Shown here piece after piece: positions 1 through 55,168 of a stretch of 55,168 nucleotides of DNA. A model generated the notes under the pieces. It was not told the origin of the DNA and searched no databases. It saw only the letters and a program-made list of their open reading frames with translations. Origin of the DNA: Bdellovibrionales bacterium RIFOXYC1_FULL_37_79 (GTDB lineage: Bacteria > Bdellovibrionota > Bacteriovoracia > Bacteriovoracales > Bacteriovoracaceae); NCBI GenBank assembly GCA_001770015.1, contig MEQB01000059.1:1-55168 (forward strand), in the 5' to 3' direction. Position 1 is the first letter of the stretch. Every line of letters begins with the position of its first letter. The position numbers and the translations under genes are program-made.

Positions 1-1103
1 ATGATGGTGGAGTTAAATGCTGGGGATTTGATTATTATAGACAGTGTGATGTTCCATCTCTTCGAAAAGTTTTGGAAATATCAGCTTTCGAGAATACTTC
101 ATGTGCGATTGATGAATCTACTATAGGTGTTAAAAGAAAAATTTGTTGGGGATCAAACGTCAAGATAGAAATTCTTTTTCCCAATCTTGATCATTTCGAC
201 AATATAATTAGCGAGATTGGTTATCAGTGTGGTTTTTATAAGGGATTGGTTGAGTGCTGGGGAAAAAATCTTGGCGGTCTATTAACAATACCAGAATTAG
301 AGGCTCCAAAGCGAGTTGCGGTAGGTATTACGCACGCATGTGCCTTTGATGACAGTGGTGCGAAATGCTGGGGCAGCAACCAATACGGGCAAACCGATGT
401 TCCGCCTCTTAAAAATCCAAGACAAATTGCGCTTGGAATATTTTATACCTGCGCTCTGGATGATGATAGGATTAAATGCTGGGGAAAAGATGTTGTTGAT
501 TTAGCAATAAATAATTCCTACGGAAATTATGTGATTGTTGCAGATCAGGATAAGTTTGATCGAATAGCAAAAGATCAAGGGACAGTTTCAAATAATCTCT
601 CAAATGGTTTACCGATGTTTTTATCTTACGTCTTCAAAAACGAACTCCGCTTCTTTTACTCTTTCGATAGAATGTTCGGAGAAAAACTATTCAAGATTCT
701 TTATCCTGGATCAAAGTATTCTAAGTTAATGACCTTCTTCCATTCAGAACTCAAAAAAGAAATGGGACTGATCGATCCAGAAGGGCAGTATCATTTCTTA
801 TGGAATAAATTCATCTATCTTCCTTTTGATCATGACTATTTTAAAGATGCAGGTGCTCCGAGTAATGACGAGGAAAAAGGACAATTATTAAATGCGTTGG
901 TGGAATCCATCAAGACTTCGTTGTCGCTTATGAACGATGAATATAAACAGCGTGCAAGTAATTTGATTTTGAAATTATCAACTAGTGTAGACGCTCAAAG
1001 TTTGAGTGAAGCAGAAGAATTTGTGACCGATGCGGGAATAAATCCGTATATAAGGCCACGAGTGAAACTTCAGATGGAGTTAATTAGGTTGCTTGGGTTA
1101 TGA
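1..1103 (+). CDS. CWG/RCC1-like repeat exported protein, paralogue 1 (5' end outside window)
   Basis: The reading frame is open from base 3 (DGVKCWG is the first readable motif), so the gene starts before the window; the ATG at 72 is internal. Five Cys-Trp-Gly blades are visible, of the types CA-x-DD-x-G-x-KCWG and QCGFYKG-x-VECWG, resembling RCC1-type beta-propeller repeats. The last ~170 residues are the domain shared with the four genes downstream (FKNELRFFYSFD near its start, RPRVKLQMELIRLLGL at the end). This copy is the most divergent in that domain (ASNLILKLSTSVDAQSL where the others have ASGIILKLVSGMSAVTL). Function is unknown; by analogy with the paralogues it is exported. Its stop TGA lies 29 bases before the next start. 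Confidence 0.85.
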   Translation, partial: DGGVKCWGFDYYRQCDVPSLRKVLEISAFENTSCAIDESTIGVKRKICWGSNVKIEILFPNLDHFDNIISEIGYQCGFYKGLVECWGKNLGGLLTIPELEAPKRVAVGITHACAFDDSGAKCWGSNQYGQTDVPPLKNPRQIALGIFYTCALDDDRIKCWGKDVVDLAINNSYGNYVIVADQDKFDRIAKDQGTVSNNLSNGLPMFLSYVFKNELRFFYSFDRMFGEKLFKILYPGSKYSKLMTFFHSELKKEMGLIDPEGQYHFLWNKFIYLPFDHDYFKDAGAPSNDEEKGQLLNALVESIKTSLSLMNDEYKQRASNLILKLSTSVDAQSLSEAEEFVTDAGINPYIRPRVKLQMELIRLLGL

Positions 1104-1132
1104 GAAATAATAAATTCGAAGAGGTGATAATA

Positions 1133-3241
1133 ATGAAAATAATGTATGTCTTGGTTTGTATTTGTGCGTGTTTGATTAGTTTTTATGCGAGTGCGGAGCA
1201 TCGCTGTAAGATTAAAGATGGAGAGGTGGTGTGTACTGGGGATAATGAGTCTGGGCAGTGCAATGTGCCTCCGCTTAAGAATCCAAGACAGGTGGTGACT
1301 GACGATGATCTTACATGCGTCCTTGATGATGAAGGAGTTTTGTGTTGGGGGTGGGATAAACACGGACGAGAATATGTACCACCTCTTCGAAAAGTATTAG
1401 AGATATTTTTTCGTTGGGAAAATACTTTATGCGCAACTGATGAATCAGACATGGGGGTTATTAGACAAGCATGCTGGGGAGAGAAAAGCACTGTCAAAAT
1501 ATTATCTCCAAATCTTGATAAATTTTCAAATATTGTTGAAGGAAAATATCACCAATGCGGTTTTTATAAAGGGTCACTTGAGTGTTGGGGCGAAAATGAT
1601 GATGGGCAAACCAATGTTCCAGCTCTTAACAACCCAAGACAAGTTGCTGTTGGAGGAAATCATACCTGTGCACTTGACGATAATGGGGTTAAATGTTGGG
1701 GATATAAGGGAACATATGGTCAGTTTAGCAATGTTCCACCTCTTCGCAAGGTGCTTGAAATTTTTGCCATGGGTAATATTTCATGTGCAATCGATGAATC
1801 GCCTACAGGAATAAAGAGAAAATTGTGCTGGGGTAATAAGGATAGTATTGAAATATTGTTTCCCAGTCTTGGTCAGTTTACCAGTATTGTAGAAGGGGAT
1901 AATTATCAATGTGGTTTTTATAACGAATCACTTGAGTGTTGGGGCAAAAATGATGAAGGACAAGCTAATGTTCCAGTTCTTGACAACACAAGACAAGTTG
2001 CAGCTGGCGGAAATCATACCTGTGCACTTGGCGATAATGGAGTAACATGTTGGGGGGATAATGAGTACGGACAAAACAATGTTCCAACTCTTGAAAACCC
2101 GAGACAAGTTGTGGTTGGAGGAAATCATACCTGTGCGCTTGACGATAACGGGGTTAAATGTTGGGGCGAAGAAAAGTATGGGTTAAATAGCGTTCCACCT
2201 CTTCGAAAAGTATTAGAAATATCTATCAGTGAAGATACCTTGTGTGCAATCGACGAATCGCTAACAGTAATAAAGAGAAAATTGTGCTGGGGTTATATGG
2301 ATAGTATTGAAATACTGTTTCCAGGTCTTGGTCAGTTTATCAGTATTGTAGAAGGTGACGATTATCAATGCGGTTTTTATAAGGGATCACTTGAATGCTG
2401 GGGAGCTAACAGGTATAATCGCTTAAATGTTCCGACTTTGAAAAGTCCAAGACAAATTGCAGTAGCCAAAAGTCACGCATGCGCACTTGATGATGATGGG
2501 GTTAAGTGCTGGGGTTATTATAGTTCCAGCACCAATGTTCCCCCCCTTAAAAATCCACAACAACTAATAGTTGGTGATTGGTACAGTTGCGCACTTGATG
2601 ATGATGAAGTTAAATGCTGGGGAACACATGCAGATCTTTTGGGGTTTAATAATTCGTATAGTGCATTTTTAGTTTTAGGTGTAGAGGACGATCTTTATAA
2701 GATTTCTCGTGATGATAATGCTGGTATAACAGATCTTTCTCGAATATTTCCAATGTTTTTGGCTTACGTCTTCAAAAACGAACTGCGCTTCTTTTATTCC
2801 TTTGATAAATTATTTGGAGAAAAACTTTTTAAGATATTTGGACTTCATTCAAAATACTCAAAACTATTTACGCTTTTTCACTCTGAGCTAAAAAAAGAAA
2901 TGAGACTCATTGATACTGAGGAAAAATATCGCTTTTTATGGAATAAGGATATTTATCTACCCTACGGCCATGAATTCTTCTCTGAAGCACAAGCTCCTTC
3001 TAACGATGAAGAAAGAGCTCAACTTTTAAATGTTTTAGTTGAATCAATCAAGACAACGATGTCGCTTATGTCTGATGAATATAAACAGCGGGCCAGTGGC
3101 ATCATTTTAAAGCTGGTGAGTGGTATGAGTGCGGTGACCCTTGATGAGACGGCAGAGTTTGTAAGCGATGCGGGATTAAATCCGTATATAAGGCCACGAG
3201 TGAAATTGCAGATGGAGCTTATACGGCTACTTGGATTATAG
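1133..3241 (+). CDS. CWG/RCC1-like repeat exported protein, paralogue 2
   Basis: The 702-residue protein starts at ATG 1133, preceded by GAGGTGATA; a longer in-frame start at 1100 would bury the signal peptide. Residues 1-21 (MKIMYVLVCICACLISFYASA) form a Sec signal. There follow about 13 RCC1-like blades, 12 of them with CWG, in two alternating kinds: CALDD-x-GVKCWG...VP-x-LKNPRQ, and LRKVLEI...CAIDES...KRK-x-CWG followed by YQCGFYKGSLECWG. Most blades carry two Cys separated by eight residues, which could form a disulfide in each blade once exported. The C-terminal ~169 residues are the family-specific domain. RCC1-like propellers usually bind proteins; the target here is unknown. Surface or periplasmic location is inferred. 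Confidence 0.88.
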   Translation: MKIMYVLVCICACLISFYASAEHRCKIKDGEVVCTGDNESGQCNVPPLKNPRQVVTDDDLTCVLDDEGVLCWGWDKHGREYVPPLRKVLEIFFRWENTLCATDESDMGVIRQACWGEKSTVKILSPNLDKFSNIVEGKYHQCGFYKGSLECWGENDDGQTNVPALNNPRQVAVGGNHTCALDDNGVKCWGYKGTYGQFSNVPPLRKVLEIFAMGNISCAIDESPTGIKRKLCWGNKDSIEILFPSLGQFTSIVEGDNYQCGFYNESLECWGKNDEGQANVPVLDNTRQVAAGGNHTCALGDNGVTCWGDNEYGQNNVPTLENPRQVVVGGNHTCALDDNGVKCWGEEKYGLNSVPPLRKVLEISISEDTLCAIDESLTVIKRKLCWGYMDSIEILFPGLGQFISIVEGDDYQCGFYKGSLECWGANRYNRLNVPTLKSPRQIAVAKSHACALDDDGVKCWGYYSSSTNVPPLKNPQQLIVGDWYSCALDDDEVKCWGTHADLLGFNNSYSAFLVLGVEDDLYKISRDDNAGITDLSRIFPMFLAYVFKNELRFFYSFDKLFGEKLFKIFGLHSKYSKLFTLFHSELKKEMRLIDTEEKYRFLWNKDIYLPYGHEFFSEAQAPSNDEERAQLLNVLVESIKTTMSLMSDEYKQRASGIILKLVSGMSAVTLDETAEFVSDAGLNPYIRPRVKLQMELIRLLGL

Positions 3242-3250
3242 GAGTTTGAG

Positions 3251-6181
3251 ATGAAAATGATTTATGTATTAGTTTATACCTTTGCTTGCATGATCAGTTT
3301 TTATGCGAGCGCGGAGCATGAGTGCAAGATAAATATGTGGGAGAAGGTAAAGTGCAACGGAGACAACAGTTATGGGCAATGTGATGTGCCTGAACTTAAA
3401 AAACCAGAGTGGGTGATGGTTGGGAAAAATCACACATGTGCGCTTGATAAAAATGGAGTTAAGTGTTGGGGTGATAATCAGTATGGGCAGACTATTGTTC
3501 CAGCTCTTAAAAACCCCAGATCAATTATTATTGATGACGACTATGCATGCATTATCGATGATACAGGTGTGAAGTGCTGGGGAGATAATCGATACGGTCA
3601 AACCAGTGTTCCCTCTCTTAGAAAAATAGTTAGATTATTTAAAGGTCCTGTCGGGCCTTGTGTAGAAGATGTATCAGAAATTGGAGTGAAAAGAGAAGTA
3701 TGTTGGGGTAACAATGTTGAAGTTAGACTATTATCACTTAATGAGAGTCAATTTAAGCCAATTGCACAGATGGAGAACTATCGGTGTGGCATTTATGATG
3801 GGTATGTGGAATGTTGGGGGAGGTTGAAAGAAAATATTCTTTATGTGATCAATGGAAAACCTGAAATGATAGCAGTTAGTAGTAGAGACTCTTTCTTTAC
3901 TCTTGATAAGGGAGAAATTAAATGCTGGGGAGATACGTATTGCCAGAAAACTCGGTTACCACCTCTTAGAAAAGTGAGAAAAATTTCATCTAGGCTTGAC
4001 GATTATAGCGGTTACCGTTTTACTATTTTCGTAGAGGATGAATCCTCTGTCGGTGTTAAAAGAAAAGTTTGCTGGGGTTATGAGCGTGATGAAGTTGAAA
4101 TACTGTCTCCCAGTCTTGATCAATTTACAGATATCGCATACGGATATGGATTTGGATGCGGATTTTACAAAAACTCTCTTGAGTGTTGGGGAAAAAATGA
4201 ATATGGAGGGGCGAGTGCTCCACTTCTTCAAAACCCAAGTCAAGTTATTGTTGGAAGGTATCACGCCTGCGCTATTGATGATAATGGTGTGAAGTGCTGG
4301 GGCGATAATAATTATGCACAAAACAATGTCCCATCTCTTAAAAATCCGAGACAAATTGCTACCTCTGATGAAAATACTTGCGCCATAGATGATGATGGGG
4401 TTAAGTGCTGGGGCGATAATAATTATGGACAAAACAATGTCCCAGCCCTTAAAAATCCGAGACAAATTGCTACCTTTGATAAAAATGTTTGCGCCATAGA
4501 CGATGATGGAGTTAAGTGTTGGGGAAATAATGAATCTGGACAAAACAATGTTCCACCTCTAAAAAATCCAAAACAAGTTGATATTGGATATCTACACGTT
4601 TGTGCTCTTGGTGATAATGGGGTTAAGTGCTGGGGAGGTAATGGGGATGGACAAACTAATGTTCCACCACTTCGAAAAGTTTTGGAAATATCAGTTGATG
4701 GTTATGTAACATGCGCATTAGATGAATCTCCTACGAGGGTTAAAAGGAAAGTTTGCTGGGGTTATAAGCGTGATGAAGTTAAAATACTGTCTCCCAGTCT
4801 AGATCAATTTACAAACATCATTGATGGAACAAAGTATCAATGCGGATTTTACAAAGGATCGGTTGAGTGCTGGGGACATAATGAACAAGGACAAGCCAAT
4901 GTTCCACTTCTTAAGAACCCTAGACAGGTTGTGATGGGATTTAGTCATACCTGCGCTCTGGATGATGATGGAGTTAAGTGTTGGGGAAACAATAGACATG
5001 GAGAAATCAATGTTCCACCTCTTCGCAACGTTAACAAATTATATGTGGATGGGTGGTACACAAGTTGTGCTGAGGATCAATCCTTGCTTGGTATTAAAAG
5101 AAGTGTGTGCTGGGGGCAAAGGCGTCAAATTAAGATATTGCAACCAAATGTGGATCAATTTACCGATATTAAGTATGCATATGGATCAAATTTTAAATGC
5201 GGACTTTATAAAAATTTTTTGGAATGTTGGGGAGATCCAGGTTTTGAAGTGACACAAATTTCTCCATTTAAAAATCCTAAGCAGGTTGTTGTGGGAAAGC
5301 ATCACGTCTGTGTTCTTGAGGATGAAGGAGTACAATGTTGGGAGGAGAGTTCCTGGCCTGCAGTAGTTCCACCGCTTAGAAATCCTCATCAAATCGCTGC
5401 AGGAGAGTTTCATACCTGTGCTTTAGATGATGATGGAGTTAAGTGTTGGGGTAATAATAGTGATGGACAAGGAGATGTTCCATATCTTGAAAAACCAAGA
5501 CAAATTGTTTCTGGAGGAAACTATACCTGTGCTATAGATGATGATGGAGTTAAGTGTTGGGGTAAAGATGCAAAACTTTTTGATTTAAACAACACATATG
5601 GTGATTTGTTGGTTGTTGGTACAAAAGATGGGATTGTAAAAATATCAAAAGAAGATAATGCTGGGGTTACTAATCTTTCTCAAGCTTTTTTTATGTTTTA
5701 TCCATACATCTTTAAAAACGAACTCCGCTTTTTTTATTCCTTTGATAAATTGTTTGGAGAAAAATTATTCAAGATTCTTCTTCCTGGATCAAAGTATTCT
5801 AAGCTTATGGCATTATTCCACTCAGAACTTAAAAAAGAAATGGGACTCATTGATAGCGACGAAAAATATCGCTTCTTATGGAATAAGGAGATTTATCTAC
5901 CTTACGGTCATGAATTCTTAACTGAACCATCTGCTCCAGAAAATGATGAAGAAAGAAAGCAGCTTTTGAATGCTTTGGTGGAATCAATCAAAACTACAAT
6001 GCCACTTATGAGTGATGAATATAAACAGCGGGCCAGTGGTATCATTTTAAAGCTGGTGAGTAGTATGAGTGCGGTGACCCTTGATGAGACGGCAGCGTTT
6101 GTAAGTGATGCGGGATTAAATCCATATATAAGTCCACGAGTGAAACTGCAGATGGAGCTTATAAGGTTGCTTGGGTTGTAG
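3251..6181 (+). CDS. CWG/RCC1-like repeat exported protein, paralogue 3 (largest)
   Basis: This is the longest family member, 976 residues with about 20 blades (18 CWG, one CNG, one CWE). It starts ten bases after the previous stop, with GGAGTTTGAG as ribosome binding site. Signal peptide MKMIYVLVYTFACMISFYASA is followed by blades of both kinds; the middle (about residues 330-480) has runs of near-identical CWGDNNYGQNNVP-x-LKNPRQIA units whose DNA is also nearly identical, pointing to recent tandem expansion. One blade (around 5335-5345) has CWE instead of CWG. The C-terminal ~170 residues match the paralogues, with a small change near the end (PYISPRVK instead of PYIRPRVK). Function is unknown. 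Confidence 0.88.
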   Translation: MKMIYVLVYTFACMISFYASAEHECKINMWEKVKCNGDNSYGQCDVPELKKPEWVMVGKNHTCALDKNGVKCWGDNQYGQTIVPALKNPRSIIIDDDYACIIDDTGVKCWGDNRYGQTSVPSLRKIVRLFKGPVGPCVEDVSEIGVKREVCWGNNVEVRLLSLNESQFKPIAQMENYRCGIYDGYVECWGRLKENILYVINGKPEMIAVSSRDSFFTLDKGEIKCWGDTYCQKTRLPPLRKVRKISSRLDDYSGYRFTIFVEDESSVGVKRKVCWGYERDEVEILSPSLDQFTDIAYGYGFGCGFYKNSLECWGKNEYGGASAPLLQNPSQVIVGRYHACAIDDNGVKCWGDNNYAQNNVPSLKNPRQIATSDENTCAIDDDGVKCWGDNNYGQNNVPALKNPRQIATFDKNVCAIDDDGVKCWGNNESGQNNVPPLKNPKQVDIGYLHVCALGDNGVKCWGGNGDGQTNVPPLRKVLEISVDGYVTCALDESPTRVKRKVCWGYKRDEVKILSPSLDQFTNIIDGTKYQCGFYKGSVECWGHNEQGQANVPLLKNPRQVVMGFSHTCALDDDGVKCWGNNRHGEINVPPLRNVNKLYVDGWYTSCAEDQSLLGIKRSVCWGQRRQIKILQPNVDQFTDIKYAYGSNFKCGLYKNFLECWGDPGFEVTQISPFKNPKQVVVGKHHVCVLEDEGVQCWEESSWPAVVPPLRNPHQIAAGEFHTCALDDDGVKCWGNNSDGQGDVPYLEKPRQIVSGGNYTCAIDDDGVKCWGKDAKLFDLNNTYGDLLVVGTKDGIVKISKEDNAGVTNLSQAFFMFYPYIFKNELRFFYSFDKLFGEKLFKILLPGSKYSKLMALFHSELKKEMGLIDSDEKYRFLWNKEIYLPYGHEFLTEPSAPENDEERKQLLNALVESIKTTMPLMSDEYKQRASGIILKLVSSMSAVTLDETAAFVSDAGLNPYISPRVKLQMELIRLLGL

Positions 6182-6190
6182 GAGTTTGAG

Positions 6191-8095
6191 ATGAAAATGA
6201 TTTATGTATTAGTTTATACCTTTGCGTGCATGATTAGCTTTTATGCGAGTGCTAAGCATAGTTGTGAGATTAAAGACGGAAAGGTGGTTTGTAGTGGGGA
6301 TAATTATTATGGGCAGTGTGATGTGCCGGAACTTAAAAATCCAAGACAAGTTGTTGCTGGAGATGACTATACCTGTGCACTTGATGATGATGGAGTTAAG
6401 TGTTGGGGAGATAATCATAGTGGACAAACCAATGTTCCACTTCTTCGAAAAGTTTCAGAAATATTTTCTCATGATGATCCCTACTCTTATGATGATCACA
6501 CCTTCTGTGCGATTGATGAATCCCTTGTAGGCGTTAAAAGAAAAGTTTGTTGGGGTTCTTTAGACAAGGTTGAAATATTGTTCCCAAGTCTTGATCAATT
6601 TTCAAACATTGTGAAGGGAGAATATCACGAATGTGGATTTTATAAAGGAATTGCTGAGTGCTGGGGAAAAAATAATTTTTGGCAAGTCGATGTTCCTCCT
6701 CTTGAAAACCCAAAACAATTTGCTTTTGGATCTGAACACACCTGCGCTTTAGATGATAATGGAGTTAAGTGTTGGGGGAATAGTTGGTACGGGCAAACCA
6801 ATGTTCCATATCTTCTAAAAGTTCTTGAAATATCAGCTACTGGAGACAACTCATGTGCAATAGACGAATCCCCTACGGGTGTAAGAAGAATCGTTTGCTG
6901 GGGTAGTAAAAGAACAATTGAAATACTATCCCCAAGTCTTGATCAATTTACAAACATTGTAAGCGGAAAAGGGCACCAATGCGGACTCAATAAAGGATTG
7001 GTCGAGTGTTGGGGAGATAGTGAATATGGGCAAGCCTATGTTCCATATCTTCGAAAAGTTCTTGAAATATTTGTTTCTGATAATACTTCATGTGCAGTAG
7101 ACGAATCCACCGTTGGTGTTAGAAGAAAAGTTTGTTGGGGACAGGAGGGGAACATTGTCGAAATATTATCGCCAAGTCTTGATCAGTTTAAAAATATTAT
7201 AAAACAAAGTAGTTATCAATGTGGATTTTACCAAGGATCACTTGAGTGCTGGGGAAATAATAATTACGGACAAGCCAATGCTCCATTTCTAAATAACCTA
7301 AGACAATTTGCTTTTGGATCTGAACACACCTGTGCACTTGATGATAATGGTGTTAAGTGCTGGGGGTCAAATTCTAATGGACAAACCGATGTCCCGACAC
7401 TTAAAAACCCTAAACAAATTGCAGCCGGAAAAGAACACAACTGTGCGCTGGATGATGATGGAGTTAAGTGCTGGGGCAAAAATGCTGATTTTCTAGATTC
7501 AAATAATTCGGATAGCGAGGTTCTTGCTTTAGGTGCAAAGAATGGTTTTTTTAAAATTTCTAGAGATGATAATGTTGGTATAACAAATTTATCAGAAATA
7601 TTTCCCATGTTCTTATCATACGTCTTCAAAAATGAACTCCGCTTCTTTTATTCATTCGACAAAATATTCGGGGAAAAACTATTCAAGATTCTTTCTCCCG
7701 GATCAAAGTATTTAAAGCTGATGGTGCTTCTACATACAGAACTTAAAAAAGGAATGGGACTCGCTGATACTGATGAAAAATATCGCTTTTTATGGAATAA
7801 GGGGATTTATCTACCTTACGATCATGAATTCTTAACTGAACCATCTGCTCCAGAAAATGGCGAAGAAAGAAAACAATTACTAAATGTTTTAGTTGAATCA
7901 ATCAAAACTACAATGCCACTTATGAGTGATGAATATAAACAGCGAGCCAGTGGCATCATTTTAAAGCTGGTGAATAGTTTGAGTGCAGTGACACTTGATG
8001 AAGTGGCAGAATTTGTAAGTGATGCAGGAATCAATCCGTATATAAGGCCACGAGTGAAGTTGCAGATGGAGCTTATAAGGTTGCTTGGGTTATGA
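6191..8095 (+). CDS. CWG/RCC1-like repeat exported protein, paralogue 4
   Basis: The 634-residue protein begins with a signal peptide almost identical to that of paralogue 3, and the ten-base junction before it (GGAGTTTGAG) is the same as the junction between paralogues 2 and 3. About 11 blades, ten with CWG, alternate between the CALDD-type and the CAIDES/CGFYKG-type. The C-terminal domain shares EPSAPEN with paralogue 3, whereas paralogue 5 has EPSAPSN, a mosaic pattern. The gene ends in the TTATGAGAAATAATAAATT junction also seen after paralogue 1. Exported; function unknown. Confidence 0.87.
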   Translation: MKMIYVLVYTFACMISFYASAKHSCEIKDGKVVCSGDNYYGQCDVPELKNPRQVVAGDDYTCALDDDGVKCWGDNHSGQTNVPLLRKVSEIFSHDDPYSYDDHTFCAIDESLVGVKRKVCWGSLDKVEILFPSLDQFSNIVKGEYHECGFYKGIAECWGKNNFWQVDVPPLENPKQFAFGSEHTCALDDNGVKCWGNSWYGQTNVPYLLKVLEISATGDNSCAIDESPTGVRRIVCWGSKRTIEILSPSLDQFTNIVSGKGHQCGLNKGLVECWGDSEYGQAYVPYLRKVLEIFVSDNTSCAVDESTVGVRRKVCWGQEGNIVEILSPSLDQFKNIIKQSSYQCGFYQGSLECWGNNNYGQANAPFLNNLRQFAFGSEHTCALDDNGVKCWGSNSNGQTDVPTLKNPKQIAAGKEHNCALDDDGVKCWGKNADFLDSNNSDSEVLALGAKNGFFKISRDDNVGITNLSEIFPMFLSYVFKNELRFFYSFDKIFGEKLFKILSPGSKYLKLMVLLHTELKKGMGLADTDEKYRFLWNKGIYLPYDHEFLTEPSAPENGEERKQLLNVLVESIKTTMPLMSDEYKQRASGIILKLVNSLSAVTLDEVAEFVSDAGINPYIRPRVKLQMELIRLLGL

Positions 8096-8124
8096 GAAAT
8101 AATAAATTTAGGGAGATTGTGATA

Positions 8125-9426
8125 ATGAAAATAATATATGCCTTGGTTAGTGTTTGTGCTTGTATGATCAGTTTTTGTGCGAGTGCAAGACATTGGTGTG
8201 AGATTAAAGATGGGAGTGTGGTTTGTAACGGGGATAATGAACATAGGCAGTGCGCAGTGCCTTCGCTTAAGAATCCAAGACAAGTTGCCACAGGGATTTA
8301 TTTCTCCTGTGCACTTGATGATAGTGGAGTTACGTGTTGGGGAGATAAAAGTTATGGACTGACCGATGTTCCACGTCTAAAAAATCCAAGGCAGATTGCA
8401 GTCGGAGGCAACAATATTTGTGCTCTTGATGATGATGGGGTTAAGTGTTGGGGGGCGTATAGTTATTCTTTTGAAAAACTTCCACTTCTTAAAAACCCAA
8501 GACAGGTTGCAGTCGGATATTCTCACGCATGTGTCCTTGACGATGATGGGGTTAAGTGTTGGGGAGATAATTATTTCCATCAAACCGAAATTCCACCTCT
8601 TCGAAAGGTTTTAAGAATATCTGCCTATGAATTCATATCATGTGCAATTGATGAATCTTTGGTGGGAGTAAAAAGATACGTTTGCTGGGGGGCGGTGCCG
8701 GATGCTGGTACTAAAATATTGTCTCCAAGTCTTGATCAATTTACAAATATTACAAACGGAGGAAAATATCAATGCGGTTTCTTTAAAAACTCGCTTGAGT
8801 GTTGGGGCGAGGGTGTTATTGATCCAGCGATTAATAACTCTTATGGTGAATATATCGTTGTTGCTGATAAGAGGAAGTTTTACAGAATTGAAAACGAGAC
8901 TAATTCTGAATTAGAAGATCTTTCTTTCGTTCCAAGTATGTTACTATCTTATATCTTCAAAAACGAACTCCGCTTCTTCTACTCCTTTGATAAAACGTTT
9001 GGAGAAAAATTATTCAAGATTTTTCCTCCGGGATCAAAGTATTCTAAGTTGATGGCATTATTCCACTTAGAGCTTAAAAAGGAAATAGGACTCATTGATA
9101 CTGAGGAAAAATATCGCTTCTTGTGGAATAAAGAAATTTATCTGCCTTATGGCCATGAATTCTTAATTGAACCATCTGCTCCTTCTAATGACGAAGAAAG
9201 AAAACCATTACTAAATGTTTTAGTTGAATCAATCAAAACTACAATGCCACTTATGAGTGATGAATATAAACAGCGGGCCAGTGGCATCATTTTAAAGCTG
9301 GTGAGTGGTATGAGCGCAGCGACTCTTGACGAGGCGGCAGAGTTTGTAAGCGATGCGGGATTAAGTCCGTATATTAGGCCACGAGTGAAATTGCAGATGG
9401 AGCTTATACGGCTACTTGGATTATGA
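8125..9426 (+). CDS. CWG/RCC1-like repeat exported protein, paralogue 5 (shortest)
   Basis: The protein has 433 residues from ATG 8125 (preceded by GGGAGATTGTG); an in-frame ATG at 8092 overlaps the previous stop but would add 11 residues before the signal peptide MKIIYALVSVCACMISFCASA. Only about six blades are present, five with CWG, followed directly by the shared C-terminal domain. So the same terminal domain occurs behind 6 to 20 blades in this family, which suggests that the domain is the fixed functional or anchoring part and the repeat stalk is variable. Function is unknown. Confidence 0.87.
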   Translation: MKIIYALVSVCACMISFCASARHWCEIKDGSVVCNGDNEHRQCAVPSLKNPRQVATGIYFSCALDDSGVTCWGDKSYGLTDVPRLKNPRQIAVGGNNICALDDDGVKCWGAYSYSFEKLPLLKNPRQVAVGYSHACVLDDDGVKCWGDNYFHQTEIPPLRKVLRISAYEFISCAIDESLVGVKRYVCWGAVPDAGTKILSPSLDQFTNITNGGKYQCGFFKNSLECWGEGVIDPAINNSYGEYIVVADKRKFYRIENETNSELEDLSFVPSMLLSYIFKNELRFFYSFDKTFGEKLFKIFPPGSKYSKLMALFHLELKKEIGLIDTEEKYRFLWNKEIYLPYGHEFLIEPSAPSNDEERKPLLNVLVESIKTTMPLMSDEYKQRASGIILKLVSGMSAATLDEAAEFVSDAGLSPYIRPRVKLQMELIRLLGL

Positions 9427-9437
9427 GGGATAGTGGA

Positions 9438-11249
9438 ATGATTAATAATTTAAGCGAAATGTGGGCGCTGCGTACCAACGGGAATATCCTGAGGGCCAAT
9501 GATTTATTTATCAAGGAAGTGGTAAAGATTGGTTACCCTCTTAATGCGGGCATCGTGGAGAAATATCAATTTCTTAAGGGAAAGACGGATATTAATTTTT
9601 TACTTCTGGATATTTCCTTTAAACGAAGTGCTTTGCATGCCAAGAGAGCACTGGATGAGGCCTTGGAGCTTCAGAAGCTTTTAGCGGAAGATAAACACTA
9701 CGAAAAAGATGGCTTTTTCTATTTACAGATGGGACTTTTTTACATGGGGGTCAGCCTTTATTCCAAGGCCTTTGATCAGTTTATCCAGGTTAGAAAAGAT
9801 AATTCCACGATGAAAGATTATTTGTACGGACGGTTTAATCTTATCCTGACGATGGAGGCGCTTGGATATCAGTATGATGAATATTTGATGGAGTTTGAAT
9901 CGGATTTTAGTTCTTATAATGGGCAGACAGATTATGAGAGCTTGATGCAGCAGTTTCTGGCCTTGAAGATCAGGTTTCATTTTTTTATTGAGAAAAACTT
10001 TTCTAAAATTGAAGAGCTGGTGTCTCGATATAAAATTGAAGGACAAGGATATTATTTTTTAAGTTTTATCGCCAAACTTCCTTGCTTTAATGTGGATAAA
10101 ATCAAAAAATATATAGAAGCACAAAAAGTATCAGTCAGTGAGAAGCATTGGCTGAACGCTTACCGCCTGCGAACTTTTAGTGAGCTTTTGGTGGTGGATG
10201 ATTTAAAAGATGATGTCAAGCTTGAATCCGTTGTCGAGCGGGTGTATTTATGGACCTGGCGCTGGTTAATGGCACCTGATACCAATCTTTTTTATAAAAT
10301 CGGGGAAGTGATTAAGCATCTGAATCTTAGGGCCCATGAGCAAGAGGTAACTCATGAGCATTACCAAATGCTGGAAAATTCTCTGCTTTGGATTTCACTG
10401 TTTCAAGGAGCAGGATCAATCTGGTGCAACGAAATTTTAAAAAAGATCAACTATGCCAAGGTCAGACCATGTGATTTCTTTTCTTATGAGAAGAAAATAA
10501 TTGAAATTTACCAGGCGCAAAAGGAAAAAAGAAATATTATTGCCGATGATATGATTTTGGAATTAACAAATATTATAACCCCGGAGTTTGTTTTACCTGA
10601 GCTACTTACTGCCAATAATATGCTTTCCTCGGGATTAAAATCACTTATTAATACTAATATTACTATTGATAAGGGTGTGGTGATTGATTTTTCCCTGATG
10701 AAGACAAGCTTTTTAAAAAATAAAAAAATATTTAAATATATTGAAAATGAACACCTGGTTAAATTGTTCAATGTGTTTGAAAATAAGATGGTGTCATCCA
10801 AACAAGAAATTCTCCTTTCTTGTTTTGGCCTAAAGGAATTTAACTACGATATTCATTCCAATAAACTTGCCAATTTATTAAGTAGGTCCAATAAGGAATT
10901 ACAAGATCTTGGTAAATTTCAAATTCGCCAGGATGTAATCAGGCTGATTGGTGATTTTAAAATTGAAGTTTTGGGGGCATGCAAACATACCTCCCAATGT
11001 TATCCATTTTGGGAAGCCATGGAGTTTGAAAAGGATATTCAAAAGGAAGCATCTTTAAGGCCCAAGCTGGATAAGCTGGCGGATAAATGGTTTTCTAGAA
11101 AGGAGTTGGAACAGATACTTAATTTTTCAAAATCCAACACCACTAGAAAAATTAATCAGTGGTGTGAAGAGAAAATTCTTCTTAAAAAAGGGTTGGGGAA
11201 AAAGACCAAATATTATTTTGTTGAAAATATAAAAGATATGTTTGTATAG
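9438..11249 (+). CDS. Large cytoplasmic helical protein with C-terminal winged-helix-like segment
   Basis: About 603 residues from ATG 9438, which has GAGGGA seven bases upstream; the alternative ATG 9423 overlaps the previous stop (ATGA). There is no signal peptide or membrane segment. The body is almost entirely helical, with a TPR-like look around residues 50-200 (YEKDGFFYLQMGLFYMGVSLYSKAFDQF). The last ~60 residues (WFSRKELEQILNFSKSNTTRKINQW then LGKKTKYYF) read as a winged helix-turn-helix. I do not recognise the family. Its position directly behind five exported paralogues suggests a regulator or cytoplasmic partner for them; that is inference. Confidence 0.8.
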   Translation: MINNLSEMWALRTNGNILRANDLFIKEVVKIGYPLNAGIVEKYQFLKGKTDINFLLLDISFKRSALHAKRALDEALELQKLLAEDKHYEKDGFFYLQMGLFYMGVSLYSKAFDQFIQVRKDNSTMKDYLYGRFNLILTMEALGYQYDEYLMEFESDFSSYNGQTDYESLMQQFLALKIRFHFFIEKNFSKIEELVSRYKIEGQGYYFLSFIAKLPCFNVDKIKKYIEAQKVSVSEKHWLNAYRLRTFSELLVVDDLKDDVKLESVVERVYLWTWRWLMAPDTNLFYKIGEVIKHLNLRAHEQEVTHEHYQMLENSLLWISLFQGAGSIWCNEILKKINYAKVRPCDFFSYEKKIIEIYQAQKEKRNIIADDMILELTNIITPEFVLPELLTANNMLSSGLKSLINTNITIDKGVVIDFSLMKTSFLKNKKIFKYIENEHLVKLFNVFENKMVSSKQEILLSCFGLKEFNYDIHSNKLANLLSRSNKELQDLGKFQIRQDVIRLIGDFKIEVLGACKHTSQCYPFWEAMEFEKDIQKEASLRPKLDKLADKWFSRKELEQILNFSKSNTTRKINQWCEEKILLKKGLGKKTKYYFVENIKDMFV

Positions 11250-11263
11250 GATAAGGGGCATTT

Positions 11264-12730
11264 ATGAAAATTGGCTTATGTTTGATAATGGTGATGTGTT
11301 CTTTTTTGACACTGGCAGAAGAAAAGTTCGTGTTGAAGGTAAAAAGTTTTCCGGATGATTTTAAGCATTTGGAAAAAAATGGTAGCGGAGTTATTATCAA
11401 GTACGGGACAAAATACTACGTATTGACTTCAGATCATGTGGTTTATCATGGGAGAATCAAGGATAAGATTACTCATGTGCTGCTTGATGAGAATGAAAAT
11501 CAGATAAAGATGGATTTGCTGGCCGCACACGTGGGAATGGGGGTAGCTCTTTTATCTATTTCGAGTGATCAAGAGTATCTAGTGAAAAATTACGTGGATG
11601 AATCACAATTTGCAAGCTTGCCAGAAATGATTGCAAGTCAATCGGTAACCACTATAGGTGTCCCTTTTGATTCTTTAAATGTGAGCGCGCATACCGGTAC
11701 GATCATCAATCCTGGAAGTGAGAGACATGAGGTGCCGCTTGCCAAAAAGCTACTGGAAGTGATGGCCCATACTGAATATGGTATGAGTGGTGGTGCCTTG
11801 ATGGATCAGACTTTGGATAAATTTTTAGGCATTATTTCTCATCAGTATCTGTTAAACCGTTTGGGACTTCCACCACTTTTAAACCAGCATAGCTCCAGTA
11901 TTGGTGGCGGTGAGGCCATGATTGGTCTTGTGATACCTGCATGGTTTATTGATGATTGGGTGAAAAAGGTCACCCAGGATATCAGCGAAAATCAATTGGA
12001 ATTTAATCTGGCTGACCAGTTAAAAGGCATTGATTCAATGACTATTGATGGCCTTCGCTTTAATTTCACCAGCTGTGTAGATGAAAAAATGGATAAAGCA
12101 ATTTTGAATGATGGAGGAGATGGGGCCGGCATTGGGGGTAATCTAAGACTGGGGAGAGGAAAAAAATGTAAGCTGAAAATTTCCCCGGTTATAAACGTTG
12201 GTGCCGATCAAGTCTGGTCTTTCCAATCTGGTGAGTGGTTCAAGACTTTGAAAAATAAACTTCGCTACCAAAATACTTACGCAGAATATAGTTCAATCTG
12301 GTTCAAACAAAATGATAAAATATTACCGGTTTATAATAGTTTGATTGATTTTTTCAAATTGATTGAAAAGGGCGGGATACCTATTGGAAAAATTTATTCC
12401 CCCTTCGTTGAGGAAAATAAAATTGAAGAAAATATTATTAAAGATACCAAAGCACTCAAAGAGCTTGTCAGTAGTATCCCTTTTTCTAGTGAAAGTGATT
12501 TGAGTGTGTTTTATTTCTATAGCAACCTCATGGAATTAATTGGTCTGCTGGAAACACCAGATCCTGTGTTTGAATATATTTCTGATGCTAAAGTCCGAGA
12601 TCTGCAAAATTCGCCGGCCTGGGATGTGATGTTTTCTAGCGAGTATTTTGATTTCGATTCTATGATCAAACTGCGCGCTTTGATTTTAAACATCAGGGAT
12701 CAGCTCAATCAAGTCAGAGTGAACATTTAG
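11264..12730 (+). CDS. Exported trypsin-like (S1 fold) protein, catalytic Asp apparently missing
   Basis: The protein has 488 residues, a signal peptide (residues 1-18) and ribosome binding site AAGGGG; it starts 14 bases after the preceding gene. The protease-like part occupies residues ~25-220: His58 sits in LTSDHVV and Ser175 in YGMSGGALMD (GxSGG). The stretch that normally carries the catalytic Asp (DLALL-like) reads GMGVALL, with Gly93 where Asp is expected. The C-terminal ~260 residues contain no domain I know. It may be an inactive protease homologue, or the acid may come from elsewhere. As last gene of the CWG block it could process or bind the repeat proteins (inference). Confidence 0.78.
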   Translation: MKIGLCLIMVMCSFLTLAEEKFVLKVKSFPDDFKHLEKNGSGVIIKYGTKYYVLTSDHVVYHGRIKDKITHVLLDENENQIKMDLLAAHVGMGVALLSISSDQEYLVKNYVDESQFASLPEMIASQSVTTIGVPFDSLNVSAHTGTIINPGSERHEVPLAKKLLEVMAHTEYGMSGGALMDQTLDKFLGIISHQYLLNRLGLPPLLNQHSSSIGGGEAMIGLVIPAWFIDDWVKKVTQDISENQLEFNLADQLKGIDSMTIDGLRFNFTSCVDEKMDKAILNDGGDGAGIGGNLRLGRGKKCKLKISPVINVGADQVWSFQSGEWFKTLKNKLRYQNTYAEYSSIWFKQNDKILPVYNSLIDFFKLIEKGGIPIGKIYSPFVEENKIEENIIKDTKALKELVSSIPFSSESDLSVFYFYSNLMELIGLLETPDPVFEYISDAKVRDLQNSPAWDVMFSSEYFDFDSMIKLRALILNIRDQLNQVRVNI

Positions 12731-12737
12731 CCATCCT

Positions 12738-12780
12738 GCATCCCCAAAAGGTACCCTCCCCAAAAGGTACGCCGTACCTT
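12738..12780 (+). repeat. Intergenic palindrome, copy 1 (type A), with a truncated second half-copy
   Basis: AAGGTACGCCGTACCTT at 12764-12780 is a palindrome with 8-bp arms and a one-base centre, preceded by CCCCAA. Directly upstream, CATCCCCAAAAGGTACC at 12739-12755 is a second, interrupted start of the same element. It lies between the trypsin-like gene and kdpA, both on the plus strand. It has no long T-run, so a classical intrinsic terminator is not shown; it may act as a REP-like element. Confidence 0.8.
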
Positions 12781-12840
12781 CATTTTTACACTATTTTTAT
12801 ACGCATTTCGCTATTATGAAATCAATAGTGGGGTGGTCCT

Positions 12841-14499
12841 ATGAAAATTGATGTAATAATTTTGTGGGTGGTTTATTTTTTGATTCTTTCTGTGGCTGGA
12901 ATAATGCTTGGAAAAATAATGGCCCATATTTTTAAAGAAAAAGGTGTCGCCCTAGAAGAAAAGATTTTAAAATTGATTGGAATAGATGCTTTCACTGCGA
13001 TGAATTGGAAAGAGTATTTATTAGCAGTAATCGTTTTTAATTTTGTGGGGTTAATACTCCTCCAGCTCATATTAATGACACAACATTGGCATCCATTTAA
13101 TCCCGAGGCAAGAAATGGGCTTTCATTTTGGATGGCATTCAATATTGCTACAAGCTTTGTAACCAATACTAATTGGCAAAATTATGGTGGGGAATCCACT
13201 CTTAGTTATTTTTCTCAAATGCTAGGACTCACGGTTCAAAATTTTTTAAGTGCTTCAACTGGTATGGCCGTATTGTTAGTTTTTATAAGAAGTTTGGTAA
13301 AAAAAGAAATTACTTTTATGGGAAATTTTTGGAGTGATTTAACTCGTTTTACGGTTAGAATTTTACTCCCTCTTTCATTTGTTTTTGCCTTATTTCTTAT
13401 ATCCCAGGGGGTACCCCAAACACTTAATGGAAGTGTTTCCGTGAAAACCTTAGAAGGAAAAGAGTTAAAAGTACCAGTTGGGCCGGTTGCTTCCCAGATT
13501 GCAATCAAAATGAATGGATCAAATGGAGGTGGTTTTTTTAATGCAAATGCTGCTCATCCATTTGAAAATCCCACACCTGTTTCTAATTTTTTTCAACTAA
13601 TAACTATTTTGTTACTCCCCGTCTCATGTGTGTTCATGTTGATCTTTATGTTACCGCGAAAACAAGAAGGATATCCGGTTTTAGGTGTCATGACGGTATT
13701 GTTACTACTCGGTGTTGTACTCTCCTATTGGGCCCAGGTGCAGACTATTCCAATAACCCATATGTCGTTTAGAGAGGGTGTTGATTCCAGATTTTCCTTG
13801 AGTGAATGTTCGTTATGGTCTGTGGCAACCACTGCCGTATCCAATGGTTCCGTTAATTGTATGCATAGTTCCTTGTCACCGCTAGCTCAATTGGTTGCAC
13901 TTTTTAATATGATGACTGGAGAAGTGATTTTTGGTGGAGTGGGTGCGGGATTATACGGGATGCTTTTATATGTTCTTATGACCGTTTTTTTAGCAGGACT
14001 CATGGTGGGGAGGACACCCGAGTATCTGGGTAAAAAAATTGAATCTAAAGAAGTCATTTGGGCCAGTTTTGCACTGCTTGCTCCGGGATTATTTAATCTA
14101 TTGTTTTCTGCGTGGGCACTCAATTTTCAGTTGGGACTTGCCTCTTTATCACACTCAGGTTCGCACGGATTAAGCGAAGTTCTCTATGCGTTTTCTTCAA
14201 CATTTGGAAATAATGGTTCTGCTTTCGCAGGATTAAACGCAAACACTACTTTCTATAATATCACTACGGGGTTCGCCATGTTATTTGGACGTTTTGCTGT
14301 GATTGTCCCCGTGTTGATTATAGCAGGTAGTCTTGGGCCTAAAAAGAAATCTCCAATTGGACCCGGAACCCTTAAAACGGATACTCTTCTTTTTGGAGTG
14401 TTATTATTCTCAGTAATTTTAATTCTTGGCGCACTGACTTTCTTCCCTGTACTTGTATTAGGGCCAGTAGCAGAACATTTGATTTTAAATATTTTTTAA
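12841..14499 (+). CDS. kdpA: KdpA, potassium-translocating subunit of the Kdp ATPase
   Basis: At 552 residues this is a normal-length KdpA, the inner-membrane K+ channel-like subunit of KdpFABC. About ten hydrophobic segments are present, and the four pore-loop signatures are readable: TSFVTNTNWQNYGGE, NGGGFFNANAAHPFENPTP, GGVGAGLYGMLLY and STFGNNGSAFAGLN. The start ATG follows GGGGTGGTCCT. No small KdpF-like membrane ORF is seen in the 110 bases upstream. It begins a coupled kdpABCDE run, so transcription is expected to respond to low K+ through KdpDE. Confidence 0.97.
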   Translation: MKIDVIILWVVYFLILSVAGIMLGKIMAHIFKEKGVALEEKILKLIGIDAFTAMNWKEYLLAVIVFNFVGLILLQLILMTQHWHPFNPEARNGLSFWMAFNIATSFVTNTNWQNYGGESTLSYFSQMLGLTVQNFLSASTGMAVLLVFIRSLVKKEITFMGNFWSDLTRFTVRILLPLSFVFALFLISQGVPQTLNGSVSVKTLEGKELKVPVGPVASQIAIKMNGSNGGGFFNANAAHPFENPTPVSNFFQLITILLLPVSCVFMLIFMLPRKQEGYPVLGVMTVLLLLGVVLSYWAQVQTIPITHMSFREGVDSRFSLSECSLWSVATTAVSNGSVNCMHSSLSPLAQLVALFNMMTGEVIFGGVGAGLYGMLLYVLMTVFLAGLMVGRTPEYLGKKIESKEVIWASFALLAPGLFNLLFSAWALNFQLGLASLSHSGSHGLSEVLYAFSSTFGNNGSAFAGLNANTTFYNITTGFAMLFGRFAVIVPVLIIAGSLGPKKKSPIGPGTLKTDTLLFGVLLFSVILILGALTFFPVLVLGPVAEHLILNIF

Positions 14500-14511
14500 G
14501 AGGTTTTTAAA

Positions 14512-16590
14512 ATGAAAACTAGCGAGATGGAAATTAAAACATTGGATTATAAGAATGCTATAAAAGATTCTTTTATAAAACTTACCGTGCAGACCCAAAT
14601 AAAAAATCCTGTAATGTTTGTGGTTTATTTTGGTTGCCTGATGGCCACAATAATATGCCTTTGGTCTTATTTTACGAACAAATTGAGTGTTTTTGATGTT
14701 CAAATTTGTATCTGGCTTTGGTTTACAATTCTTTTTGCGAATTTCGCAGAGGCAATTGCCGAAAGAAAAGGCAAGGCCCAAGCAGATACACTTAAAAAAT
14801 CGCGTACTGATCTGGTTGCGAAAGTAGTTTCAGAATCAGGTATTTCCAATCTTTCTGCGGAATTTTTAAAAAAGGGGATGATTATTCTTTGCGAAGTGGG
14901 TGACGTTATACCAGCAGATGGTGAGGTCATTGAAGGTATTGCAAGTGTGGATGAATCGGCAATAACTGGTGAATCAGCTCCAGTTATTCGTGAAGCTGGA
15001 GGAGATCGTTCAGGCGTAATGGCCGGAACCAAAGTGGTTAGTGATTATATTAAAATTTGCGTAAGCTGTGAAAAAGGGGAAAGTTATCTAGATAAGATGG
15101 TATCGCTCATAGAAGGCGCAAAAAGAAGGAAAACTCCAAACGAAATTGCCCTTAATATTCTTTTGTGCTTTTTAACATTATTGTTTATTGTTTGTGTTTT
15201 TACCCTTAAATTTTTTGTGGTTTATCTAAAAGGGGGAACATTTTCCATAGATTCAACCGAATTGCTTATTTATATTTCGCTTCTGGTTTGTCTTGCTCCT
15301 ACCACTATCGGAGCACTCCTGTCAGCTATTGGTATTAGCGGGATGGAGAGGCTTCTTCGTAGAAATGTTTTAGCTAAAAGTGGAAAAGCAGTAGAAACAG
15401 CCGGTGATATTGATATACTTCTACTTGATAAAACTGGAACAATTACTTATGGTGCTCGGATGGCATATGAAATCATTCCAGCTCCAAGCGTTTCAATTGA
15501 TGATTTGGCACGGGCCACTTTTTTGGCATCTCTCGAAGATCAAACCCCGGAAGGGAAATCAATCATTCAATATCTCTATCATAAATTTCAAGTCACAAAA
15601 TATAATATTCCAAAGGAAAGTGTTCGCTTTATTCCTTTTACTGCAGAAACCAGAATGAGTGGAGCTGACCTAATCGATGAAGATGGAAAAGCTTTTTCCT
15701 ATATTCGTAAAGGCTCAACTGAAGCAATAAAAAAATATATTTTATCCTTCAGTGGTTCATTTCCATATGAAGTGGAAGAAACTTCAAGAAATATTGCTCA
15801 AATGGGCGGAACACCATTGGTTGTATCCATTGATAAAGAAGTTCTTGGAGTGATTTATTTAAAAGATATTGTAAAAACCGGAATCAAGGAGCGATTTGAA
15901 GTTCTTAGAAAAATGGGAATACGTACTGTTATGGTGACAGGAGATAATCCTCTCACTGCTGCTACGATTGCTGCTGAAGCAGGAGTAGATGATTTTATCG
16001 CAGAGGCAACTCCTGAGGCAAAGTTAAAGCGTATTTTAAAGGAACAAAACCAAGGAAGACTGGTGGGAATGATCGGAGATGGCACTAATGATGCCCCTGC
16101 GCTTGCACAAGCTGATGTGGGAATAGCGATGAATTCAGGAACTCAAGCAGCAAAAGAAGCTGGAAATATGGTTGATTTGGATTCTGATCCGACAAAACTT
16201 CTTGATGTCGTTGAAACAGGAAAGGAGCTCTTGATGACCCGTGGTGCACTGACTACGTTTAGCATCGCTAACGATATTTCAAAATACTTTACAATTCTGC
16301 CGGCAGTATTAACAGGTGTGTTGGTGATTAATAATCATGATTTGGGAACTTATTTGAATATTTTAAATTTGGCTACACCTCAAAGCGCAATATTAAGTAC
16401 AGTTATTTTTAATGCGATTGTTATTGTTGCTTTGATTCCTGTGGCACTAAAGGGTGTAGGTAGAGTTAAAAGATCAGCGCAAAGTTTGCTAACTCGAAAT
16501 GTGCTGGTTTATGGCGTTGGTGGAATGGTTACTCCGTTTATTGCAATTAAGATTATCGATAAAATAATCACGTTTTTTTCTTTGATTTGA
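14512..16590 (+). CDS. kdpB: KdpB, P-type ATPase subunit of the K+ uptake system
   Basis: This 692-residue inner-membrane protein hydrolyses ATP to drive K+ uptake through KdpA. The P-type hallmarks are present in order: the TGES actuator motif (near residue 160), DKTGT with the phosphorylated Asp at about residue 306, and GDGTNDAPALAQADVGIAM in the hinge region. Hydrophobic helices flank these domains. It starts 12 bases after kdpA behind AAGAGGTTTT. Nothing unusual was noted. Confidence 0.97.
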   Translation: MKTSEMEIKTLDYKNAIKDSFIKLTVQTQIKNPVMFVVYFGCLMATIICLWSYFTNKLSVFDVQICIWLWFTILFANFAEAIAERKGKAQADTLKKSRTDLVAKVVSESGISNLSAEFLKKGMIILCEVGDVIPADGEVIEGIASVDESAITGESAPVIREAGGDRSGVMAGTKVVSDYIKICVSCEKGESYLDKMVSLIEGAKRRKTPNEIALNILLCFLTLLFIVCVFTLKFFVVYLKGGTFSIDSTELLIYISLLVCLAPTTIGALLSAIGISGMERLLRRNVLAKSGKAVETAGDIDILLLDKTGTITYGARMAYEIIPAPSVSIDDLARATFLASLEDQTPEGKSIIQYLYHKFQVTKYNIPKESVRFIPFTAETRMSGADLIDEDGKAFSYIRKGSTEAIKKYILSFSGSFPYEVEETSRNIAQMGGTPLVVSIDKEVLGVIYLKDIVKTGIKERFEVLRKMGIRTVMVTGDNPLTAATIAAEAGVDDFIAEATPEAKLKRILKEQNQGRLVGMIGDGTNDAPALAQADVGIAMNSGTQAAKEAGNMVDLDSDPTKLLDVVETGKELLMTRGALTTFSIANDISKYFTILPAVLTGVLVINNHDLGTYLNILNLATPQSAILSTVIFNAIVIVALIPVALKGVGRVKRSAQSLLTRNVLVYGVGGMVTPFIAIKIIDKIITFFSLI

Positions 16591-16597
16591 GGTGACC

Positions 16598-17155
16598 ATG
16601 AAAAAATTAATTTATTCATCTGTTGGGGTAGTGTTTTTGTTTACAATTGTTTTCGGGATTCTATACCCTATATCGTTAGTGTATATGGGCAAGGGACTTT
16701 TTAAAGATAAATCAGTAGGTAGTTTTATATATGATAGTAAAAGCGGGAAAATGATTGGGAGTGAACTTATTGGACAAAATTGGATCAATCCCAGGTATTT
16801 TTTTGGAAGACCATCAATAAATAATTATGATCCAATGAATTCAGGGGGAAGTCAGTACGCTCCGATTAATCCACAACTAATAAACGAGATCAAGAAAAAT
16901 ACAAAAAAATATTATCAGGAAGGTGAAAATATTCCTGATGATTTGTTACTCTCATCAGGAAGTGGCCTTGATCCCCATATTTCTGTGGAGGGAGCAATAT
17001 TTCAAATTTCTCGAATAGCAAAAGAAAGAAAACTAAATAAAGACCGTATTCGTATGCTGGTTTTAAGTCAAGTAGAGAAAAAAACGTTTGGTATATTGGG
17101 TCAAGATAGGATTAATGTATTAAAACTAAATCAAAAACTAGATCAGATGGAGTAA
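16598..17155 (+). CDS. kdpC: KdpC, stabilising subunit of the Kdp complex
   Basis: A 185-residue protein with one N-terminal membrane helix (residues ~5-28) and a periplasmic domain typical of KdpC, with GSELIGQ, FFGRPS and SGSGLDPHIS. KdpC assembles with KdpA and KdpB and supports ATP binding. I chose ATG 16598 over a GTG at 16592 because GAGGTG lies just upstream of the ATG and would itself be swallowed by the earlier start. Seven bases separate it from kdpB. Confidence 0.95.
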   Translation: MKKLIYSSVGVVFLFTIVFGILYPISLVYMGKGLFKDKSVGSFIYDSKSGKMIGSELIGQNWINPRYFFGRPSINNYDPMNSGGSQYAPINPQLINEIKKNTKKYYQEGENIPDDLLLSSGSGLDPHISVEGAIFQISRIAKERKLNKDRIRMLVLSQVEKKTFGILGQDRINVLKLNQKLDQME

Positions 17156-17174
17156 TAAGGCATATACTTAAAGT

Positions 17175-19817
17175 ATGGAAATAAACAAAAAAGCGAAACG
17201 GATCCTTGAGCATGTTAGCAAGAATGAAAGGGACATAAGGAAAGGGCGTTTAAAAATATTTTTGGGAATGGTTGCGGGCGTGGGAAAAACCTATGCCATG
17301 CTTAATGCAGCTCACTTGTTGAAAAAAAATGGATTAAACGTTGTTGTTGGAATTGTTGAAACTCATGGCCGAGGAGAAACTCAGCAAGTCCTTGAAGGCC
17401 TAACCATTCTTCCCAAAACTGAGATCCTTTACAAAAATAAAATATTTAAAGAACTTGATGTTGATGAAATTATCAGAAGACGACCGGAAGTAGTTCTTGT
17501 GGATGAACTGGCCCATTCTAATATCCCCGGTGTGCGCCATGAAAAAAGATACCAAGATGTTCTGGATATCTTAAATGAAGGGATCGATGTTTATACCACT
17601 TTAAATGTTCAGCACATTGAAAGTTGTGCAGGTCTTATTCACAATATTACTGGCGTTGTGATTTCTGAAACACTTCCTGACTCTGTCCTTGATAGCGCCA
17701 ATGAAGTTGTGTTAATAGATCTAGACCCCGACCAAATCATTGAGCGTTTAAAATCCGGAAAAATATACCCAGCAGAGAAAATTCAATCCTCTTTAAATAA
17801 TTTTTTTAAAAAAAGTAATTTAATTGCTCTTAGAGAAATTGTACTCAGGCTTCTTGCAGATAAAGTAAACGTTGAATTACGTGATCTTAAAGTGATTCAC
17901 GGAATTCCACAAATTTGGAAAACAAGTTTTCGTATTCTTGTTCCAATACTTCCTTCAAGTGATGGTGAATATTTGATTAGAATGACTAGACGGATATCAT
18001 CAGGCCTTAATGCACAGTGGATAGCAGCTCAAATTGATGGTCAGAGAAAAAATAACGAAAATGAAGAGCGTCATCAGAAAAAGAATGCTCTCCTGGCAAA
18101 GCAATTAGGAGCGGAGGTCACATCCATCCATGACACTAGTTTTTTAGAAGGAATGAGACGTTTAATTAAAGAATACCAAATCACGCATTTGGTATTTTCA
18201 AAAAAACAGAAAATGTTATTGAAACAACTTTCAATTTTGTCAAAAAGCTTTCCAGATGTAGATATTATTTTACTTAGTTCTGATAAAAAACAGATTCTAT
18301 CGTCGAAAGCAATTTGGAAGGATGTCAGGCTTCAAGAATTTTGGATAAATAAACATTTTTTAATCTCAATGGGGTTACTGGGGTTGCTTGCAATCTCTTT
18401 GCATTATTTTCTCCCGGCAAAGGAATATCAAACAGCCGGAATGATTTTTTTACTTTTTTTAAGCATGAATTCCTTGTATGCTGTTCCTCTTGTCTTAGTT
18501 TTAATAACTGTAATAACTGGTTTGATTTGGAATTATCTTTTTATTCAACCTCGCTACACATTCAGTATCGCAGCACCAGAAGATTGGCTCATATTAATTG
18601 GGTTTTTATCCATTTCATTGATTGTAGGCCTTCAAACAGCAACAATCAGAAAAAAAAGTAAAATTGTTGAATCCATAGATGAGCGTCTAAGTTTCATGTA
18701 TTTTCTTACCAAGAATATTTTTGAGGTTTCTGGAATTCAAACCATCGTTCAACTTGTACTTGACCGGTTGACCAAAAATTTTCAAGTCAAAGCTGGAATT
18801 ATTCTGGCTAATAACGAAAAAGAAAGAAAGCTTGAAGGTTTTATTATGGGGGGGCTTACTCTGGAAGAAAAAGAATTGAGTGTGGCTCAATGGGTTTTCT
18901 TAAATGGGCGAAGTGCCGGTAAATTTACGGATACTCTAAGTTCTTCTGAAGGAATGTTTTTCCCAATAAACTACAAAAATATTGTTCATGGTGTTTTATG
19001 CTTATTGCCAGAGGAAGCATCATTTACAAATGATCAAATATCCATTTTTGAAGACGTTGCCCGTAATTTGGCGTTGGTTATTGAGAGAGAGCTATTAAGT
19101 GAAAATGCCAAAAATTTAAAAATCAGGGAGGCCTCTGAAAAAATTTATTCCACTCTTTTTAATTCAATTTCGCACGAATTAAAAACACCGCTTTCAGCAA
19201 TCAATGGAGCCGCATCTTCTTTGCTTGATGATAAAATTTTAGAACATCCTGAAATTGTAAAAAAACTGTCCAGCGAAATAATCATTGGCTCAAAACGTAT
19301 GCATGATTTAATTCAAAATCTTCTTGATATGAGCAGAATTGAAGCCGGCAAGGTCCAATTAAAGAAAGATTCCTATGATATTCATGAAATTGTTGGGAGT
19401 GTTCTTGCTTACGTAGAACAGTATTATCCAGAAAAAAAAGTGGAAGTGGTTTATGGGGAAGAAGCACTACCGTTAGCATATCTTGATGAAAGTTTGATAG
19501 AACAGGCCATTAAAAATATTGTGCAAAATGCTTGCATCTACACTTCGATGGAAACCTCCATTTTGATCAGTATTACAAGACAACATCGCTTTTTAAAAAT
19601 TAGTATTAAAGACTCTGGCCCAGGGCTTCCACGTCATAATCCCAATATTGTTTTCGAAAAATTTTACCGCGAAGATAAAAAGAAAACCGGTGGAAGTGGA
19701 ATCGGTCTTACGATAGTTAAGGCCATTATTGAATTGCATGATGGTACAGTTGAAGCAGATAATCATCCTGATGGTGGTGCCATATTTACTATTAAGATTC
19801 CCGCTTATCAGGAATAA
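17175..19817 (+). CDS. kdpD: KdpD, sensor histidine kinase for K+ limitation
   Basis: The 880-residue kinase has the full KdpD plan: an N-terminal sensor domain with Walker-A-like GMVAGVGKT (about residues 32-40), VETHGRGET and DELAHSNIPG; a universal-stress-protein-like segment (~245-380); four membrane helices (~390-500); a GAF-like region; a HisKA domain with His667 in SISHELKTPLSA; and an HATPase domain with QNA, DSGPGLP and GGSGIGLTIVKA. It senses low K+ or ionic stress and phosphorylates KdpE. The start has only a weak ribosome binding site, 19 bases after kdpC; its stop overlaps the kdpE start by one base. Confidence 0.96.
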   Translation: MEINKKAKRILEHVSKNERDIRKGRLKIFLGMVAGVGKTYAMLNAAHLLKKNGLNVVVGIVETHGRGETQQVLEGLTILPKTEILYKNKIFKELDVDEIIRRRPEVVLVDELAHSNIPGVRHEKRYQDVLDILNEGIDVYTTLNVQHIESCAGLIHNITGVVISETLPDSVLDSANEVVLIDLDPDQIIERLKSGKIYPAEKIQSSLNNFFKKSNLIALREIVLRLLADKVNVELRDLKVIHGIPQIWKTSFRILVPILPSSDGEYLIRMTRRISSGLNAQWIAAQIDGQRKNNENEERHQKKNALLAKQLGAEVTSIHDTSFLEGMRRLIKEYQITHLVFSKKQKMLLKQLSILSKSFPDVDIILLSSDKKQILSSKAIWKDVRLQEFWINKHFLISMGLLGLLAISLHYFLPAKEYQTAGMIFLLFLSMNSLYAVPLVLVLITVITGLIWNYLFIQPRYTFSIAAPEDWLILIGFLSISLIVGLQTATIRKKSKIVESIDERLSFMYFLTKNIFEVSGIQTIVQLVLDRLTKNFQVKAGIILANNEKERKLEGFIMGGLTLEEKELSVAQWVFLNGRSAGKFTDTLSSSEGMFFPINYKNIVHGVLCLLPEEASFTNDQISIFEDVARNLALVIERELLSENAKNLKIREASEKIYSTLFNSISHELKTPLSAINGAASSLLDDKILEHPEIVKKLSSEIIIGSKRMHDLIQNLLDMSRIEAGKVQLKKDSYDIHEIVGSVLAYVEQYYPEKKVEVVYGEEALPLAYLDESLIEQAIKNIVQNACIYTSMETSILISITRQHRFLKISIKDSGPGLPRHNPNIVFEKFYREDKKKTGGSGIGLTIVKAIIELHDGTVEADNHPDGGAIFTIKIPAYQE

Positions 19818-20536
19818 TGAGAGAAGATATGAATATTCTTCCAAAACGAATTTTGATAATTGATGATGAAATTCAAATTCAAAGATTATTAAATAGTTCG
19901 TTCTCGGCATATGACATTAAATGTATTGAGGCCATGACTGGGGCAAAGGGATTGGAGCTTGCAATTACTGAAAGGCCTGAGATGATAATTCTGGATGTTG
20001 GACTTCCAGATATTAGTGGTCTTGATGTCTTAACTCAACTGAGAAAATGGTCTAAAATACCTATAGTTATTCTTTCAGCAAAAAACGAGGAAGATACGAT
20101 TGTATTTGCATTAGAAAATGGGGCAGATGATTATGTAACGAAACCATTTGGTTTTAAAGAATTGCTAGCAAGAATTAAAACCTCATTTCGTCGGGTCATA
20201 CCTGAGGAAAATGTTGTTTTTATTTCCGGCGATTTACTGGTAGATTTTTCATCAAGAATTGTTTCGATCAAAGGAAAAGAAATTTCTTTAACCTCTACGG
20301 AGTTTGATCTTCTTAAAGTTTTTATTCGTTATGCTGGCAAAGTGGTGACTCATCAGCAGCTTTTAAGGGAGGTTTGGGGACCGCACTCTATAGAGTCACC
20401 TCAATATGTCAGAGTTTATGTGGGACATTTGAGACTAAAAATTGAGGAGAATCCACAGCGTCCAAAACATATTATAACCGAAATCGGCGTTGGCTACAGG
20501 ATGAAGTTGAAACTTGATAATACTGGAGAAGTTTGA
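19817..20536 (+). CDS. kdpE: KdpE, OmpR-type response regulator
   Basis: A 239-residue two-domain regulator. The receiver has acidic residues in IIDDE, the phosphorylation Asp60 in MIILDVGLP and Lys in VTKPFG; the C-terminal half is an OmpR-type winged helix ending RPKHIITEIGVGYRMK. Phosphorylated by KdpD, it should activate kdpA transcription. The start at 19817 overlaps the kdpD stop (TAATG); ATG 19829, four codons in, is a possible alternative. The stop TGA overlaps the ATG of the next gene. Confidence 0.95.
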   Translation: MREDMNILPKRILIIDDEIQIQRLLNSSFSAYDIKCIEAMTGAKGLELAITERPEMIILDVGLPDISGLDVLTQLRKWSKIPIVILSAKNEEDTIVFALENGADDYVTKPFGFKELLARIKTSFRRVIPEENVVFISGDLLVDFSSRIVSIKGKEISLTSTEFDLLKVFIRYAGKVVTHQQLLREVWGPHSIESPQYVRVYVGHLRLKIEENPQRPKHIITEIGVGYRMKLKLDNTGEV

Positions 20537-21207
20537 TGGATTTTGTCGAGTCTATTATTGGTAGAACACTTTTGGGTAATCCTATCGCTGCTAGTTTTTC
20601 TCAGAATTTCTATAACGATAAATGGCTTTATTTAATAGCAGGGATACATGGAGATGAAATCGAAGGGATTTATCTCCTAAAGGAATTGTTGCCATGGCTT
20701 AAAGATTCAATCAAACTTACGATTCCATGCATATTGATTCAAAATATTGATGTTGATGGTTATCTTTTTCCTTTAAATAAAACTGAAAATGAAGCGACTA
20801 TAAACAATCTTTTTCCAACGTCTTCCTTTCGAATTTTAGAAATTAATAATAGGTTTGCTTCAAATAAACAGCTACGTCCTGAAATAATAACTTTGATTGA
20901 ATTATTTACAAACCATCCGCCTCAAATGTTAATCAATTTCAGAACTGCCAAGCATAATGCAAAAGTAATTTCGGTGGGTGAGAGTGGTTTAAGCTTGGCA
21001 TCATATATTTCAAAATCTTTGAATTATCCAATGGTAGCTGACAATAATCCAACGCCAAGAACGATGGAAGCTTTTGTTTATGATTTTTTTCTATGCCCGG
21101 TGGTCGGTGTGCGCCTTCCACATTACACGGAGAAAAAAACTGTACAATCTATTTGTAAGGATACAATCGATTGTATCAAGCAGCTGCTTTCTGGCCAAAT
21201 TTATTGA
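20536..21207 (+). CDS. MpaA-like M14 carboxypeptidase-family protein, probably inactive
   Basis: The 223-residue cytoplasmic protein is coupled to kdpE by a TGATG stop/start overlap. It aligns by eye with the murein-tripeptide amidase MpaA: GRTLLGNP, then AGIHGDEIEG with two zinc ligands (His and Glu). Three other expected sites differ: the NRNFP region reads INNLFP, the third zinc ligand His (FH in MpaA) reads FRTAK, and the catalytic Glu region (AEFP) reads VRLP. It is probably a non-catalytic homologue. An MpaA-like gene behind kdpDE is not part of the standard operon; whether it influences K+ signalling or handles peptidoglycan peptides is unknown. Confidence 0.7.
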   Translation: MDFVESIIGRTLLGNPIAASFSQNFYNDKWLYLIAGIHGDEIEGIYLLKELLPWLKDSIKLTIPCILIQNIDVDGYLFPLNKTENEATINNLFPTSSFRILEINNRFASNKQLRPEIITLIELFTNHPPQMLINFRTAKHNAKVISVGESGLSLASYISKSLNYPMVADNNPTPRTMEAFVYDFFLCPVVGVRLPHYTEKKTVQSICKDTIDCIKQLLSGQIY

Positions 21208-21233
21208 TTATAATCAATCTTATATCAGCACTG

Positions 21234-21284
21234 CATCCCCAAAAGGTACGCCGTACCTTTCTAACAACGCCGTACCTTTCTAAC
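21234..21284 (+). repeat. Intergenic palindrome, copy 2 (type A) plus a tandem 3' half-copy
   Basis: GCATCCCC is followed by AAGGTACGCCGTACCTT at 21243-21259. The right half with its flank, CGCCGTACCTTTCTAAC, is then repeated at 21268-21284, so the 3' half is tandemly duplicated. It sits between the kdp operon end and pstS, both plus strand. Confidence 0.8.
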
Positions 21285-21353
21285 AAAAAACTAACGTGCT
21301 AATCAGATCCATACCAAGTAAAAAAATTGTATTAACCTTTGATTGGAGATTTT

Positions 21354-22361
21354 ATGAAAATGATTCTTGTTTTAGGTTTATGGGTAATGAGTTTGTCTCT
21401 TGGCGCAGTGACAAAAATAAATGGAGCTGGTGCGACTTTTCCTTATCCTATTTATTCCAAGTGGTTTAGCGAGTATCATAAACTTAAAGGTGATATTCAA
21501 TTTAATTATCAATCAATTGGTAGTGGTGGAGGTATTCAGCAATTACTACAGCAAACTGTGGATTTTGGAGCTTCAGATGCTCCCATGAGCGATGAAGATT
21601 TAAAAAAAGCCAGCTGGCCGGTGTTACATATCCCGACGGTGATAGGTTCGGTGGCAATCGTTTACAACTTGGATGGTGTGCCCAATAATTTAAAAATATC
21701 CTCGAAGGTATTAACTGATATTTTTATTGGTAAAATCGTCAAATGGAATGATGAAGCTTTAAAAAAACTTAATCCTCAGATCAATTTACCAGATAAAGAT
21801 ATTTTAGTAGTTACTCGGGCGGATGGCTCTGGGACCACTGCGATTTTTACTGACTATCTAAGTAAGATTAGCAGTGAGTGGAAAAATAAAGTTGGTAATG
21901 GCAAAACTGTGTCTTGGCCTGCGGGGATAGGAGGCAAGGGAAACGAAGGCGTGACTGCGGTAGTTCAAAAAACACAAGGTTCGATTGGATATGTTGAACT
22001 GGCTTATGCCTTGACTAATAAATTAAATATTTTTTCGCTGGAAAATCTTGATAAAGTTTTTGTAACTCCTTCGGTAGAGGGCACATCTTTAGCCGCCGCT
22101 TCACTTTCGGATAAAGAATATTTGGGAGATTTACGTCTGTCGCTGGTGAATGCGAGCGGTAAACAGGCTTATCCGATCAGTGCTTTTACTTATATTCTTT
22201 TACCAGTAAAACAAAATAATGCTGAAAATAAGGAAGTTAGAAATTTTCTCCTCTGGGCGTTAACCAAGGGACAGCAGTTTGCCCCCGAGTTGCATTATGC
22301 AGCCTTACCTAAAAAACTGTCTGATTCTTTGATTAAAAAAATTAAAGCACTTAAAGACTAA
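21354..22361 (+). CDS. pstS: PstS, periplasmic phosphate-binding protein
   Basis: The 335-residue protein starts at ATG 21354 with TTGGAGA upstream and carries a signal peptide (residues ~1-18). Hallmarks of PstS are INGAGATFPYPIYSKWF at the mature N-terminus, SIGSGGGIQQL, FGASDAPMS and TRADGSGTTAIFTDYL, which form the phosphate-binding cleft. It delivers phosphate to PstCA. It is first in a five-gene operon. I saw no convincing Pho box in the ~90 bases upstream. Confidence 0.96.
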   Translation: MKMILVLGLWVMSLSLGAVTKINGAGATFPYPIYSKWFSEYHKLKGDIQFNYQSIGSGGGIQQLLQQTVDFGASDAPMSDEDLKKASWPVLHIPTVIGSVAIVYNLDGVPNNLKISSKVLTDIFIGKIVKWNDEALKKLNPQINLPDKDILVVTRADGSGTTAIFTDYLSKISSEWKNKVGNGKTVSWPAGIGGKGNEGVTAVVQKTQGSIGYVELAYALTNKLNIFSLENLDKVFVTPSVEGTSLAAASLSDKEYLGDLRLSLVNASGKQAYPISAFTYILLPVKQNNAENKEVRNFLLWALTKGQQFAPELHYAALPKKLSDSLIKKIKALKD

Positions 22362-22362
22362 T

Positions 22363-23295
22363 ATGCTTGAAAGTTTGCCCTGCCGACGTATGCAAAATCG
22401 GCAGGATCTGATTACTTTATGGTTAATGAGATGGTTGGCAGCAATGATTGTGCTGCTTTTAATTTTACTCGTCATTTTATTATGTAAACTTGCCCTACCT
22501 GCTATCTCAAAATTTGGTCTGGGGTTTATCTTGAGCGACACCTGGAATCCGATTACCGAAGAATTTGGGGCATTCCCTTTTATTATTGGAACATTAATAA
22601 CGTCGTTTATGGCGCTACTGATGGCGGCGCCTCTTAGCGTTTCAGTGGCCTTATTTATATGTGAAATTTGTCCTAAACAATTGGGTAGGCTACTTGGCAC
22701 TTTTGTTGAAATGATAGCGGCTGTTCCTTCTATTGTGTTTGGTCTATGGGGTATTTTCTCTCTTGCACCTTGGGTTCAAAATGTTGTTACACCATTTTTG
22801 AAAAACACCCTTGGTTTCTTGCCTTTTTTTCAAGGACCAAGCTACGGAATAGGAGTGTTAACAGCATCATTGATCTTGTCGATAATGATTACTCCGACTA
22901 TTTGTACCTTTTGTCGTGAAGTATTTAACACAATTCCTTCTCAGACCAAGGAAGCCGCTCTGGCCCTTGGAGCAACCCGTTTTGAAATGATCAAAATTGC
23001 TATTTTAAAACCATCGTACTCAGGTATGATTGCGGGAATAGTTTTGGGGTTAGGCAGGGCGCTTGGGGAAACCATGGCCGTAGCGATGGTGATTGGAAAT
23101 ACTTCCAGATTATCCCTTTCTATTTTTGCCCCGGGATCGACGATGGCGTCAGTGATTGCAAATGAATATGCTGAAGCATCCAATGCGATCCATCTGGCTT
23201 CGCTTGGATATATTGCTTTGTTATTGCTAGCAATAACTTTGATAATAAATAGTTTTGCCCGATTCATTATCTGGAAATGGACACCTAAAATATGA
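22363..23295 (+). CDS. pstC: PstC, phosphate ABC transporter permease
   Basis: A 310-residue inner-membrane permease with about six hydrophobic segments. The cytoplasmic coupling loop reads EAALALGATRFEMIKIAILKPS and is followed by GIVLGLGRALGETMAVAMVIGN, both standard in PstC. It starts one base after the pstS stop and overlaps pstA by four bases (ATGA), so the operon is translationally coupled. Confidence 0.95.
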   Translation: MLESLPCRRMQNRQDLITLWLMRWLAAMIVLLLILLVILLCKLALPAISKFGLGFILSDTWNPITEEFGAFPFIIGTLITSFMALLMAAPLSVSVALFICEICPKQLGRLLGTFVEMIAAVPSIVFGLWGIFSLAPWVQNVVTPFLKNTLGFLPFFQGPSYGIGVLTASLILSIMITPTICTFCREVFNTIPSQTKEAALALGATRFEMIKIAILKPSYSGMIAGIVLGLGRALGETMAVAMVIGNTSRLSLSIFAPGSTMASVIANEYAEASNAIHLASLGYIALLLLAITLIINSFARFIIWKWTPKI

Positions 23296-24116
23296 TTTGG
23301 AGAAAGACTAAAAATTATTTTTTTATTACTATATTAACTCTTTCAGGAATTGCTGTGCTCATTCCGCTTATCCTGATCATTATCTACGTAATTAAAATGG
23401 GTTTTAGTTCTCTTAATTGGCAATTTATAACCCATCTCCCAAGGCCAGTGGGAGAAAGTGGCGGTGGCATGGCCCACGCTATTGTGGGAACGCTTTTTTT
23501 GGTAGGTCTTGGAGGAATATTTTCCATTCCTTTGGGAATTATGCTTGGAACATATCTATCCGAATTCAAAAAAGACAAGATGGCAAAATTTTTAAGACAT
23601 ACCATTGATCTTTTTTCTGGAATACCTTCTATTGTAATTGGAATATTTGCTTATATACTGGTGGTCATTCCGTTCAAACATTTTTCCGCTTTAAGCGGGG
23701 GTGTCGCCCTTGGAATTATTATTTTACCCATAGTAACAAGAACCACAGAAGAAATATTAAAATTGATTCCGGGCACTACCAGGGAGGCTGGGCTCGCCTT
23801 AGGATTAAATCGAACTAAAATTATCTGGCATATTTTAATCAAAGGCAGTCGAGCTGGAATATTTACCGGTATTATTTTGGCCACCTCCAGGGCCGCAGGT
23901 GAAACAGCACCGCTTCTTTTTACGGCTTTTGGTAACAGTTATTTTTCTTTTCAACTTATGCAGCCCATGGCATCTTTACCTGCGCAAATTTATACTTATG
24001 CCATCTCACCTTTTGCTGACTGGCAAAGACAGGCTTGGGCCGGTAGTTTTGTTCTGATCATTATAGTCCTTGGACTCAATCTCTCTGCGCGTTTTTTTAT
24101 GAGGCAAAAATCATGA
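23292..24116 (+). CDS. pstA: PstA, phosphate ABC transporter permease
   Basis: This 274-residue permease is the partner of PstC. It has six membrane segments, DLFSGIPSIVIGIFAY, the coupling loop TREAGLALGLNRTKIIWHILI and RAAGETAPLLFTA. ATGA overlaps connect it with pstC upstream and pstB downstream. Nothing unusual was noted. Confidence 0.95.
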   Translation: MIWRKTKNYFFITILTLSGIAVLIPLILIIIYVIKMGFSSLNWQFITHLPRPVGESGGGMAHAIVGTLFLVGLGGIFSIPLGIMLGTYLSEFKKDKMAKFLRHTIDLFSGIPSIVIGIFAYILVVIPFKHFSALSGGVALGIIILPIVTRTTEEILKLIPGTTREAGLALGLNRTKIIWHILIKGSRAGIFTGIILATSRAAGETAPLLFTAFGNSYFSFQLMQPMASLPAQIYTYAISPFADWQRQAWAGSFVLIIIVLGLNLSARFFMRQKS

Positions 24117-24868
24117 GCGTACTCAAAGTCGAAAATTTAAATGCTTGGTTTGGTGATAATCATGTGGTGAAAAATATTTCATTGGATTATAAGGCCAATA
24201 CCATCTCAGCCATTATCGGTCCATCAGGATGTGGAAAATCAACTTTTGTCCGTTGCCTTAATCGTATCCACGAGGAAGTACCTTCAGCCAAAGTAAGTGG
24301 AGCCGTTTATTTGCAGGGGAAAAATATCTATGGGCCCGGTGTTGATGCAGTTACCATAAGAAAAAATATTGGCATGGTTTTTCAAAAACCAACCCCTTTT
24401 CCTGCAATGAGTGTATTAGATAATGTGCTGGTTGGATTAAGATTTCAAGGTATGTGTAAAAAAACAACGCTGATGGAAATTGCTGAAGCCTGTTTAAAAA
24501 AAGCTGCCTTATGGGACGAGGTGAAGGATAAATTAAATCAGCCAGGAACGTCTCTTTCGGGAGGACAGCAACAAAGATTATGCATTGCCAGAACCCTGGC
24601 GGTCAATCCACCAGTGCTTTTAATGGATGAACCAACATCCGCTCTTGACCCTATATCTACGGCCAAGATTGAAGAACTCATGGACAATTTAAAAAATGAA
24701 TATACAGTTATTATTGTAACTCATAATATGCAGCAAGCTGCCAGGATCGCGGATTATACCAGTTTTTTTATCTTGGGTGATTTGATTGAACATGGTCCAA
24801 GTTCGGAAATATTTACTAATCCGAAAAATAAAAAAACCGAAGATTACGTTACGGGCAGATTTGGTTAA
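24113..24868 (+). CDS. pstB: PstB, phosphate ABC transporter ATPase
   Basis: A 251-residue ATPase with Walker A GPSGCGKST (residues 36-44), Q-loop region MVFQKPTPFPAMSV, signature LSGGQQQRLCIARTLA, Walker B VLLMDEPTSALDP and switch His in IIVTHNMQQA. It powers phosphate import through PstCA. It ends 13 bases before phoU. Confidence 0.97.
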   Translation: MSVLKVENLNAWFGDNHVVKNISLDYKANTISAIIGPSGCGKSTFVRCLNRIHEEVPSAKVSGAVYLQGKNIYGPGVDAVTIRKNIGMVFQKPTPFPAMSVLDNVLVGLRFQGMCKKTTLMEIAEACLKKAALWDEVKDKLNQPGTSLSGGQQQRLCIARTLAVNPPVLLMDEPTSALDPISTAKIEELMDNLKNEYTVIIVTHNMQQAARIADYTSFFILGDLIEHGPSSEIFTNPKNKKTEDYVTGRFG

Positions 24869-24881
24869 AAGAGGTGCGACA

Positions 24882-25508
24882 ATGGATATCACTCCTATAA
24901 AACTTAAAGAAAGTGTTTTAAAGATGGCTGAATTAGTTGAAACAAATTTACGCCAATGTCTTGATGCAAAAGTTTCTATGCAAGAAATATCTCACATCGA
25001 AGATCAAATAAATAAAATGCATAAAGGTAATGATGACCAATGCTACACATACCTGGCGTTGGCAGCTCCGCATGCCAAAGATTTAAGGGTTCCGATAGCT
25101 GTATTAAAAATCAATTGTGATTTGGAGCGAATGGGGGACATCGCCATTTCCATAAAACGATCTCATCAAAAATTAAGACAAACACCCATGGAGATTGAGC
25201 TTATGTATGGGGAAACTCATCTTATGGCAAATAATGCTTTTAGTTCTTTTGAGCATGCTGATATTGCTCAAGCCGAGGAAGTCATTCGTCATGATGAAAT
25301 GATTAATCAAATGGAAACCAAGATTATCAAAAGTTATCTGGAGCTTGCCAAAGATGGAAAAATGCGAGTTAAGGACGCTTTAAGAGTGATTGATATAGCT
25401 AAAAATTTAGAACGACTTGGGGATCACGCCACAAATATTGCGGAAGATCTAATATTTTTGGAATCTGGAAAAGATATTCGACATACTGGCAAACTTAAAA
25501 ATTTTTAA
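24882..25508 (+). CDS. phoU: PhoU, phosphate signalling regulator
   Basis: The 208-residue helical protein starts at ATG 24882 behind GAGGTG. Both PhoU repeats carry their metal-binding motif: CDLERMGDIAISI (residues ~80-92) and KNLERLGDHATNIAEDL (near residue 182). PhoU links Pst transport to the Pho sensor kinase and limits phosphate uptake. No phoR or phoB lies in the window, so the signalling partners are encoded elsewhere. The gene ends six bases before an intergenic palindrome that separates it from convergent pldA. Confidence 0.94.
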   Translation: MDITPIKLKESVLKMAELVETNLRQCLDAKVSMQEISHIEDQINKMHKGNDDQCYTYLALAAPHAKDLRVPIAVLKINCDLERMGDIAISIKRSHQKLRQTPMEIELMYGETHLMANNAFSSFEHADIAQAEEVIRHDEMINQMETKIIKSYLELAKDGKMRVKDALRVIDIAKNLERLGDHATNIAEDLIFLESGKDIRHTGKLKNF

Positions 25509-25511
25509 AAG

Positions 25512-25530
25512 AAAAGGTACGCCGTACCTT
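25512..25530 (+). repeat. Intergenic palindrome, copy 3 (type A), between convergent genes
   Basis: AAGGTACGCCGTACCTT occupies 25514-25530 and fills the 21-base gap between the phoU stop and the pldA stop, its last base lying in the pldA stop codon. The usual CCCC flank is absent here. The location would suit a bidirectional transcription stop, but no T-tract of the intrinsic-terminator kind follows. Confidence 0.75.
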
Positions 25531-26318
25531 CATCTGGATATAATAATTCCGAGCGTGTAGCGTTCAATTGAATGGTTATAATCTATTAAAGAATCGCCAT
25601 AACCTTTAAAATATTCCACAAAAGGGGCAATCCAGCTATTAGTTGCGATGGAACAGTTACCCTTGTAAGCACCATACTTTGTTTTATGATTGTATCTGGC
25701 CAGATTATAGAAGTGAACTTTACCCATAAACCAAGTTATTTCCAATTCAAAATTTCCATAGTAATCATCAATGGATCGTTCCTTACCCATGTCTTTATAG
25801 TATGGTGCCAAGGCTTGCTCCTCCGAGAGCGTCAGCCAACCCTTGAGTGAAGTTTTAACTAGTGCGGTATTAAGATTAAGTTTCAAGTATGATCTGTTAT
25901 AGGCCCTGGAATTGGGTTCGGATTTGCCATTGGATTCATGCTCAATACCCAGATCAACATTAAAATTTTTTCCCGCCGATTTTAAAAAAACATCGGGATT
26001 GTAGTTATGTTCCCTAAAGGGCCTGGATTCTTTGGCGCTATAGACTTGCCAAAAAGATTTCTGGGTGTAGGCAGCGAACAACACCGTTTTTTCAGGATTA
26101 CCAATTACGGGAAGTTTTATGCTAAACTGAAAAATAAATTCAGTGTCGTTACGACCGTTTTTAAGTTTGTGAACGTATCCCAGTGGCGAGATAAAATTAT
26201 GTTTATGATTTAAAAAATTAACCGTCCTTCCCCGATCAGTCGTACCATCTTGTTGGGAAAAAAGAGGGGTATTGAGGAAAATAAATATAAGAAGACAACC
26301 AAACTGCTTTTTATTCAT
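25530..26318 (-). CDS. pldA: Outer-membrane phospholipase A (OMPLA family)
   Basis: The 262-residue protein has a signal peptide (residues ~1-22) and amphipathic beta-barrel strands. The catalytic region EHESNGKSEP...SRAYNR matches OMPLA: His127, Ser129 and Asn141 correspond to the known His-Ser-Asn triad of the E. coli enzyme (HQSNGRS...SWNR). OMPLA hydrolyses phospholipids in the outer membrane, normally as a Ca2+-dependent dimer. A role in prey-membrane attack or outer-membrane maintenance is inference. It is transcribed convergently with phoU and divergently from the SDR gene. Confidence 0.92.
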   Translation of the reverse strand: MNKKQFGCLLIFIFLNTPLFSQQDGTTDRGRTVNFLNHKHNFISPLGYVHKLKNGRNDTEFIFQFSIKLPVIGNPEKTVLFAAYTQKSFWQVYSAKESRPFREHNYNPDVFLKSAGKNFNVDLGIEHESNGKSEPNSRAYNRSYLKLNLNTALVKTSLKGWLTLSEEQALAPYYKDMGKERSIDDYYGNFELEITWFMGKVHFYNLARYNHKTKYGAYKGNCSIATNSWIAPFVEYFKGYGDSLIDYNHSIERYTLGIIISR

Positions 26319-26405
26319 TTGTTTATTTATTCATTATCTGAATTTGTTGAACTTGTTAAAAGTCTAACAACGAAAATAAACAAAGGCAAAAAACTTTTAA
26401 TCGGT

Positions 26406-26432
26406 GCATCCCCAAAAGGTACGCCGTACCTT
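26406..26432 (+). repeat. Intergenic palindrome, copy 4 (type A), in a divergent promoter region
   Basis: GCATCCCC precedes AAGGTACGCCGTACCTT at 26416-26432. This copy lies between the divergent starts of pldA and the SDR gene, so it cannot be a terminator for either; this argues against a pure terminator role for the family. Confidence 0.8.
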
Positions 26433-26489
26433 GTAAGAAAAAGAGAAGGGGCATCACTTATCATGATGTTTTAAAATGAAGGAGGGGCC

Positions 26490-27200
26490 ATGAATAGACG
26501 AAAAACCGTGCTTATAACTGGGGCCAATAGAGGGATTGGTTTTGAAGCGGCCAAGGAGCTTGCAGAGAGTGGCCATCGGGTCATTTTAACGGCAAGAAAT
26601 AAGGAAAAAGGCATAAAGGCATGTGAGAATATCAAAGGTGAAGTGATTTTTCATTTGCTTGATGTTACCCAGAGTGAAAGTGTAGAACGGTTAGCTAAAT
26701 TTATTGGAAAAGATATTGGTACGATTGATGTATTAATCAATAATGCTGGTAGTATGTTTGATCCGAGGCGCTTTGAAGCGAATCCTGCGAATCCCTTGGA
26801 TTCTTCGGTCGCTATTTTAAACCAGACATTACAATTGAATTTTGTGGGAGCCTATGATGTAACCAAACAAATTTTGCCCTTTATGAACAAAAAAGAGCGA
26901 GCGGATATTATTAATGTTTCTTCTGGCATGGGGGCATTACACGAAATGGGGGTGGGAACTCCCGCTTATCGTATTTCAAAAACAGCCTTGAATGCGCTTA
27001 CTAAGGTATTGACTGCAGAGTTTGAAAACACTGACCTTCATATCAACTCGATTTGTCCCGGGTGGGTACGGACTGATCTTGGAGGGGTTGGGGCGACTCG
27101 CTCCCTTGAGGAGGGGGTTATGGGTATCGTCTGGATTGTTAATGAAGAACCAGAATTGAGAGGGCAATTTATCCGGGATAAAGAACAGCTTGATTTTTAG
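26490..27200 (+). CDS. Short-chain dehydrogenase/reductase
   Basis: A 236-residue classical SDR with NAD(P) motif TGANRGIGFEAA (residues ~9-20), NNAG at about 87-90, Ser in INVSSGMG and catalytic YRISK. It fits the carbonyl-reductase-like SDRs that oxidise or reduce small carbonyl compounds; the substrate cannot be told. AGGAGGGG gives a strong ribosome binding site. The gene has its own leader and may not be cotranscribed with the VOC gene 110 bases downstream. Confidence 0.9.
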   Translation: MNRRKTVLITGANRGIGFEAAKELAESGHRVILTARNKEKGIKACENIKGEVIFHLLDVTQSESVERLAKFIGKDIGTIDVLINNAGSMFDPRRFEANPANPLDSSVAILNQTLQLNFVGAYDVTKQILPFMNKKERADIINVSSGMGALHEMGVGTPAYRISKTALNALTKVLTAEFENTDLHINSICPGWVRTDLGGVGATRSLEEGVMGIVWIVNEEPELRGQFIRDKEQLDF

Positions 27201-27309
27201 CATTGTAGGTTGTGATACAAATATTTTGTAAATTATTTTGTAGAATAGACACCAAACTGCCGGTCTTGATAGTTCTTGATAGTAAATTATCAGCAACCAA
27301 GGAGGCCTT

Positions 27310-27708
27310 ATGGAAAATAATCAAAAAACCAATGTAGTAGGTTGGTTTGAAATCTATGTTGAAAACATGAATAGAGCCAAGAGGTTTTATGAGTCGGTAT
27401 TTAGAGTTGAGTTAGAAAAGTTGGAAAACCCTGTGGCATTCGAACCTGAGATTGAAATGTGGTCTTTTCCCGGGGATATGGAAGTTTATGGTGCGTACGG
27501 GGCATTGGTTAAAAAGCCTGGTTTCTCGTCTGGAAGAAACAGTGTTTTGATTTATTTTGCCTGTGAGGATTGTGCAGAAGAAGAGTCGCGCATTAAAGAA
27601 TTCGGCGGTAAAATTGAAAAACCGAAATTCTCTATAGGTGAATATGGTTTTATTTCCTTAGCATACGATACGGAGAGCAATTTAATTGGCCTACACTCAC
27701 TTAAGTAA
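27310..27708 (+). CDS. VOC (glyoxalase/bleomycin-resistance fold) protein
   Basis: The 132-residue single-domain VOC protein opens with GWFEIYVENMNRAKRFYESVF, the usual first beta-alpha unit, and has the later sheet IGEYGFISLAYDTESNLIGLHS. Such proteins bind a metal and act on small molecules or sequester them. AAGGAGG precedes the ATG. A strong-RBS AHSA1 gene follows 27 bases downstream, so the two probably form an operon; similar VOC/AHSA1 pairs are common in bacteria. The substrate is unknown. Confidence 0.85.
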   Translation: MENNQKTNVVGWFEIYVENMNRAKRFYESVFRVELEKLENPVAFEPEIEMWSFPGDMEVYGAYGALVKKPGFSSGRNSVLIYFACEDCAEEESRIKEFGGKIEKPKFSIGEYGFISLAYDTESNLIGLHSLK

Positions 27709-27735
27709 TGATTTCGTCAACAAAAGGAGGGTTAA

Positions 27736-28185
27736 ATGTCTAATACAATTCATTTACATCGTGTCCTTAGCGCACCAACTGAAAGGGTGTATCGTGCTTT
27801 TGTAGATCCAGATGCCATGATCAAGTGGTTTCCGCCTGATGGTTTTACGGGCAAGATTCATAAAATCGATGCTCGGGCCGGAGGTGAATATAAAATGTCA
27901 TTTACCAATTTTTCAACGGGTAAGGTTCACTCTTTTGGTGGAAAATATGTTGAGTTAAAGCCTAATGAGCAAATTAAATACATTGATCGTTTTGATGATC
28001 CAAACTTGCCGGGTGATATGCAGGTAACGGTTACCTTTCGCAAAGTCAGCTGTGGCACTGAGCTTACAATTTCGCAAGAAGGGGTACCGGAGGTGATCCC
28101 CATAGAGTCATGTTATCTGGGATGGCAAGAGTCTTTGGCCATGCTGGCTAACTTAGTGGAACCTGAAATTCCAGATGAAGGTTAA
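27736..28185 (+). CDS. SRPBCC/AHSA1-type protein
   Basis: The 149-residue protein matches the AHSA1-like START-fold family: HRVLSAPTERVYRAFVDPDAMIKWFPP at the N-terminus, GGEYKMSF in the middle and the C-terminal helix CYLGWQESLAMLANLVEPEIP. These proteins have a hydrophobic cavity and are often linked to stress or small-ligand binding. AAAGGAGGG is the ribosome binding site. It is downstream of, and probably cotranscribed with, the VOC gene. Confidence 0.87.
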   Translation: MSNTIHLHRVLSAPTERVYRAFVDPDAMIKWFPPDGFTGKIHKIDARAGGEYKMSFTNFSTGKVHSFGGKYVELKPNEQIKYIDRFDDPNLPGDMQVTVTFRKVSCGTELTISQEGVPEVIPIESCYLGWQESLAMLANLVEPEIPDEG

Positions 28186-28228
28186 ACTGCAGTGAGTGAT
28201 CATCTGATCACAACGCTTGGTACGCTTT

Positions 28229-28254
28229 GCATCCCCAAAAGGTACGCCGTACCT
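28229..28254 (+). repeat. Intergenic palindrome, copy 5 (type A)
   Basis: GCATCCCC followed by AAGGTACGCCGTACCT at 28239-28254; the last T of the arm is changed to G. It lies 44 bases after the AHSA1 stop, upstream of the plus-strand beta-helix gene. A separate TGATCA-TC-TGATCA direct pair is at 28197-28210. Confidence 0.78.
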
Positions 28255-28428
28255 GCCACAAAAATTGGTCACCGAATGTCTGGTTGAACCCAATATATTC
28301 GTGGATTTAATTATTGATTTAGCTGGAGATTTCAAGTTGTTCTAAGATCAGTTCTAACCTCTTGAATTAGGTAAGGTATAATTGAAAAATTAGCCATACG
28401 TTCAATTATATGAGGGAGGGGGCCTGGT

Positions 28429-30786
28429 ATGAAACGAATACAGATAGTGACATTAGTGATCATGTCTATGTTGGTTCTTTCTTGTGTGCCAGGTGTGGCA
28501 AAAAAATGTAAGCAAGATGAGATACTGGTGAAGGGTATGTGTGTTCCACAAGATGGTGAAGTGATTGCAACCCCTACTCCATCTCCCGTAGTGTTGCCAA
28601 CCTCCACGCCCACACCAATTCCTGCCATCACTCCCACCATTTCACAAAATCAAAGTTGTGGGGTAACGCCTCATAACGGTACTGAGAGTAGGATCGCCTA
28701 TAGCGTAAGCAGTGTCCCCGCCGGGCAGAGCTGTTCGAGCTATCAACAAACTCAAACTAAAATTTGCAATAATGGTATTTGGTCAGTTTGGTCTGGTAAC
28801 TATACTTATCTGAGTTGTATTGTCCAACCTGCGCTTGGTTGCGGAAATATAGCCAGTGGTCAGTTTGAAATGCGTACTCGCTATCAGTCAGCCAATGTCA
28901 GCGAAAACAGTGTGTGCGTTTCAGAAATTCAAAATCGTCAATGTGTAAATGGTCAGCTAGGTGCCTGGTCAGGTAGCTATGCTCATAGTTCATGTGTGGT
29001 ATCAAGAATACGATACGAGAGTGCTGCGGTATCAAGTGGGGCCACTTGTAAGCAACAAACTCAGCTTATGACCTGCGAGAATGGGGTGTGTGGGGTATGG
29101 GTGCCCAGTAACTATACTTTTTCCAATTGTTCCATTGAAGGGAATGATGGCAATATTGCCTACTTTGATTTAAAGAAGGATGCGATGGGATGGACCATTT
29201 TTAAACCTTCGATGGATAGCAGAATATTATATGTAAGTGCTGCTGGAAACGACTCGACAGGTGTGGTGTATGCACCCAATAATTCTGCTATTGGTAGTAA
29301 TCCCTTCCAGCCGACTGGAGCCATTTCTGCTTTTAAGACGTATTCTGCCGCCTTTGGACAAACACGTGAGGGGTATTCCGATTGGATATTATTTAAAAGA
29401 GGGGACTCCTTTAATCAAGTCATAGGGAATCAAGTTAGAAGCGGGCGATCTGCTTTTGAACCTTTTTTAGTGGCATCATATGGCAGTTCTGGCATGAGTC
29501 CGGTTTTATTACTGGATTCCATAACTGGTTATAATCCTCAACGTACGAAGCAATGGATAGCACTCTCAGGAATTTCCTTCTATGCATATAAACGGGATCC
29601 TCAAAATTCAAGTTTTAGCATGGAAGCGGCTAACCCTGCAGGGTTGGATATTTATTCAGCGGGGGATCATTCAATCAAAAATATTCTGATTGAGGGTTGC
29701 AAGTTTATGTTTGTAAATGGGAACGTTATCCAGGGGGAAAATACTAAAAATGCCCTTGTCAGACGCAATGTTTTTTTACATAGCTATAGTAAATCGTCTC
29801 ACGCCCAAGGATTATATTCCGGGAGTGTGGAAGGTTTGATCGTGGAAGAAAATATTTTTGATCATAACGGCTGGCTCGTTCAATCTTCTGGAGGAAATGT
29901 TCAAGCTGGTGGGCAGGCGACTATGTTTAATCATAATACCTATATTGGGGATAGTAAAAGTGTTGTCTTAAAGGGCAATATTTTTTCCAGACCTTCCAGT
30001 ATACAGAATAAATTTACGGCAAATAAAGGTGAAGCGAGTTCCAGCTTAATTACGGTAGAAAATAATTTTTACATTGACGGCGAAGTGGGACTATCCCTCG
30101 GTGGAAACACTGATGGTCCGTTGCGATTCAAGGATGTCAAGTTTATCAACAACGTTATGACGGATATGAATATTTCCCGTCCTACCAACCGAACTCTGGC
30201 GTGGGCCATTGATATTCTGGATTGGGATGGTGGCCTGATTGATAACAATTACATTATCAATTCAGATCATGGGAATTCTTTTGTTTTTAGACATATTGGA
30301 ACATCTAGAAATGTTACCATAAGTAATAATCATGTTTATAATTTTAAAAATTTAGGTACTCTCTTTGGGATAAGCGGATCTAAAGGGGACGCTGCGACTA
30401 ACATGGTTTTTTCCAATAATAAGATTCAACTGCCTGCCAGTTATGGCCGCATGATTTCTGCTGATTATGTCACTAAGGGAAAGTGGGTGTTTAGTGGTAA
30501 TCAGTATTTTTCAGAGAGATTTGACAACGGAAGTTTTAGACATAACGGCGTTGATGTTGCCCTTGCAAATTGGAAATCGTTGTCTGGTGATGATGCTTTA
30601 ATCGAACCCGTGGCCCTACCAGCGGTTATGCCATCTGTTCCTGGTTATATGACATCGCTCGGACAGACAGGCACGATTTCGGCTTTTATTGAAAAATGTC
30701 GAGCACAAGATCGTTATAATTGGGATGCTCGCTTTATGGGTGCTGCGGTCAATAACTGGTTCAGGGGCAAATTTCAGCAAGAATAA
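28429..30786 (+). CDS. Beta-helix lipoprotein with three Cys-rich N-terminal modules
   Basis: A 785-residue lipoprotein with lipobox LVLSC (Cys19). A Pro/Thr linker (residues ~46-70) leads to three related modules of about 50 residues, each with a YxSxxVxxGxxC-like start, a middle Cys and a W-x-SG-x-Y-x-x-SC-like end (residues ~75-235). The rest (~260-760) is rich in Asn-containing turns (ILIEGCKF, ALVRRNVF, LIVEENIF) typical of right-handed parallel beta-helices found in polysaccharide lyases and adhesins. It starts behind GAGGGAGGGGG. It is probably surface-attached and binds or cleaves a glycan; the catalytic activity is unproven. Confidence 0.82.
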   Translation: MKRIQIVTLVIMSMLVLSCVPGVAKKCKQDEILVKGMCVPQDGEVIATPTPSPVVLPTSTPTPIPAITPTISQNQSCGVTPHNGTESRIAYSVSSVPAGQSCSSYQQTQTKICNNGIWSVWSGNYTYLSCIVQPALGCGNIASGQFEMRTRYQSANVSENSVCVSEIQNRQCVNGQLGAWSGSYAHSSCVVSRIRYESAAVSSGATCKQQTQLMTCENGVCGVWVPSNYTFSNCSIEGNDGNIAYFDLKKDAMGWTIFKPSMDSRILYVSAAGNDSTGVVYAPNNSAIGSNPFQPTGAISAFKTYSAAFGQTREGYSDWILFKRGDSFNQVIGNQVRSGRSAFEPFLVASYGSSGMSPVLLLDSITGYNPQRTKQWIALSGISFYAYKRDPQNSSFSMEAANPAGLDIYSAGDHSIKNILIEGCKFMFVNGNVIQGENTKNALVRRNVFLHSYSKSSHAQGLYSGSVEGLIVEENIFDHNGWLVQSSGGNVQAGGQATMFNHNTYIGDSKSVVLKGNIFSRPSSIQNKFTANKGEASSSLITVENNFYIDGEVGLSLGGNTDGPLRFKDVKFINNVMTDMNISRPTNRTLAWAIDILDWDGGLIDNNYIINSDHGNSFVFRHIGTSRNVTISNNHVYNFKNLGTLFGISGSKGDAATNMVFSNNKIQLPASYGRMISADYVTKGKWVFSGNQYFSERFDNGSFRHNGVDVALANWKSLSGDDALIEPVALPAVMPSVPGYMTSLGQTGTISAFIEKCRAQDRYNWDARFMGAAVNNWFRGKFQQE

Positions 30787-30791
30787 GCCAC

Positions 30792-30821
30792 GCCGCTTCC
30801 CCAAATGGTACGCCGTACCTA
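30792..30821 (+). repeat. Intergenic palindrome, copy 6 (type B), between convergent genes
   Basis: GCCGCTTCCCC then AAATGGTACGCCGTACCTAC; core GGTACGCCGTACC at 30807-30819. The AAATGG / CCTAC flanks define a second subtype in which the arms are only 6 bp. It lies between the plus-strand beta-helix gene and the minus-strand exported protein. Confidence 0.8.
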
Positions 30822-30830
30822 CTGTAGAAA

Positions 30831-31310
30831 TTAGAGAGAGAATCTATAATTGTTCCCATGTCCCGCTGTATCCCATGATCCGTCAACTTGAGGCGCAATT
30901 TCAATATCCCAGGCTTCATTGTTTCCAACCTTAACATATGCCGTGGCTGTACAAAGATAATTTTGTTGTCCATTGGTATTATGAGAATAGTTCAATGAAT
31001 TATTCGTCGTACACTTAATTTCGGTGTGATTTATATGAAATTCAAAATTGTTAACTCTTACCCAAAAGCCAACTTGATTATATTGGGATGTTGGCACATT
31101 TTGGCCCCAAGCATATGTTATATTAAAACCTGAACTTGATATGTTCCAACAATCACTTCTTGGTGACTTGAAAGTGGTAAGCATCAATGATGCTCCTTTA
31201 ATTGTAACGTCACTGTCATTTTGTGAACCCATTGGACTGCATCCCGTTGTATCGAGTGCAAAAAGTTGGAAAACAGATAAAATACAAAAAAGAGTAATTA
31301 AAATTTTCAT
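30831..31310 (-). CDS. Exported protein of unknown function
   Basis: The 159-residue protein has a signal peptide (MKILITLFCILSVFQLFA) and ribosome binding site GGGAGG. The mature part is rich in Asn, Thr and Ser, with four Cys (in GCSP, SDCWN, IKCTT and YLCTA), and looks like a small beta-sandwich stabilised by disulfides. I do not recognise the family. It faces the beta-helix gene convergently. Confidence 0.72.
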   Translation of the reverse strand: MKILITLFCILSVFQLFALDTTGCSPMGSQNDSDVTIKGASLMLTTFKSPRSDCWNISSSGFNITYAWGQNVPTSQYNQVGFWVRVNNFEFHINHTEIKCTTNNSLNYSHNTNGQQNYLCTATAYVKVGNNEAWDIEIAPQVDGSWDTAGHGNNYRFSL

Positions 31311-31478
31311 GTTTTTCCTCCCGGAATTATTTTGTAAATCTTATGTGCAGTTTGCGATTTTTAATAATTAAGAGCAATACTACCGCATAAAACGCAATGC
31401 ATAAATTCAAATTCAAACACCCTGTAATTTCTATATGACGCCAATAATATTCACGGATTAGCAAAAAGATAGAATGAG

Positions 31479-31793
31479 TCAACTATTACCCTCAGGCCTT
31501 GTTTGATAACTTTCCAAATGCTTAAGAAAAGTTCGCATAATTTCTTTTTGGAGAATAGGGAAGTTAGGCATGGGACATTCAAAGATTGGATTACTACCTA
31601 ACTGATGAGCCGATCTGAATATCACTGCTGTTTTTCCTTCTTGTTTAGCAAAGGTCACACTTCCAACATCTGATAAAGTCGATTTATTTTCTGAAGCAAA
31701 CACTCTCCAATAAACCGTAATTTTCCCTTCCTCATATTCAATTATTTCGGCTTTTGTCATATCCATATTGAAGGGAACGCCTTTAAGTATCAT
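31479..31793 (-). CDS. Hypothetical protein, possibly 5'-truncated
   Basis: A 104-residue frame starting at ATG 31793 with mixed alpha/beta content (EGKITVYWRVFA). The reading frame stays open for about 23 further codons upstream and reads like coding sequence (KRDTNGNIISQIERM), but has no ATG, GTG or TTG before the stop at about 31868. The gene may therefore have lost its true start. No ribosome binding site is obvious at 31793. I do not recognise the product. Confidence 0.45.
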   Translation of the reverse strand: MILKGVPFNMDMTKAEIIEYEEGKITVYWRVFASENKSTLSDVGSVTFAKQEGKTAVIFRSAHQLGSNPIFECPMPNFPILQKEIMRTFLKHLESYQTRPEGNS

Positions 31794-31888
31794 GCGCTCA
31801 ATCTGGCTAATAATGTTTCCGTTGGTGTCTCGCTTAACATGACTGATCCTCTTCTGAGAAGTTTATGCAAATAGAGTCCCTAGTCATG

Positions 31889-32098
31889 AGGAGGAATAAT
31901 TTTAATAAAGCTTTCAAAAGATTGAAAATGAAATGGATGAATACCGATCAAGGCAAAGAGGATACATTCTTTTTGCTGGAAGTCTTGGTGCAAATGAAAA
32001 AAAGTTGTCCTGGCAGCGATAAGGTTATCACACCATTCTTGGAACAGTATGATTGCATGAAATTATTAAATGTTTCAACTTATCTAAAATATCGTTAA
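31889..32098 (+). CDS. Small hypothetical protein (weak call)
   Basis: A 69-codon frame from ATG 31889 (MRRNNFNKAFKRLKMKW), basic at the N-terminus and ending CMKLLNVSTYLKYR. There is no clear ribosome binding site before the ATG. Its only support is length and a plausible composition, and it ends just before a convergent lipoprotein gene and palindrome copy 7. It could be a remnant. Confidence 0.3.
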   Translation, partial: RRNNFNKAFKRLKMKWMNTDQGKEDTFFLLEVLVQMKKSCPGSDKVITPFLEQYDCMKLLNVSTYLKYR

Positions 32099-32107
32099 AT
32101 AAGCCAC

Positions 32108-32137
32108 GCCGCTTCCCCAAATGGTACGCCGTACCTA
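32108..32137 (+). repeat. Intergenic palindrome, copy 7 (type B)
   Basis: GCCGCTTCCCC then AAATGGTACGCCGTACCTAC, core at 32123-32135. It shares AAGCCAC upstream with copy 6, so the two copies match over more than 30 bases. It lies seven bases past the stop codon of the minus-strand lipoprotein gene. Confidence 0.8.
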
Positions 32138-32144
32138 CCACGAA

Positions 32145-32720
32145 TTAATAAGGAACGGTTATGCTAGATTCAATACAGTTGTTGATTTTTGCCGAGCCGA
32201 TATTTATAGAAGTAACATGACCGTCTTCATCAATGGATGAACTAATGATGGTTATATCAAATTCGTTAATTTTTGAGTCAAACACCACTTTGGCGTTAAC
32301 AAAAAGAATATTTTCATCATCGACTTCAGCTGCTTCTTTAGCCTTGCTAGTTAAAACAGATGCGTTGTAAATGCCATCCTCTTCAGAATCATATTGCACG
32401 ATCCACATTTGTCTGGTGCCAATGGTTATGTTTGTTACTACTGTCGTGTCGTCGGTATTTACGGAGTAGAACTGATGATAAAGTGCCTTATTGGAATTTT
32501 CATTTAATCGCTTGATGTAAAACACTTTCGTGATTTCACCATTATCCAGATTTTCCATTTCACATTTGAAACCTAATTTAGGGATTATTATTTTTCCGAT
32601 AACCTTCTCAGTTTTGTACGTGTCGGTATTGATTGTTTTTTTTATCTCGTATGTTGAAGTTTTTTTATTACATCCAACAATTGTTAAAATGACCATGAAA
32701 ATTACAAGTTTAAATTTCAT
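32145..32720 (-). CDS. Small lipoprotein of unknown function
   Basis: A 191-residue lipoprotein starting at the ATG at 32720, eight bases after AAGGAG; an ATG two codons upstream is less likely. The signal ends in lipobox TIVGC (Cys17) followed by NKK, a residue set compatible with outer-membrane sorting. The mature part is acidic and beta-rich (TVVTNITIGTRQMWIVQY). No family was recognised. Confidence 0.75.
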   Translation of the reverse strand: MKFKLVIFMVILTIVGCNKKTSTYEIKKTINTDTYKTEKVIGKIIIPKLGFKCEMENLDNGEITKVFYIKRLNENSNKALYHQFYSVNTDDTTVVTNITIGTRQMWIVQYDSEEDGIYNASVLTSKAKEAAEVDDENILFVNAKVVFDSKINEFDITIISSSIDEDGHVTSINIGSAKINNCIESSITVPY

Positions 32721-33165
32721 ATACAAACTCCTTAATTTGTCTATTTGAGCAATGATTAATATTTTGTTTTAAAAAGCAACGTGTTTCTATATCATAAAGC
32801 AAGATGCAGATGGATGAATTTTAATACAGGGTGTAGGAATTACCGGACAAAGTCTAACTGCAAGTTATTTAAGCTTTAAAAATATCTTTTTTCGTAAACT
32901 TTAAGCCCTTATAGCCTATTTTTTTTTATACATAATCTTTAACATCAAAACCGGTTTTAAGCTGGGCAGATTACTTCAATTCCCCAAAAATCGGGGGATA
33001 TCCGTTTCAAAAATTCTAAATTTCGATAATTAAGATCATATGGATCAATTTAGAGTAAGCTTAGTTAACTTTTTCAACATGTAATTATTTCATGTTTACT
33101 ACGTTTGCTACACATTGTTTACAAACATGTTGTGCTGAATAAAAAACTCTGTTAAAAATCGCAAC
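32721..33165. other. Gene-free upstream region of the TIGR02147 regulator
   Basis: This stretch lies between divergent genes. It holds a perfect 12-bp palindrome AAAACCGGTTTT (32947-32958), a short hairpin TCCCC...GGGGA (32981-32998), and AACATG motifs near the regulator start, listed separately. Promoters for both flanking genes must lie here, but I cannot fix -35/-10 boxes. Confidence 0.5.
33076..33131. promoter_or_regulatory. Candidate operator: AACATG inverted repeat plus AACATGTT palindrome
   Basis: AACATG at 33076-33081 and CATGTT at 33091-33096 form an inverted repeat with nine bases between; a second palindrome AACATGTT lies at 33124-33131, and AACATG recurs at the start codon (33163-33168). 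All sit within 90 bases upstream of a predicted DNA-binding protein gene, so autoregulation is a reasonable guess. No footprint or comparative evidence is available. Confidence 0.4.
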
Positions 33166-33957
33166 ATGAATAAATCAACTTACAATTATATTTATATTTT
33201 AAAGGAAGTTTTCACTCAAAGACAAAAGGCAAATGCCCATTATTCACTGCGGGCCTACGCCAGAGATTTGAAAGTTCATCCTTCAACCTTAAGTTTAATC
33301 TTGAAAGAAAAAAGAAGACTTCCACTTAAAAATTTAAAAACGGTTATGACGGGACTGAATTTATCTCCTTCAAAGGAAGGTCTGTTTAAAGAAAGTTTTT
33401 ATCGGACTAAGGCAAGGCTGGATGACATCAAAATTAAAGAAGAATACCAAGATAGATATCTGCTTGATGAAGCTCATCACGATATTATTTCTGAGTGGGA
33501 GCATTATGCGATCTTATCTTTAATAGAAACAAAAGGTTTTGAATCACAACCTGAATATATAGCTAGAAAATTGGAAATAACTGTCAGTCGAGCAGAAATC
33601 GTGATCGAAAATCTAATTAGAGCAAATTTACTTATTAATGACAATGGTAAGTATCGATTGACTCAAAATCCTCTTAGAACGACGGAGGATATTTCATCAA
33701 AAGCATTAAAAAAATCCCATATTGAAACACTGGATATGGGAAAAAATAAACTGGAAGAAGTTGAGCTTGAATTTAGAGATTTTTCGTCAATGACGATTGC
33801 GGTTAATCATGAAAAATTAGCGGAGGCCAAAACCATTATCAGAGAGTTTCGTCAAAAGTTGGCGTCTTTACTTAGAGATGGAGAAAAAACAGAAGTTTAT
33901 CAGGTGGCCATACAACTTTATCCTCTAACAAAAAATTATAAGGAGACTTTACAATGA
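33166..33957 (+). CDS. TIGR02147-family regulator
   Basis: The 263-residue cytoplasmic protein matches the TIGR02147 family known from Bdellovibrionota and Fibrobacteres. The N-terminal part has a helix-turn-helix (YSLRAYARDLKVHPSTLSLILKEKRRLP, residues ~25-52). The middle holds YxIxSLIETKGFESQPEYIARKLEI followed by a second HTH-like segment. The C-terminal FRDFSSMTIAVNHEKLAEAKTIIREFRQKLASLL is the family signature. It is coupled by an ATGA overlap to the exported protein gene downstream, a repeated arrangement for this family (recalled, not searched). Confidence 0.85.
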   Translation: MNKSTYNYIYILKEVFTQRQKANAHYSLRAYARDLKVHPSTLSLILKEKRRLPLKNLKTVMTGLNLSPSKEGLFKESFYRTKARLDDIKIKEEYQDRYLLDEAHHDIISEWEHYAILSLIETKGFESQPEYIARKLEITVSRAEIVIENLIRANLLINDNGKYRLTQNPLRTTEDISSKALKKSHIETLDMGKNKLEEVELEFRDFSSMTIAVNHEKLAEAKTIIREFRQKLASLLRDGEKTEVYQVAIQLYPLTKNYKETLQ

Positions 33958-34775
33958 AAACAATTATTTTATCAATTTTGATTTTATGTTCCACTTTAGT
34001 GTGGGCAATTCTTGACAATGAAAAAGGTAATGGCGGTGATAGTTGTGAAAATCGTATTAAAATTATTAGCGATGATATTGAGTCCTGGATACAAAAAGGT
34101 GGTTCTCAGGAATTAAGATTGCCAGAAGATGTTTCTTTGGAAGAGTATAATGCACGAATGTTAAATTCTTTCGAAGCAAAAATTACTTGTACTGATGAGA
34201 AAATTTTTATTGGAAGTGCAGAAAAAACTTGTACAAATTTCAAAGATCAAGATGGTGTAAAATGGATTCAATGTAATTTGGGTCGAATAAATCAAACCAA
34301 TGAGGAAGGGCTGTATAGATTAATTCACCATGAATATGCTGGAGTTTCAGGGTTTGAGGTAAATATTGATGAAGAATCTGATTACGCTATTTCAAATCAA
34401 ATTACAGCCTTTTTGGAAGATCAAATAGTTAAGCGGCTCGCTCTTCACCCAAAAAAACGATATTCAGCTAAAAAGGTGATAGATATGACTCTTAAGAAAA
34501 TGCAGATCTCATATAATAATGGTGCTTATCGTTGGCATTGTTCTCCTGAGCGAATGAAAAAATATTTATACGCAGCCTTTTCTTTTGTAAACGATGAAGC
34601 AGAGTTGATCTTTAAAGATTTAAGCAATATTACCGTTGATACTTATGCAATAAGGTTTAACCAAGCTTTACCACTAGATTGTAGTTTCGCTGGTTACAAT
34701 TTGGTTGCTCGAGAATATATGAGAAAATTATTAGGAGCAAGTGGCGGGGCAAAATTGTGTGAAATTGGTTGGTAA
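33954..34775 (+). CDS. Exported GNGGD/HEY-motif protein paired with the TIGR02147 regulator
   Basis: A 273-residue protein with signal peptide (residues 1-19, ending VWA) and AAGGAG ribosome binding site within the upstream gene. Near the mature N-terminus is NEKGNGGDSCENR, and further on LIHHEYAGVSGFEVN...SDYAISNQI, motifs I associate with a Bdellovibrio-type exported family whose HEY segment resembles a metal-binding site. The C-terminal part has four Cys. Function is unknown. The overlap with the regulator gene suggests it is the regulator's output or its sensed partner. Confidence 0.78.
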   Translation: MKTIILSILILCSTLVWAILDNEKGNGGDSCENRIKIISDDIESWIQKGGSQELRLPEDVSLEEYNARMLNSFEAKITCTDEKIFIGSAEKTCTNFKDQDGVKWIQCNLGRINQTNEEGLYRLIHHEYAGVSGFEVNIDEESDYAISNQITAFLEDQIVKRLALHPKKRYSAKKVIDMTLKKMQISYNNGAYRWHCSPERMKKYLYAAFSFVNDEAELIFKDLSNITVDTYAIRFNQALPLDCSFAGYNLVAREYMRKLLGASGGAKLCEIGW

Positions 34776-34823
34776 AAAAGTAAGCAAGCCATTTTAATTT
34801 TTTCAAAAAACCATGTTTTATAG

Positions 34824-34871
34824 ACTAACTATTACCTACAATTTTATAAAAATTTATGAGTAATAGTTGGT
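34824..34871 (+). terminator. Candidate terminator hairpin
   Basis: ACTAACTATTAC (34824-34835) pairs with GTAATAGTTGGT (34860-34871), 12 bp with one G-T pair, enclosing a 24-base AT-rich loop; CCTTTTC follows. It is 49 bases after the stop of the exported GNGGD protein gene. The loop is long and the T-run short, so termination is possible rather than certain. Confidence 0.4.
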
Positions 34872-35026
34872 CCTTTTCATTGAGAAGAACGCTTTTGTGT
34901 TAATTGACCAGGAAATGCGCAATAATAATTTTACATATATATAGTTAATGCATATGTGGGTTTAAAATATTAAAGCGGTCCAAATAAAGTGGAAAAAGTA
35001 AATTGGGTTTCAATGAGTCTTTTAAA

Positions 35027-35049
35027 TCCCCAAATGGTACGCCGTACCT
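35027..35049 (+). repeat. Intergenic palindrome, copy 8 (type B, short flank)
   Basis: ATCCCCAAATGGTACGCC then GTACCTA; core 35036-35048. The GCCGCTT segment of the other type B copies is replaced by TTTTAAAT. It lies between two plus-strand genes. Confidence 0.78.
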
Positions 35050-35107
35050 ATTTAGTGGGGTCTGATCATTAAAATATTATCATGGGTATTCAGTTTTTTA
35101 ATGGCAG

Positions 35108-35503
35108 TTGCCTGTTATCAATGAAAGACATCCGTTTAATATTATCGATGATCTTTTTGAAGATATTGACAATCAAAATATTTCCCGGGAAAATCTCGCT
35201 CTTGCTGTGCGGATTGTTCTAATGATTCTTTGGGATGAGACGGTTGCATTCCAGTTAGACATTGCTTGTAGTAATGAACAGCGTTTTATCTATTCCGATA
35301 ATTTTGTGCTTTCCGTATTCAAAGAGGATTATCTTCCTCGTTTTAAAGGGATAAAAATTGATGATGAGCAGATCCGGATCATCTATGATGTGGCCAAAAA
35401 AGTTAGAAATCTTGAAGAATTTGAAAATGATGTTTGGTTAAATGTGGTGAGAATGCAAATTATAGAAAGCAATATGTCTCTTAGTGGCTTGCTCACTAAC
35501 TGA
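35108..35503 (+). CDS. Hypothetical acidic protein (TTG start or truncated)
   Basis: A 131-residue helical, acidic protein (NIIDDLFEDIDNQNISRENLALAVRIVLMILW) with no signal peptide and no family I recognise. The only usable start is TTG 35108, because an in-frame stop lies three codons upstream. Either translation begins at TTG or the gene lost its 5' end. It is bracketed by palindrome copies 8 and 9. Confidence 0.55.
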   Translation: MPVINERHPFNIIDDLFEDIDNQNISRENLALAVRIVLMILWDETVAFQLDIACSNEQRFIYSDNFVLSVFKEDYLPRFKGIKIDDEQIRIIYDVAKKVRNLEEFENDVWLNVVRMQIIESNMSLSGLLTN

Positions 35504-35525
35504 TTAAGTAATTAAAATTTGATCT

Positions 35526-35555
35526 GCCGCTTCCCCAAATGGTACGCCGTACCTA
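35526..35555 (+). repeat. Intergenic palindrome, copy 9 (type B), between convergent genes
   Basis: GCCGCTTCCCC then AAATGGTACGCCGTACCTAC, core 35541-35553. It lies between the stop of the plus-strand hypothetical gene and the stop of the minus-strand exported-protein gene. Confidence 0.8.
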
Positions 35556-35565
35556 CCACCTATAA

Positions 35566-36171
35566 TTATTTTTTAAGAATAATATTAATTTTTGTTTCCC
35601 GGTCTTCGTTAGAATATAAATTAAAGTTAATTAGATCACTTGTGGACGCATATAATTCATACTCATGTTTACAATTATTCCATACATCTATCCCATTATA
35701 ATAACTCAATCTGGGGGAGCATACTATTTCTGTTATATCAAGCAGATCCTCCGTAATGAGGGAATTTAACGTGCTTAATTCATAAGTTGCGAATGATTCC
35801 GTGGCACCTGCTGGTATTGGGGTAATTGGAATATTTAATGATAAGCTGTAAATTTTCCATCCGCAGATACCGTAAACATCCTGCCTGAGTTCGGTTTCAA
35901 GAGTATATGATCTATCCTTGTTTATAATTGAGTTAAAATTTTCATTTTTAAATTTAGAAACACGATGAAAATAAATGCCTAGATAATCATATTCATATTC
36001 TCCACAGCCAGGAAGAAATTTATTTGTAGCTTGATAAGTTACTACCGTATTAGCGGAAAGACCCTTATCAATCATACCAGAAATAGTAAATTTCCTAATA
36101 TCTTGTGCAAACGAAGATATTGAAAGGGTTGCTAGCGCAAGCGTTGTAATGACTTTTGTTGTTTTTTTCAT
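35566..36171 (-). CDS. Exported protein of unknown function
   Basis: A 201-residue protein from the ATG at 36171, with AAGGAG upstream; an in-frame ATG eight codons earlier would place that ribosome binding site inside the gene. The signal peptide is MKKTTKVITTLALATLSISSFAQ. The mature protein is beta-rich, with four Cys (in PGCGEY, GICGW, IVCSP and NCKHEY), compatible with a secreted disulfide-containing domain. No family was recognised. Confidence 0.72.
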   Translation of the reverse strand: MKKTTKVITTLALATLSISSFAQDIRKFTISGMIDKGLSANTVVTYQATNKFLPGCGEYEYDYLGIYFHRVSKFKNENFNSIINKDRSYTLETELRQDVYGICGWKIYSLSLNIPITPIPAGATESFATYELSTLNSLITEDLLDITEIVCSPRLSYYNGIDVWNNCKHEYELYASTSDLINFNLYSNEDRETKINIILKK

Positions 36172-36353
36172 TTTAATCTCCTTGTCTTTCTCCACTTATC
36201 GCGAAATATAGCATGAAAGTTTTGATTTTACTCCGCTAATTTTCATTTTCTGGTACACAATATGAACGTATCTCCCGACTTCGACATATTGAGACTGGAT
36301 ATTATCTGATTTCAATACTTTAACTAAAAAAGCTGACAATATAAAAATCCTCA

Positions 36354-37114
36354 TCACCGACCGCTTCCTCCATCAACAATAAAAAGTAGACCACTCGATG
36401 GAAGTCCACGTCTCTCAAGATCGTTTAAAAGCTCCTGGCAGGCAGTGCGACTTTCTGTGCTGGCCTCATAAATGCCAAGGACATATTTGCGACAAGCGTT
36501 GAAACACCCAGAGCAACGATGACTCCGTTATCTCTGAATCTTTTTCCATCAATAAAAACAGAGATAATGTCTAATCGACTGATATCTCTTTCCAACATTT
36601 CTATTAACTTCGCCTTGGTTGACTTAATCCAAGATTTACTCACTTTGCTTTTGTTAAAACCAAATGAACTCTCAATGGTATTGAGTCCCTGACGGTAATC
36701 ACGTTGTGAGACATGTTTCAGGCCAGATATAAACACATCCTGATCAAATAATTTTGGCGATTGAAATTTTTGATATAATTCAAGGTTTTTCTCTTTCCCG
36801 TTGGTAGAGCGAACCCTTGGCTTTTCGATGCCTACCTTGTGTCCTCCGAGATAAATCGATCCATTTTGACTACCCCAGTGTGAACATTCCTCATCCCTGG
36901 AATAATGATCTCCACATAGCATTGCCACTTCTTCTTCTAGTTGACGCGTAAACTCTTTGATAGAGGGGGGCAATAGTTGGGAGATAAGAAGACGCTGAGA
37001 GTCAATTCGGTTTCCGTTGGTATCATTCCAGATACCAGCATCTACTGCCTTTTTTTTGATGTAAGTACGTTTCTTTGATTTGCCTTTTGGTGTGTGAGCA
37101 ATTAAATTTCTCAT
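36354..37114 (-). pseudogene. IS256-family (Mutator) transposase remnant, frameshifted and 3'-truncated
   Basis: The first ~205 residues match IS256 transposases (LEEEVAMLCGDHYSRDEE, YQKFQSPKLFDQDVFISGLKHVS, VFIDGKRFRDNGVIVALGV). Near 36495-36505 the frame breaks: the annotated frame goes on as unrelated sequence, while the shifted frame resumes RKYVLGIYEASTESRTACQELL, then LLFIVDGGSGR and a stop at 36354. The C-terminal half, about 100-150 residues including the last catalytic acid, is absent. The element is inactive. Its upstream side (37115-37211) may still hold one end of the insertion sequence. Confidence 0.88.
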
Positions 37115-37211
37115 GAGTGGTTCTCCTTTAGTTTGGGAGTCATTTTAGCTGATAACTCCATATTAAAATGAACCACTCAATTTCAAATTTCAACTAGATT
37201 GTGGACTACCC

Positions 37212-38420
37212 TTAAATTTCTACTATTAAATTCCCTGGACATTTATCAACAACACCACCTAATGATGCAAAATTCTCGGAAAATAATGTTGTCCAAAACC
37301 ATTCTTTGCAGTCGTTTATTATTATGCCTGTAGTGTGACCACCGACTGGTAAGGTAATTAATATTTTCTCTGAAGATTTCTGATTTTCAAAATGATATTT
37401 GGCTTTATCGGGTGGCGTCGCAGGATCAAGACCTCCCTGAAAATAAATTATTTTAGTTTTAATTTGATAATTAGAAGAATCAAATGGTCTTGAGAAAACT
37501 GAGTAACCATGCGAGAGGCAATCCTCACTTTCTTCTTCAATTTCGTTGCAATAAATTTCATAGAAAAAATCACTCATTTCTTTCTCAATAGGAACAAGTA
37601 AAATTTCATTTTTAAGATCTTCTAACTGAGTTTCGTCATTTGAAATAAGTTTGAATAATTTATCTTTAAGGGGAGAAAATACTTCTCCGTTTATATAGCT
37701 TTCTCCTTCCTGTAAGCCGTCAGCAAGAAAGGAAAGCCATTTATCTGATTGAATACCAAATGGAAAAGGAAAATTCTCATTATCTCCAATTAATGTTGGA
37801 GGTAATATTTTTTGTAACTCCTTGGGTAGTTTATGAAGGAAAGTATTCCATGATTGTTCGTAGCCGTAAAAGCGATTACCTTGCTCAAAATATATCCCAA
37901 GAGTTCCTGAAAGAACTAACGCAAAAGGTTTGGATAATAAACTTTTATTGATCAGTTGGTCCAATATGGTGGCAACCATCGTTCCATATGAATGTCCGAC
38001 TAATATATAATCGGTTAATTTTTCTTGTTTAATAATATTTAAAATATCGTTTGCAACGTTTGTTGTTGTATACGTTTTCATGTTAAGATTATTTTCTCTA
38101 TTACATCCATTACCTCTTGGATCAGTTAAAATGATATTGGATTTTTGTGGAAGTCCAAATTGGATTTCATGAAGATCAAACCAAGGGTTTGGAGTATATG
38201 ATGAAATTGAAGTTCCTCCTGGACCTCCGGGGATAATAATAAATGTTGGTCCCGATTCATTTTTCGTAATCTTTTGATAAAAGTAATTGAACTCTTGGGA
38301 TGAAGAAATATCAACTTGTGATTTTACACTTTTGATATATTCAGTCTGACAAAAATCAGGAAGCTGTGCGTAGGTTGTTGAAAAAATAAAAAAAGGGATA
38401 ACAATCTTAAAAAGATTCAT
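37212..38420 (-). CDS. Exported alpha/beta hydrolase, aminopeptidase-like
   Basis: The 402-residue protein has a signal peptide (residues 1-18, ending TYA). Its alpha/beta-hydrolase features are oxyanion segment IIPGGPGG (~62-69), DPRGNGCN, nucleophile elbow GHSYGT with Ser144, acid in GGLDPATPP and His in PVGGHTTG. The arrangement with GGPGG and DPATPP resembles secreted prolyl/tripeptidyl aminopeptidases (S33). It probably trims peptides outside the cytoplasm. Transcription is divergent from the DTW gene. Confidence 0.86.
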   Translation of the reverse strand: MNLFKIVIPFFIFSTTYAQLPDFCQTEYIKSVKSQVDISSSQEFNYFYQKITKNESGPTFIIIPGGPGGTSISSYTPNPWFDLHEIQFGLPQKSNIILTDPRGNGCNRENNLNMKTYTTTNVANDILNIIKQEKLTDYILVGHSYGTMVATILDQLINKSLLSKPFALVLSGTLGIYFEQGNRFYGYEQSWNTFLHKLPKELQKILPPTLIGDNENFPFPFGIQSDKWLSFLADGLQEGESYINGEVFSPLKDKLFKLISNDETQLEDLKNEILLVPIEKEMSDFFYEIYCNEIEEESEDCLSHGYSVFSRPFDSSNYQIKTKIIYFQGGLDPATPPDKAKYHFENQKSSEKILITLPVGGHTTGIIINDCKEWFWTTLFSENFASLGGVVDKCPGNLIVEI

Positions 38421-38514
38421 TTATTTTACCCTCAAAATAGATAAATATTGAAATCACCCTAACGTATTCTATTAAATCTGTAAAATTCTAGGATTTAAAT
38501 TTGCTTAAAATAAT

Positions 38515-38539
38515 CTTCCCCAAATGGTACTCCGTACCT
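38515..38539 (+). repeat. Intergenic palindrome, copy 10 (type B, one changed base)
   Basis: TCTTCCCCAAATGG then TACTCCGTACCTA; core GGTACTCCGTACC at 38526-38538 has T for G at the inner arm. It lies between divergent genes (alpha/beta hydrolase and DTW protein). It is the last copy I see in the window. Confidence 0.75.
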
Positions 38540-38604
38540 ATTGATACGAATTAGGGGGCTCTTTGGATGGACAGTAACAAAAAAGTTTGGGATATTGGTT
38601 AATT

Positions 38605-39291
38605 ATGAGGAATTGTCAGGAGTATTTGACATTTAAAAGGCAATTGAACAAACAGGAATTTACTCCTCGAAAGAATTGCGCAATATGTGGATTTGCAAAA
38701 AGAACCTGCTATTGTCACATGCTTAAGCCTTTTGATCCCAAAATCGTTTTTGTAATACTCATTCATAAACTTGAGATTGAGCGAAAAATTGCCACGGGAA
38801 GAATGTCTCACCTGATTTTAAAAAATTCTTATCTCTTGCCAGGCCACGATTATACTAATAACAAGATTATTAATGGCCTTATCAATGATCCTAAAAACCA
38901 TTGTATGGTTTTATATCCTGGAGAAAATTCAGCTAATCTTTCGATATTTACAGATGAAGAAAAAAAGGCAATTGTCCCAGAAGGTAAGCAGCTTGTGGTT
39001 ATAGTCATTGATGGGACTTGGGCAACTTCACGGCAAAGCATGCGCATGAGTACCAATCTGGCGACATTACCGCAAATTTCCTTTACAGTTAATTCTCCTT
39101 CCAATTTTCGAATTCGCAAGCAACCCGCCTTTGAATGTTGTTCCACCGTTGAAGCCATTCATAGAACAATTGATCTGCTGGGAGATTCTCAAGGATTCAA
39201 TGTTGAGTTGCGAGCACATGATAATCTTTTGCAGGTTTTTGACTTCATGGTGAGTAACCAGCTTTCCATTATGGAACAGTCCCTGATGTGA
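38605..39291 (+). CDS. DTW-domain protein (tRNA acp3U-type modification)
   Basis: The 228-residue protein matches the DTW/TapT family: zinc-binding CAICGFAKRTCYC (residues ~20-32), VLYPGENS, and VIDGTWATSRQSMRMS, where the family's DTW reads DGTW. Members transfer the aminocarboxypropyl group of SAM to a uridine in tRNA. I chose ATG 38605; an upstream TTG in frame has no support. Monocistronic as far as can be seen. Confidence 0.85.
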   Translation: MRNCQEYLTFKRQLNKQEFTPRKNCAICGFAKRTCYCHMLKPFDPKIVFVILIHKLEIERKIATGRMSHLILKNSYLLPGHDYTNNKIINGLINDPKNHCMVLYPGENSANLSIFTDEEKKAIVPEGKQLVVIVIDGTWATSRQSMRMSTNLATLPQISFTVNSPSNFRIRKQPAFECCSTVEAIHRTIDLLGDSQGFNVELRAHDNLLQVFDFMVSNQLSIMEQSLM

Positions 39292-39756
39292 GATCGATAT
39301 AAAACTAAAAAAAGAGCAAAAACAGGAAGGTTATTTGAGGTCAAAAATTGCAAATCAAAGGCATAGATATTTAACCTCCGAATGCGTTGTAGTTTTTTTA
39401 CAATCTAAATAATATCGAAAATATTATCTTGTTGAAAATTCGATTACCAATTTATATCAAGAGTAGTTGACTGAAATGCTGAGGATATAATCCCCAGGAT
39501 ACAACAGACATCATTTATGTACTAAGGTCAGGCAGTATTTTGGGCGACAAAGGAACAAAATCCTCATACCTCAATATTCAAAGGATTGGTGGAAAGTAAG
39601 TATAGTGAATTATTGTCCCCAGCGCCAATGATCCAAATGAGAGGATATTTTTTGTTTATAACGAGAAAAATAAGTTTAGAGGGGTGATTTCATCAACGCT
39701 GACAAAGAATACAATAGGAGTGATTTTGATTGGCAAGGCTTCCAGCTCTAAGCACG
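39292..39756. other. Gene-free region
   Basis: 465 bases between the ends of two convergent genes. I see no ORF with a ribosome binding site, no tRNA and no clear hairpin with T-run; the short motif GAGGATAT recurs twice. It may be decayed sequence. Confidence 0.4.
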
Positions 39757-40215
39757 TTATATCGTTTTTTCAATTTTAATAAATGATGATTTATACCCCA
39801 TTAACGCTGACAACTTTAATACTTTGAAATTATTTTTATGTATATGAGCTTCGAGTATTTGAACGTCCTTTGTTTTTGCCCATGCTTCTGTTTTTTGATT
39901 TAACTTTTTGGCAATTATTGAATTACGGCAGTTGGGGGCAACCCAAATGGAAATAATATTTCCGACCTTCTTGTTATGTTGCACGTTCACGATTGTCCAC
40001 TGGATGCCTATAATATTATTGTTATCATTAAGGGCCACCAGATAAAGCGTATCAGCGTTGTCTTTATTAGAGAATATTTTTTCAGCCAACCATTTATCAT
40101 CTTGTTTTGTATTTTTAAAACTTGAATCCCATGATATTGGCATATTATTATGAATTTTTGCACAACTCATCACTTCGCTGAAATTGGCAAAATCGATCTC
40201 TCTTATAATACTCAC
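39757..40215 (-). CDS. GNAT-family N-acetyltransferase
   Basis: A 152-residue GNAT with GTG start at 40215 behind GAGGA. The core beta4-alpha3 unit reads GNIISIWVAPNCRNSIIAKKLNQKTEAWAKTK and the end LSALMGYKSSFIKIEK, the usual position of F/Y in the last strand. The acetyl-CoA loop CRNSIIAKK departs from the common RGxGxG pattern, as in some divergent members. The substrate is unknown. Confidence 0.75.
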   Translation of the reverse strand: MSIIREIDFANFSEVMSCAKIHNNMPISWDSSFKNTKQDDKWLAEKIFSNKDNADTLYLVALNDNNNIIGIQWTIVNVQHNKKVGNIISIWVAPNCRNSIIAKKLNQKTEAWAKTKDVQILEAHIHKNNFKVLKLSALMGYKSSFIKIEKTI

Positions 40216-40389
40216 GTCTTCCTCTTCTTTCTAAGAATAACGAAATCTTACCATAAATTTAGAAGGGAAAATATTTTTTTGCGTTACTTTTTTTAGAGGG
40301 TATAAGAAGGAGGATATTTTTCGTTGATAAGCAAAGAAGAAGGGAGTATGTTTTAATATAAACAAATCACTACTTTTCAGGGGCATCAA

Positions 40390-41265
40390 ATGGGCAAATT
40401 TCTGATTTTATTTTTTTTAGTTATCACTTTGCAGTCCGCATACTCATCTGATGAATCTTTTGAAAAACTTTTTGAAAGAAAATCTATTCCTTGTGAAATT
40501 AATGGCATCAAGTGGACTCTTTCTCTTAGGGCGCGAACTCAAAAAGTTGATCCGAAAATAGATGAAGATAATCTTGGTTTTTCCCATCTTTACCTTGTCG
40601 GAAAATCAACCCATCTAGTAGCTCAAATCCCAGCACCTCCATACGACGTTTATGCGAGCGGACAATTTTCATTTACAAAGGTTCAAGGTCTTTGTAGTGG
40701 TACGACCTCATTTCTTCTCAATCCAGCAGTGGTCGCTATCATCTTTAATCAAACACCCATCACTGGTCCCACCATACCCCATATCTTGTTTTATGACTTT
40801 GAAAAAGATTTGATCCTTGACCGCGAAATAGGACTGGGTCGTTCGGATGTGAAGCTGGATCAAGTTTTTGGTAATGGTATTCTCTCCACTCCCAGGGTGG
40901 ACCGCTCTGAAGCGGCTCGTGATTTCCCCATTATTCTGCATGGAAAAAAATTCGTTTGGGAAGACAATGATCTCCATGCCATTCGTATAACTCAATTAAA
41001 AGCAGGTAAAGTGGAAACCAATTACCATCTAGATTTAAGCTGGAAACTTTCTCCATGGGGGAGGTTCTTCAACAGTCTAAAATCATTTCTTATTGCTACC
41101 TCTTGGAATGAAGCAAAAAAAGAATTTAATAATAATTTTGTTGTCTATGCTAGGGCGATTGATGAAGAATGCCTTCTGCTCTTTCCGCACGCATTTTATC
41201 CGAAGAGTACAGAATTATCCAAGCAGAAGGGTTGGATCTGCAAAAAGTTTTCCAGTTCAATATAA
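40390..41265 (+). CDS. Exported protein of unknown function
   Basis: A 291-residue protein with signal peptide MGKFLILFFLVITLQSAYS, beta-rich and with four Cys in the mature part (PCEING, GLCSGTT, ECLLLF, WICKKF). The ATG follows CAGGGGCAT. I see no catalytic motif and recognise no family. It stands alone on the plus strand. Confidence 0.7.
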   Translation: MGKFLILFFLVITLQSAYSSDESFEKLFERKSIPCEINGIKWTLSLRARTQKVDPKIDEDNLGFSHLYLVGKSTHLVAQIPAPPYDVYASGQFSFTKVQGLCSGTTSFLLNPAVVAIIFNQTPITGPTIPHILFYDFEKDLILDREIGLGRSDVKLDQVFGNGILSTPRVDRSEAARDFPIILHGKKFVWEDNDLHAIRITQLKAGKVETNYHLDLSWKLSPWGRFFNSLKSFLIATSWNEAKKEFNNNFVVYARAIDEECLLLFPHAFYPKSTELSKQKGWICKKFSSSI

Positions 41266-41898
41266 ATTGATCGGGTCAGTAATGAATTATGAGCGATAAA
41301 ACAATTGCTTGAATAATATTTTGGTATCCCAGGAATTTCAAACTTGGTGTTGCTGATTTTTTGAATTTTTGGGTTTACTCACTGGCCAAAAAAAGACGTA
41401 AGAACCTTTAGACCAGTGATAAATTTAAAATTTCAAAAAAAGAGTAGTAAGTAAATTCATCATATGGCATACAATCACATGACTGAGAAACTGGAAGAAT
41501 CCGTTTTTTATCTTCGTCGATTCAACCGGATATTGAAAAGCAAGAACAAATTACCGAGGTGCTCTCTTGTCTTACACGCAGACAAAAAAATATTCTAAAA
41601 ATGATTAATTAATTGGATTTTTTGCAAAAAAATACGAATAAAATACAAATTTTTGCTACAACAAACTCGACATAAAGTTGTAGAAAAATATTAATTTAAC
41701 AAATATTATAGTATTTTCAATCTGTTGCAGCTACTACAAAAATTGCAGTAATATATGTTGGGGGGTATCCATATTTTTGATACAGCTAAAAGTGGCGTGG
41801 TTTCGAATATTATCAAACATAGTCGGGCAACTTTGCAAACGAGTGGCCATATAATATATTCCTTTTCCAGTGTGATTAAAAAATAATTAAGGGTATTT
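41266..41898. other. Gene-free region, possibly with a decayed coding fragment
   Basis: 633 bases without a supportable gene. Around 41510-41612 a frame reads IQPDIEKQEQITEVLSCLTRRQKNILKMIN and then stops; it looks protein-like but has no start or upstream continuation, so it may be the tail of a lost gene. The remainder is AT-rich. The acetyltransferase promoter should lie near the end. Confidence 0.35.
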
Positions 41899-42324
41899 AT
41901 GAGTGAGTACACAATAGAATTTGCAAAATCTTGTGATATTGATAGCTGCAAAGCTTTTGATTTCGATTATATTAGTGCTAGTGATTTACGTAGAGACACG
42001 GAGACCAAACAAATTATTTTAGCAAAAATGCAGGGGATAGTAATTGGTTACTTGCGTTTAAATTATCTTTGGTACACGACTCCATTTATTGATCTGATTA
42101 TCGTAGAAAAAGAACATCGCAAAAAAGGCATTGGCAAGGCGTTGCTAGAGTTGATTATAACAGAATTGAAAAATGACGGTAAAAAAATGATTCTTACTTC
42201 GACACAATCTACTAACCAAGAAGCCAGGAGATGGAATGAATCAGCTGGCTTCTTGGAAATTGGTTCTTTGAAAACTCTTCATGAGGGTGGATCGGAAGAA
42301 TTGTTTTATAGAAAAGACTTTTGA
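41899..42324 (+). CDS. GNAT-family N-acetyltransferase
   Basis: The 141-residue protein is a clear GNAT: DLIIVEKEHRKKGIGKALLELII carries the acetyl-CoA-binding motif, followed by MILTSTQSTNQEARRWNESAGFLEIGSL and a final beta strand ELFYRKDF. The substrate cannot be told; similar small enzymes act on amino groups of antibiotics, metabolites or proteins. It ends 39 bases before the HAD gene on the same strand. Confidence 0.88.
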   Translation: MSEYTIEFAKSCDIDSCKAFDFDYISASDLRRDTETKQIILAKMQGIVIGYLRLNYLWYTTPFIDLIIVEKEHRKKGIGKALLELIITELKNDGKKMILTSTQSTNQEARRWNESAGFLEIGSLKTLHEGGSEELFYRKDF

Positions 42325-42363
42325 TTTTTTACGATAAGGATCGTAAGGAAGAATTGGGGGATT

Positions 42364-43008
42364 ATGCTTAAGGAAGTTTATAAAAATATTAAAGCGATAT
42401 TTTTTGATGTTGATGATGTCCTTATTCAAGGACGAGATGAAAATGGTAATTATCGTTGGAAAAAAAATATCTATGAAGATTTAGGTGTCCTCATAGAAGA
42501 AACACCAAAACTTTTCAATCATAAGTGGCCAGATGTTTTGCTTGGAAAAATTGATACATTAGATAGAATTTCTGAGTTTTTATCAGAAATAGATGTAAAA
42601 ATTTCTGCAAATGATTTTTTAAATTATTGGTTAAAAAATGATGCTAAGTTTGATAACCAGATGTTAAATTTAGCACAAACATTGAAAGACCATGGTTATC
42701 CTCTATATCTGGCAACCAACCAAGATAAATATAGATCAAAGTATCTTTACGATACATTAAGTTTAAAAAATATTTTTAGTGATATTTATTCTTCTTCATT
42801 TATTGGTCTAAAAAAACCTGATCCAGAGTATTTTAAAACATTGGAGCATCGGGTGCAGTTAATGCCAGATGAAATTCTTATTATTGATGATTCTCTTGAA
42901 AATGTTAATTCTGCTATTAAGTGCGGATGGATGGGTTACCAGCATCATAATTTTATAAAAACTCAAAATGATCTTTTAAGTTGTCTCCGAGCTTACCGGA
43001 ATTTTTAA
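42364..43008 (+). CDS. HAD-superfamily hydrolase
   Basis: The 214-residue HAD phosphatase has motif I FFDVDDVLI (nucleophile Asp15, general acid Asp17), motif II LATNQ (Thr), motif III Lys in LKKPDPEYF and motif IV IIDDS followed by NVNSAIKCGW. The cap is the helical C1 kind. It dephosphorylates a small molecule; the substrate is unknown. It may be cotranscribed with the GNAT gene upstream and is convergent with a small exported-protein gene. Confidence 0.88.
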   Translation: MLKEVYKNIKAIFFDVDDVLIQGRDENGNYRWKKNIYEDLGVLIEETPKLFNHKWPDVLLGKIDTLDRISEFLSEIDVKISANDFLNYWLKNDAKFDNQMLNLAQTLKDHGYPLYLATNQDKYRSKYLYDTLSLKNIFSDIYSSSFIGLKKPDPEYFKTLEHRVQLMPDEILIIDDSLENVNSAIKCGWMGYQHHNFIKTQNDLLSCLRAYRNF

Positions 43009-43113
43009 GTCTTGTTTTTAATTCAATCATCAATTTTTTGAATTTTCGTATCACCGATAAATTTTCCAACATTAATTTTTTTTCCATGATCAATAAACTG
43101 CCTTGGGTACCTT

Positions 43114-43416
43114 TTATAAGTCACAATGCAATTCAAAGATTTGCGGAATCCATTGAGTTTTCCATCCCTCTCCTGTCGGTAGTTGATAGATGGATATCTT
43201 TGCATTACATTTGTTTTGTTGTTTTAATGCCTGCAATTCTTTTAATTGGGTGGCAACTTCTTCTGTCATGGGCATTATAGGCTTTGTCGCTAATGTTAGT
43301 AGTCCACCTCGATACTCTAATGTGCCACGTGCATAATCAAGTGTGATATTTTCAGTCCCAAGGGAAAATGAGTTACCTGTTGCGATGATTAAAAATAAAA
43401 AAAATAGTGATTTCAT
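43114..43416 (-). CDS. Small exported protein of unknown function
   Basis: A 100-residue protein with signal peptide MKSLFFLFLIIATGNSFS and ribosome binding site AAGGAG. The mature ~80 residues include LDYARGTLEYRGGLL and two Cys (NKCNA, ELHCDL) that could pair. No family was recognised. It is convergent with the HAD gene. Confidence 0.7.
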   Translation of the reverse strand: MKSLFFLFLIIATGNSFSLGTENITLDYARGTLEYRGGLLTLATKPIMPMTEEVATQLKELQALKQQNKCNAKISIYQLPTGEGWKTQWIPQIFELHCDL

Positions 43417-43506
43417 GTGTTGCTCCTTAATAATTTGACTAACGCTTATTTGGGGTTGTTAATTGTTGGTACTATTTGTAACGTCAGATAAGATTTTAAT
43501 CAAGAA

Positions 43507-43998
43507 ATGCTTATCAGTTGTGCTAGTAAAAATTTTGTTGTTTATTGTAAAAAACCATTTGCTGGGCCAGAACAGGTAATCAAATATCTTGGCCAATATA
43601 CTCATCGTATAGCAATTAGTAATTATCGTTTGATTAAAACGGAAAATGATCAAGTTTATTTTAAGGTTAGAAACAAAGACTACCCTGAGAAAACCAATAT
43701 TGAAGTTCTTGATGCTCAAAATTTTATGGAGAGATTTTTACAGCATGTTCTCCCCAAGGGCCATGTTCGAATTAGACATTTTGGTATTCTTGGAAATAGA
43801 TATAAGAAAGAAAAAATAACTTTGATCAGAAATCTCCAGCAACTAGTGGAAAAAATAACGATCACAATAAGCTGTAAAGAACTCCTGAAGCAATTATCAG
43901 AAATTGATGTTGAACTATGTCCGAAGTGCAAAAAAGGGAAATTAATGAAAACAAACCCATTTGCAAATCAGCTGACTCCGCTAAAAAACTCAGCATAG
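43507..43998 (+). pseudogene. IS91-family (Y2) transposase, C-terminal remnant
   Basis: From about 43530 the frame reads NFVVYCKKPFAGPEQVIKYLGQYTHR, then the IS91/IS801 signature AISNYRLIK, FLQHVLPKGHVRIRHFGILGNR and a C-terminal CPKCKKGK. The catalytic two-tyrosine part includes YLGQYTHR, but the N-terminal zinc and HUH regions are missing, as a stop lies six codons before the first ATG. It is therefore a truncated, inactive copy. IS91 elements move by rolling circle and can carry neighbouring genes. Confidence 0.88.
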
Positions 43999-44428
43999 AG
44001 AGATTAGTTTTTTTGAAACAATTTTTAACACTTGTATGAGTGTAACGGATTACTATGTCTACTTATGGAAAAAATGTTAAAAATATGAATAAAAAATCAA
44101 AAAACAGTAAAAATATTTCTTCGCTGATAAATAATAATGGTTTAACTGGAGTTTATTGAGAAGGAAAATTTTGAAAATGAAGAAACAGGAAAATGATTCA
44201 AAACCCATAGTAAATAAAGCTTCAAACCCGGATTTGGTTCAAGTCCAATTCCTTCGCTTGCCTCCCAAAATGTCCTAAGTTATCGTTTTGAAATCAAGTA
44301 TGGCATAGTTCGGGCCTTATTTTGTCCGGAAGCGAATGAATTCTAAAACTTATTTAAAAGAGTTACCTTGTGTGCAATTGAGTATTCTTACAAATAATGA
44401 TAATCGTTTTAATAATCTGGAAATAATT
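43999..44428. other. Gene-free region downstream of the IS91 remnant
   Basis: 430 bases between the transposase remnant and the protease gene. GGTTCAAGTCC at 44237-44247 looks like a tRNA T-arm, but no matching acceptor, D- or anticodon arm is present. The frame 44336-44428 in phase with the protease is probably untranslated, since the signal peptide begins at 44429. Confidence 0.4.
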
Positions 44429-45409
44429 ATGAAAAAACTATCTTTTATTTTTATAGTAACTTTTTTTTACCTAGTACTTTCACTTGTACTTGCCAACGAT
44501 AATCTGGCAATTCCAACATCAATTAAAAATATTAGCGAAAGTACTTTTAGATTAAACTTTACGATTTTCGGAGAAGAAAATTCAAAGGGAAGGTGTAGTG
44601 CCACTAGGATATCAGATAAATATGTCTTAACTGCTGCCCATTGTGTAGTTGGTTTCATGGGTAATTCACATTTTGATAATTTTTATTTTGAATTTAATGA
44701 TAAAAAATATTTTTTATCATTGATTGAAAAGGGCCAATTCTCACCGAATGAAACAAACGAAATATCCGATTGGGCTGTACTCGAAATAGCACAGACAGAT
44801 ATAAATGAATTATCAACAATAAAACCAGCAAGCTTTCCAAGTAAACAAAAAATTCTAGAAATAATCAACAATCTAGGTGATTTTGCTAACTCACAAAATC
44901 TTGGAACTGAAATTTGGTCAATAACCTATCCAATACCGTCTGTAAGGCAACCACCAAGACCTGCACCAGATGGAAATAAATTTATTTCTAAAGGATATTT
45001 AAAAACAGAACTTGCTTATAAAAAATCTATTTTATTTGGAATCCGTAATAATCATATTTACGATGAAATCTTTGAACCACATGATATTGATTTAAATATC
45101 GATGTTGAATCAGAGTGGGCGAAACTTGAAAATCATCCTCAATGGGGTGGAATATTTTTTTTAGCAAAAATGTATAAGCAAAATACAAACTCTCTCATTT
45201 ATCAAACTTCTGACTTTTCTGGAGGTAGTAGTGGCGGTGGAATTTTTATAAAAGATAATGGAGAATTAATTGGAATAAGAGTTGTTACAAGTACTCTTGT
45301 TCAACCGAAAAAAGGATATAACGGTATAAACCAACTGTATAGAATTGATAAAATTTGCAAAGAGTCTAAGCTTTTATCAAAACTCGACAAATGCAAGCTT
45401 TTGCAGTGA
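44429..45409 (+). CDS. Exported trypsin-like serine protease
   Basis: A 326-residue protein from ATG 44429; a longer in-frame start at 44336 would put 31 residues before the signal peptide MKKLSFIFIVTFFYLVLSLVLA. The S1 triad is visible: His71 in LTAAHC, Asp114 in SDWAVLEI and Ser268 in FSGGSSGGGIF. A ~90-residue insertion separates Asp and Ser (residues 150-260). It is probably an active periplasmic or secreted endopeptidase. A 139-bp palindromic repeat starts 77 bases after its stop. Confidence 0.88.
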   Translation: MKKLSFIFIVTFFYLVLSLVLANDNLAIPTSIKNISESTFRLNFTIFGEENSKGRCSATRISDKYVLTAAHCVVGFMGNSHFDNFYFEFNDKKYFLSLIEKGQFSPNETNEISDWAVLEIAQTDINELSTIKPASFPSKQKILEIINNLGDFANSQNLGTEIWSITYPIPSVRQPPRPAPDGNKFISKGYLKTELAYKKSILFGIRNNHIYDEIFEPHDIDLNIDVESEWAKLENHPQWGGIFFLAKMYKQNTNSLIYQTSDFSGGSSGGGIFIKDNGELIGIRVVTSTLVQPKKGYNGINQLYRIDKICKESKLLSKLDKCKLLQ

Positions 45410-45486
45410 TAAAATTCACTATTAGGGAATAAACGTTTATTGAAAGAATCAGATCAAAAAAATAAATCATTTCCCATAAAAGAATT

Positions 45487-45625
45487 GACAATTGAAAATA
45501 ACAAGCACCTGCTTCCAATGTTGTGTTTTCGGATAATTAGGCCATAGTATCCAAGTTTTCTAGAAAATTGAGTATCCGCGTTCTCTGTAATTGAGCACAG
45601 TTACGTCAATATTTTACTTGAACAT
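45487..45625 (+). repeat. 139-bp imperfect palindromic repeat, copy 1
   Basis: Matches 50200-50338 base for base in length, with six differences (about 96% identity). It is palindromic overall: the near-central TTTTCTAGAAAA (45556-45567) is perfect, flanked by GGATA/TATCC pairs and AATTA/TAATT pairs, and the outer ends read GTTGAAA-like and TTTGAAC. It lies after a stop codon on the same strand, as attC sites or small palindromic mobile elements would. No canonical GTTRRRY core was found. Confidence 0.8.
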
Positions 45626-45668
45626 ATTGTAAGTAGACGAATTTTAAAAAGTTTGAAATTATTTAACC

Positions 45669-46916
45669 ATGAAAGCTCATATTGTCTTTATTATAGTCCT
45701 CAGTATTATTAGTATGAATTCTTATTCCTTTAGCGAAAGTAATTCTCATTATTGCGGGTGTTTGTTTTTTATAGATGATATTAATAGCGAAAATGAACTT
45801 AAATTGGTCGATGAATATTCTCCAAACCTATTAGTAAGATCTTGGTATCGTTGGGGAGAACCGAGCATTAGAAAAAAATACAATTTAAGATTAAACATCG
45901 GTTCAAAATTAAAAAAAAATGGAATTAAACTAGGAGGAGGAACTTCCCTCTCTGTAGTAAGTGAAGAAGATATAAAAGACATCTCTTTTAACAAAGAATG
46001 GCTATCAGTTGATATTAATAATGAGATAATTAAAAAATCAGGTCACTATTTTGGATCATTATCCTCACCCCAATTTAGAAAATACCTAGTGAAAAAACTT
46101 ATTGAACAGGTAAGGCTTGGTGTTAGTGAGCTTCATTTGGGCGAAACAAACGGAGAAATTCACTTTGATAAATGGACCATTCGTGAGTTCAATAAATGGG
46201 TTCTTGATAAATATCCCAACAAAGACTCTTTTTGGTGGAAAGAAAGGTATGGTACAATCGGTGTTAAATTATTAAATCAAGAACTACTTAATCAAAGTGA
46301 TATTTCAAATTTATCTGATAAAAATAAAGAAAATTTTTTTGAAGATTGGGGAAGAGTTGGAGACTGGAAAGGGTTAAATGAAAAAGGAAACAGGGCATTT
46401 CTCTATAATCTTTATACTTCAAATCTGGATTCTTTTATTGGGGAACTTAGAGAAGAACTTAGCAAGGAGAATCTAAAAGTTGTAATTGATGTTTGGGGAT
46501 TTGCTGACTGGATTACAGAAATCAAAAACAAACCAGATGCTATATTTACAAGTCCTCCAGACTTAAAATGGAGCCTAAATTGGGAGGAAGATGCAGATTT
46601 CAATCTTCTTAAACACAAAAATAGAATTAAATCAATCCTTCAAAATGAGATTCGAAAAAATTCTCCAACACCTGTAATAATTATGATTGATCACCCAAAA
46701 CCTTTTTATCAATTCATAAAGCTACCTGATAAAAGACAAAAAGAAATATTTCAGTATTTTTCTCAAATCTCCAATGAAATTAATACGAACTTTGTAATTA
46801 GAAGTTACACCAATGAACTCTCTTATCTTGGGAAGACAACTCAAGACTGGTTGAAAAAAGAATGTTTATATAGAAAAGCGACAAACATTTGCCCATCAAA
46901 TAGTATTATAAAATGA
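45669..46916 (+). CDS. Exported protein, possibly TIM-barrel glycosidase-like
   Basis: The 415-residue protein has a signal peptide (residues ~1-21). Features that recall TIM-barrel glycoside hydrolases are NLLVRSWYRWGEP, LHLGETNGEIHFDKW with acidic residues at a strand end, and VVIDVWGFADWITEI followed by a late VIIMIDHPKPFYQF. No exact family motif is seen, so the enzymatic call is tentative. The start has no clear ribosome binding site. It lies 43 bases after repeat copy 1. Confidence 0.6.
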   Translation: MKAHIVFIIVLSIISMNSYSFSESNSHYCGCLFFIDDINSENELKLVDEYSPNLLVRSWYRWGEPSIRKKYNLRLNIGSKLKKNGIKLGGGTSLSVVSEEDIKDISFNKEWLSVDINNEIIKKSGHYFGSLSSPQFRKYLVKKLIEQVRLGVSELHLGETNGEIHFDKWTIREFNKWVLDKYPNKDSFWWKERYGTIGVKLLNQELLNQSDISNLSDKNKENFFEDWGRVGDWKGLNEKGNRAFLYNLYTSNLDSFIGELREELSKENLKVVIDVWGFADWITEIKNKPDAIFTSPPDLKWSLNWEEDADFNLLKHKNRIKSILQNEIRKNSPTPVIIMIDHPKPFYQFIKLPDKRQKEIFQYFSQISNEINTNFVIRSYTNELSYLGKTTQDWLKKECLYRKATNICPSNSIIK

Positions 46917-47132
46917 CACTCGAAGTGAAGCCACCTGAGATATATAAAAGATGAGACATCCGTATATAACATTTAAATTGGTTTTATGTTAGAGCCAGTG
47001 GTTCTTTCAGATTTTGAACTTTCCTAAAAATGCGGCTAAGTTTTTTCTTATCATGATCCTCAATACTAATTGAATTAATTTGTACGATGTAATATATAAA
47101 TTATAATTATATTGTTTTGCTGGGTGGTGATT

Positions 47133-47783
47133 ATGATAAATGAAATGCAGGAATATTATAAACATCGTGCCACCAATTATGATGTGTCCATGGGGTATGA
47201 TAATGAATCAACCATCTATTCTCAGCAGCCCGTAATTCGATATTTACAAGAATCTTTTAAAGATCAGAGCTTATTAGAAATAGCATGTGGACCTTGCTTT
47301 TGGACTCAATTTGTTGCTAAAACCGCAAAAAGTATTCTGGCAACAGATTACAATGAAACAACGCTTGTTGAAGCTCATAAGAAGAATATTGATTGGTCAA
47401 GGGTATCACTAAAACAAATTGACGCTTATAATTTACCATCATTCCCACAAAAATTTACTGGCGCATTTGCGGTTGATTGGTTTGCACATGTTCCACTATC
47501 GAAGCGACATAAATTTTTATCCAATCTTCATTCTTGTTTGGTCAGTAATTCCGAGATCATCTTTTGCGATCAGTTACCGGGTAATAATTCATTGACGGGA
47601 AATTATGATCATGAGGGAAATCATCTTCAGAAACGATCACTCCCCGATGGAACAATATTCACGATTATTAAAAATTACTTAACTGAAAATGAGACACTTC
47701 GTTTATTCAAAGAATTCTCATCAAATATTGAAATTAAACAATTTCCTGAGTCGAAAAGATGGGCTATTCGTTATAAGATATAA
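47133..47783 (+). CDS. SAM-dependent methyltransferase
   Basis: A 216-residue class I methyltransferase from ATG 47133 (GGTGGTGATT upstream; a more distant ATG at 47112 is less likely). Motif I is LLEIACGPCFWTQFVA, with the acidic end of strand 2 at ILATDYN, then VSLKQIDAYNLP and the post-II stretch GAFAVDWFAHVPLSKR. The substrate is unknown. The GNAT gene follows after 23 bases, so the two form a likely operon. Confidence 0.85.
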   Translation: MINEMQEYYKHRATNYDVSMGYDNESTIYSQQPVIRYLQESFKDQSLLEIACGPCFWTQFVAKTAKSILATDYNETTLVEAHKKNIDWSRVSLKQIDAYNLPSFPQKFTGAFAVDWFAHVPLSKRHKFLSNLHSCLVSNSEIIFCDQLPGNNSLTGNYDHEGNHLQKRSLPDGTIFTIIKNYLTENETLRLFKEFSSNIEIKQFPESKRWAIRYKI

Positions 47784-47806
47784 ACTAACAAACGACGGGT
47801 GATATT

Positions 47807-48547
47807 ATGAACTTAGATATTACATTACATCCACTTAATGAACTTGGGATTAGCTCTGGCGTTGGCCTTGTGGGAGGTAGAATTTTATACATGACAGAAG
47901 AACAGTCTGAAATTGATAAATTTATTGAAAAGATAGATATGGAGAAGAAGTTCTATTCTTCTTTAGGTTTAAGAAATCAAGCAGAATATTTAATTTCTAA
48001 AATGAAGTTAAAGAACTATGTTCGCGATGCTGGGACAGATTCTGTATTTATGTCAAAGATAATCTCCACAAAAAATAATTTAGATATGAAAAATTTCAGA
48101 GCATCAGATGAATTTAATAACAAAGCTGTCGTTGAGTTATTTGTCGATTACTACATACACCTTGCAGCTTTTTATGAAAAAAAGACTCTTTTAAAGGATG
48201 ATGTGCTAAAAGATATAGGTGATGGAAGTAAGTTTAATGGATATGCTAAAAATTACTTTCTTTATAACGATCAAAATGACCCTGTTGCTTGTATTTTTAT
48301 AAATCATATATTTAATGGAAAAGCCTGGCTTTATAATTGCGCGGTTAAAAAAGAGTATCGTGGCCTTGGATTATTTAAATTATTACTTACCTATGTTGAG
48401 AATGAATTGGTTAAAATGAATGTAGAAGAGATTGGTTTGTTTTGTGCTGAGAAAGATTTTGTAAAAAAAGTCTATGATGCTTGTGGTTTTAGAGATGTTG
48501 CTCTTTTGAAAAGTTGTAGGTTATCAAAGCTGCAAACAAATAGTTAA
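47807..48547 (+). CDS. GNAT-domain protein
   Basis: The 246-residue protein has a GNAT domain in its C-terminal half: WLYNCAVKKEYRGLGLFKLLLTYVENEL (RGLGLF as acetyl-CoA loop) and IGLFCAEKDFVKKVYDACGFRDV. The N-terminal ~120 residues are helical and not recognised. It is cotranscribed with the methyltransferase upstream. A partial 139-bp-family repeat begins 12 bases after its stop. Confidence 0.8.
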   Translation: MNLDITLHPLNELGISSGVGLVGGRILYMTEEQSEIDKFIEKIDMEKKFYSSLGLRNQAEYLISKMKLKNYVRDAGTDSVFMSKIISTKNNLDMKNFRASDEFNNKAVVELFVDYYIHLAAFYEKKTLLKDDVLKDIGDGSKFNGYAKNYFLYNDQNDPVACIFINHIFNGKAWLYNCAVKKEYRGLGLFKLLLTYVENELVKMNVEEIGLFCAEKDFVKKVYDACGFRDVALLKSCRLSKLQTNS

Positions 48548-48921
48548 TTTCGCTACGGGACAGTCGAAAATAACAAGCACCAACTTTGAATGTTGTGTTT
48601 TCGGAAGTTCAGGCCTAAATATTCAGTGGTACATTAATGTTGAAGTACTACCGGCCACTGCAATTGACTCCTAACTGACTGAAATTATAATTGAACAACT
48701 ATCAAGTAAATATTTTGGCTGACGATGCTGGATATTCAATAAAATTGCAACAAGTACACAATGCGTTATTATCTCTTTCTTCACATTTGATTTTAAATTA
48801 TAACAAAGGCAAGAACTAAATGAACAACATTTGAGATTTTAATATTAGATTTTAGATTATATTTAATTTTTTTATTTTCTATGTTAGTTTTACCCCACCT
48901 TATATTTATATCGGAGGATAC
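48548..48921. other. Gene-free region with partial repeat and hairpin
   Basis: Holds the partial repeat copy (48559-48620) and, next to it, CAGTGG...CCACTG (48625-48660) enclosing a GTAC/GTAC pair, so the right half has a different palindromic tip. The rest is AT-rich promoter-like sequence before the exported-protein gene. Confidence 0.45.
48559..48620 (+). repeat. Partial copy 3 of the 139-bp repeat family
   Basis: GACAGTCGAAAATAACAAGC and the following ~25 bases match the left end of the 139-bp repeats (AATGTTGTGTTTTCGG is identical at 48589-48604); similarity then fades around AGGCC. The position, immediately downstream of a plus-strand stop codon, is the same as for the full copies. Confidence 0.7.
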
Positions 48922-49392
48922 ATGAAAATTATAACTGTGTTGACAACTATCGCTTTATTCTATTCAACAGCGGCTTGGTCTGAAGAGCGCTATTGCCCAA
49001 CCTCCCAGCCTTCAACCAAAGCAAAAATTGAGGTATGGTTTGGACCGCAACTTCGTTGCTCGACAAATTACTATGTTCCTGTGTTCGAAAGAAAAGACAT
49101 TTACGCCTGTATCCCTAGACCAGTCTATACCAACACTGACTATGAATGTAATTTGGGTTCTAGAGAATCTTTGGTTTTAAATCTTTTGACGGTTGTCAAA
49201 ATAGATCAGCAAACTTTAGAAGTTGGTAAAGATATTGTAACAGAGTTGGATTTTTTCTACATCAATGAACGCTCGGGCCAAAAGCAAAAGGGATGGATTG
49301 AAGTTTGGAACTCTAGTACAAACTCCACGGACTTTATCGGAGAAAAGATTTTAGATTCTGGTTTTCGTATTAAAGCTTACTCTGTAAAGTAA
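48922..49392 (+). CDS. Exported protein of unknown function
   Basis: The 156-residue protein has a signal peptide (residues 1-20, ending AWS) and GGAGGA six bases before the ATG. The mature part has four Cys in a YCPTSQ, RCSTNYY, YACIPRP, YECNLG pattern, a compact disulfide-rich N-terminal half, and a beta-rich C-terminal half. No family was recognised. A strong terminator follows, so it is a monocistronic unit. Confidence 0.75.
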   Translation: MKIITVLTTIALFYSTAAWSEERYCPTSQPSTKAKIEVWFGPQLRCSTNYYVPVFERKDIYACIPRPVYTNTDYECNLGSRESLVLNLLTVVKIDQQTLEVGKDIVTELDFFYINERSGQKQKGWIEVWNSSTNSTDFIGEKILDSGFRIKAYSVK

Positions 49393-49753
49393 CCTCTAAT
49401 TTAATGATCAAGGTTTGACATTAAAATAAAAGAAATTATGACCACTCTTCGGAGTGGTTTTTTTTCTAGAATTAAATTCAGAATTATTAAAATTTTAAAC
49501 TAAGTAAGTGACATTAAAAAAAACCAATCTTGTCACGGTATTTTTGTGCCATCGATACTAGCAAATTCTAGAACTGCGTTTACTATATCGCTCATAAGTT
49601 GTTGCTATGTTTTGATTGAACTTATTTCAAACAAAAACAAACGATGACCATTTTGATTATTTTTAATATTCCATTTACAAAAGATCCAATATTAATTAAA
49701 AATATAAGTTCACAATTTTAAAAGTATGTATATATTTTTTACCAAGGAGAATC
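49393..49753. other. Gene-free region with terminator
   Basis: Contains the terminator at 49441-49465; the other ~290 bases show no ORF with a ribosome binding site or repeat. The promoter for the next exported-protein gene is expected near 49690-49740, which is very AT-rich. Confidence 0.4.
49441..49465 (+). terminator. Intrinsic terminator
   Basis: CCACTC-TTCG-GAGTGG is a perfect 6-bp stem (7 with the outer A-T pair) with a TTCG tetraloop, followed directly by eight T. It sits 49 bases after the stop of the exported-protein gene. This is the clearest intrinsic terminator in the window. Confidence 0.9.
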
Positions 49754-50161
49754 ATGAAAATTTTAATTTTAATAACAATGTTTATTTCTTTGAACACTAT
49801 AGCTTCTGAGAGCTGCAATTTTTTAAAAGGCAGCTATGGATTGGAATCAGCAAAACATGCAACACTCATCATTGATATTAATGATGATAACTTAATTGTT
49901 GCAAAGTATAGAAGCCCAGCGCAACCAACTTGGTTTTGGGATGAGTATTATGTGGCTGATGGTATTATTCACGATGGAGAAAATTTTCAATCGGGCCAAG
50001 AGTATAAGGCTATATGCCTAAATAATACTTTAAATCTTACACAACGCTGGAATGATACGGTGTTTGTTAGTCAGTATCAAATTATTGGTGAAAAACTGGT
50101 AATTAAATCTAAAAGGGATGGGGTTAATTCAAATGATCAAATCTTTATTCGTATTGAATAA
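49754..50161 (+). CDS. Exported protein of unknown function
   Basis: The 135-residue protein has a signal peptide (MKILILITMFISLNTIAS) and AAGGAG at the right distance. The mature ~117 residues have two Cys (ESCNFL, AICLNN) and a strand-rich pattern (LKGSYGLESAKHATLIIDI, LTQRWNDTVFVSQYQII) like a small lipocalin-like or MORN-like beta barrel; the fold is only a guess. Repeat copy 2 begins 38 bases after the stop. Confidence 0.7.
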   Translation: MKILILITMFISLNTIASESCNFLKGSYGLESAKHATLIIDINDDNLIVAKYRSPAQPTWFWDEYYVADGIIHDGENFQSGQEYKAICLNNTLNLTQRWNDTVFVSQYQIIGEKLVIKSKRDGVNSNDQIFIRIE

Positions 50162-50564
50162 AATCCCTTGAAGGAAGTTGTTACTTAATTTATAGAAGAG
50201 ACAGTTGAAAATAACAAGCACCTGCTTCTAATGTTGTGTTTTCGGATAATTAGGCCATAGTATCCAAGTTTTCTAGAAAATTGAGTATCCGGGCTCTCTG
50301 TAATTGAGCACAGTTACGTCCATATTTTATTTGAACATTTTCGATACGTTTTGCTTTTTATGTTAAGCGAATTCTAACAAGCAAAAATCAATTTCGGACA
50401 AATTGAAAAATATGCACAGCGCGTTGTTTTGCATTGAAATTAAGAACGTTTTTCACTATTATACCCACGTTAACAACGAATTTATTGAAGAAAAATATTA
50501 AGAAAATTTTAATAACAAACTATGTTCCCCAAACGGGAGACTACTGAACTGAAAAGGCTGATCT
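50162..50564. other. Gene-free region containing repeat copy 2
   Basis: The first part is the 139-bp repeat (50200-50338); the remaining ~225 bases lead into the protease gene and show no ORF. A short segment (ATGTTCCCCAAACGGGAGACTACTGAAC, split by nothing obvious) precedes the start codon. Confidence 0.4.
50200..50338 (+). repeat. 139-bp imperfect palindromic repeat, copy 2
   Basis: Same length as copy 1 and in the same orientation; centre TTTTCTAGAAAA at 50269-50280, at the same offset (69 bases) as in copy 1. It follows the stop of the small exported-protein gene by 38 bases. Together copies 1 and 2 bracket a 4.7-kb segment with five genes. Confidence 0.8.
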
Positions 50565-51932
50565 ATGAGAAAAATATTAGCAACATTTTGTAGTTCTGTT
50601 TTATTATCACAAATATCTTATGCCTCAATAGTTTGTGACAAAATGTATTTAGCGAATGATAACGAAAATACTTCATACTCGTTAATCTGCCCTTCAACTG
50701 AGACCCATAGTATTTCACTAAGTGGAAGACTCGATGTAAATTATCTTGGCATATGTATGGAAAACGGGTGCGTAAGAGATTTTAATTTATCAGATGCATT
50801 TTCTAGCATGTACGCAAGAATGAATGGCTTCACTGAACTTTCAGACGAACAAAAAGCTTTTATGTCGTTTCCTAACTACGTTATCAAAACAAAGGTCACT
50901 TTAGAAGATTCGATTAACGGTAATATAAACATTCGTATCAGTGCCGACTATTCCGGCTTGTATTCTCAAGAAAAACAAATTGAACTTTTCCCAATAAATC
51001 TTGCAATAGAATTTAGTTCCGATTCAAAAACGATTCCTAATCGAATGGATTATTCATTGGTCTCAAAAGAGCAAAAGCAACTTTCAGAATCCGTTTTTCA
51101 GGTTATAGGGCCAGCAGTAGATGACGGTCTATCATTATCTAGCGAGGAACATGGAACAGGCTTTTTTATCAGTCAAGATGGTTATGCTTTAACAAATAAA
51201 CACGTCTTGAGTCTATATCCAAATTGCTTGAATAAAAAATCATGTGAAATATTATCAAAATTTAAAAACTCCACCATAAAGGAGAGAAAATTGTCTATTC
51301 GATTACTAACATGCAGTCATAAACTAGATTTTTGCCTAATTAAGGCCAAACCTTCCAGTGATTTTAATATTAAATCCTTGAATATTAATTTTTCAAAGAT
51401 ACCTGAATCTTTAATGACGTTAGGTTTTCCGGGAGATAAGCAAAGCGAGTTTCAACTTGAAAACGGTGAAATTATTCAAGATATCGCACTAACTTACTCT
51501 TTTGGTAACACCGTGGGTCTTATGGGCACGGGCATATCGACTAGCTTATTCATTAAGGGGGGAGCATCAGGTAGTCCAATATTATCTGAAAGTGATTATT
51601 CCGTAGTTGGAATATTATCCAACGGGGCTGAATCACTCGCTAATAGTGATGGGAGTCCTGGTATTTTTAGACCACTTCGACTCATCGAAGACTCATTCTT
51701 ACTTTCTCAATATCTCAACGGCGAAAAACAAAAGCGCATTGAGAAATTGATACGTAAATTGACATTAATCCAAGATAAAAACGAAGCAAGGTTGTTATTA
51801 CAAGAGTATAGCAATGAAAAAACATACTACGGGGAATCAAAATTAAAAGTTCTTAGTTACAATCATTCAGAAAGTAATGTGAGAAAGGAAATCATAAGGT
51901 ATCTTGAAAACAATAGGACCAATAGCTGGTGA
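50565..51932 (+). CDS. Exported trypsin-like serine protease with N-terminal extension
   Basis: A 455-residue protein with signal peptide (residues ~1-20). Residues 21-170 form a beta-rich extension with Cys pairs (GICMENGCV). The protease part has GTGFFIS, His213 in LTNKHVL, Asp255 in KLDFCLIKA and Ser335 in IKGGASGSPIL, an HtrA/V8-like triad. No PDZ domain follows; the last ~90 residues are helical and charged. It is probably an active periplasmic or secreted protease. The ribosome binding site is weak (AAAAGG). Confidence 0.87.
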   Translation: MRKILATFCSSVLLSQISYASIVCDKMYLANDNENTSYSLICPSTETHSISLSGRLDVNYLGICMENGCVRDFNLSDAFSSMYARMNGFTELSDEQKAFMSFPNYVIKTKVTLEDSINGNINIRISADYSGLYSQEKQIELFPINLAIEFSSDSKTIPNRMDYSLVSKEQKQLSESVFQVIGPAVDDGLSLSSEEHGTGFFISQDGYALTNKHVLSLYPNCLNKKSCEILSKFKNSTIKERKLSIRLLTCSHKLDFCLIKAKPSSDFNIKSLNINFSKIPESLMTLGFPGDKQSEFQLENGEIIQDIALTYSFGNTVGLMGTGISTSLFIKGGASGSPILSESDYSVVGILSNGAESLANSDGSPGIFRPLRLIEDSFLLSQYLNGEKQKRIEKLIRKLTLIQDKNEARLLLQEYSNEKTYYGESKLKVLSYNHSESNVRKEIIRYLENNRTNSW

Positions 51933-52123
51933 TAATAAATAAATTAATCAAAAAGTTTAATATATAAAATAATTCCACTTAATAAACCAAAACATTCATA
52001 TGTTCGATGTGACAGTAGATAAAACGAAAATTCCAGTGTAATGTTATAAACGAGGGATACTCAATAATGACTATAGACTCCTCTGGTTTTGAAAAAAATT
52101 GTAATTTTTTTCAAGAATTGTCG

Positions 52124-52221
52124 AATTTCCTGAAAGGGAGCCGGCCAATTTCCTCCATAGGGAGCCATTAAAACTTGCCTGCAACCTAGCTTAATTTTGC
52201 TAATTTCCTATGGTCCCCTAT
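52124..52221. mobile_element. IS21-like terminal repeats (element end)
   Basis: AATTTCCT is repeated three times, at 52124, 52147 and 52202; the first two copies are followed by an AGGGAGCC segment (CTGAAAGGGAGCC, CTCCATAGGGAGCC), the third by ATGGTCCCCTAT. Multiple direct terminal repeats are typical of IS21-family ends, and an IstB fragment lies next to them. It marks the right or left end of a degraded element. Confidence 0.6.
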
Positions 52222-52226
52222 GAATG

Positions 52227-52439
52227 TCAATTCATTTTCTCCTTACCAATCTTTTTTCTGTACGATTCGCCTGTTAAATCAATTTGAATGGCACCATGTC
52301 TGAGTCTATCTACGATAGCCTCAAGTGCAACCGGATCATCAATAACTTCTTTCCAATTTATTAATGGCCTAGGAATAAAAACAAGGCAAGGTTTCTCTTG
52401 GGAACATTCTGGCATTAGAAGAATAATCAATAACCACAA
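52227..52439 (-). pseudogene. IstB (IS21 helper ATPase) C-terminal remnant
   Basis: The segment LVFIPRPLINWKEVIDDPVALEAIVDRLRHGAIQIDLTGESYRKK matches the C-terminal end of IstB/DnaC-like IS21 helper proteins (sequence form SQ-x-P-x-x-x-W-x-x-x-I-x-D-P...AI-x-DRL-x-H-x-A...L-x-GES-x-RK). The ATP-binding part and the transposase IstA are absent, and the start of the frame is not IstB-like. It is an inactive fragment. Confidence 0.82.
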
Positions 52440-52469
52440 AAAAAATTCAAAACTAATTGAGGAGGTTTT

Positions 52470-52634
52470 ATGTGTATCACAAAATTAATTCAAATCGCTA
52501 CCCTCTTTGCAGTTATCGCTGTTTCGTCTGGCAAGTTGCCACAAATTTTGAATACAGTGAGGCAGGCGCAAATAATCTTGATTCAGGATTCGAAGGCGTC
52601 CAGTTGGGGGCAAACAATGTTGATTATTTCATAA
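52470..52634 (+). CDS. Small hydrophobic/signal-like protein (54 aa)
   Basis: ATG 52470 follows GAGGAGG at ideal spacing, giving a 54-residue product: MCITKLIQIATLFAVIAVSS, a signal-like hydrophobic start, then KLPQILNTVRQAQIILIQDS and a Trp-containing tail KASSWGQTMLIIS. A longer frame from TTG 52457 overlaps it in another phase but would include the ribosome binding site in its coding part. I do not recognise it; such short exported or leader-like peptides are often missed. Confidence 0.55.
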   Translation: MCITKLIQIATLFAVIAVSSGKLPQILNTVRQAQIILIQDSKASSWGQTMLIIS

Positions 52635-52734
52635 ATATTACTATTAGAAATTCACTTAATAATAACAATCAAGGATAGGCTTTGTTTTAATAATTGTTTT
52701 GCTGCAAGAACAACTCCCAGCTATTGATTCAAAA

Positions 52735-53622
52735 TTACTCTATTGGCAACCAGTAATCATACTCACCATTCTTTGGATAATCTTTGGATAAAACCTCGAA
52801 ATCTGGCCCATTCGCTCTTTTGTAATCAGATTTCGGTAGCCATGAGCCATAAATATACTTTAGCGTTCTATCAATATCATTTGGCTCCCCGTTATGTGTA
52901 AAGCTAGCAAACTTTGATTTGGGGATTATCATTGCTCTCATTCCTTTTGGTATTTCACAAAATGAATTAACTTCAACGCATGCAAAATAAACTAAATTGT
53001 CATCAGATTCATATTCGCTATCAGTTGGATAACAATCTACTATCCCAATACGATGCGCCTCAACTCTATTTTTAATTTCACTAATCCTTGTTTTAAATCT
53101 TCCCCAAAGCTGGGGTATAACTTTATCATCCTTCCCCCCCTCGGAAAAAACTCCAATAAACTGCACACCTATTCCAACTAATTTCATCTCATCTTTTTCA
53201 ATAATCTTTGGTTTCATCGTAACTCCTTTTTGTAAATGTTCCAAATACACTTCATCAATCCTTAGTTTTGAAATCATATTCAAATCCTTGGATGATGAAA
53301 TAAATTTTTTCGGAGTGATTCCAAAATATTTTTTAAAAGCCCTGGAAAAAGACTCCTGTGATTCAAATTGACAATCTAATGCCAAATCCAAAATTCTTAT
53401 ATTTTTATTACTTCTTAACATTCTTGCAGCAAAAGTTAACCTGCGATTTCTAACGTATTCCTTAACAGTGTCTCCCGTAATAGCACGAAACATTCTCTGG
53501 AAGTGCCACTGGGACATTCCGCCCTCATTTGCAATTTTTCTTATCAAGATTTCTTTATTTAAATTATCCTCGATAAAATCAATTGCTCTTTGTACTTGGT
53601 TTAAATAATCATTACCACTCAT
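52735..53622 (-). CDS. AraC-type regulator with GyrI-like ligand-binding domain
   Basis: The 295-residue protein has an AraC DNA-binding domain at residues ~5-108 (double HTH; IANEGGMSQWHFQRMFRAITGDTVKEYV and FESQESFSRAFKKYFGITPKKF) and a C-terminal GyrI/BmrR-like domain (~140-295, RIGIVDCYPTD...ANGPDFEVL). This Rob/SoxS-like layout senses small hydrophobic molecules and activates stress or efflux genes. AAGGAA precedes the ATG. Targets are unknown; the methyltransferase gene lies 99 bases upstream on the same strand. Confidence 0.9.
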   Translation of the reverse strand: MSGNDYLNQVQRAIDFIEDNLNKEILIRKIANEGGMSQWHFQRMFRAITGDTVKEYVRNRRLTFAARMLRSNKNIRILDLALDCQFESQESFSRAFKKYFGITPKKFISSSKDLNMISKLRIDEVYLEHLQKGVTMKPKIIEKDEMKLVGIGVQFIGVFSEGGKDDKVIPQLWGRFKTRISEIKNRVEAHRIGIVDCYPTDSEYESDDNLVYFACVEVNSFCEIPKGMRAMIIPKSKFASFTHNGEPNDIDRTLKYIYGSWLPKSDYKRANGPDFEVLSKDYPKNGEYDYWLPIE

Positions 53623-53721
53623 ACTGTTTCCTTAAGTAAATATGACATATTAAAAATTACTTTTTTTGATATTTTGTGCTTATTAATCATTTATAATAAA
53701 AAAATTTATTAAGTGTTTTAG

Positions 53722-54441
53722 CTAAAATTTATTTTTAATAATTACACACATGCTATTACTATAGGCTTCATTAATCGATTCAAACCTGTGAATCACTTTA
53801 AAACCATTATCATCTATTTCCTTTAGATGGTGCTCCCAATTCTTTACCCAGGTTGGTAGATGAGGGAGTTTTAAAATATCTACAGGGATATGCTTTGGAC
53901 CTTCAACCAATCGCCATTCTCGAGTTTCTAGATAATTCTCAATATCAGGATACTCCTCATTAACTCCATCACCCCGGTTTAAAAAGAAAAAAATCCCATT
54001 AGGCTTCAATACTCTTTTTATTTGCTGAAATAATTTGTCACGATCGCTTTGTTTAACAAGCATATGAAGACAGCCGGTACTTACTCCAAAATCAAATGTA
54101 TTATTACAAAATTTAGATAAAATCAAAGCATCATCCTGAACAAAATCGACAGTTCTATTTTCCTTAGCGGAAAATTCTCGAGCTTTCTCTAACCCGGTAG
54201 TTGAATAATCTACACCAGTCATCGACATTCCCTTTCCAGAAAGGTAAATGGAATTAAAACCTTCCCCACATCCAATATCAATACCCAACATGTCTTTTTT
54301 TAAATCAGCAGTTTCAACAAAAACATCTAACTCTTTATCTAAAACACACCTAGTCCATTTTTTTAGGCCATGCTTATATATTCTCTGATAACGATCTTCA
54401 TACATGGTGTAATAATCGTTTGGGATTTCTTTCTTGGTCAT
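53722..54441 (-). CDS. SAM-dependent methyltransferase
   Basis: A 239-residue class I methyltransferase. Motif I is LGIDIGCGEGFNSIYLSGKG, then MTGVDYSTTGLEKAREFS, VDFVQDDALIL and FDFGVSTGCLHML, resembling the thiopurine/TehB-like branch. The N-terminal YYTMYEDRYQRIYKHG is common in such enzymes. It begins five bases after the stop of the radical-SAM-like gene, so the two are probably cotranscribed, which suggests joint modification of one substrate. Confidence 0.86.
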   Translation of the reverse strand: MTKKEIPNDYYTMYEDRYQRIYKHGLKKWTRCVLDKELDVFVETADLKKDMLGIDIGCGEGFNSIYLSGKGMSMTGVDYSTTGLEKAREFSAKENRTVDFVQDDALILSKFCNNTFDFGVSTGCLHMLVKQSDRDKLFQQIKRVLKPNGIFFFLNRGDGVNEEYPDIENYLETREWRLVEGPKHIPVDILKLPHLPTWVKNWEHHLKEIDDNGFKVIHRFESINEAYSNSMCVIIKNKF

Positions 54442-54446
54442 ACAAT

Positions 54447-55168
54447 TTACCTTACCTGGTTTATATAATCATTATAAATTTGAGGAAGCTCTTTTTCCCT
54501 ATAGCTCTCAGGATCTATAAAACGATGTCCCTTAAATTTATGTAGCATTTCATCGTTCATTTTCCTCATGGCATTTATAAACGAATGAAGGTGATCATTA
54601 ACATCTATTTCACAACTTTTATATGCCTTTCCAAAGGTCCAATTTTTACAGTTGGTAATTTCTAACGTCATATCTTCATTAGGTTTTACAACTAAACATG
54701 AAGAGTCATACCCATAGAGATGGGTATCTTTTAATTTTTGATGGAAGTCATTGATATTATCCCAAGTAGATAAATTAGGATAATCTACCTTATCTCCAAA
54801 CTTCTCTTTGATTTTATCAAATATCTCAATAAATTCATGAAAGTGTTCTGGAAAAACAATTAGATTATTAGATTCAGCAACATTTTTTACTCCGATATGA
54901 GCAATCGGAGTAAATTTAACGGTAACGTTATTATGAATAGACAATATCGTTTTCATAATATTATCCATTTGATCAAAGCGTGTTCGTGGAAGAGTTGATT
55001 GAATATAAACATATTGATCAATATCATTAAAAACATGTAGGTTTTTTATGAATCGTTTATAGCTTAAAGGGTTTTGTGCCATTTGGTTATGTGATTCTTC
55101 ATCTGGAGCTAATATACTCGTAAAAAAATATTGAAAATTTTTCAGTTTAGATATTTTTTTTATTAAAT
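54447..55168 (-). CDS. Radical-SAM-like protein, C-terminal part (5' end beyond window)
   Basis: The frame is open to the window edge, so the ATG at 55082 is probably internal. The upstream part reads NFQYFFTSILAPDEESHNQMAQNP, then LSYKRFIKNLHVFN and YVYIQSTLPRTRFDQMDNIM, which resembles the later strands of a radical SAM barrel (peptide or ribosomal-product type). The C-terminal SSCLVVKPNEDMTLEITNCKNW and KSCEID hold Cys that could form an auxiliary cluster, SPASM-like. The CxxxCxxC motif, if present, lies outside. The call is tentative. Confidence 0.5.
   Translation of the reverse strand, partial: LIKKISKLKNFQYFFTSILAPDEESHNQMAQNPLSYKRFIKNLHVFNDIDQYVYIQSTLPRTRFDQMDNIMKTILSIHNNVTVKFTPIAHIGVKNVAESNNLIVFPEHFHEFIEIFDKIKEKFGDKVDYPNLSTWDNINDFHQKLKDTHLYGYDSSCLVVKPNEDMTLEITNCKNWTFGKAYKSCEIDVNDHLHSFINAMRKMNDEMLHKFKGHRFIDPESYREKELPQIYNDYINQVR

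Follow-up and report, generated by a model that had tools for sequence, protein, structure and literature searches.

A tandem array of predicted exported RCC1-type repeat proteins within a recurrent operon of a Bdellovibrionales bacterium

What kind of proteins are encoded by the tandem repeat genes at one contig end of Bdellovibrionales bacterium RIFOXYC1_FULL_37_79, how have these genes multiplied, and with which other genes might they work? We analyzed a 55,168-nucleotide stretch beginning with the first base of this contig, C59 (hereafter, the window). Five paralogous genes, g1 to g5, occupy positions 3-9426 on the plus strand and are separated by 9-bp gaps or joined by 4-bp ATGA overlaps (Table 1). 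The RCC1_2 family (PF13540) scored above the Pfam cut-off in all five (E-values of 1e-6 to 2e-60), which bears out the five co-directional RCC1-like paralogues proposed in an earlier sequence-only reading of this DNA. The range of 6 to 20 blades given there was also recovered: we counted 13, 20, 11, and 6 units in the complete genes g2 to g5 and at least four in g1, a short N-terminal half unit being included in these counts. A tandem-repeat search of the array DNA yielded periods of 111 bp and longer. As judged by eye, each complete protein begins with a short hydrophobic stretch that ends in AxA and resembles the expected signal peptide; in g2, an alternative start lies 11 codons in, behind a GAAGAGGTG. 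Export is accordingly a prediction for g2-g5, the start of g1 not being visible. All five proteins end in a common 205-aa domain, as had been noticed before, with copies 66-75% identical to that of g5.

Table 1. Genes and domains of the array and of the two genes that follow it (window coordinates; N, N-terminal half unit; A, B, and C, unit types)
Feature	Position	Strand	Remarks
Paralogue g1	3..1103	+	5' open at contig start; partial unit, B, C, A, A, C-terminal domain
C-terminal domain of g1	486..1100	+	Helices after a short beta-hairpin segment, as in the g2 and g5 models
Paralogue g2	1100..3241	+	713 aa; 13 units (N A B C A B C A A B C A A), C-terminal domain
C-terminal domain of g2	2624..3238	+	
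Paralogue g3	3251..6181	+	976 aa; 20 units, C-terminal domain
C-terminal domain of g3	5564..6178	+	
Paralogue g4	6191..8095	+	634 aa; 11 units, C-terminal domain
C-terminal domain of g4	7478..8092	+	
Paralogue g5	8092..9426	+	444 aa; 6 units (N A A A B C), C-terminal domain
C-terminal domain of g5	8809..9423	+	
Regulator-like protein	9423..11249	+	608 aa; TPR-like N-terminal part, C-terminal winged helix; ATGA overlap with g5
Exported Trypsin_2 protein (HtrA/MarP-like)	11264..12730	+	488 aa; His58 and Ser175 kept, Gly93 at the canonical Asp

The closest solved structure was BLIP-II, both by sequence (E-value of 1e-30) and by fold (BLIP-II complexes, E-values of 3e-12 and 3e-16), and the array proteins are thus supported as RCC1/BLIP-II-type repeat proteins with predicted export. 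The propeller fold expected in the sequence-only reading was obtained in part. AlphaFold models of g2 (mean pLDDT 72.0, pTM 0.50, most units at 80-90) and g5 (mean pLDDT 63.5, pTM 0.43, A units at approximately 85-94) contained RCC1 blades, whereas the ring was closed in neither; highly repetitive propellers are hard to model (PMC9218822). With the seven-bladed BLIP-II/RCC1_2 propellers the array proteins share export, the best PDB sequence and fold matches, and 37-aa CALDD-GVKCWG units, and a relative in the Bdellovibrionaceae bacterium UBA2466 represents a single-ring-sized version with seven units. In contrast to these propellers, the array proteins have 6, 11, 13, or 20 units, a B-C unit pair, and a helical C-terminal domain, and are encoded by tandem genes within an operon that includes regulator and trypsin-like genes. 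Together with a hairpin from the C-terminal domain, 6, 13, and 20 units would total 7, 14, and 21 blades; g4 has 11. Exactly seven units occur in UBA2466 and in the RCC1 relative at a second locus of the same genome (contig C32), and 13 units occur twice at locus L135. The values of 6, 13, and 20 and those of L135 are suggestive of a strict seven-blade rule, but g4 does not fit and the rings stay open in the two AlphaFold models; the rule was therefore not adopted.

The repeat units fall into three types. A units have 37 aa and the pattern NPRQV...CALDDxGVKCWG, B units (LRKVLEIS...) mostly have 42 aa, and C units (VEILSPSLDQF...) have 37-39 aa; every B is followed by a C, making the B-C pair obligatory (unit 17 of g3 and unit 6 of g5 were set to C from their sequence, over the automatic labels). 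Neighboring A units of g3 share 90% DNA identity, a two-unit block is repeated within g0, a sixth paralogue described below (units 15-16 versus 5-6, 85-89%), and unit 3 of g0 matches unit 2 of g1 at 91%. These identities support duplication of whole genes as well as of blades, and the closest pairs within g3 and g0 point to recent events. Highly repetitive, recently amplified beta-propellers have been surveyed previously, with RCC1/BLIPII among the most populated groups (Pereira and Lupas 2022, PMC9218822). As in those propellers, blades duplicate within genes; however, the units described here are moderately diverged, belong to three types in fixed order, and are distributed across several tandem genes of a conserved operon.

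Divergence is distributed unevenly along the units. Among unit pairs at least 75% identical, dN/dS was 0.60 in loops and 0.09 in strands; by segment, the two turns reached 0.86-0.87, and the second and third strands had 0.03-0.08. Since the pairs are not independent of each other and no value exceeds 1, the ratios indicate a constrained scaffold and weakly constrained loops, rather than proven positive selection. The earlier suggestion that the repeats are binding platforms agrees with these profiles insofar as loops diversify and strands are constrained, as they would be in such platforms. Relaxed constraint, however, accounts for loop values below 1 as well as diversifying selection does, and such values are also what would be seen if repeat-prone genes had grown neutrally by unequal recombination, with copy and blade numbers having no adaptive role. 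The 11 units of g4, which break the series of 6, 13, and 20, and the frequency of highly repetitive RCC1/BLIPII propellers among bacteria (PMC9218822) would also be in line with neutral growth. We consider it unlikely, given that six of six copies have intact frames, that strands (dN/dS of 0.09) and the C-terminal domain are strongly constrained, and that tandem RCC1 copies recur within the operon in three other lineages.

The C-terminal domain starts with a two-strand hairpin and continues with helices in the AlphaFold models of g2 and g5. It had no match in Pfam or NCBIfam and no significant match in the PDB, and it was not found in one other genome of the genus (85% complete). Its helical part is constrained (dN/dS of 0.11-0.17), and its first 45 codons range from 0.12 to 0.98. 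The sequence-only reading confined variation to the number and arrangement of the blades; both do vary, but divergence also affects the blade loops and the initial ~45 residues of this domain. In iterated HMM searches, the C-terminal domains of RCC1 proteins from the regulator loci described below grouped together and excluded the tails of RCC1 proteins from elsewhere, whereas HHalign profile-profile comparison among the C-terminal domains gave no significant probabilities. Two other genomes of the family carry adjoining large RCC1 genes (L110, 2307-9421; L111, 4459-11471) with C-terminal parts of a different family.

The array is truncated, since the window opens with the first base of contig C59. 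Contig C71 (5,752 bases) carries a gene for a 231-aa exported helical protein followed by the sixth paralogue, g0 (610 aa, 16 units, 3' open), which runs off the contig end. A relative of this helical gene also stands before the RCC1 gene of the genome's second locus, and C71 is therefore probably the segment immediately upstream of C59, which would give an array of at least six genes; comparison of the two contigs found no exact overlap, and the adjacency is therefore drawn from gene content. A match between the helical upstream protein and the C-terminal domain was borderline (E-value of 0.012), and we do not claim that the two are homologous. A further 231-aa protein with a signal-peptide-like N-terminus is encoded upstream of the second-locus helical gene (L010, 8626-9321, minus strand).

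The sequence-only reading ended at position 9426 and thus missed the regulator-like and trypsin-like genes that appear to share an operon with the array. A single operon is suggested by the gene spacing and overlaps and by the homologous second locus, at which genes for an exported helical protein, an exported seven-unit RCC1 protein, a regulator 28% identical to the 608-aa protein, and a trypsin-like protein follow one another. The array operon is directly followed by an ordinary-looking kdp potassium-uptake operon (12841-20536; KdpA, KdpB-type ATPase, KdpD sensor kinase, and response regulator), and further along the window, positions 28429-30786 encode a 785-aa protein without a Pfam match at an E-value of 1e-4. 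For a profile of 21 regulator members, the best TPR match was an engineered TPR protein near the N-terminus (E-value of 9.5e-9); the winged-helix matches were all weak (MarR_2 in 9 of 21 members, best E-value of 3.6e-5; HVO_A0261_N in 10 of 21). These matches hint at a putative DNA-binding TPR/winged-helix regulator.

The trypsin-like protein resembles HtrA/MarP-type proteases (Trypsin_2, PF13365) in that the profile covers the catalytic domain (MarP 3k6z, E-value of 1.7e-8; HTRA1) and the catalytic His and Ser are kept. It differs from them by the loss of the canonical Asp and by a long C-terminal part that is specific to the family and contains a GGxDGxGIGG-like motif. Among 17 trypsin-like sequences from the regulator loci, the catalytic Asp column holds Gly in 16 and His in one. 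Fifteen of the 17 retain both of the other catalytic residues, His and Ser. Two tandem trypsin-like genes follow the regulator at L126 (10138-13004), L127 (9775-12644), and L134 (2226-5056), and the first copies at L126 and L127 (L126a and L127a) are the two that have lost His and Ser. Two more trypsin-like genes lie in the window outside the array operon (44336-45409 and 50565-51932); the product of the second, an unrelated Trypsin_2 protein taken as a control, has Asp at the catalytic column. The sequences suggest that the trypsin-like partner may be inactive; another acidic residue may instead substitute for the catalytic Asp.

A profile built from five regulators was run on 369 genomes of the phylum, and approximately 20 further strong regulator loci were obtained. 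Strong regulators occur in 4 of 129 genomes of the order and in roughly 20-25 of the 369 phylum-sample genomes; the gene set is thus accessory and sparse in the phylum. Of 24 testable loci, four of them training loci, 20 have the trypsin-like gene immediately after the regulator, as do 16 of the 20 outside the training set, although the loci are not fully independent, L145 and L146 coming from one genus. Loci L128, L137, L143, and L147 have no trypsin-like gene; G036, L139, and L142, whose sequence stops short, were left out, and L140 and L141, being nearly identical, count as one locus. Relatives of the helical protein are encoded upstream at seven new loci, and an RCC1-type protein is encoded, usually upstream, at approximately 13 loci (C59, C32, G036, G015, G075, L125, L129, L130, L132, L133, L135, L138, and L139). 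G036, G015, and G075, from the same family, carry relatives of the gene set, and in G075 the RCC1 gene sits after the trypsin-like gene. The RCC1 proteins of L129, L132, and L138 are degenerate and were recognized mainly via the C-terminal domain, and at some loci other exported proteins take the RCC1 position. Tandem RCC1 pairs are present at L133, L135, and L139. The search for the array in related genomes, proposed in the sequence-only reading, thus revealed an operon that recurs across the phylum, with tandem RCC1 copies in three other lineages. Neither RCC1 nor trypsin-like neighbors were seen at weakly related winged-helix loci (L094-L105).

Elsewhere, the Myxococcus protein MXAN_0889 of M. 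xanthus has RCC1 repeats and is found in outer-membrane vesicles (PMC4158809), and Bdellovibrio RCC1-repeat proteins have been annotated as RTX toxin (PMC5941755); in contrast to the present case, no operon or common C-terminal domain is described in the passages of these two reports that we consulted. The databases and literature searched contained no earlier description of the operon. A role in anti-phage defense was rejected, PADLOC having returned nothing beyond trypsin-domain matches of a generic kind (LmuA, RT-Protease) and one weak match each for an HTH domain and for the C-terminal domain (the latter with an E-value of 0.0098). Plasmid carriage and phage families received no support either.

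The UBA2466 contigs L015 and L130 share an exact overlap of 23 bases. SecD encoded on L015 is 100% identical to that of G286, a genome of the same phylum as the window, which places this phylum among the Bdellovibrio relatives. Joining the two contigs yields a gene for an exported protein of 281 aa, made up of exactly seven units of 37 aa each; this gene ends 102 bp ahead of the regulator, which in turn is followed by the trypsin-like gene. This minimal version, with one seven-unit propeller, a regulator, and a trypsin-like gene, is what would be expected if the propellers bound and controlled the co-encoded trypsin-like protein, much as BLIP-II, their nearest solved relative by sequence and fold, binds beta-lactamase; the trypsin-like gene is also the most constant neighbor of the regulator. 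Such an inhibitor or adaptor role nonetheless appears quite improbable, because at least five or six propeller genes stand against one trypsin-like gene here, no RCC1 gene was seen at L126, L127, and L134 with their two trypsin-like genes, an inhibitor aimed at one conserved target would have no need of diversified loops, and a protease that has lost the canonical Asp is less likely to need inhibition. The phylum includes predators, and the predicted export, the diversified loops, and the amplification of genes and blades would suit surface or secreted receptors by which a predator recognizes prey or host cells. This we hold to be quite improbable as well, since presence in 4 of 129 genomes of the order argues against core predation machinery and no outer-membrane anchor was seen.

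The safest reading is that the array encodes a set of RCC1-type binders that are exported, have multiplied through duplication of genes and blades, and belong to a conserved operon. Our preferred explanation, to which we assign a probability of about 0.5, is that the array is the amplified, diversifying exported binding component of a conserved operon under its own regulator. The blades would assemble into propeller rings, which in the simple members probably have seven blades, and the variable loops would contact ligands, either proteins or glycans, in the periplasm or extracellularly. The C-terminal domain would act as a common docking part, perhaps for the helical or the trypsin-like protein, and the winged-helix protein would control the operon. 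Duplication of whole genes and of blocks of one to several blades would then supply binders differing in reach and specificity. More tentatively, and with distinctly less confidence, the operon could encode an exported recognition system that has so far gone undescribed in the phylum and is somewhat reminiscent of a variable-receptor locus in bacteria, in which a constant part (the cytoplasmic TPR/winged-helix regulator, the HtrA-like protein, and the exported helical protein) is combined with variable, amplifiable RCC1 propellers; the HtrA-like protein with its lost Asp may there act as a sensor or scaffold.

The Gly-for-Asp trypsin-like family poses a separate, directly testable question of enzymology. 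The locus itself offers a concrete, testable system of predicted exported propellers that expand in both gene number and blade number in Bdellovibrio-like bacteria, and if these propellers bind variable targets, it would represent a bacterial route to a repertoire of binders through blade duplication.
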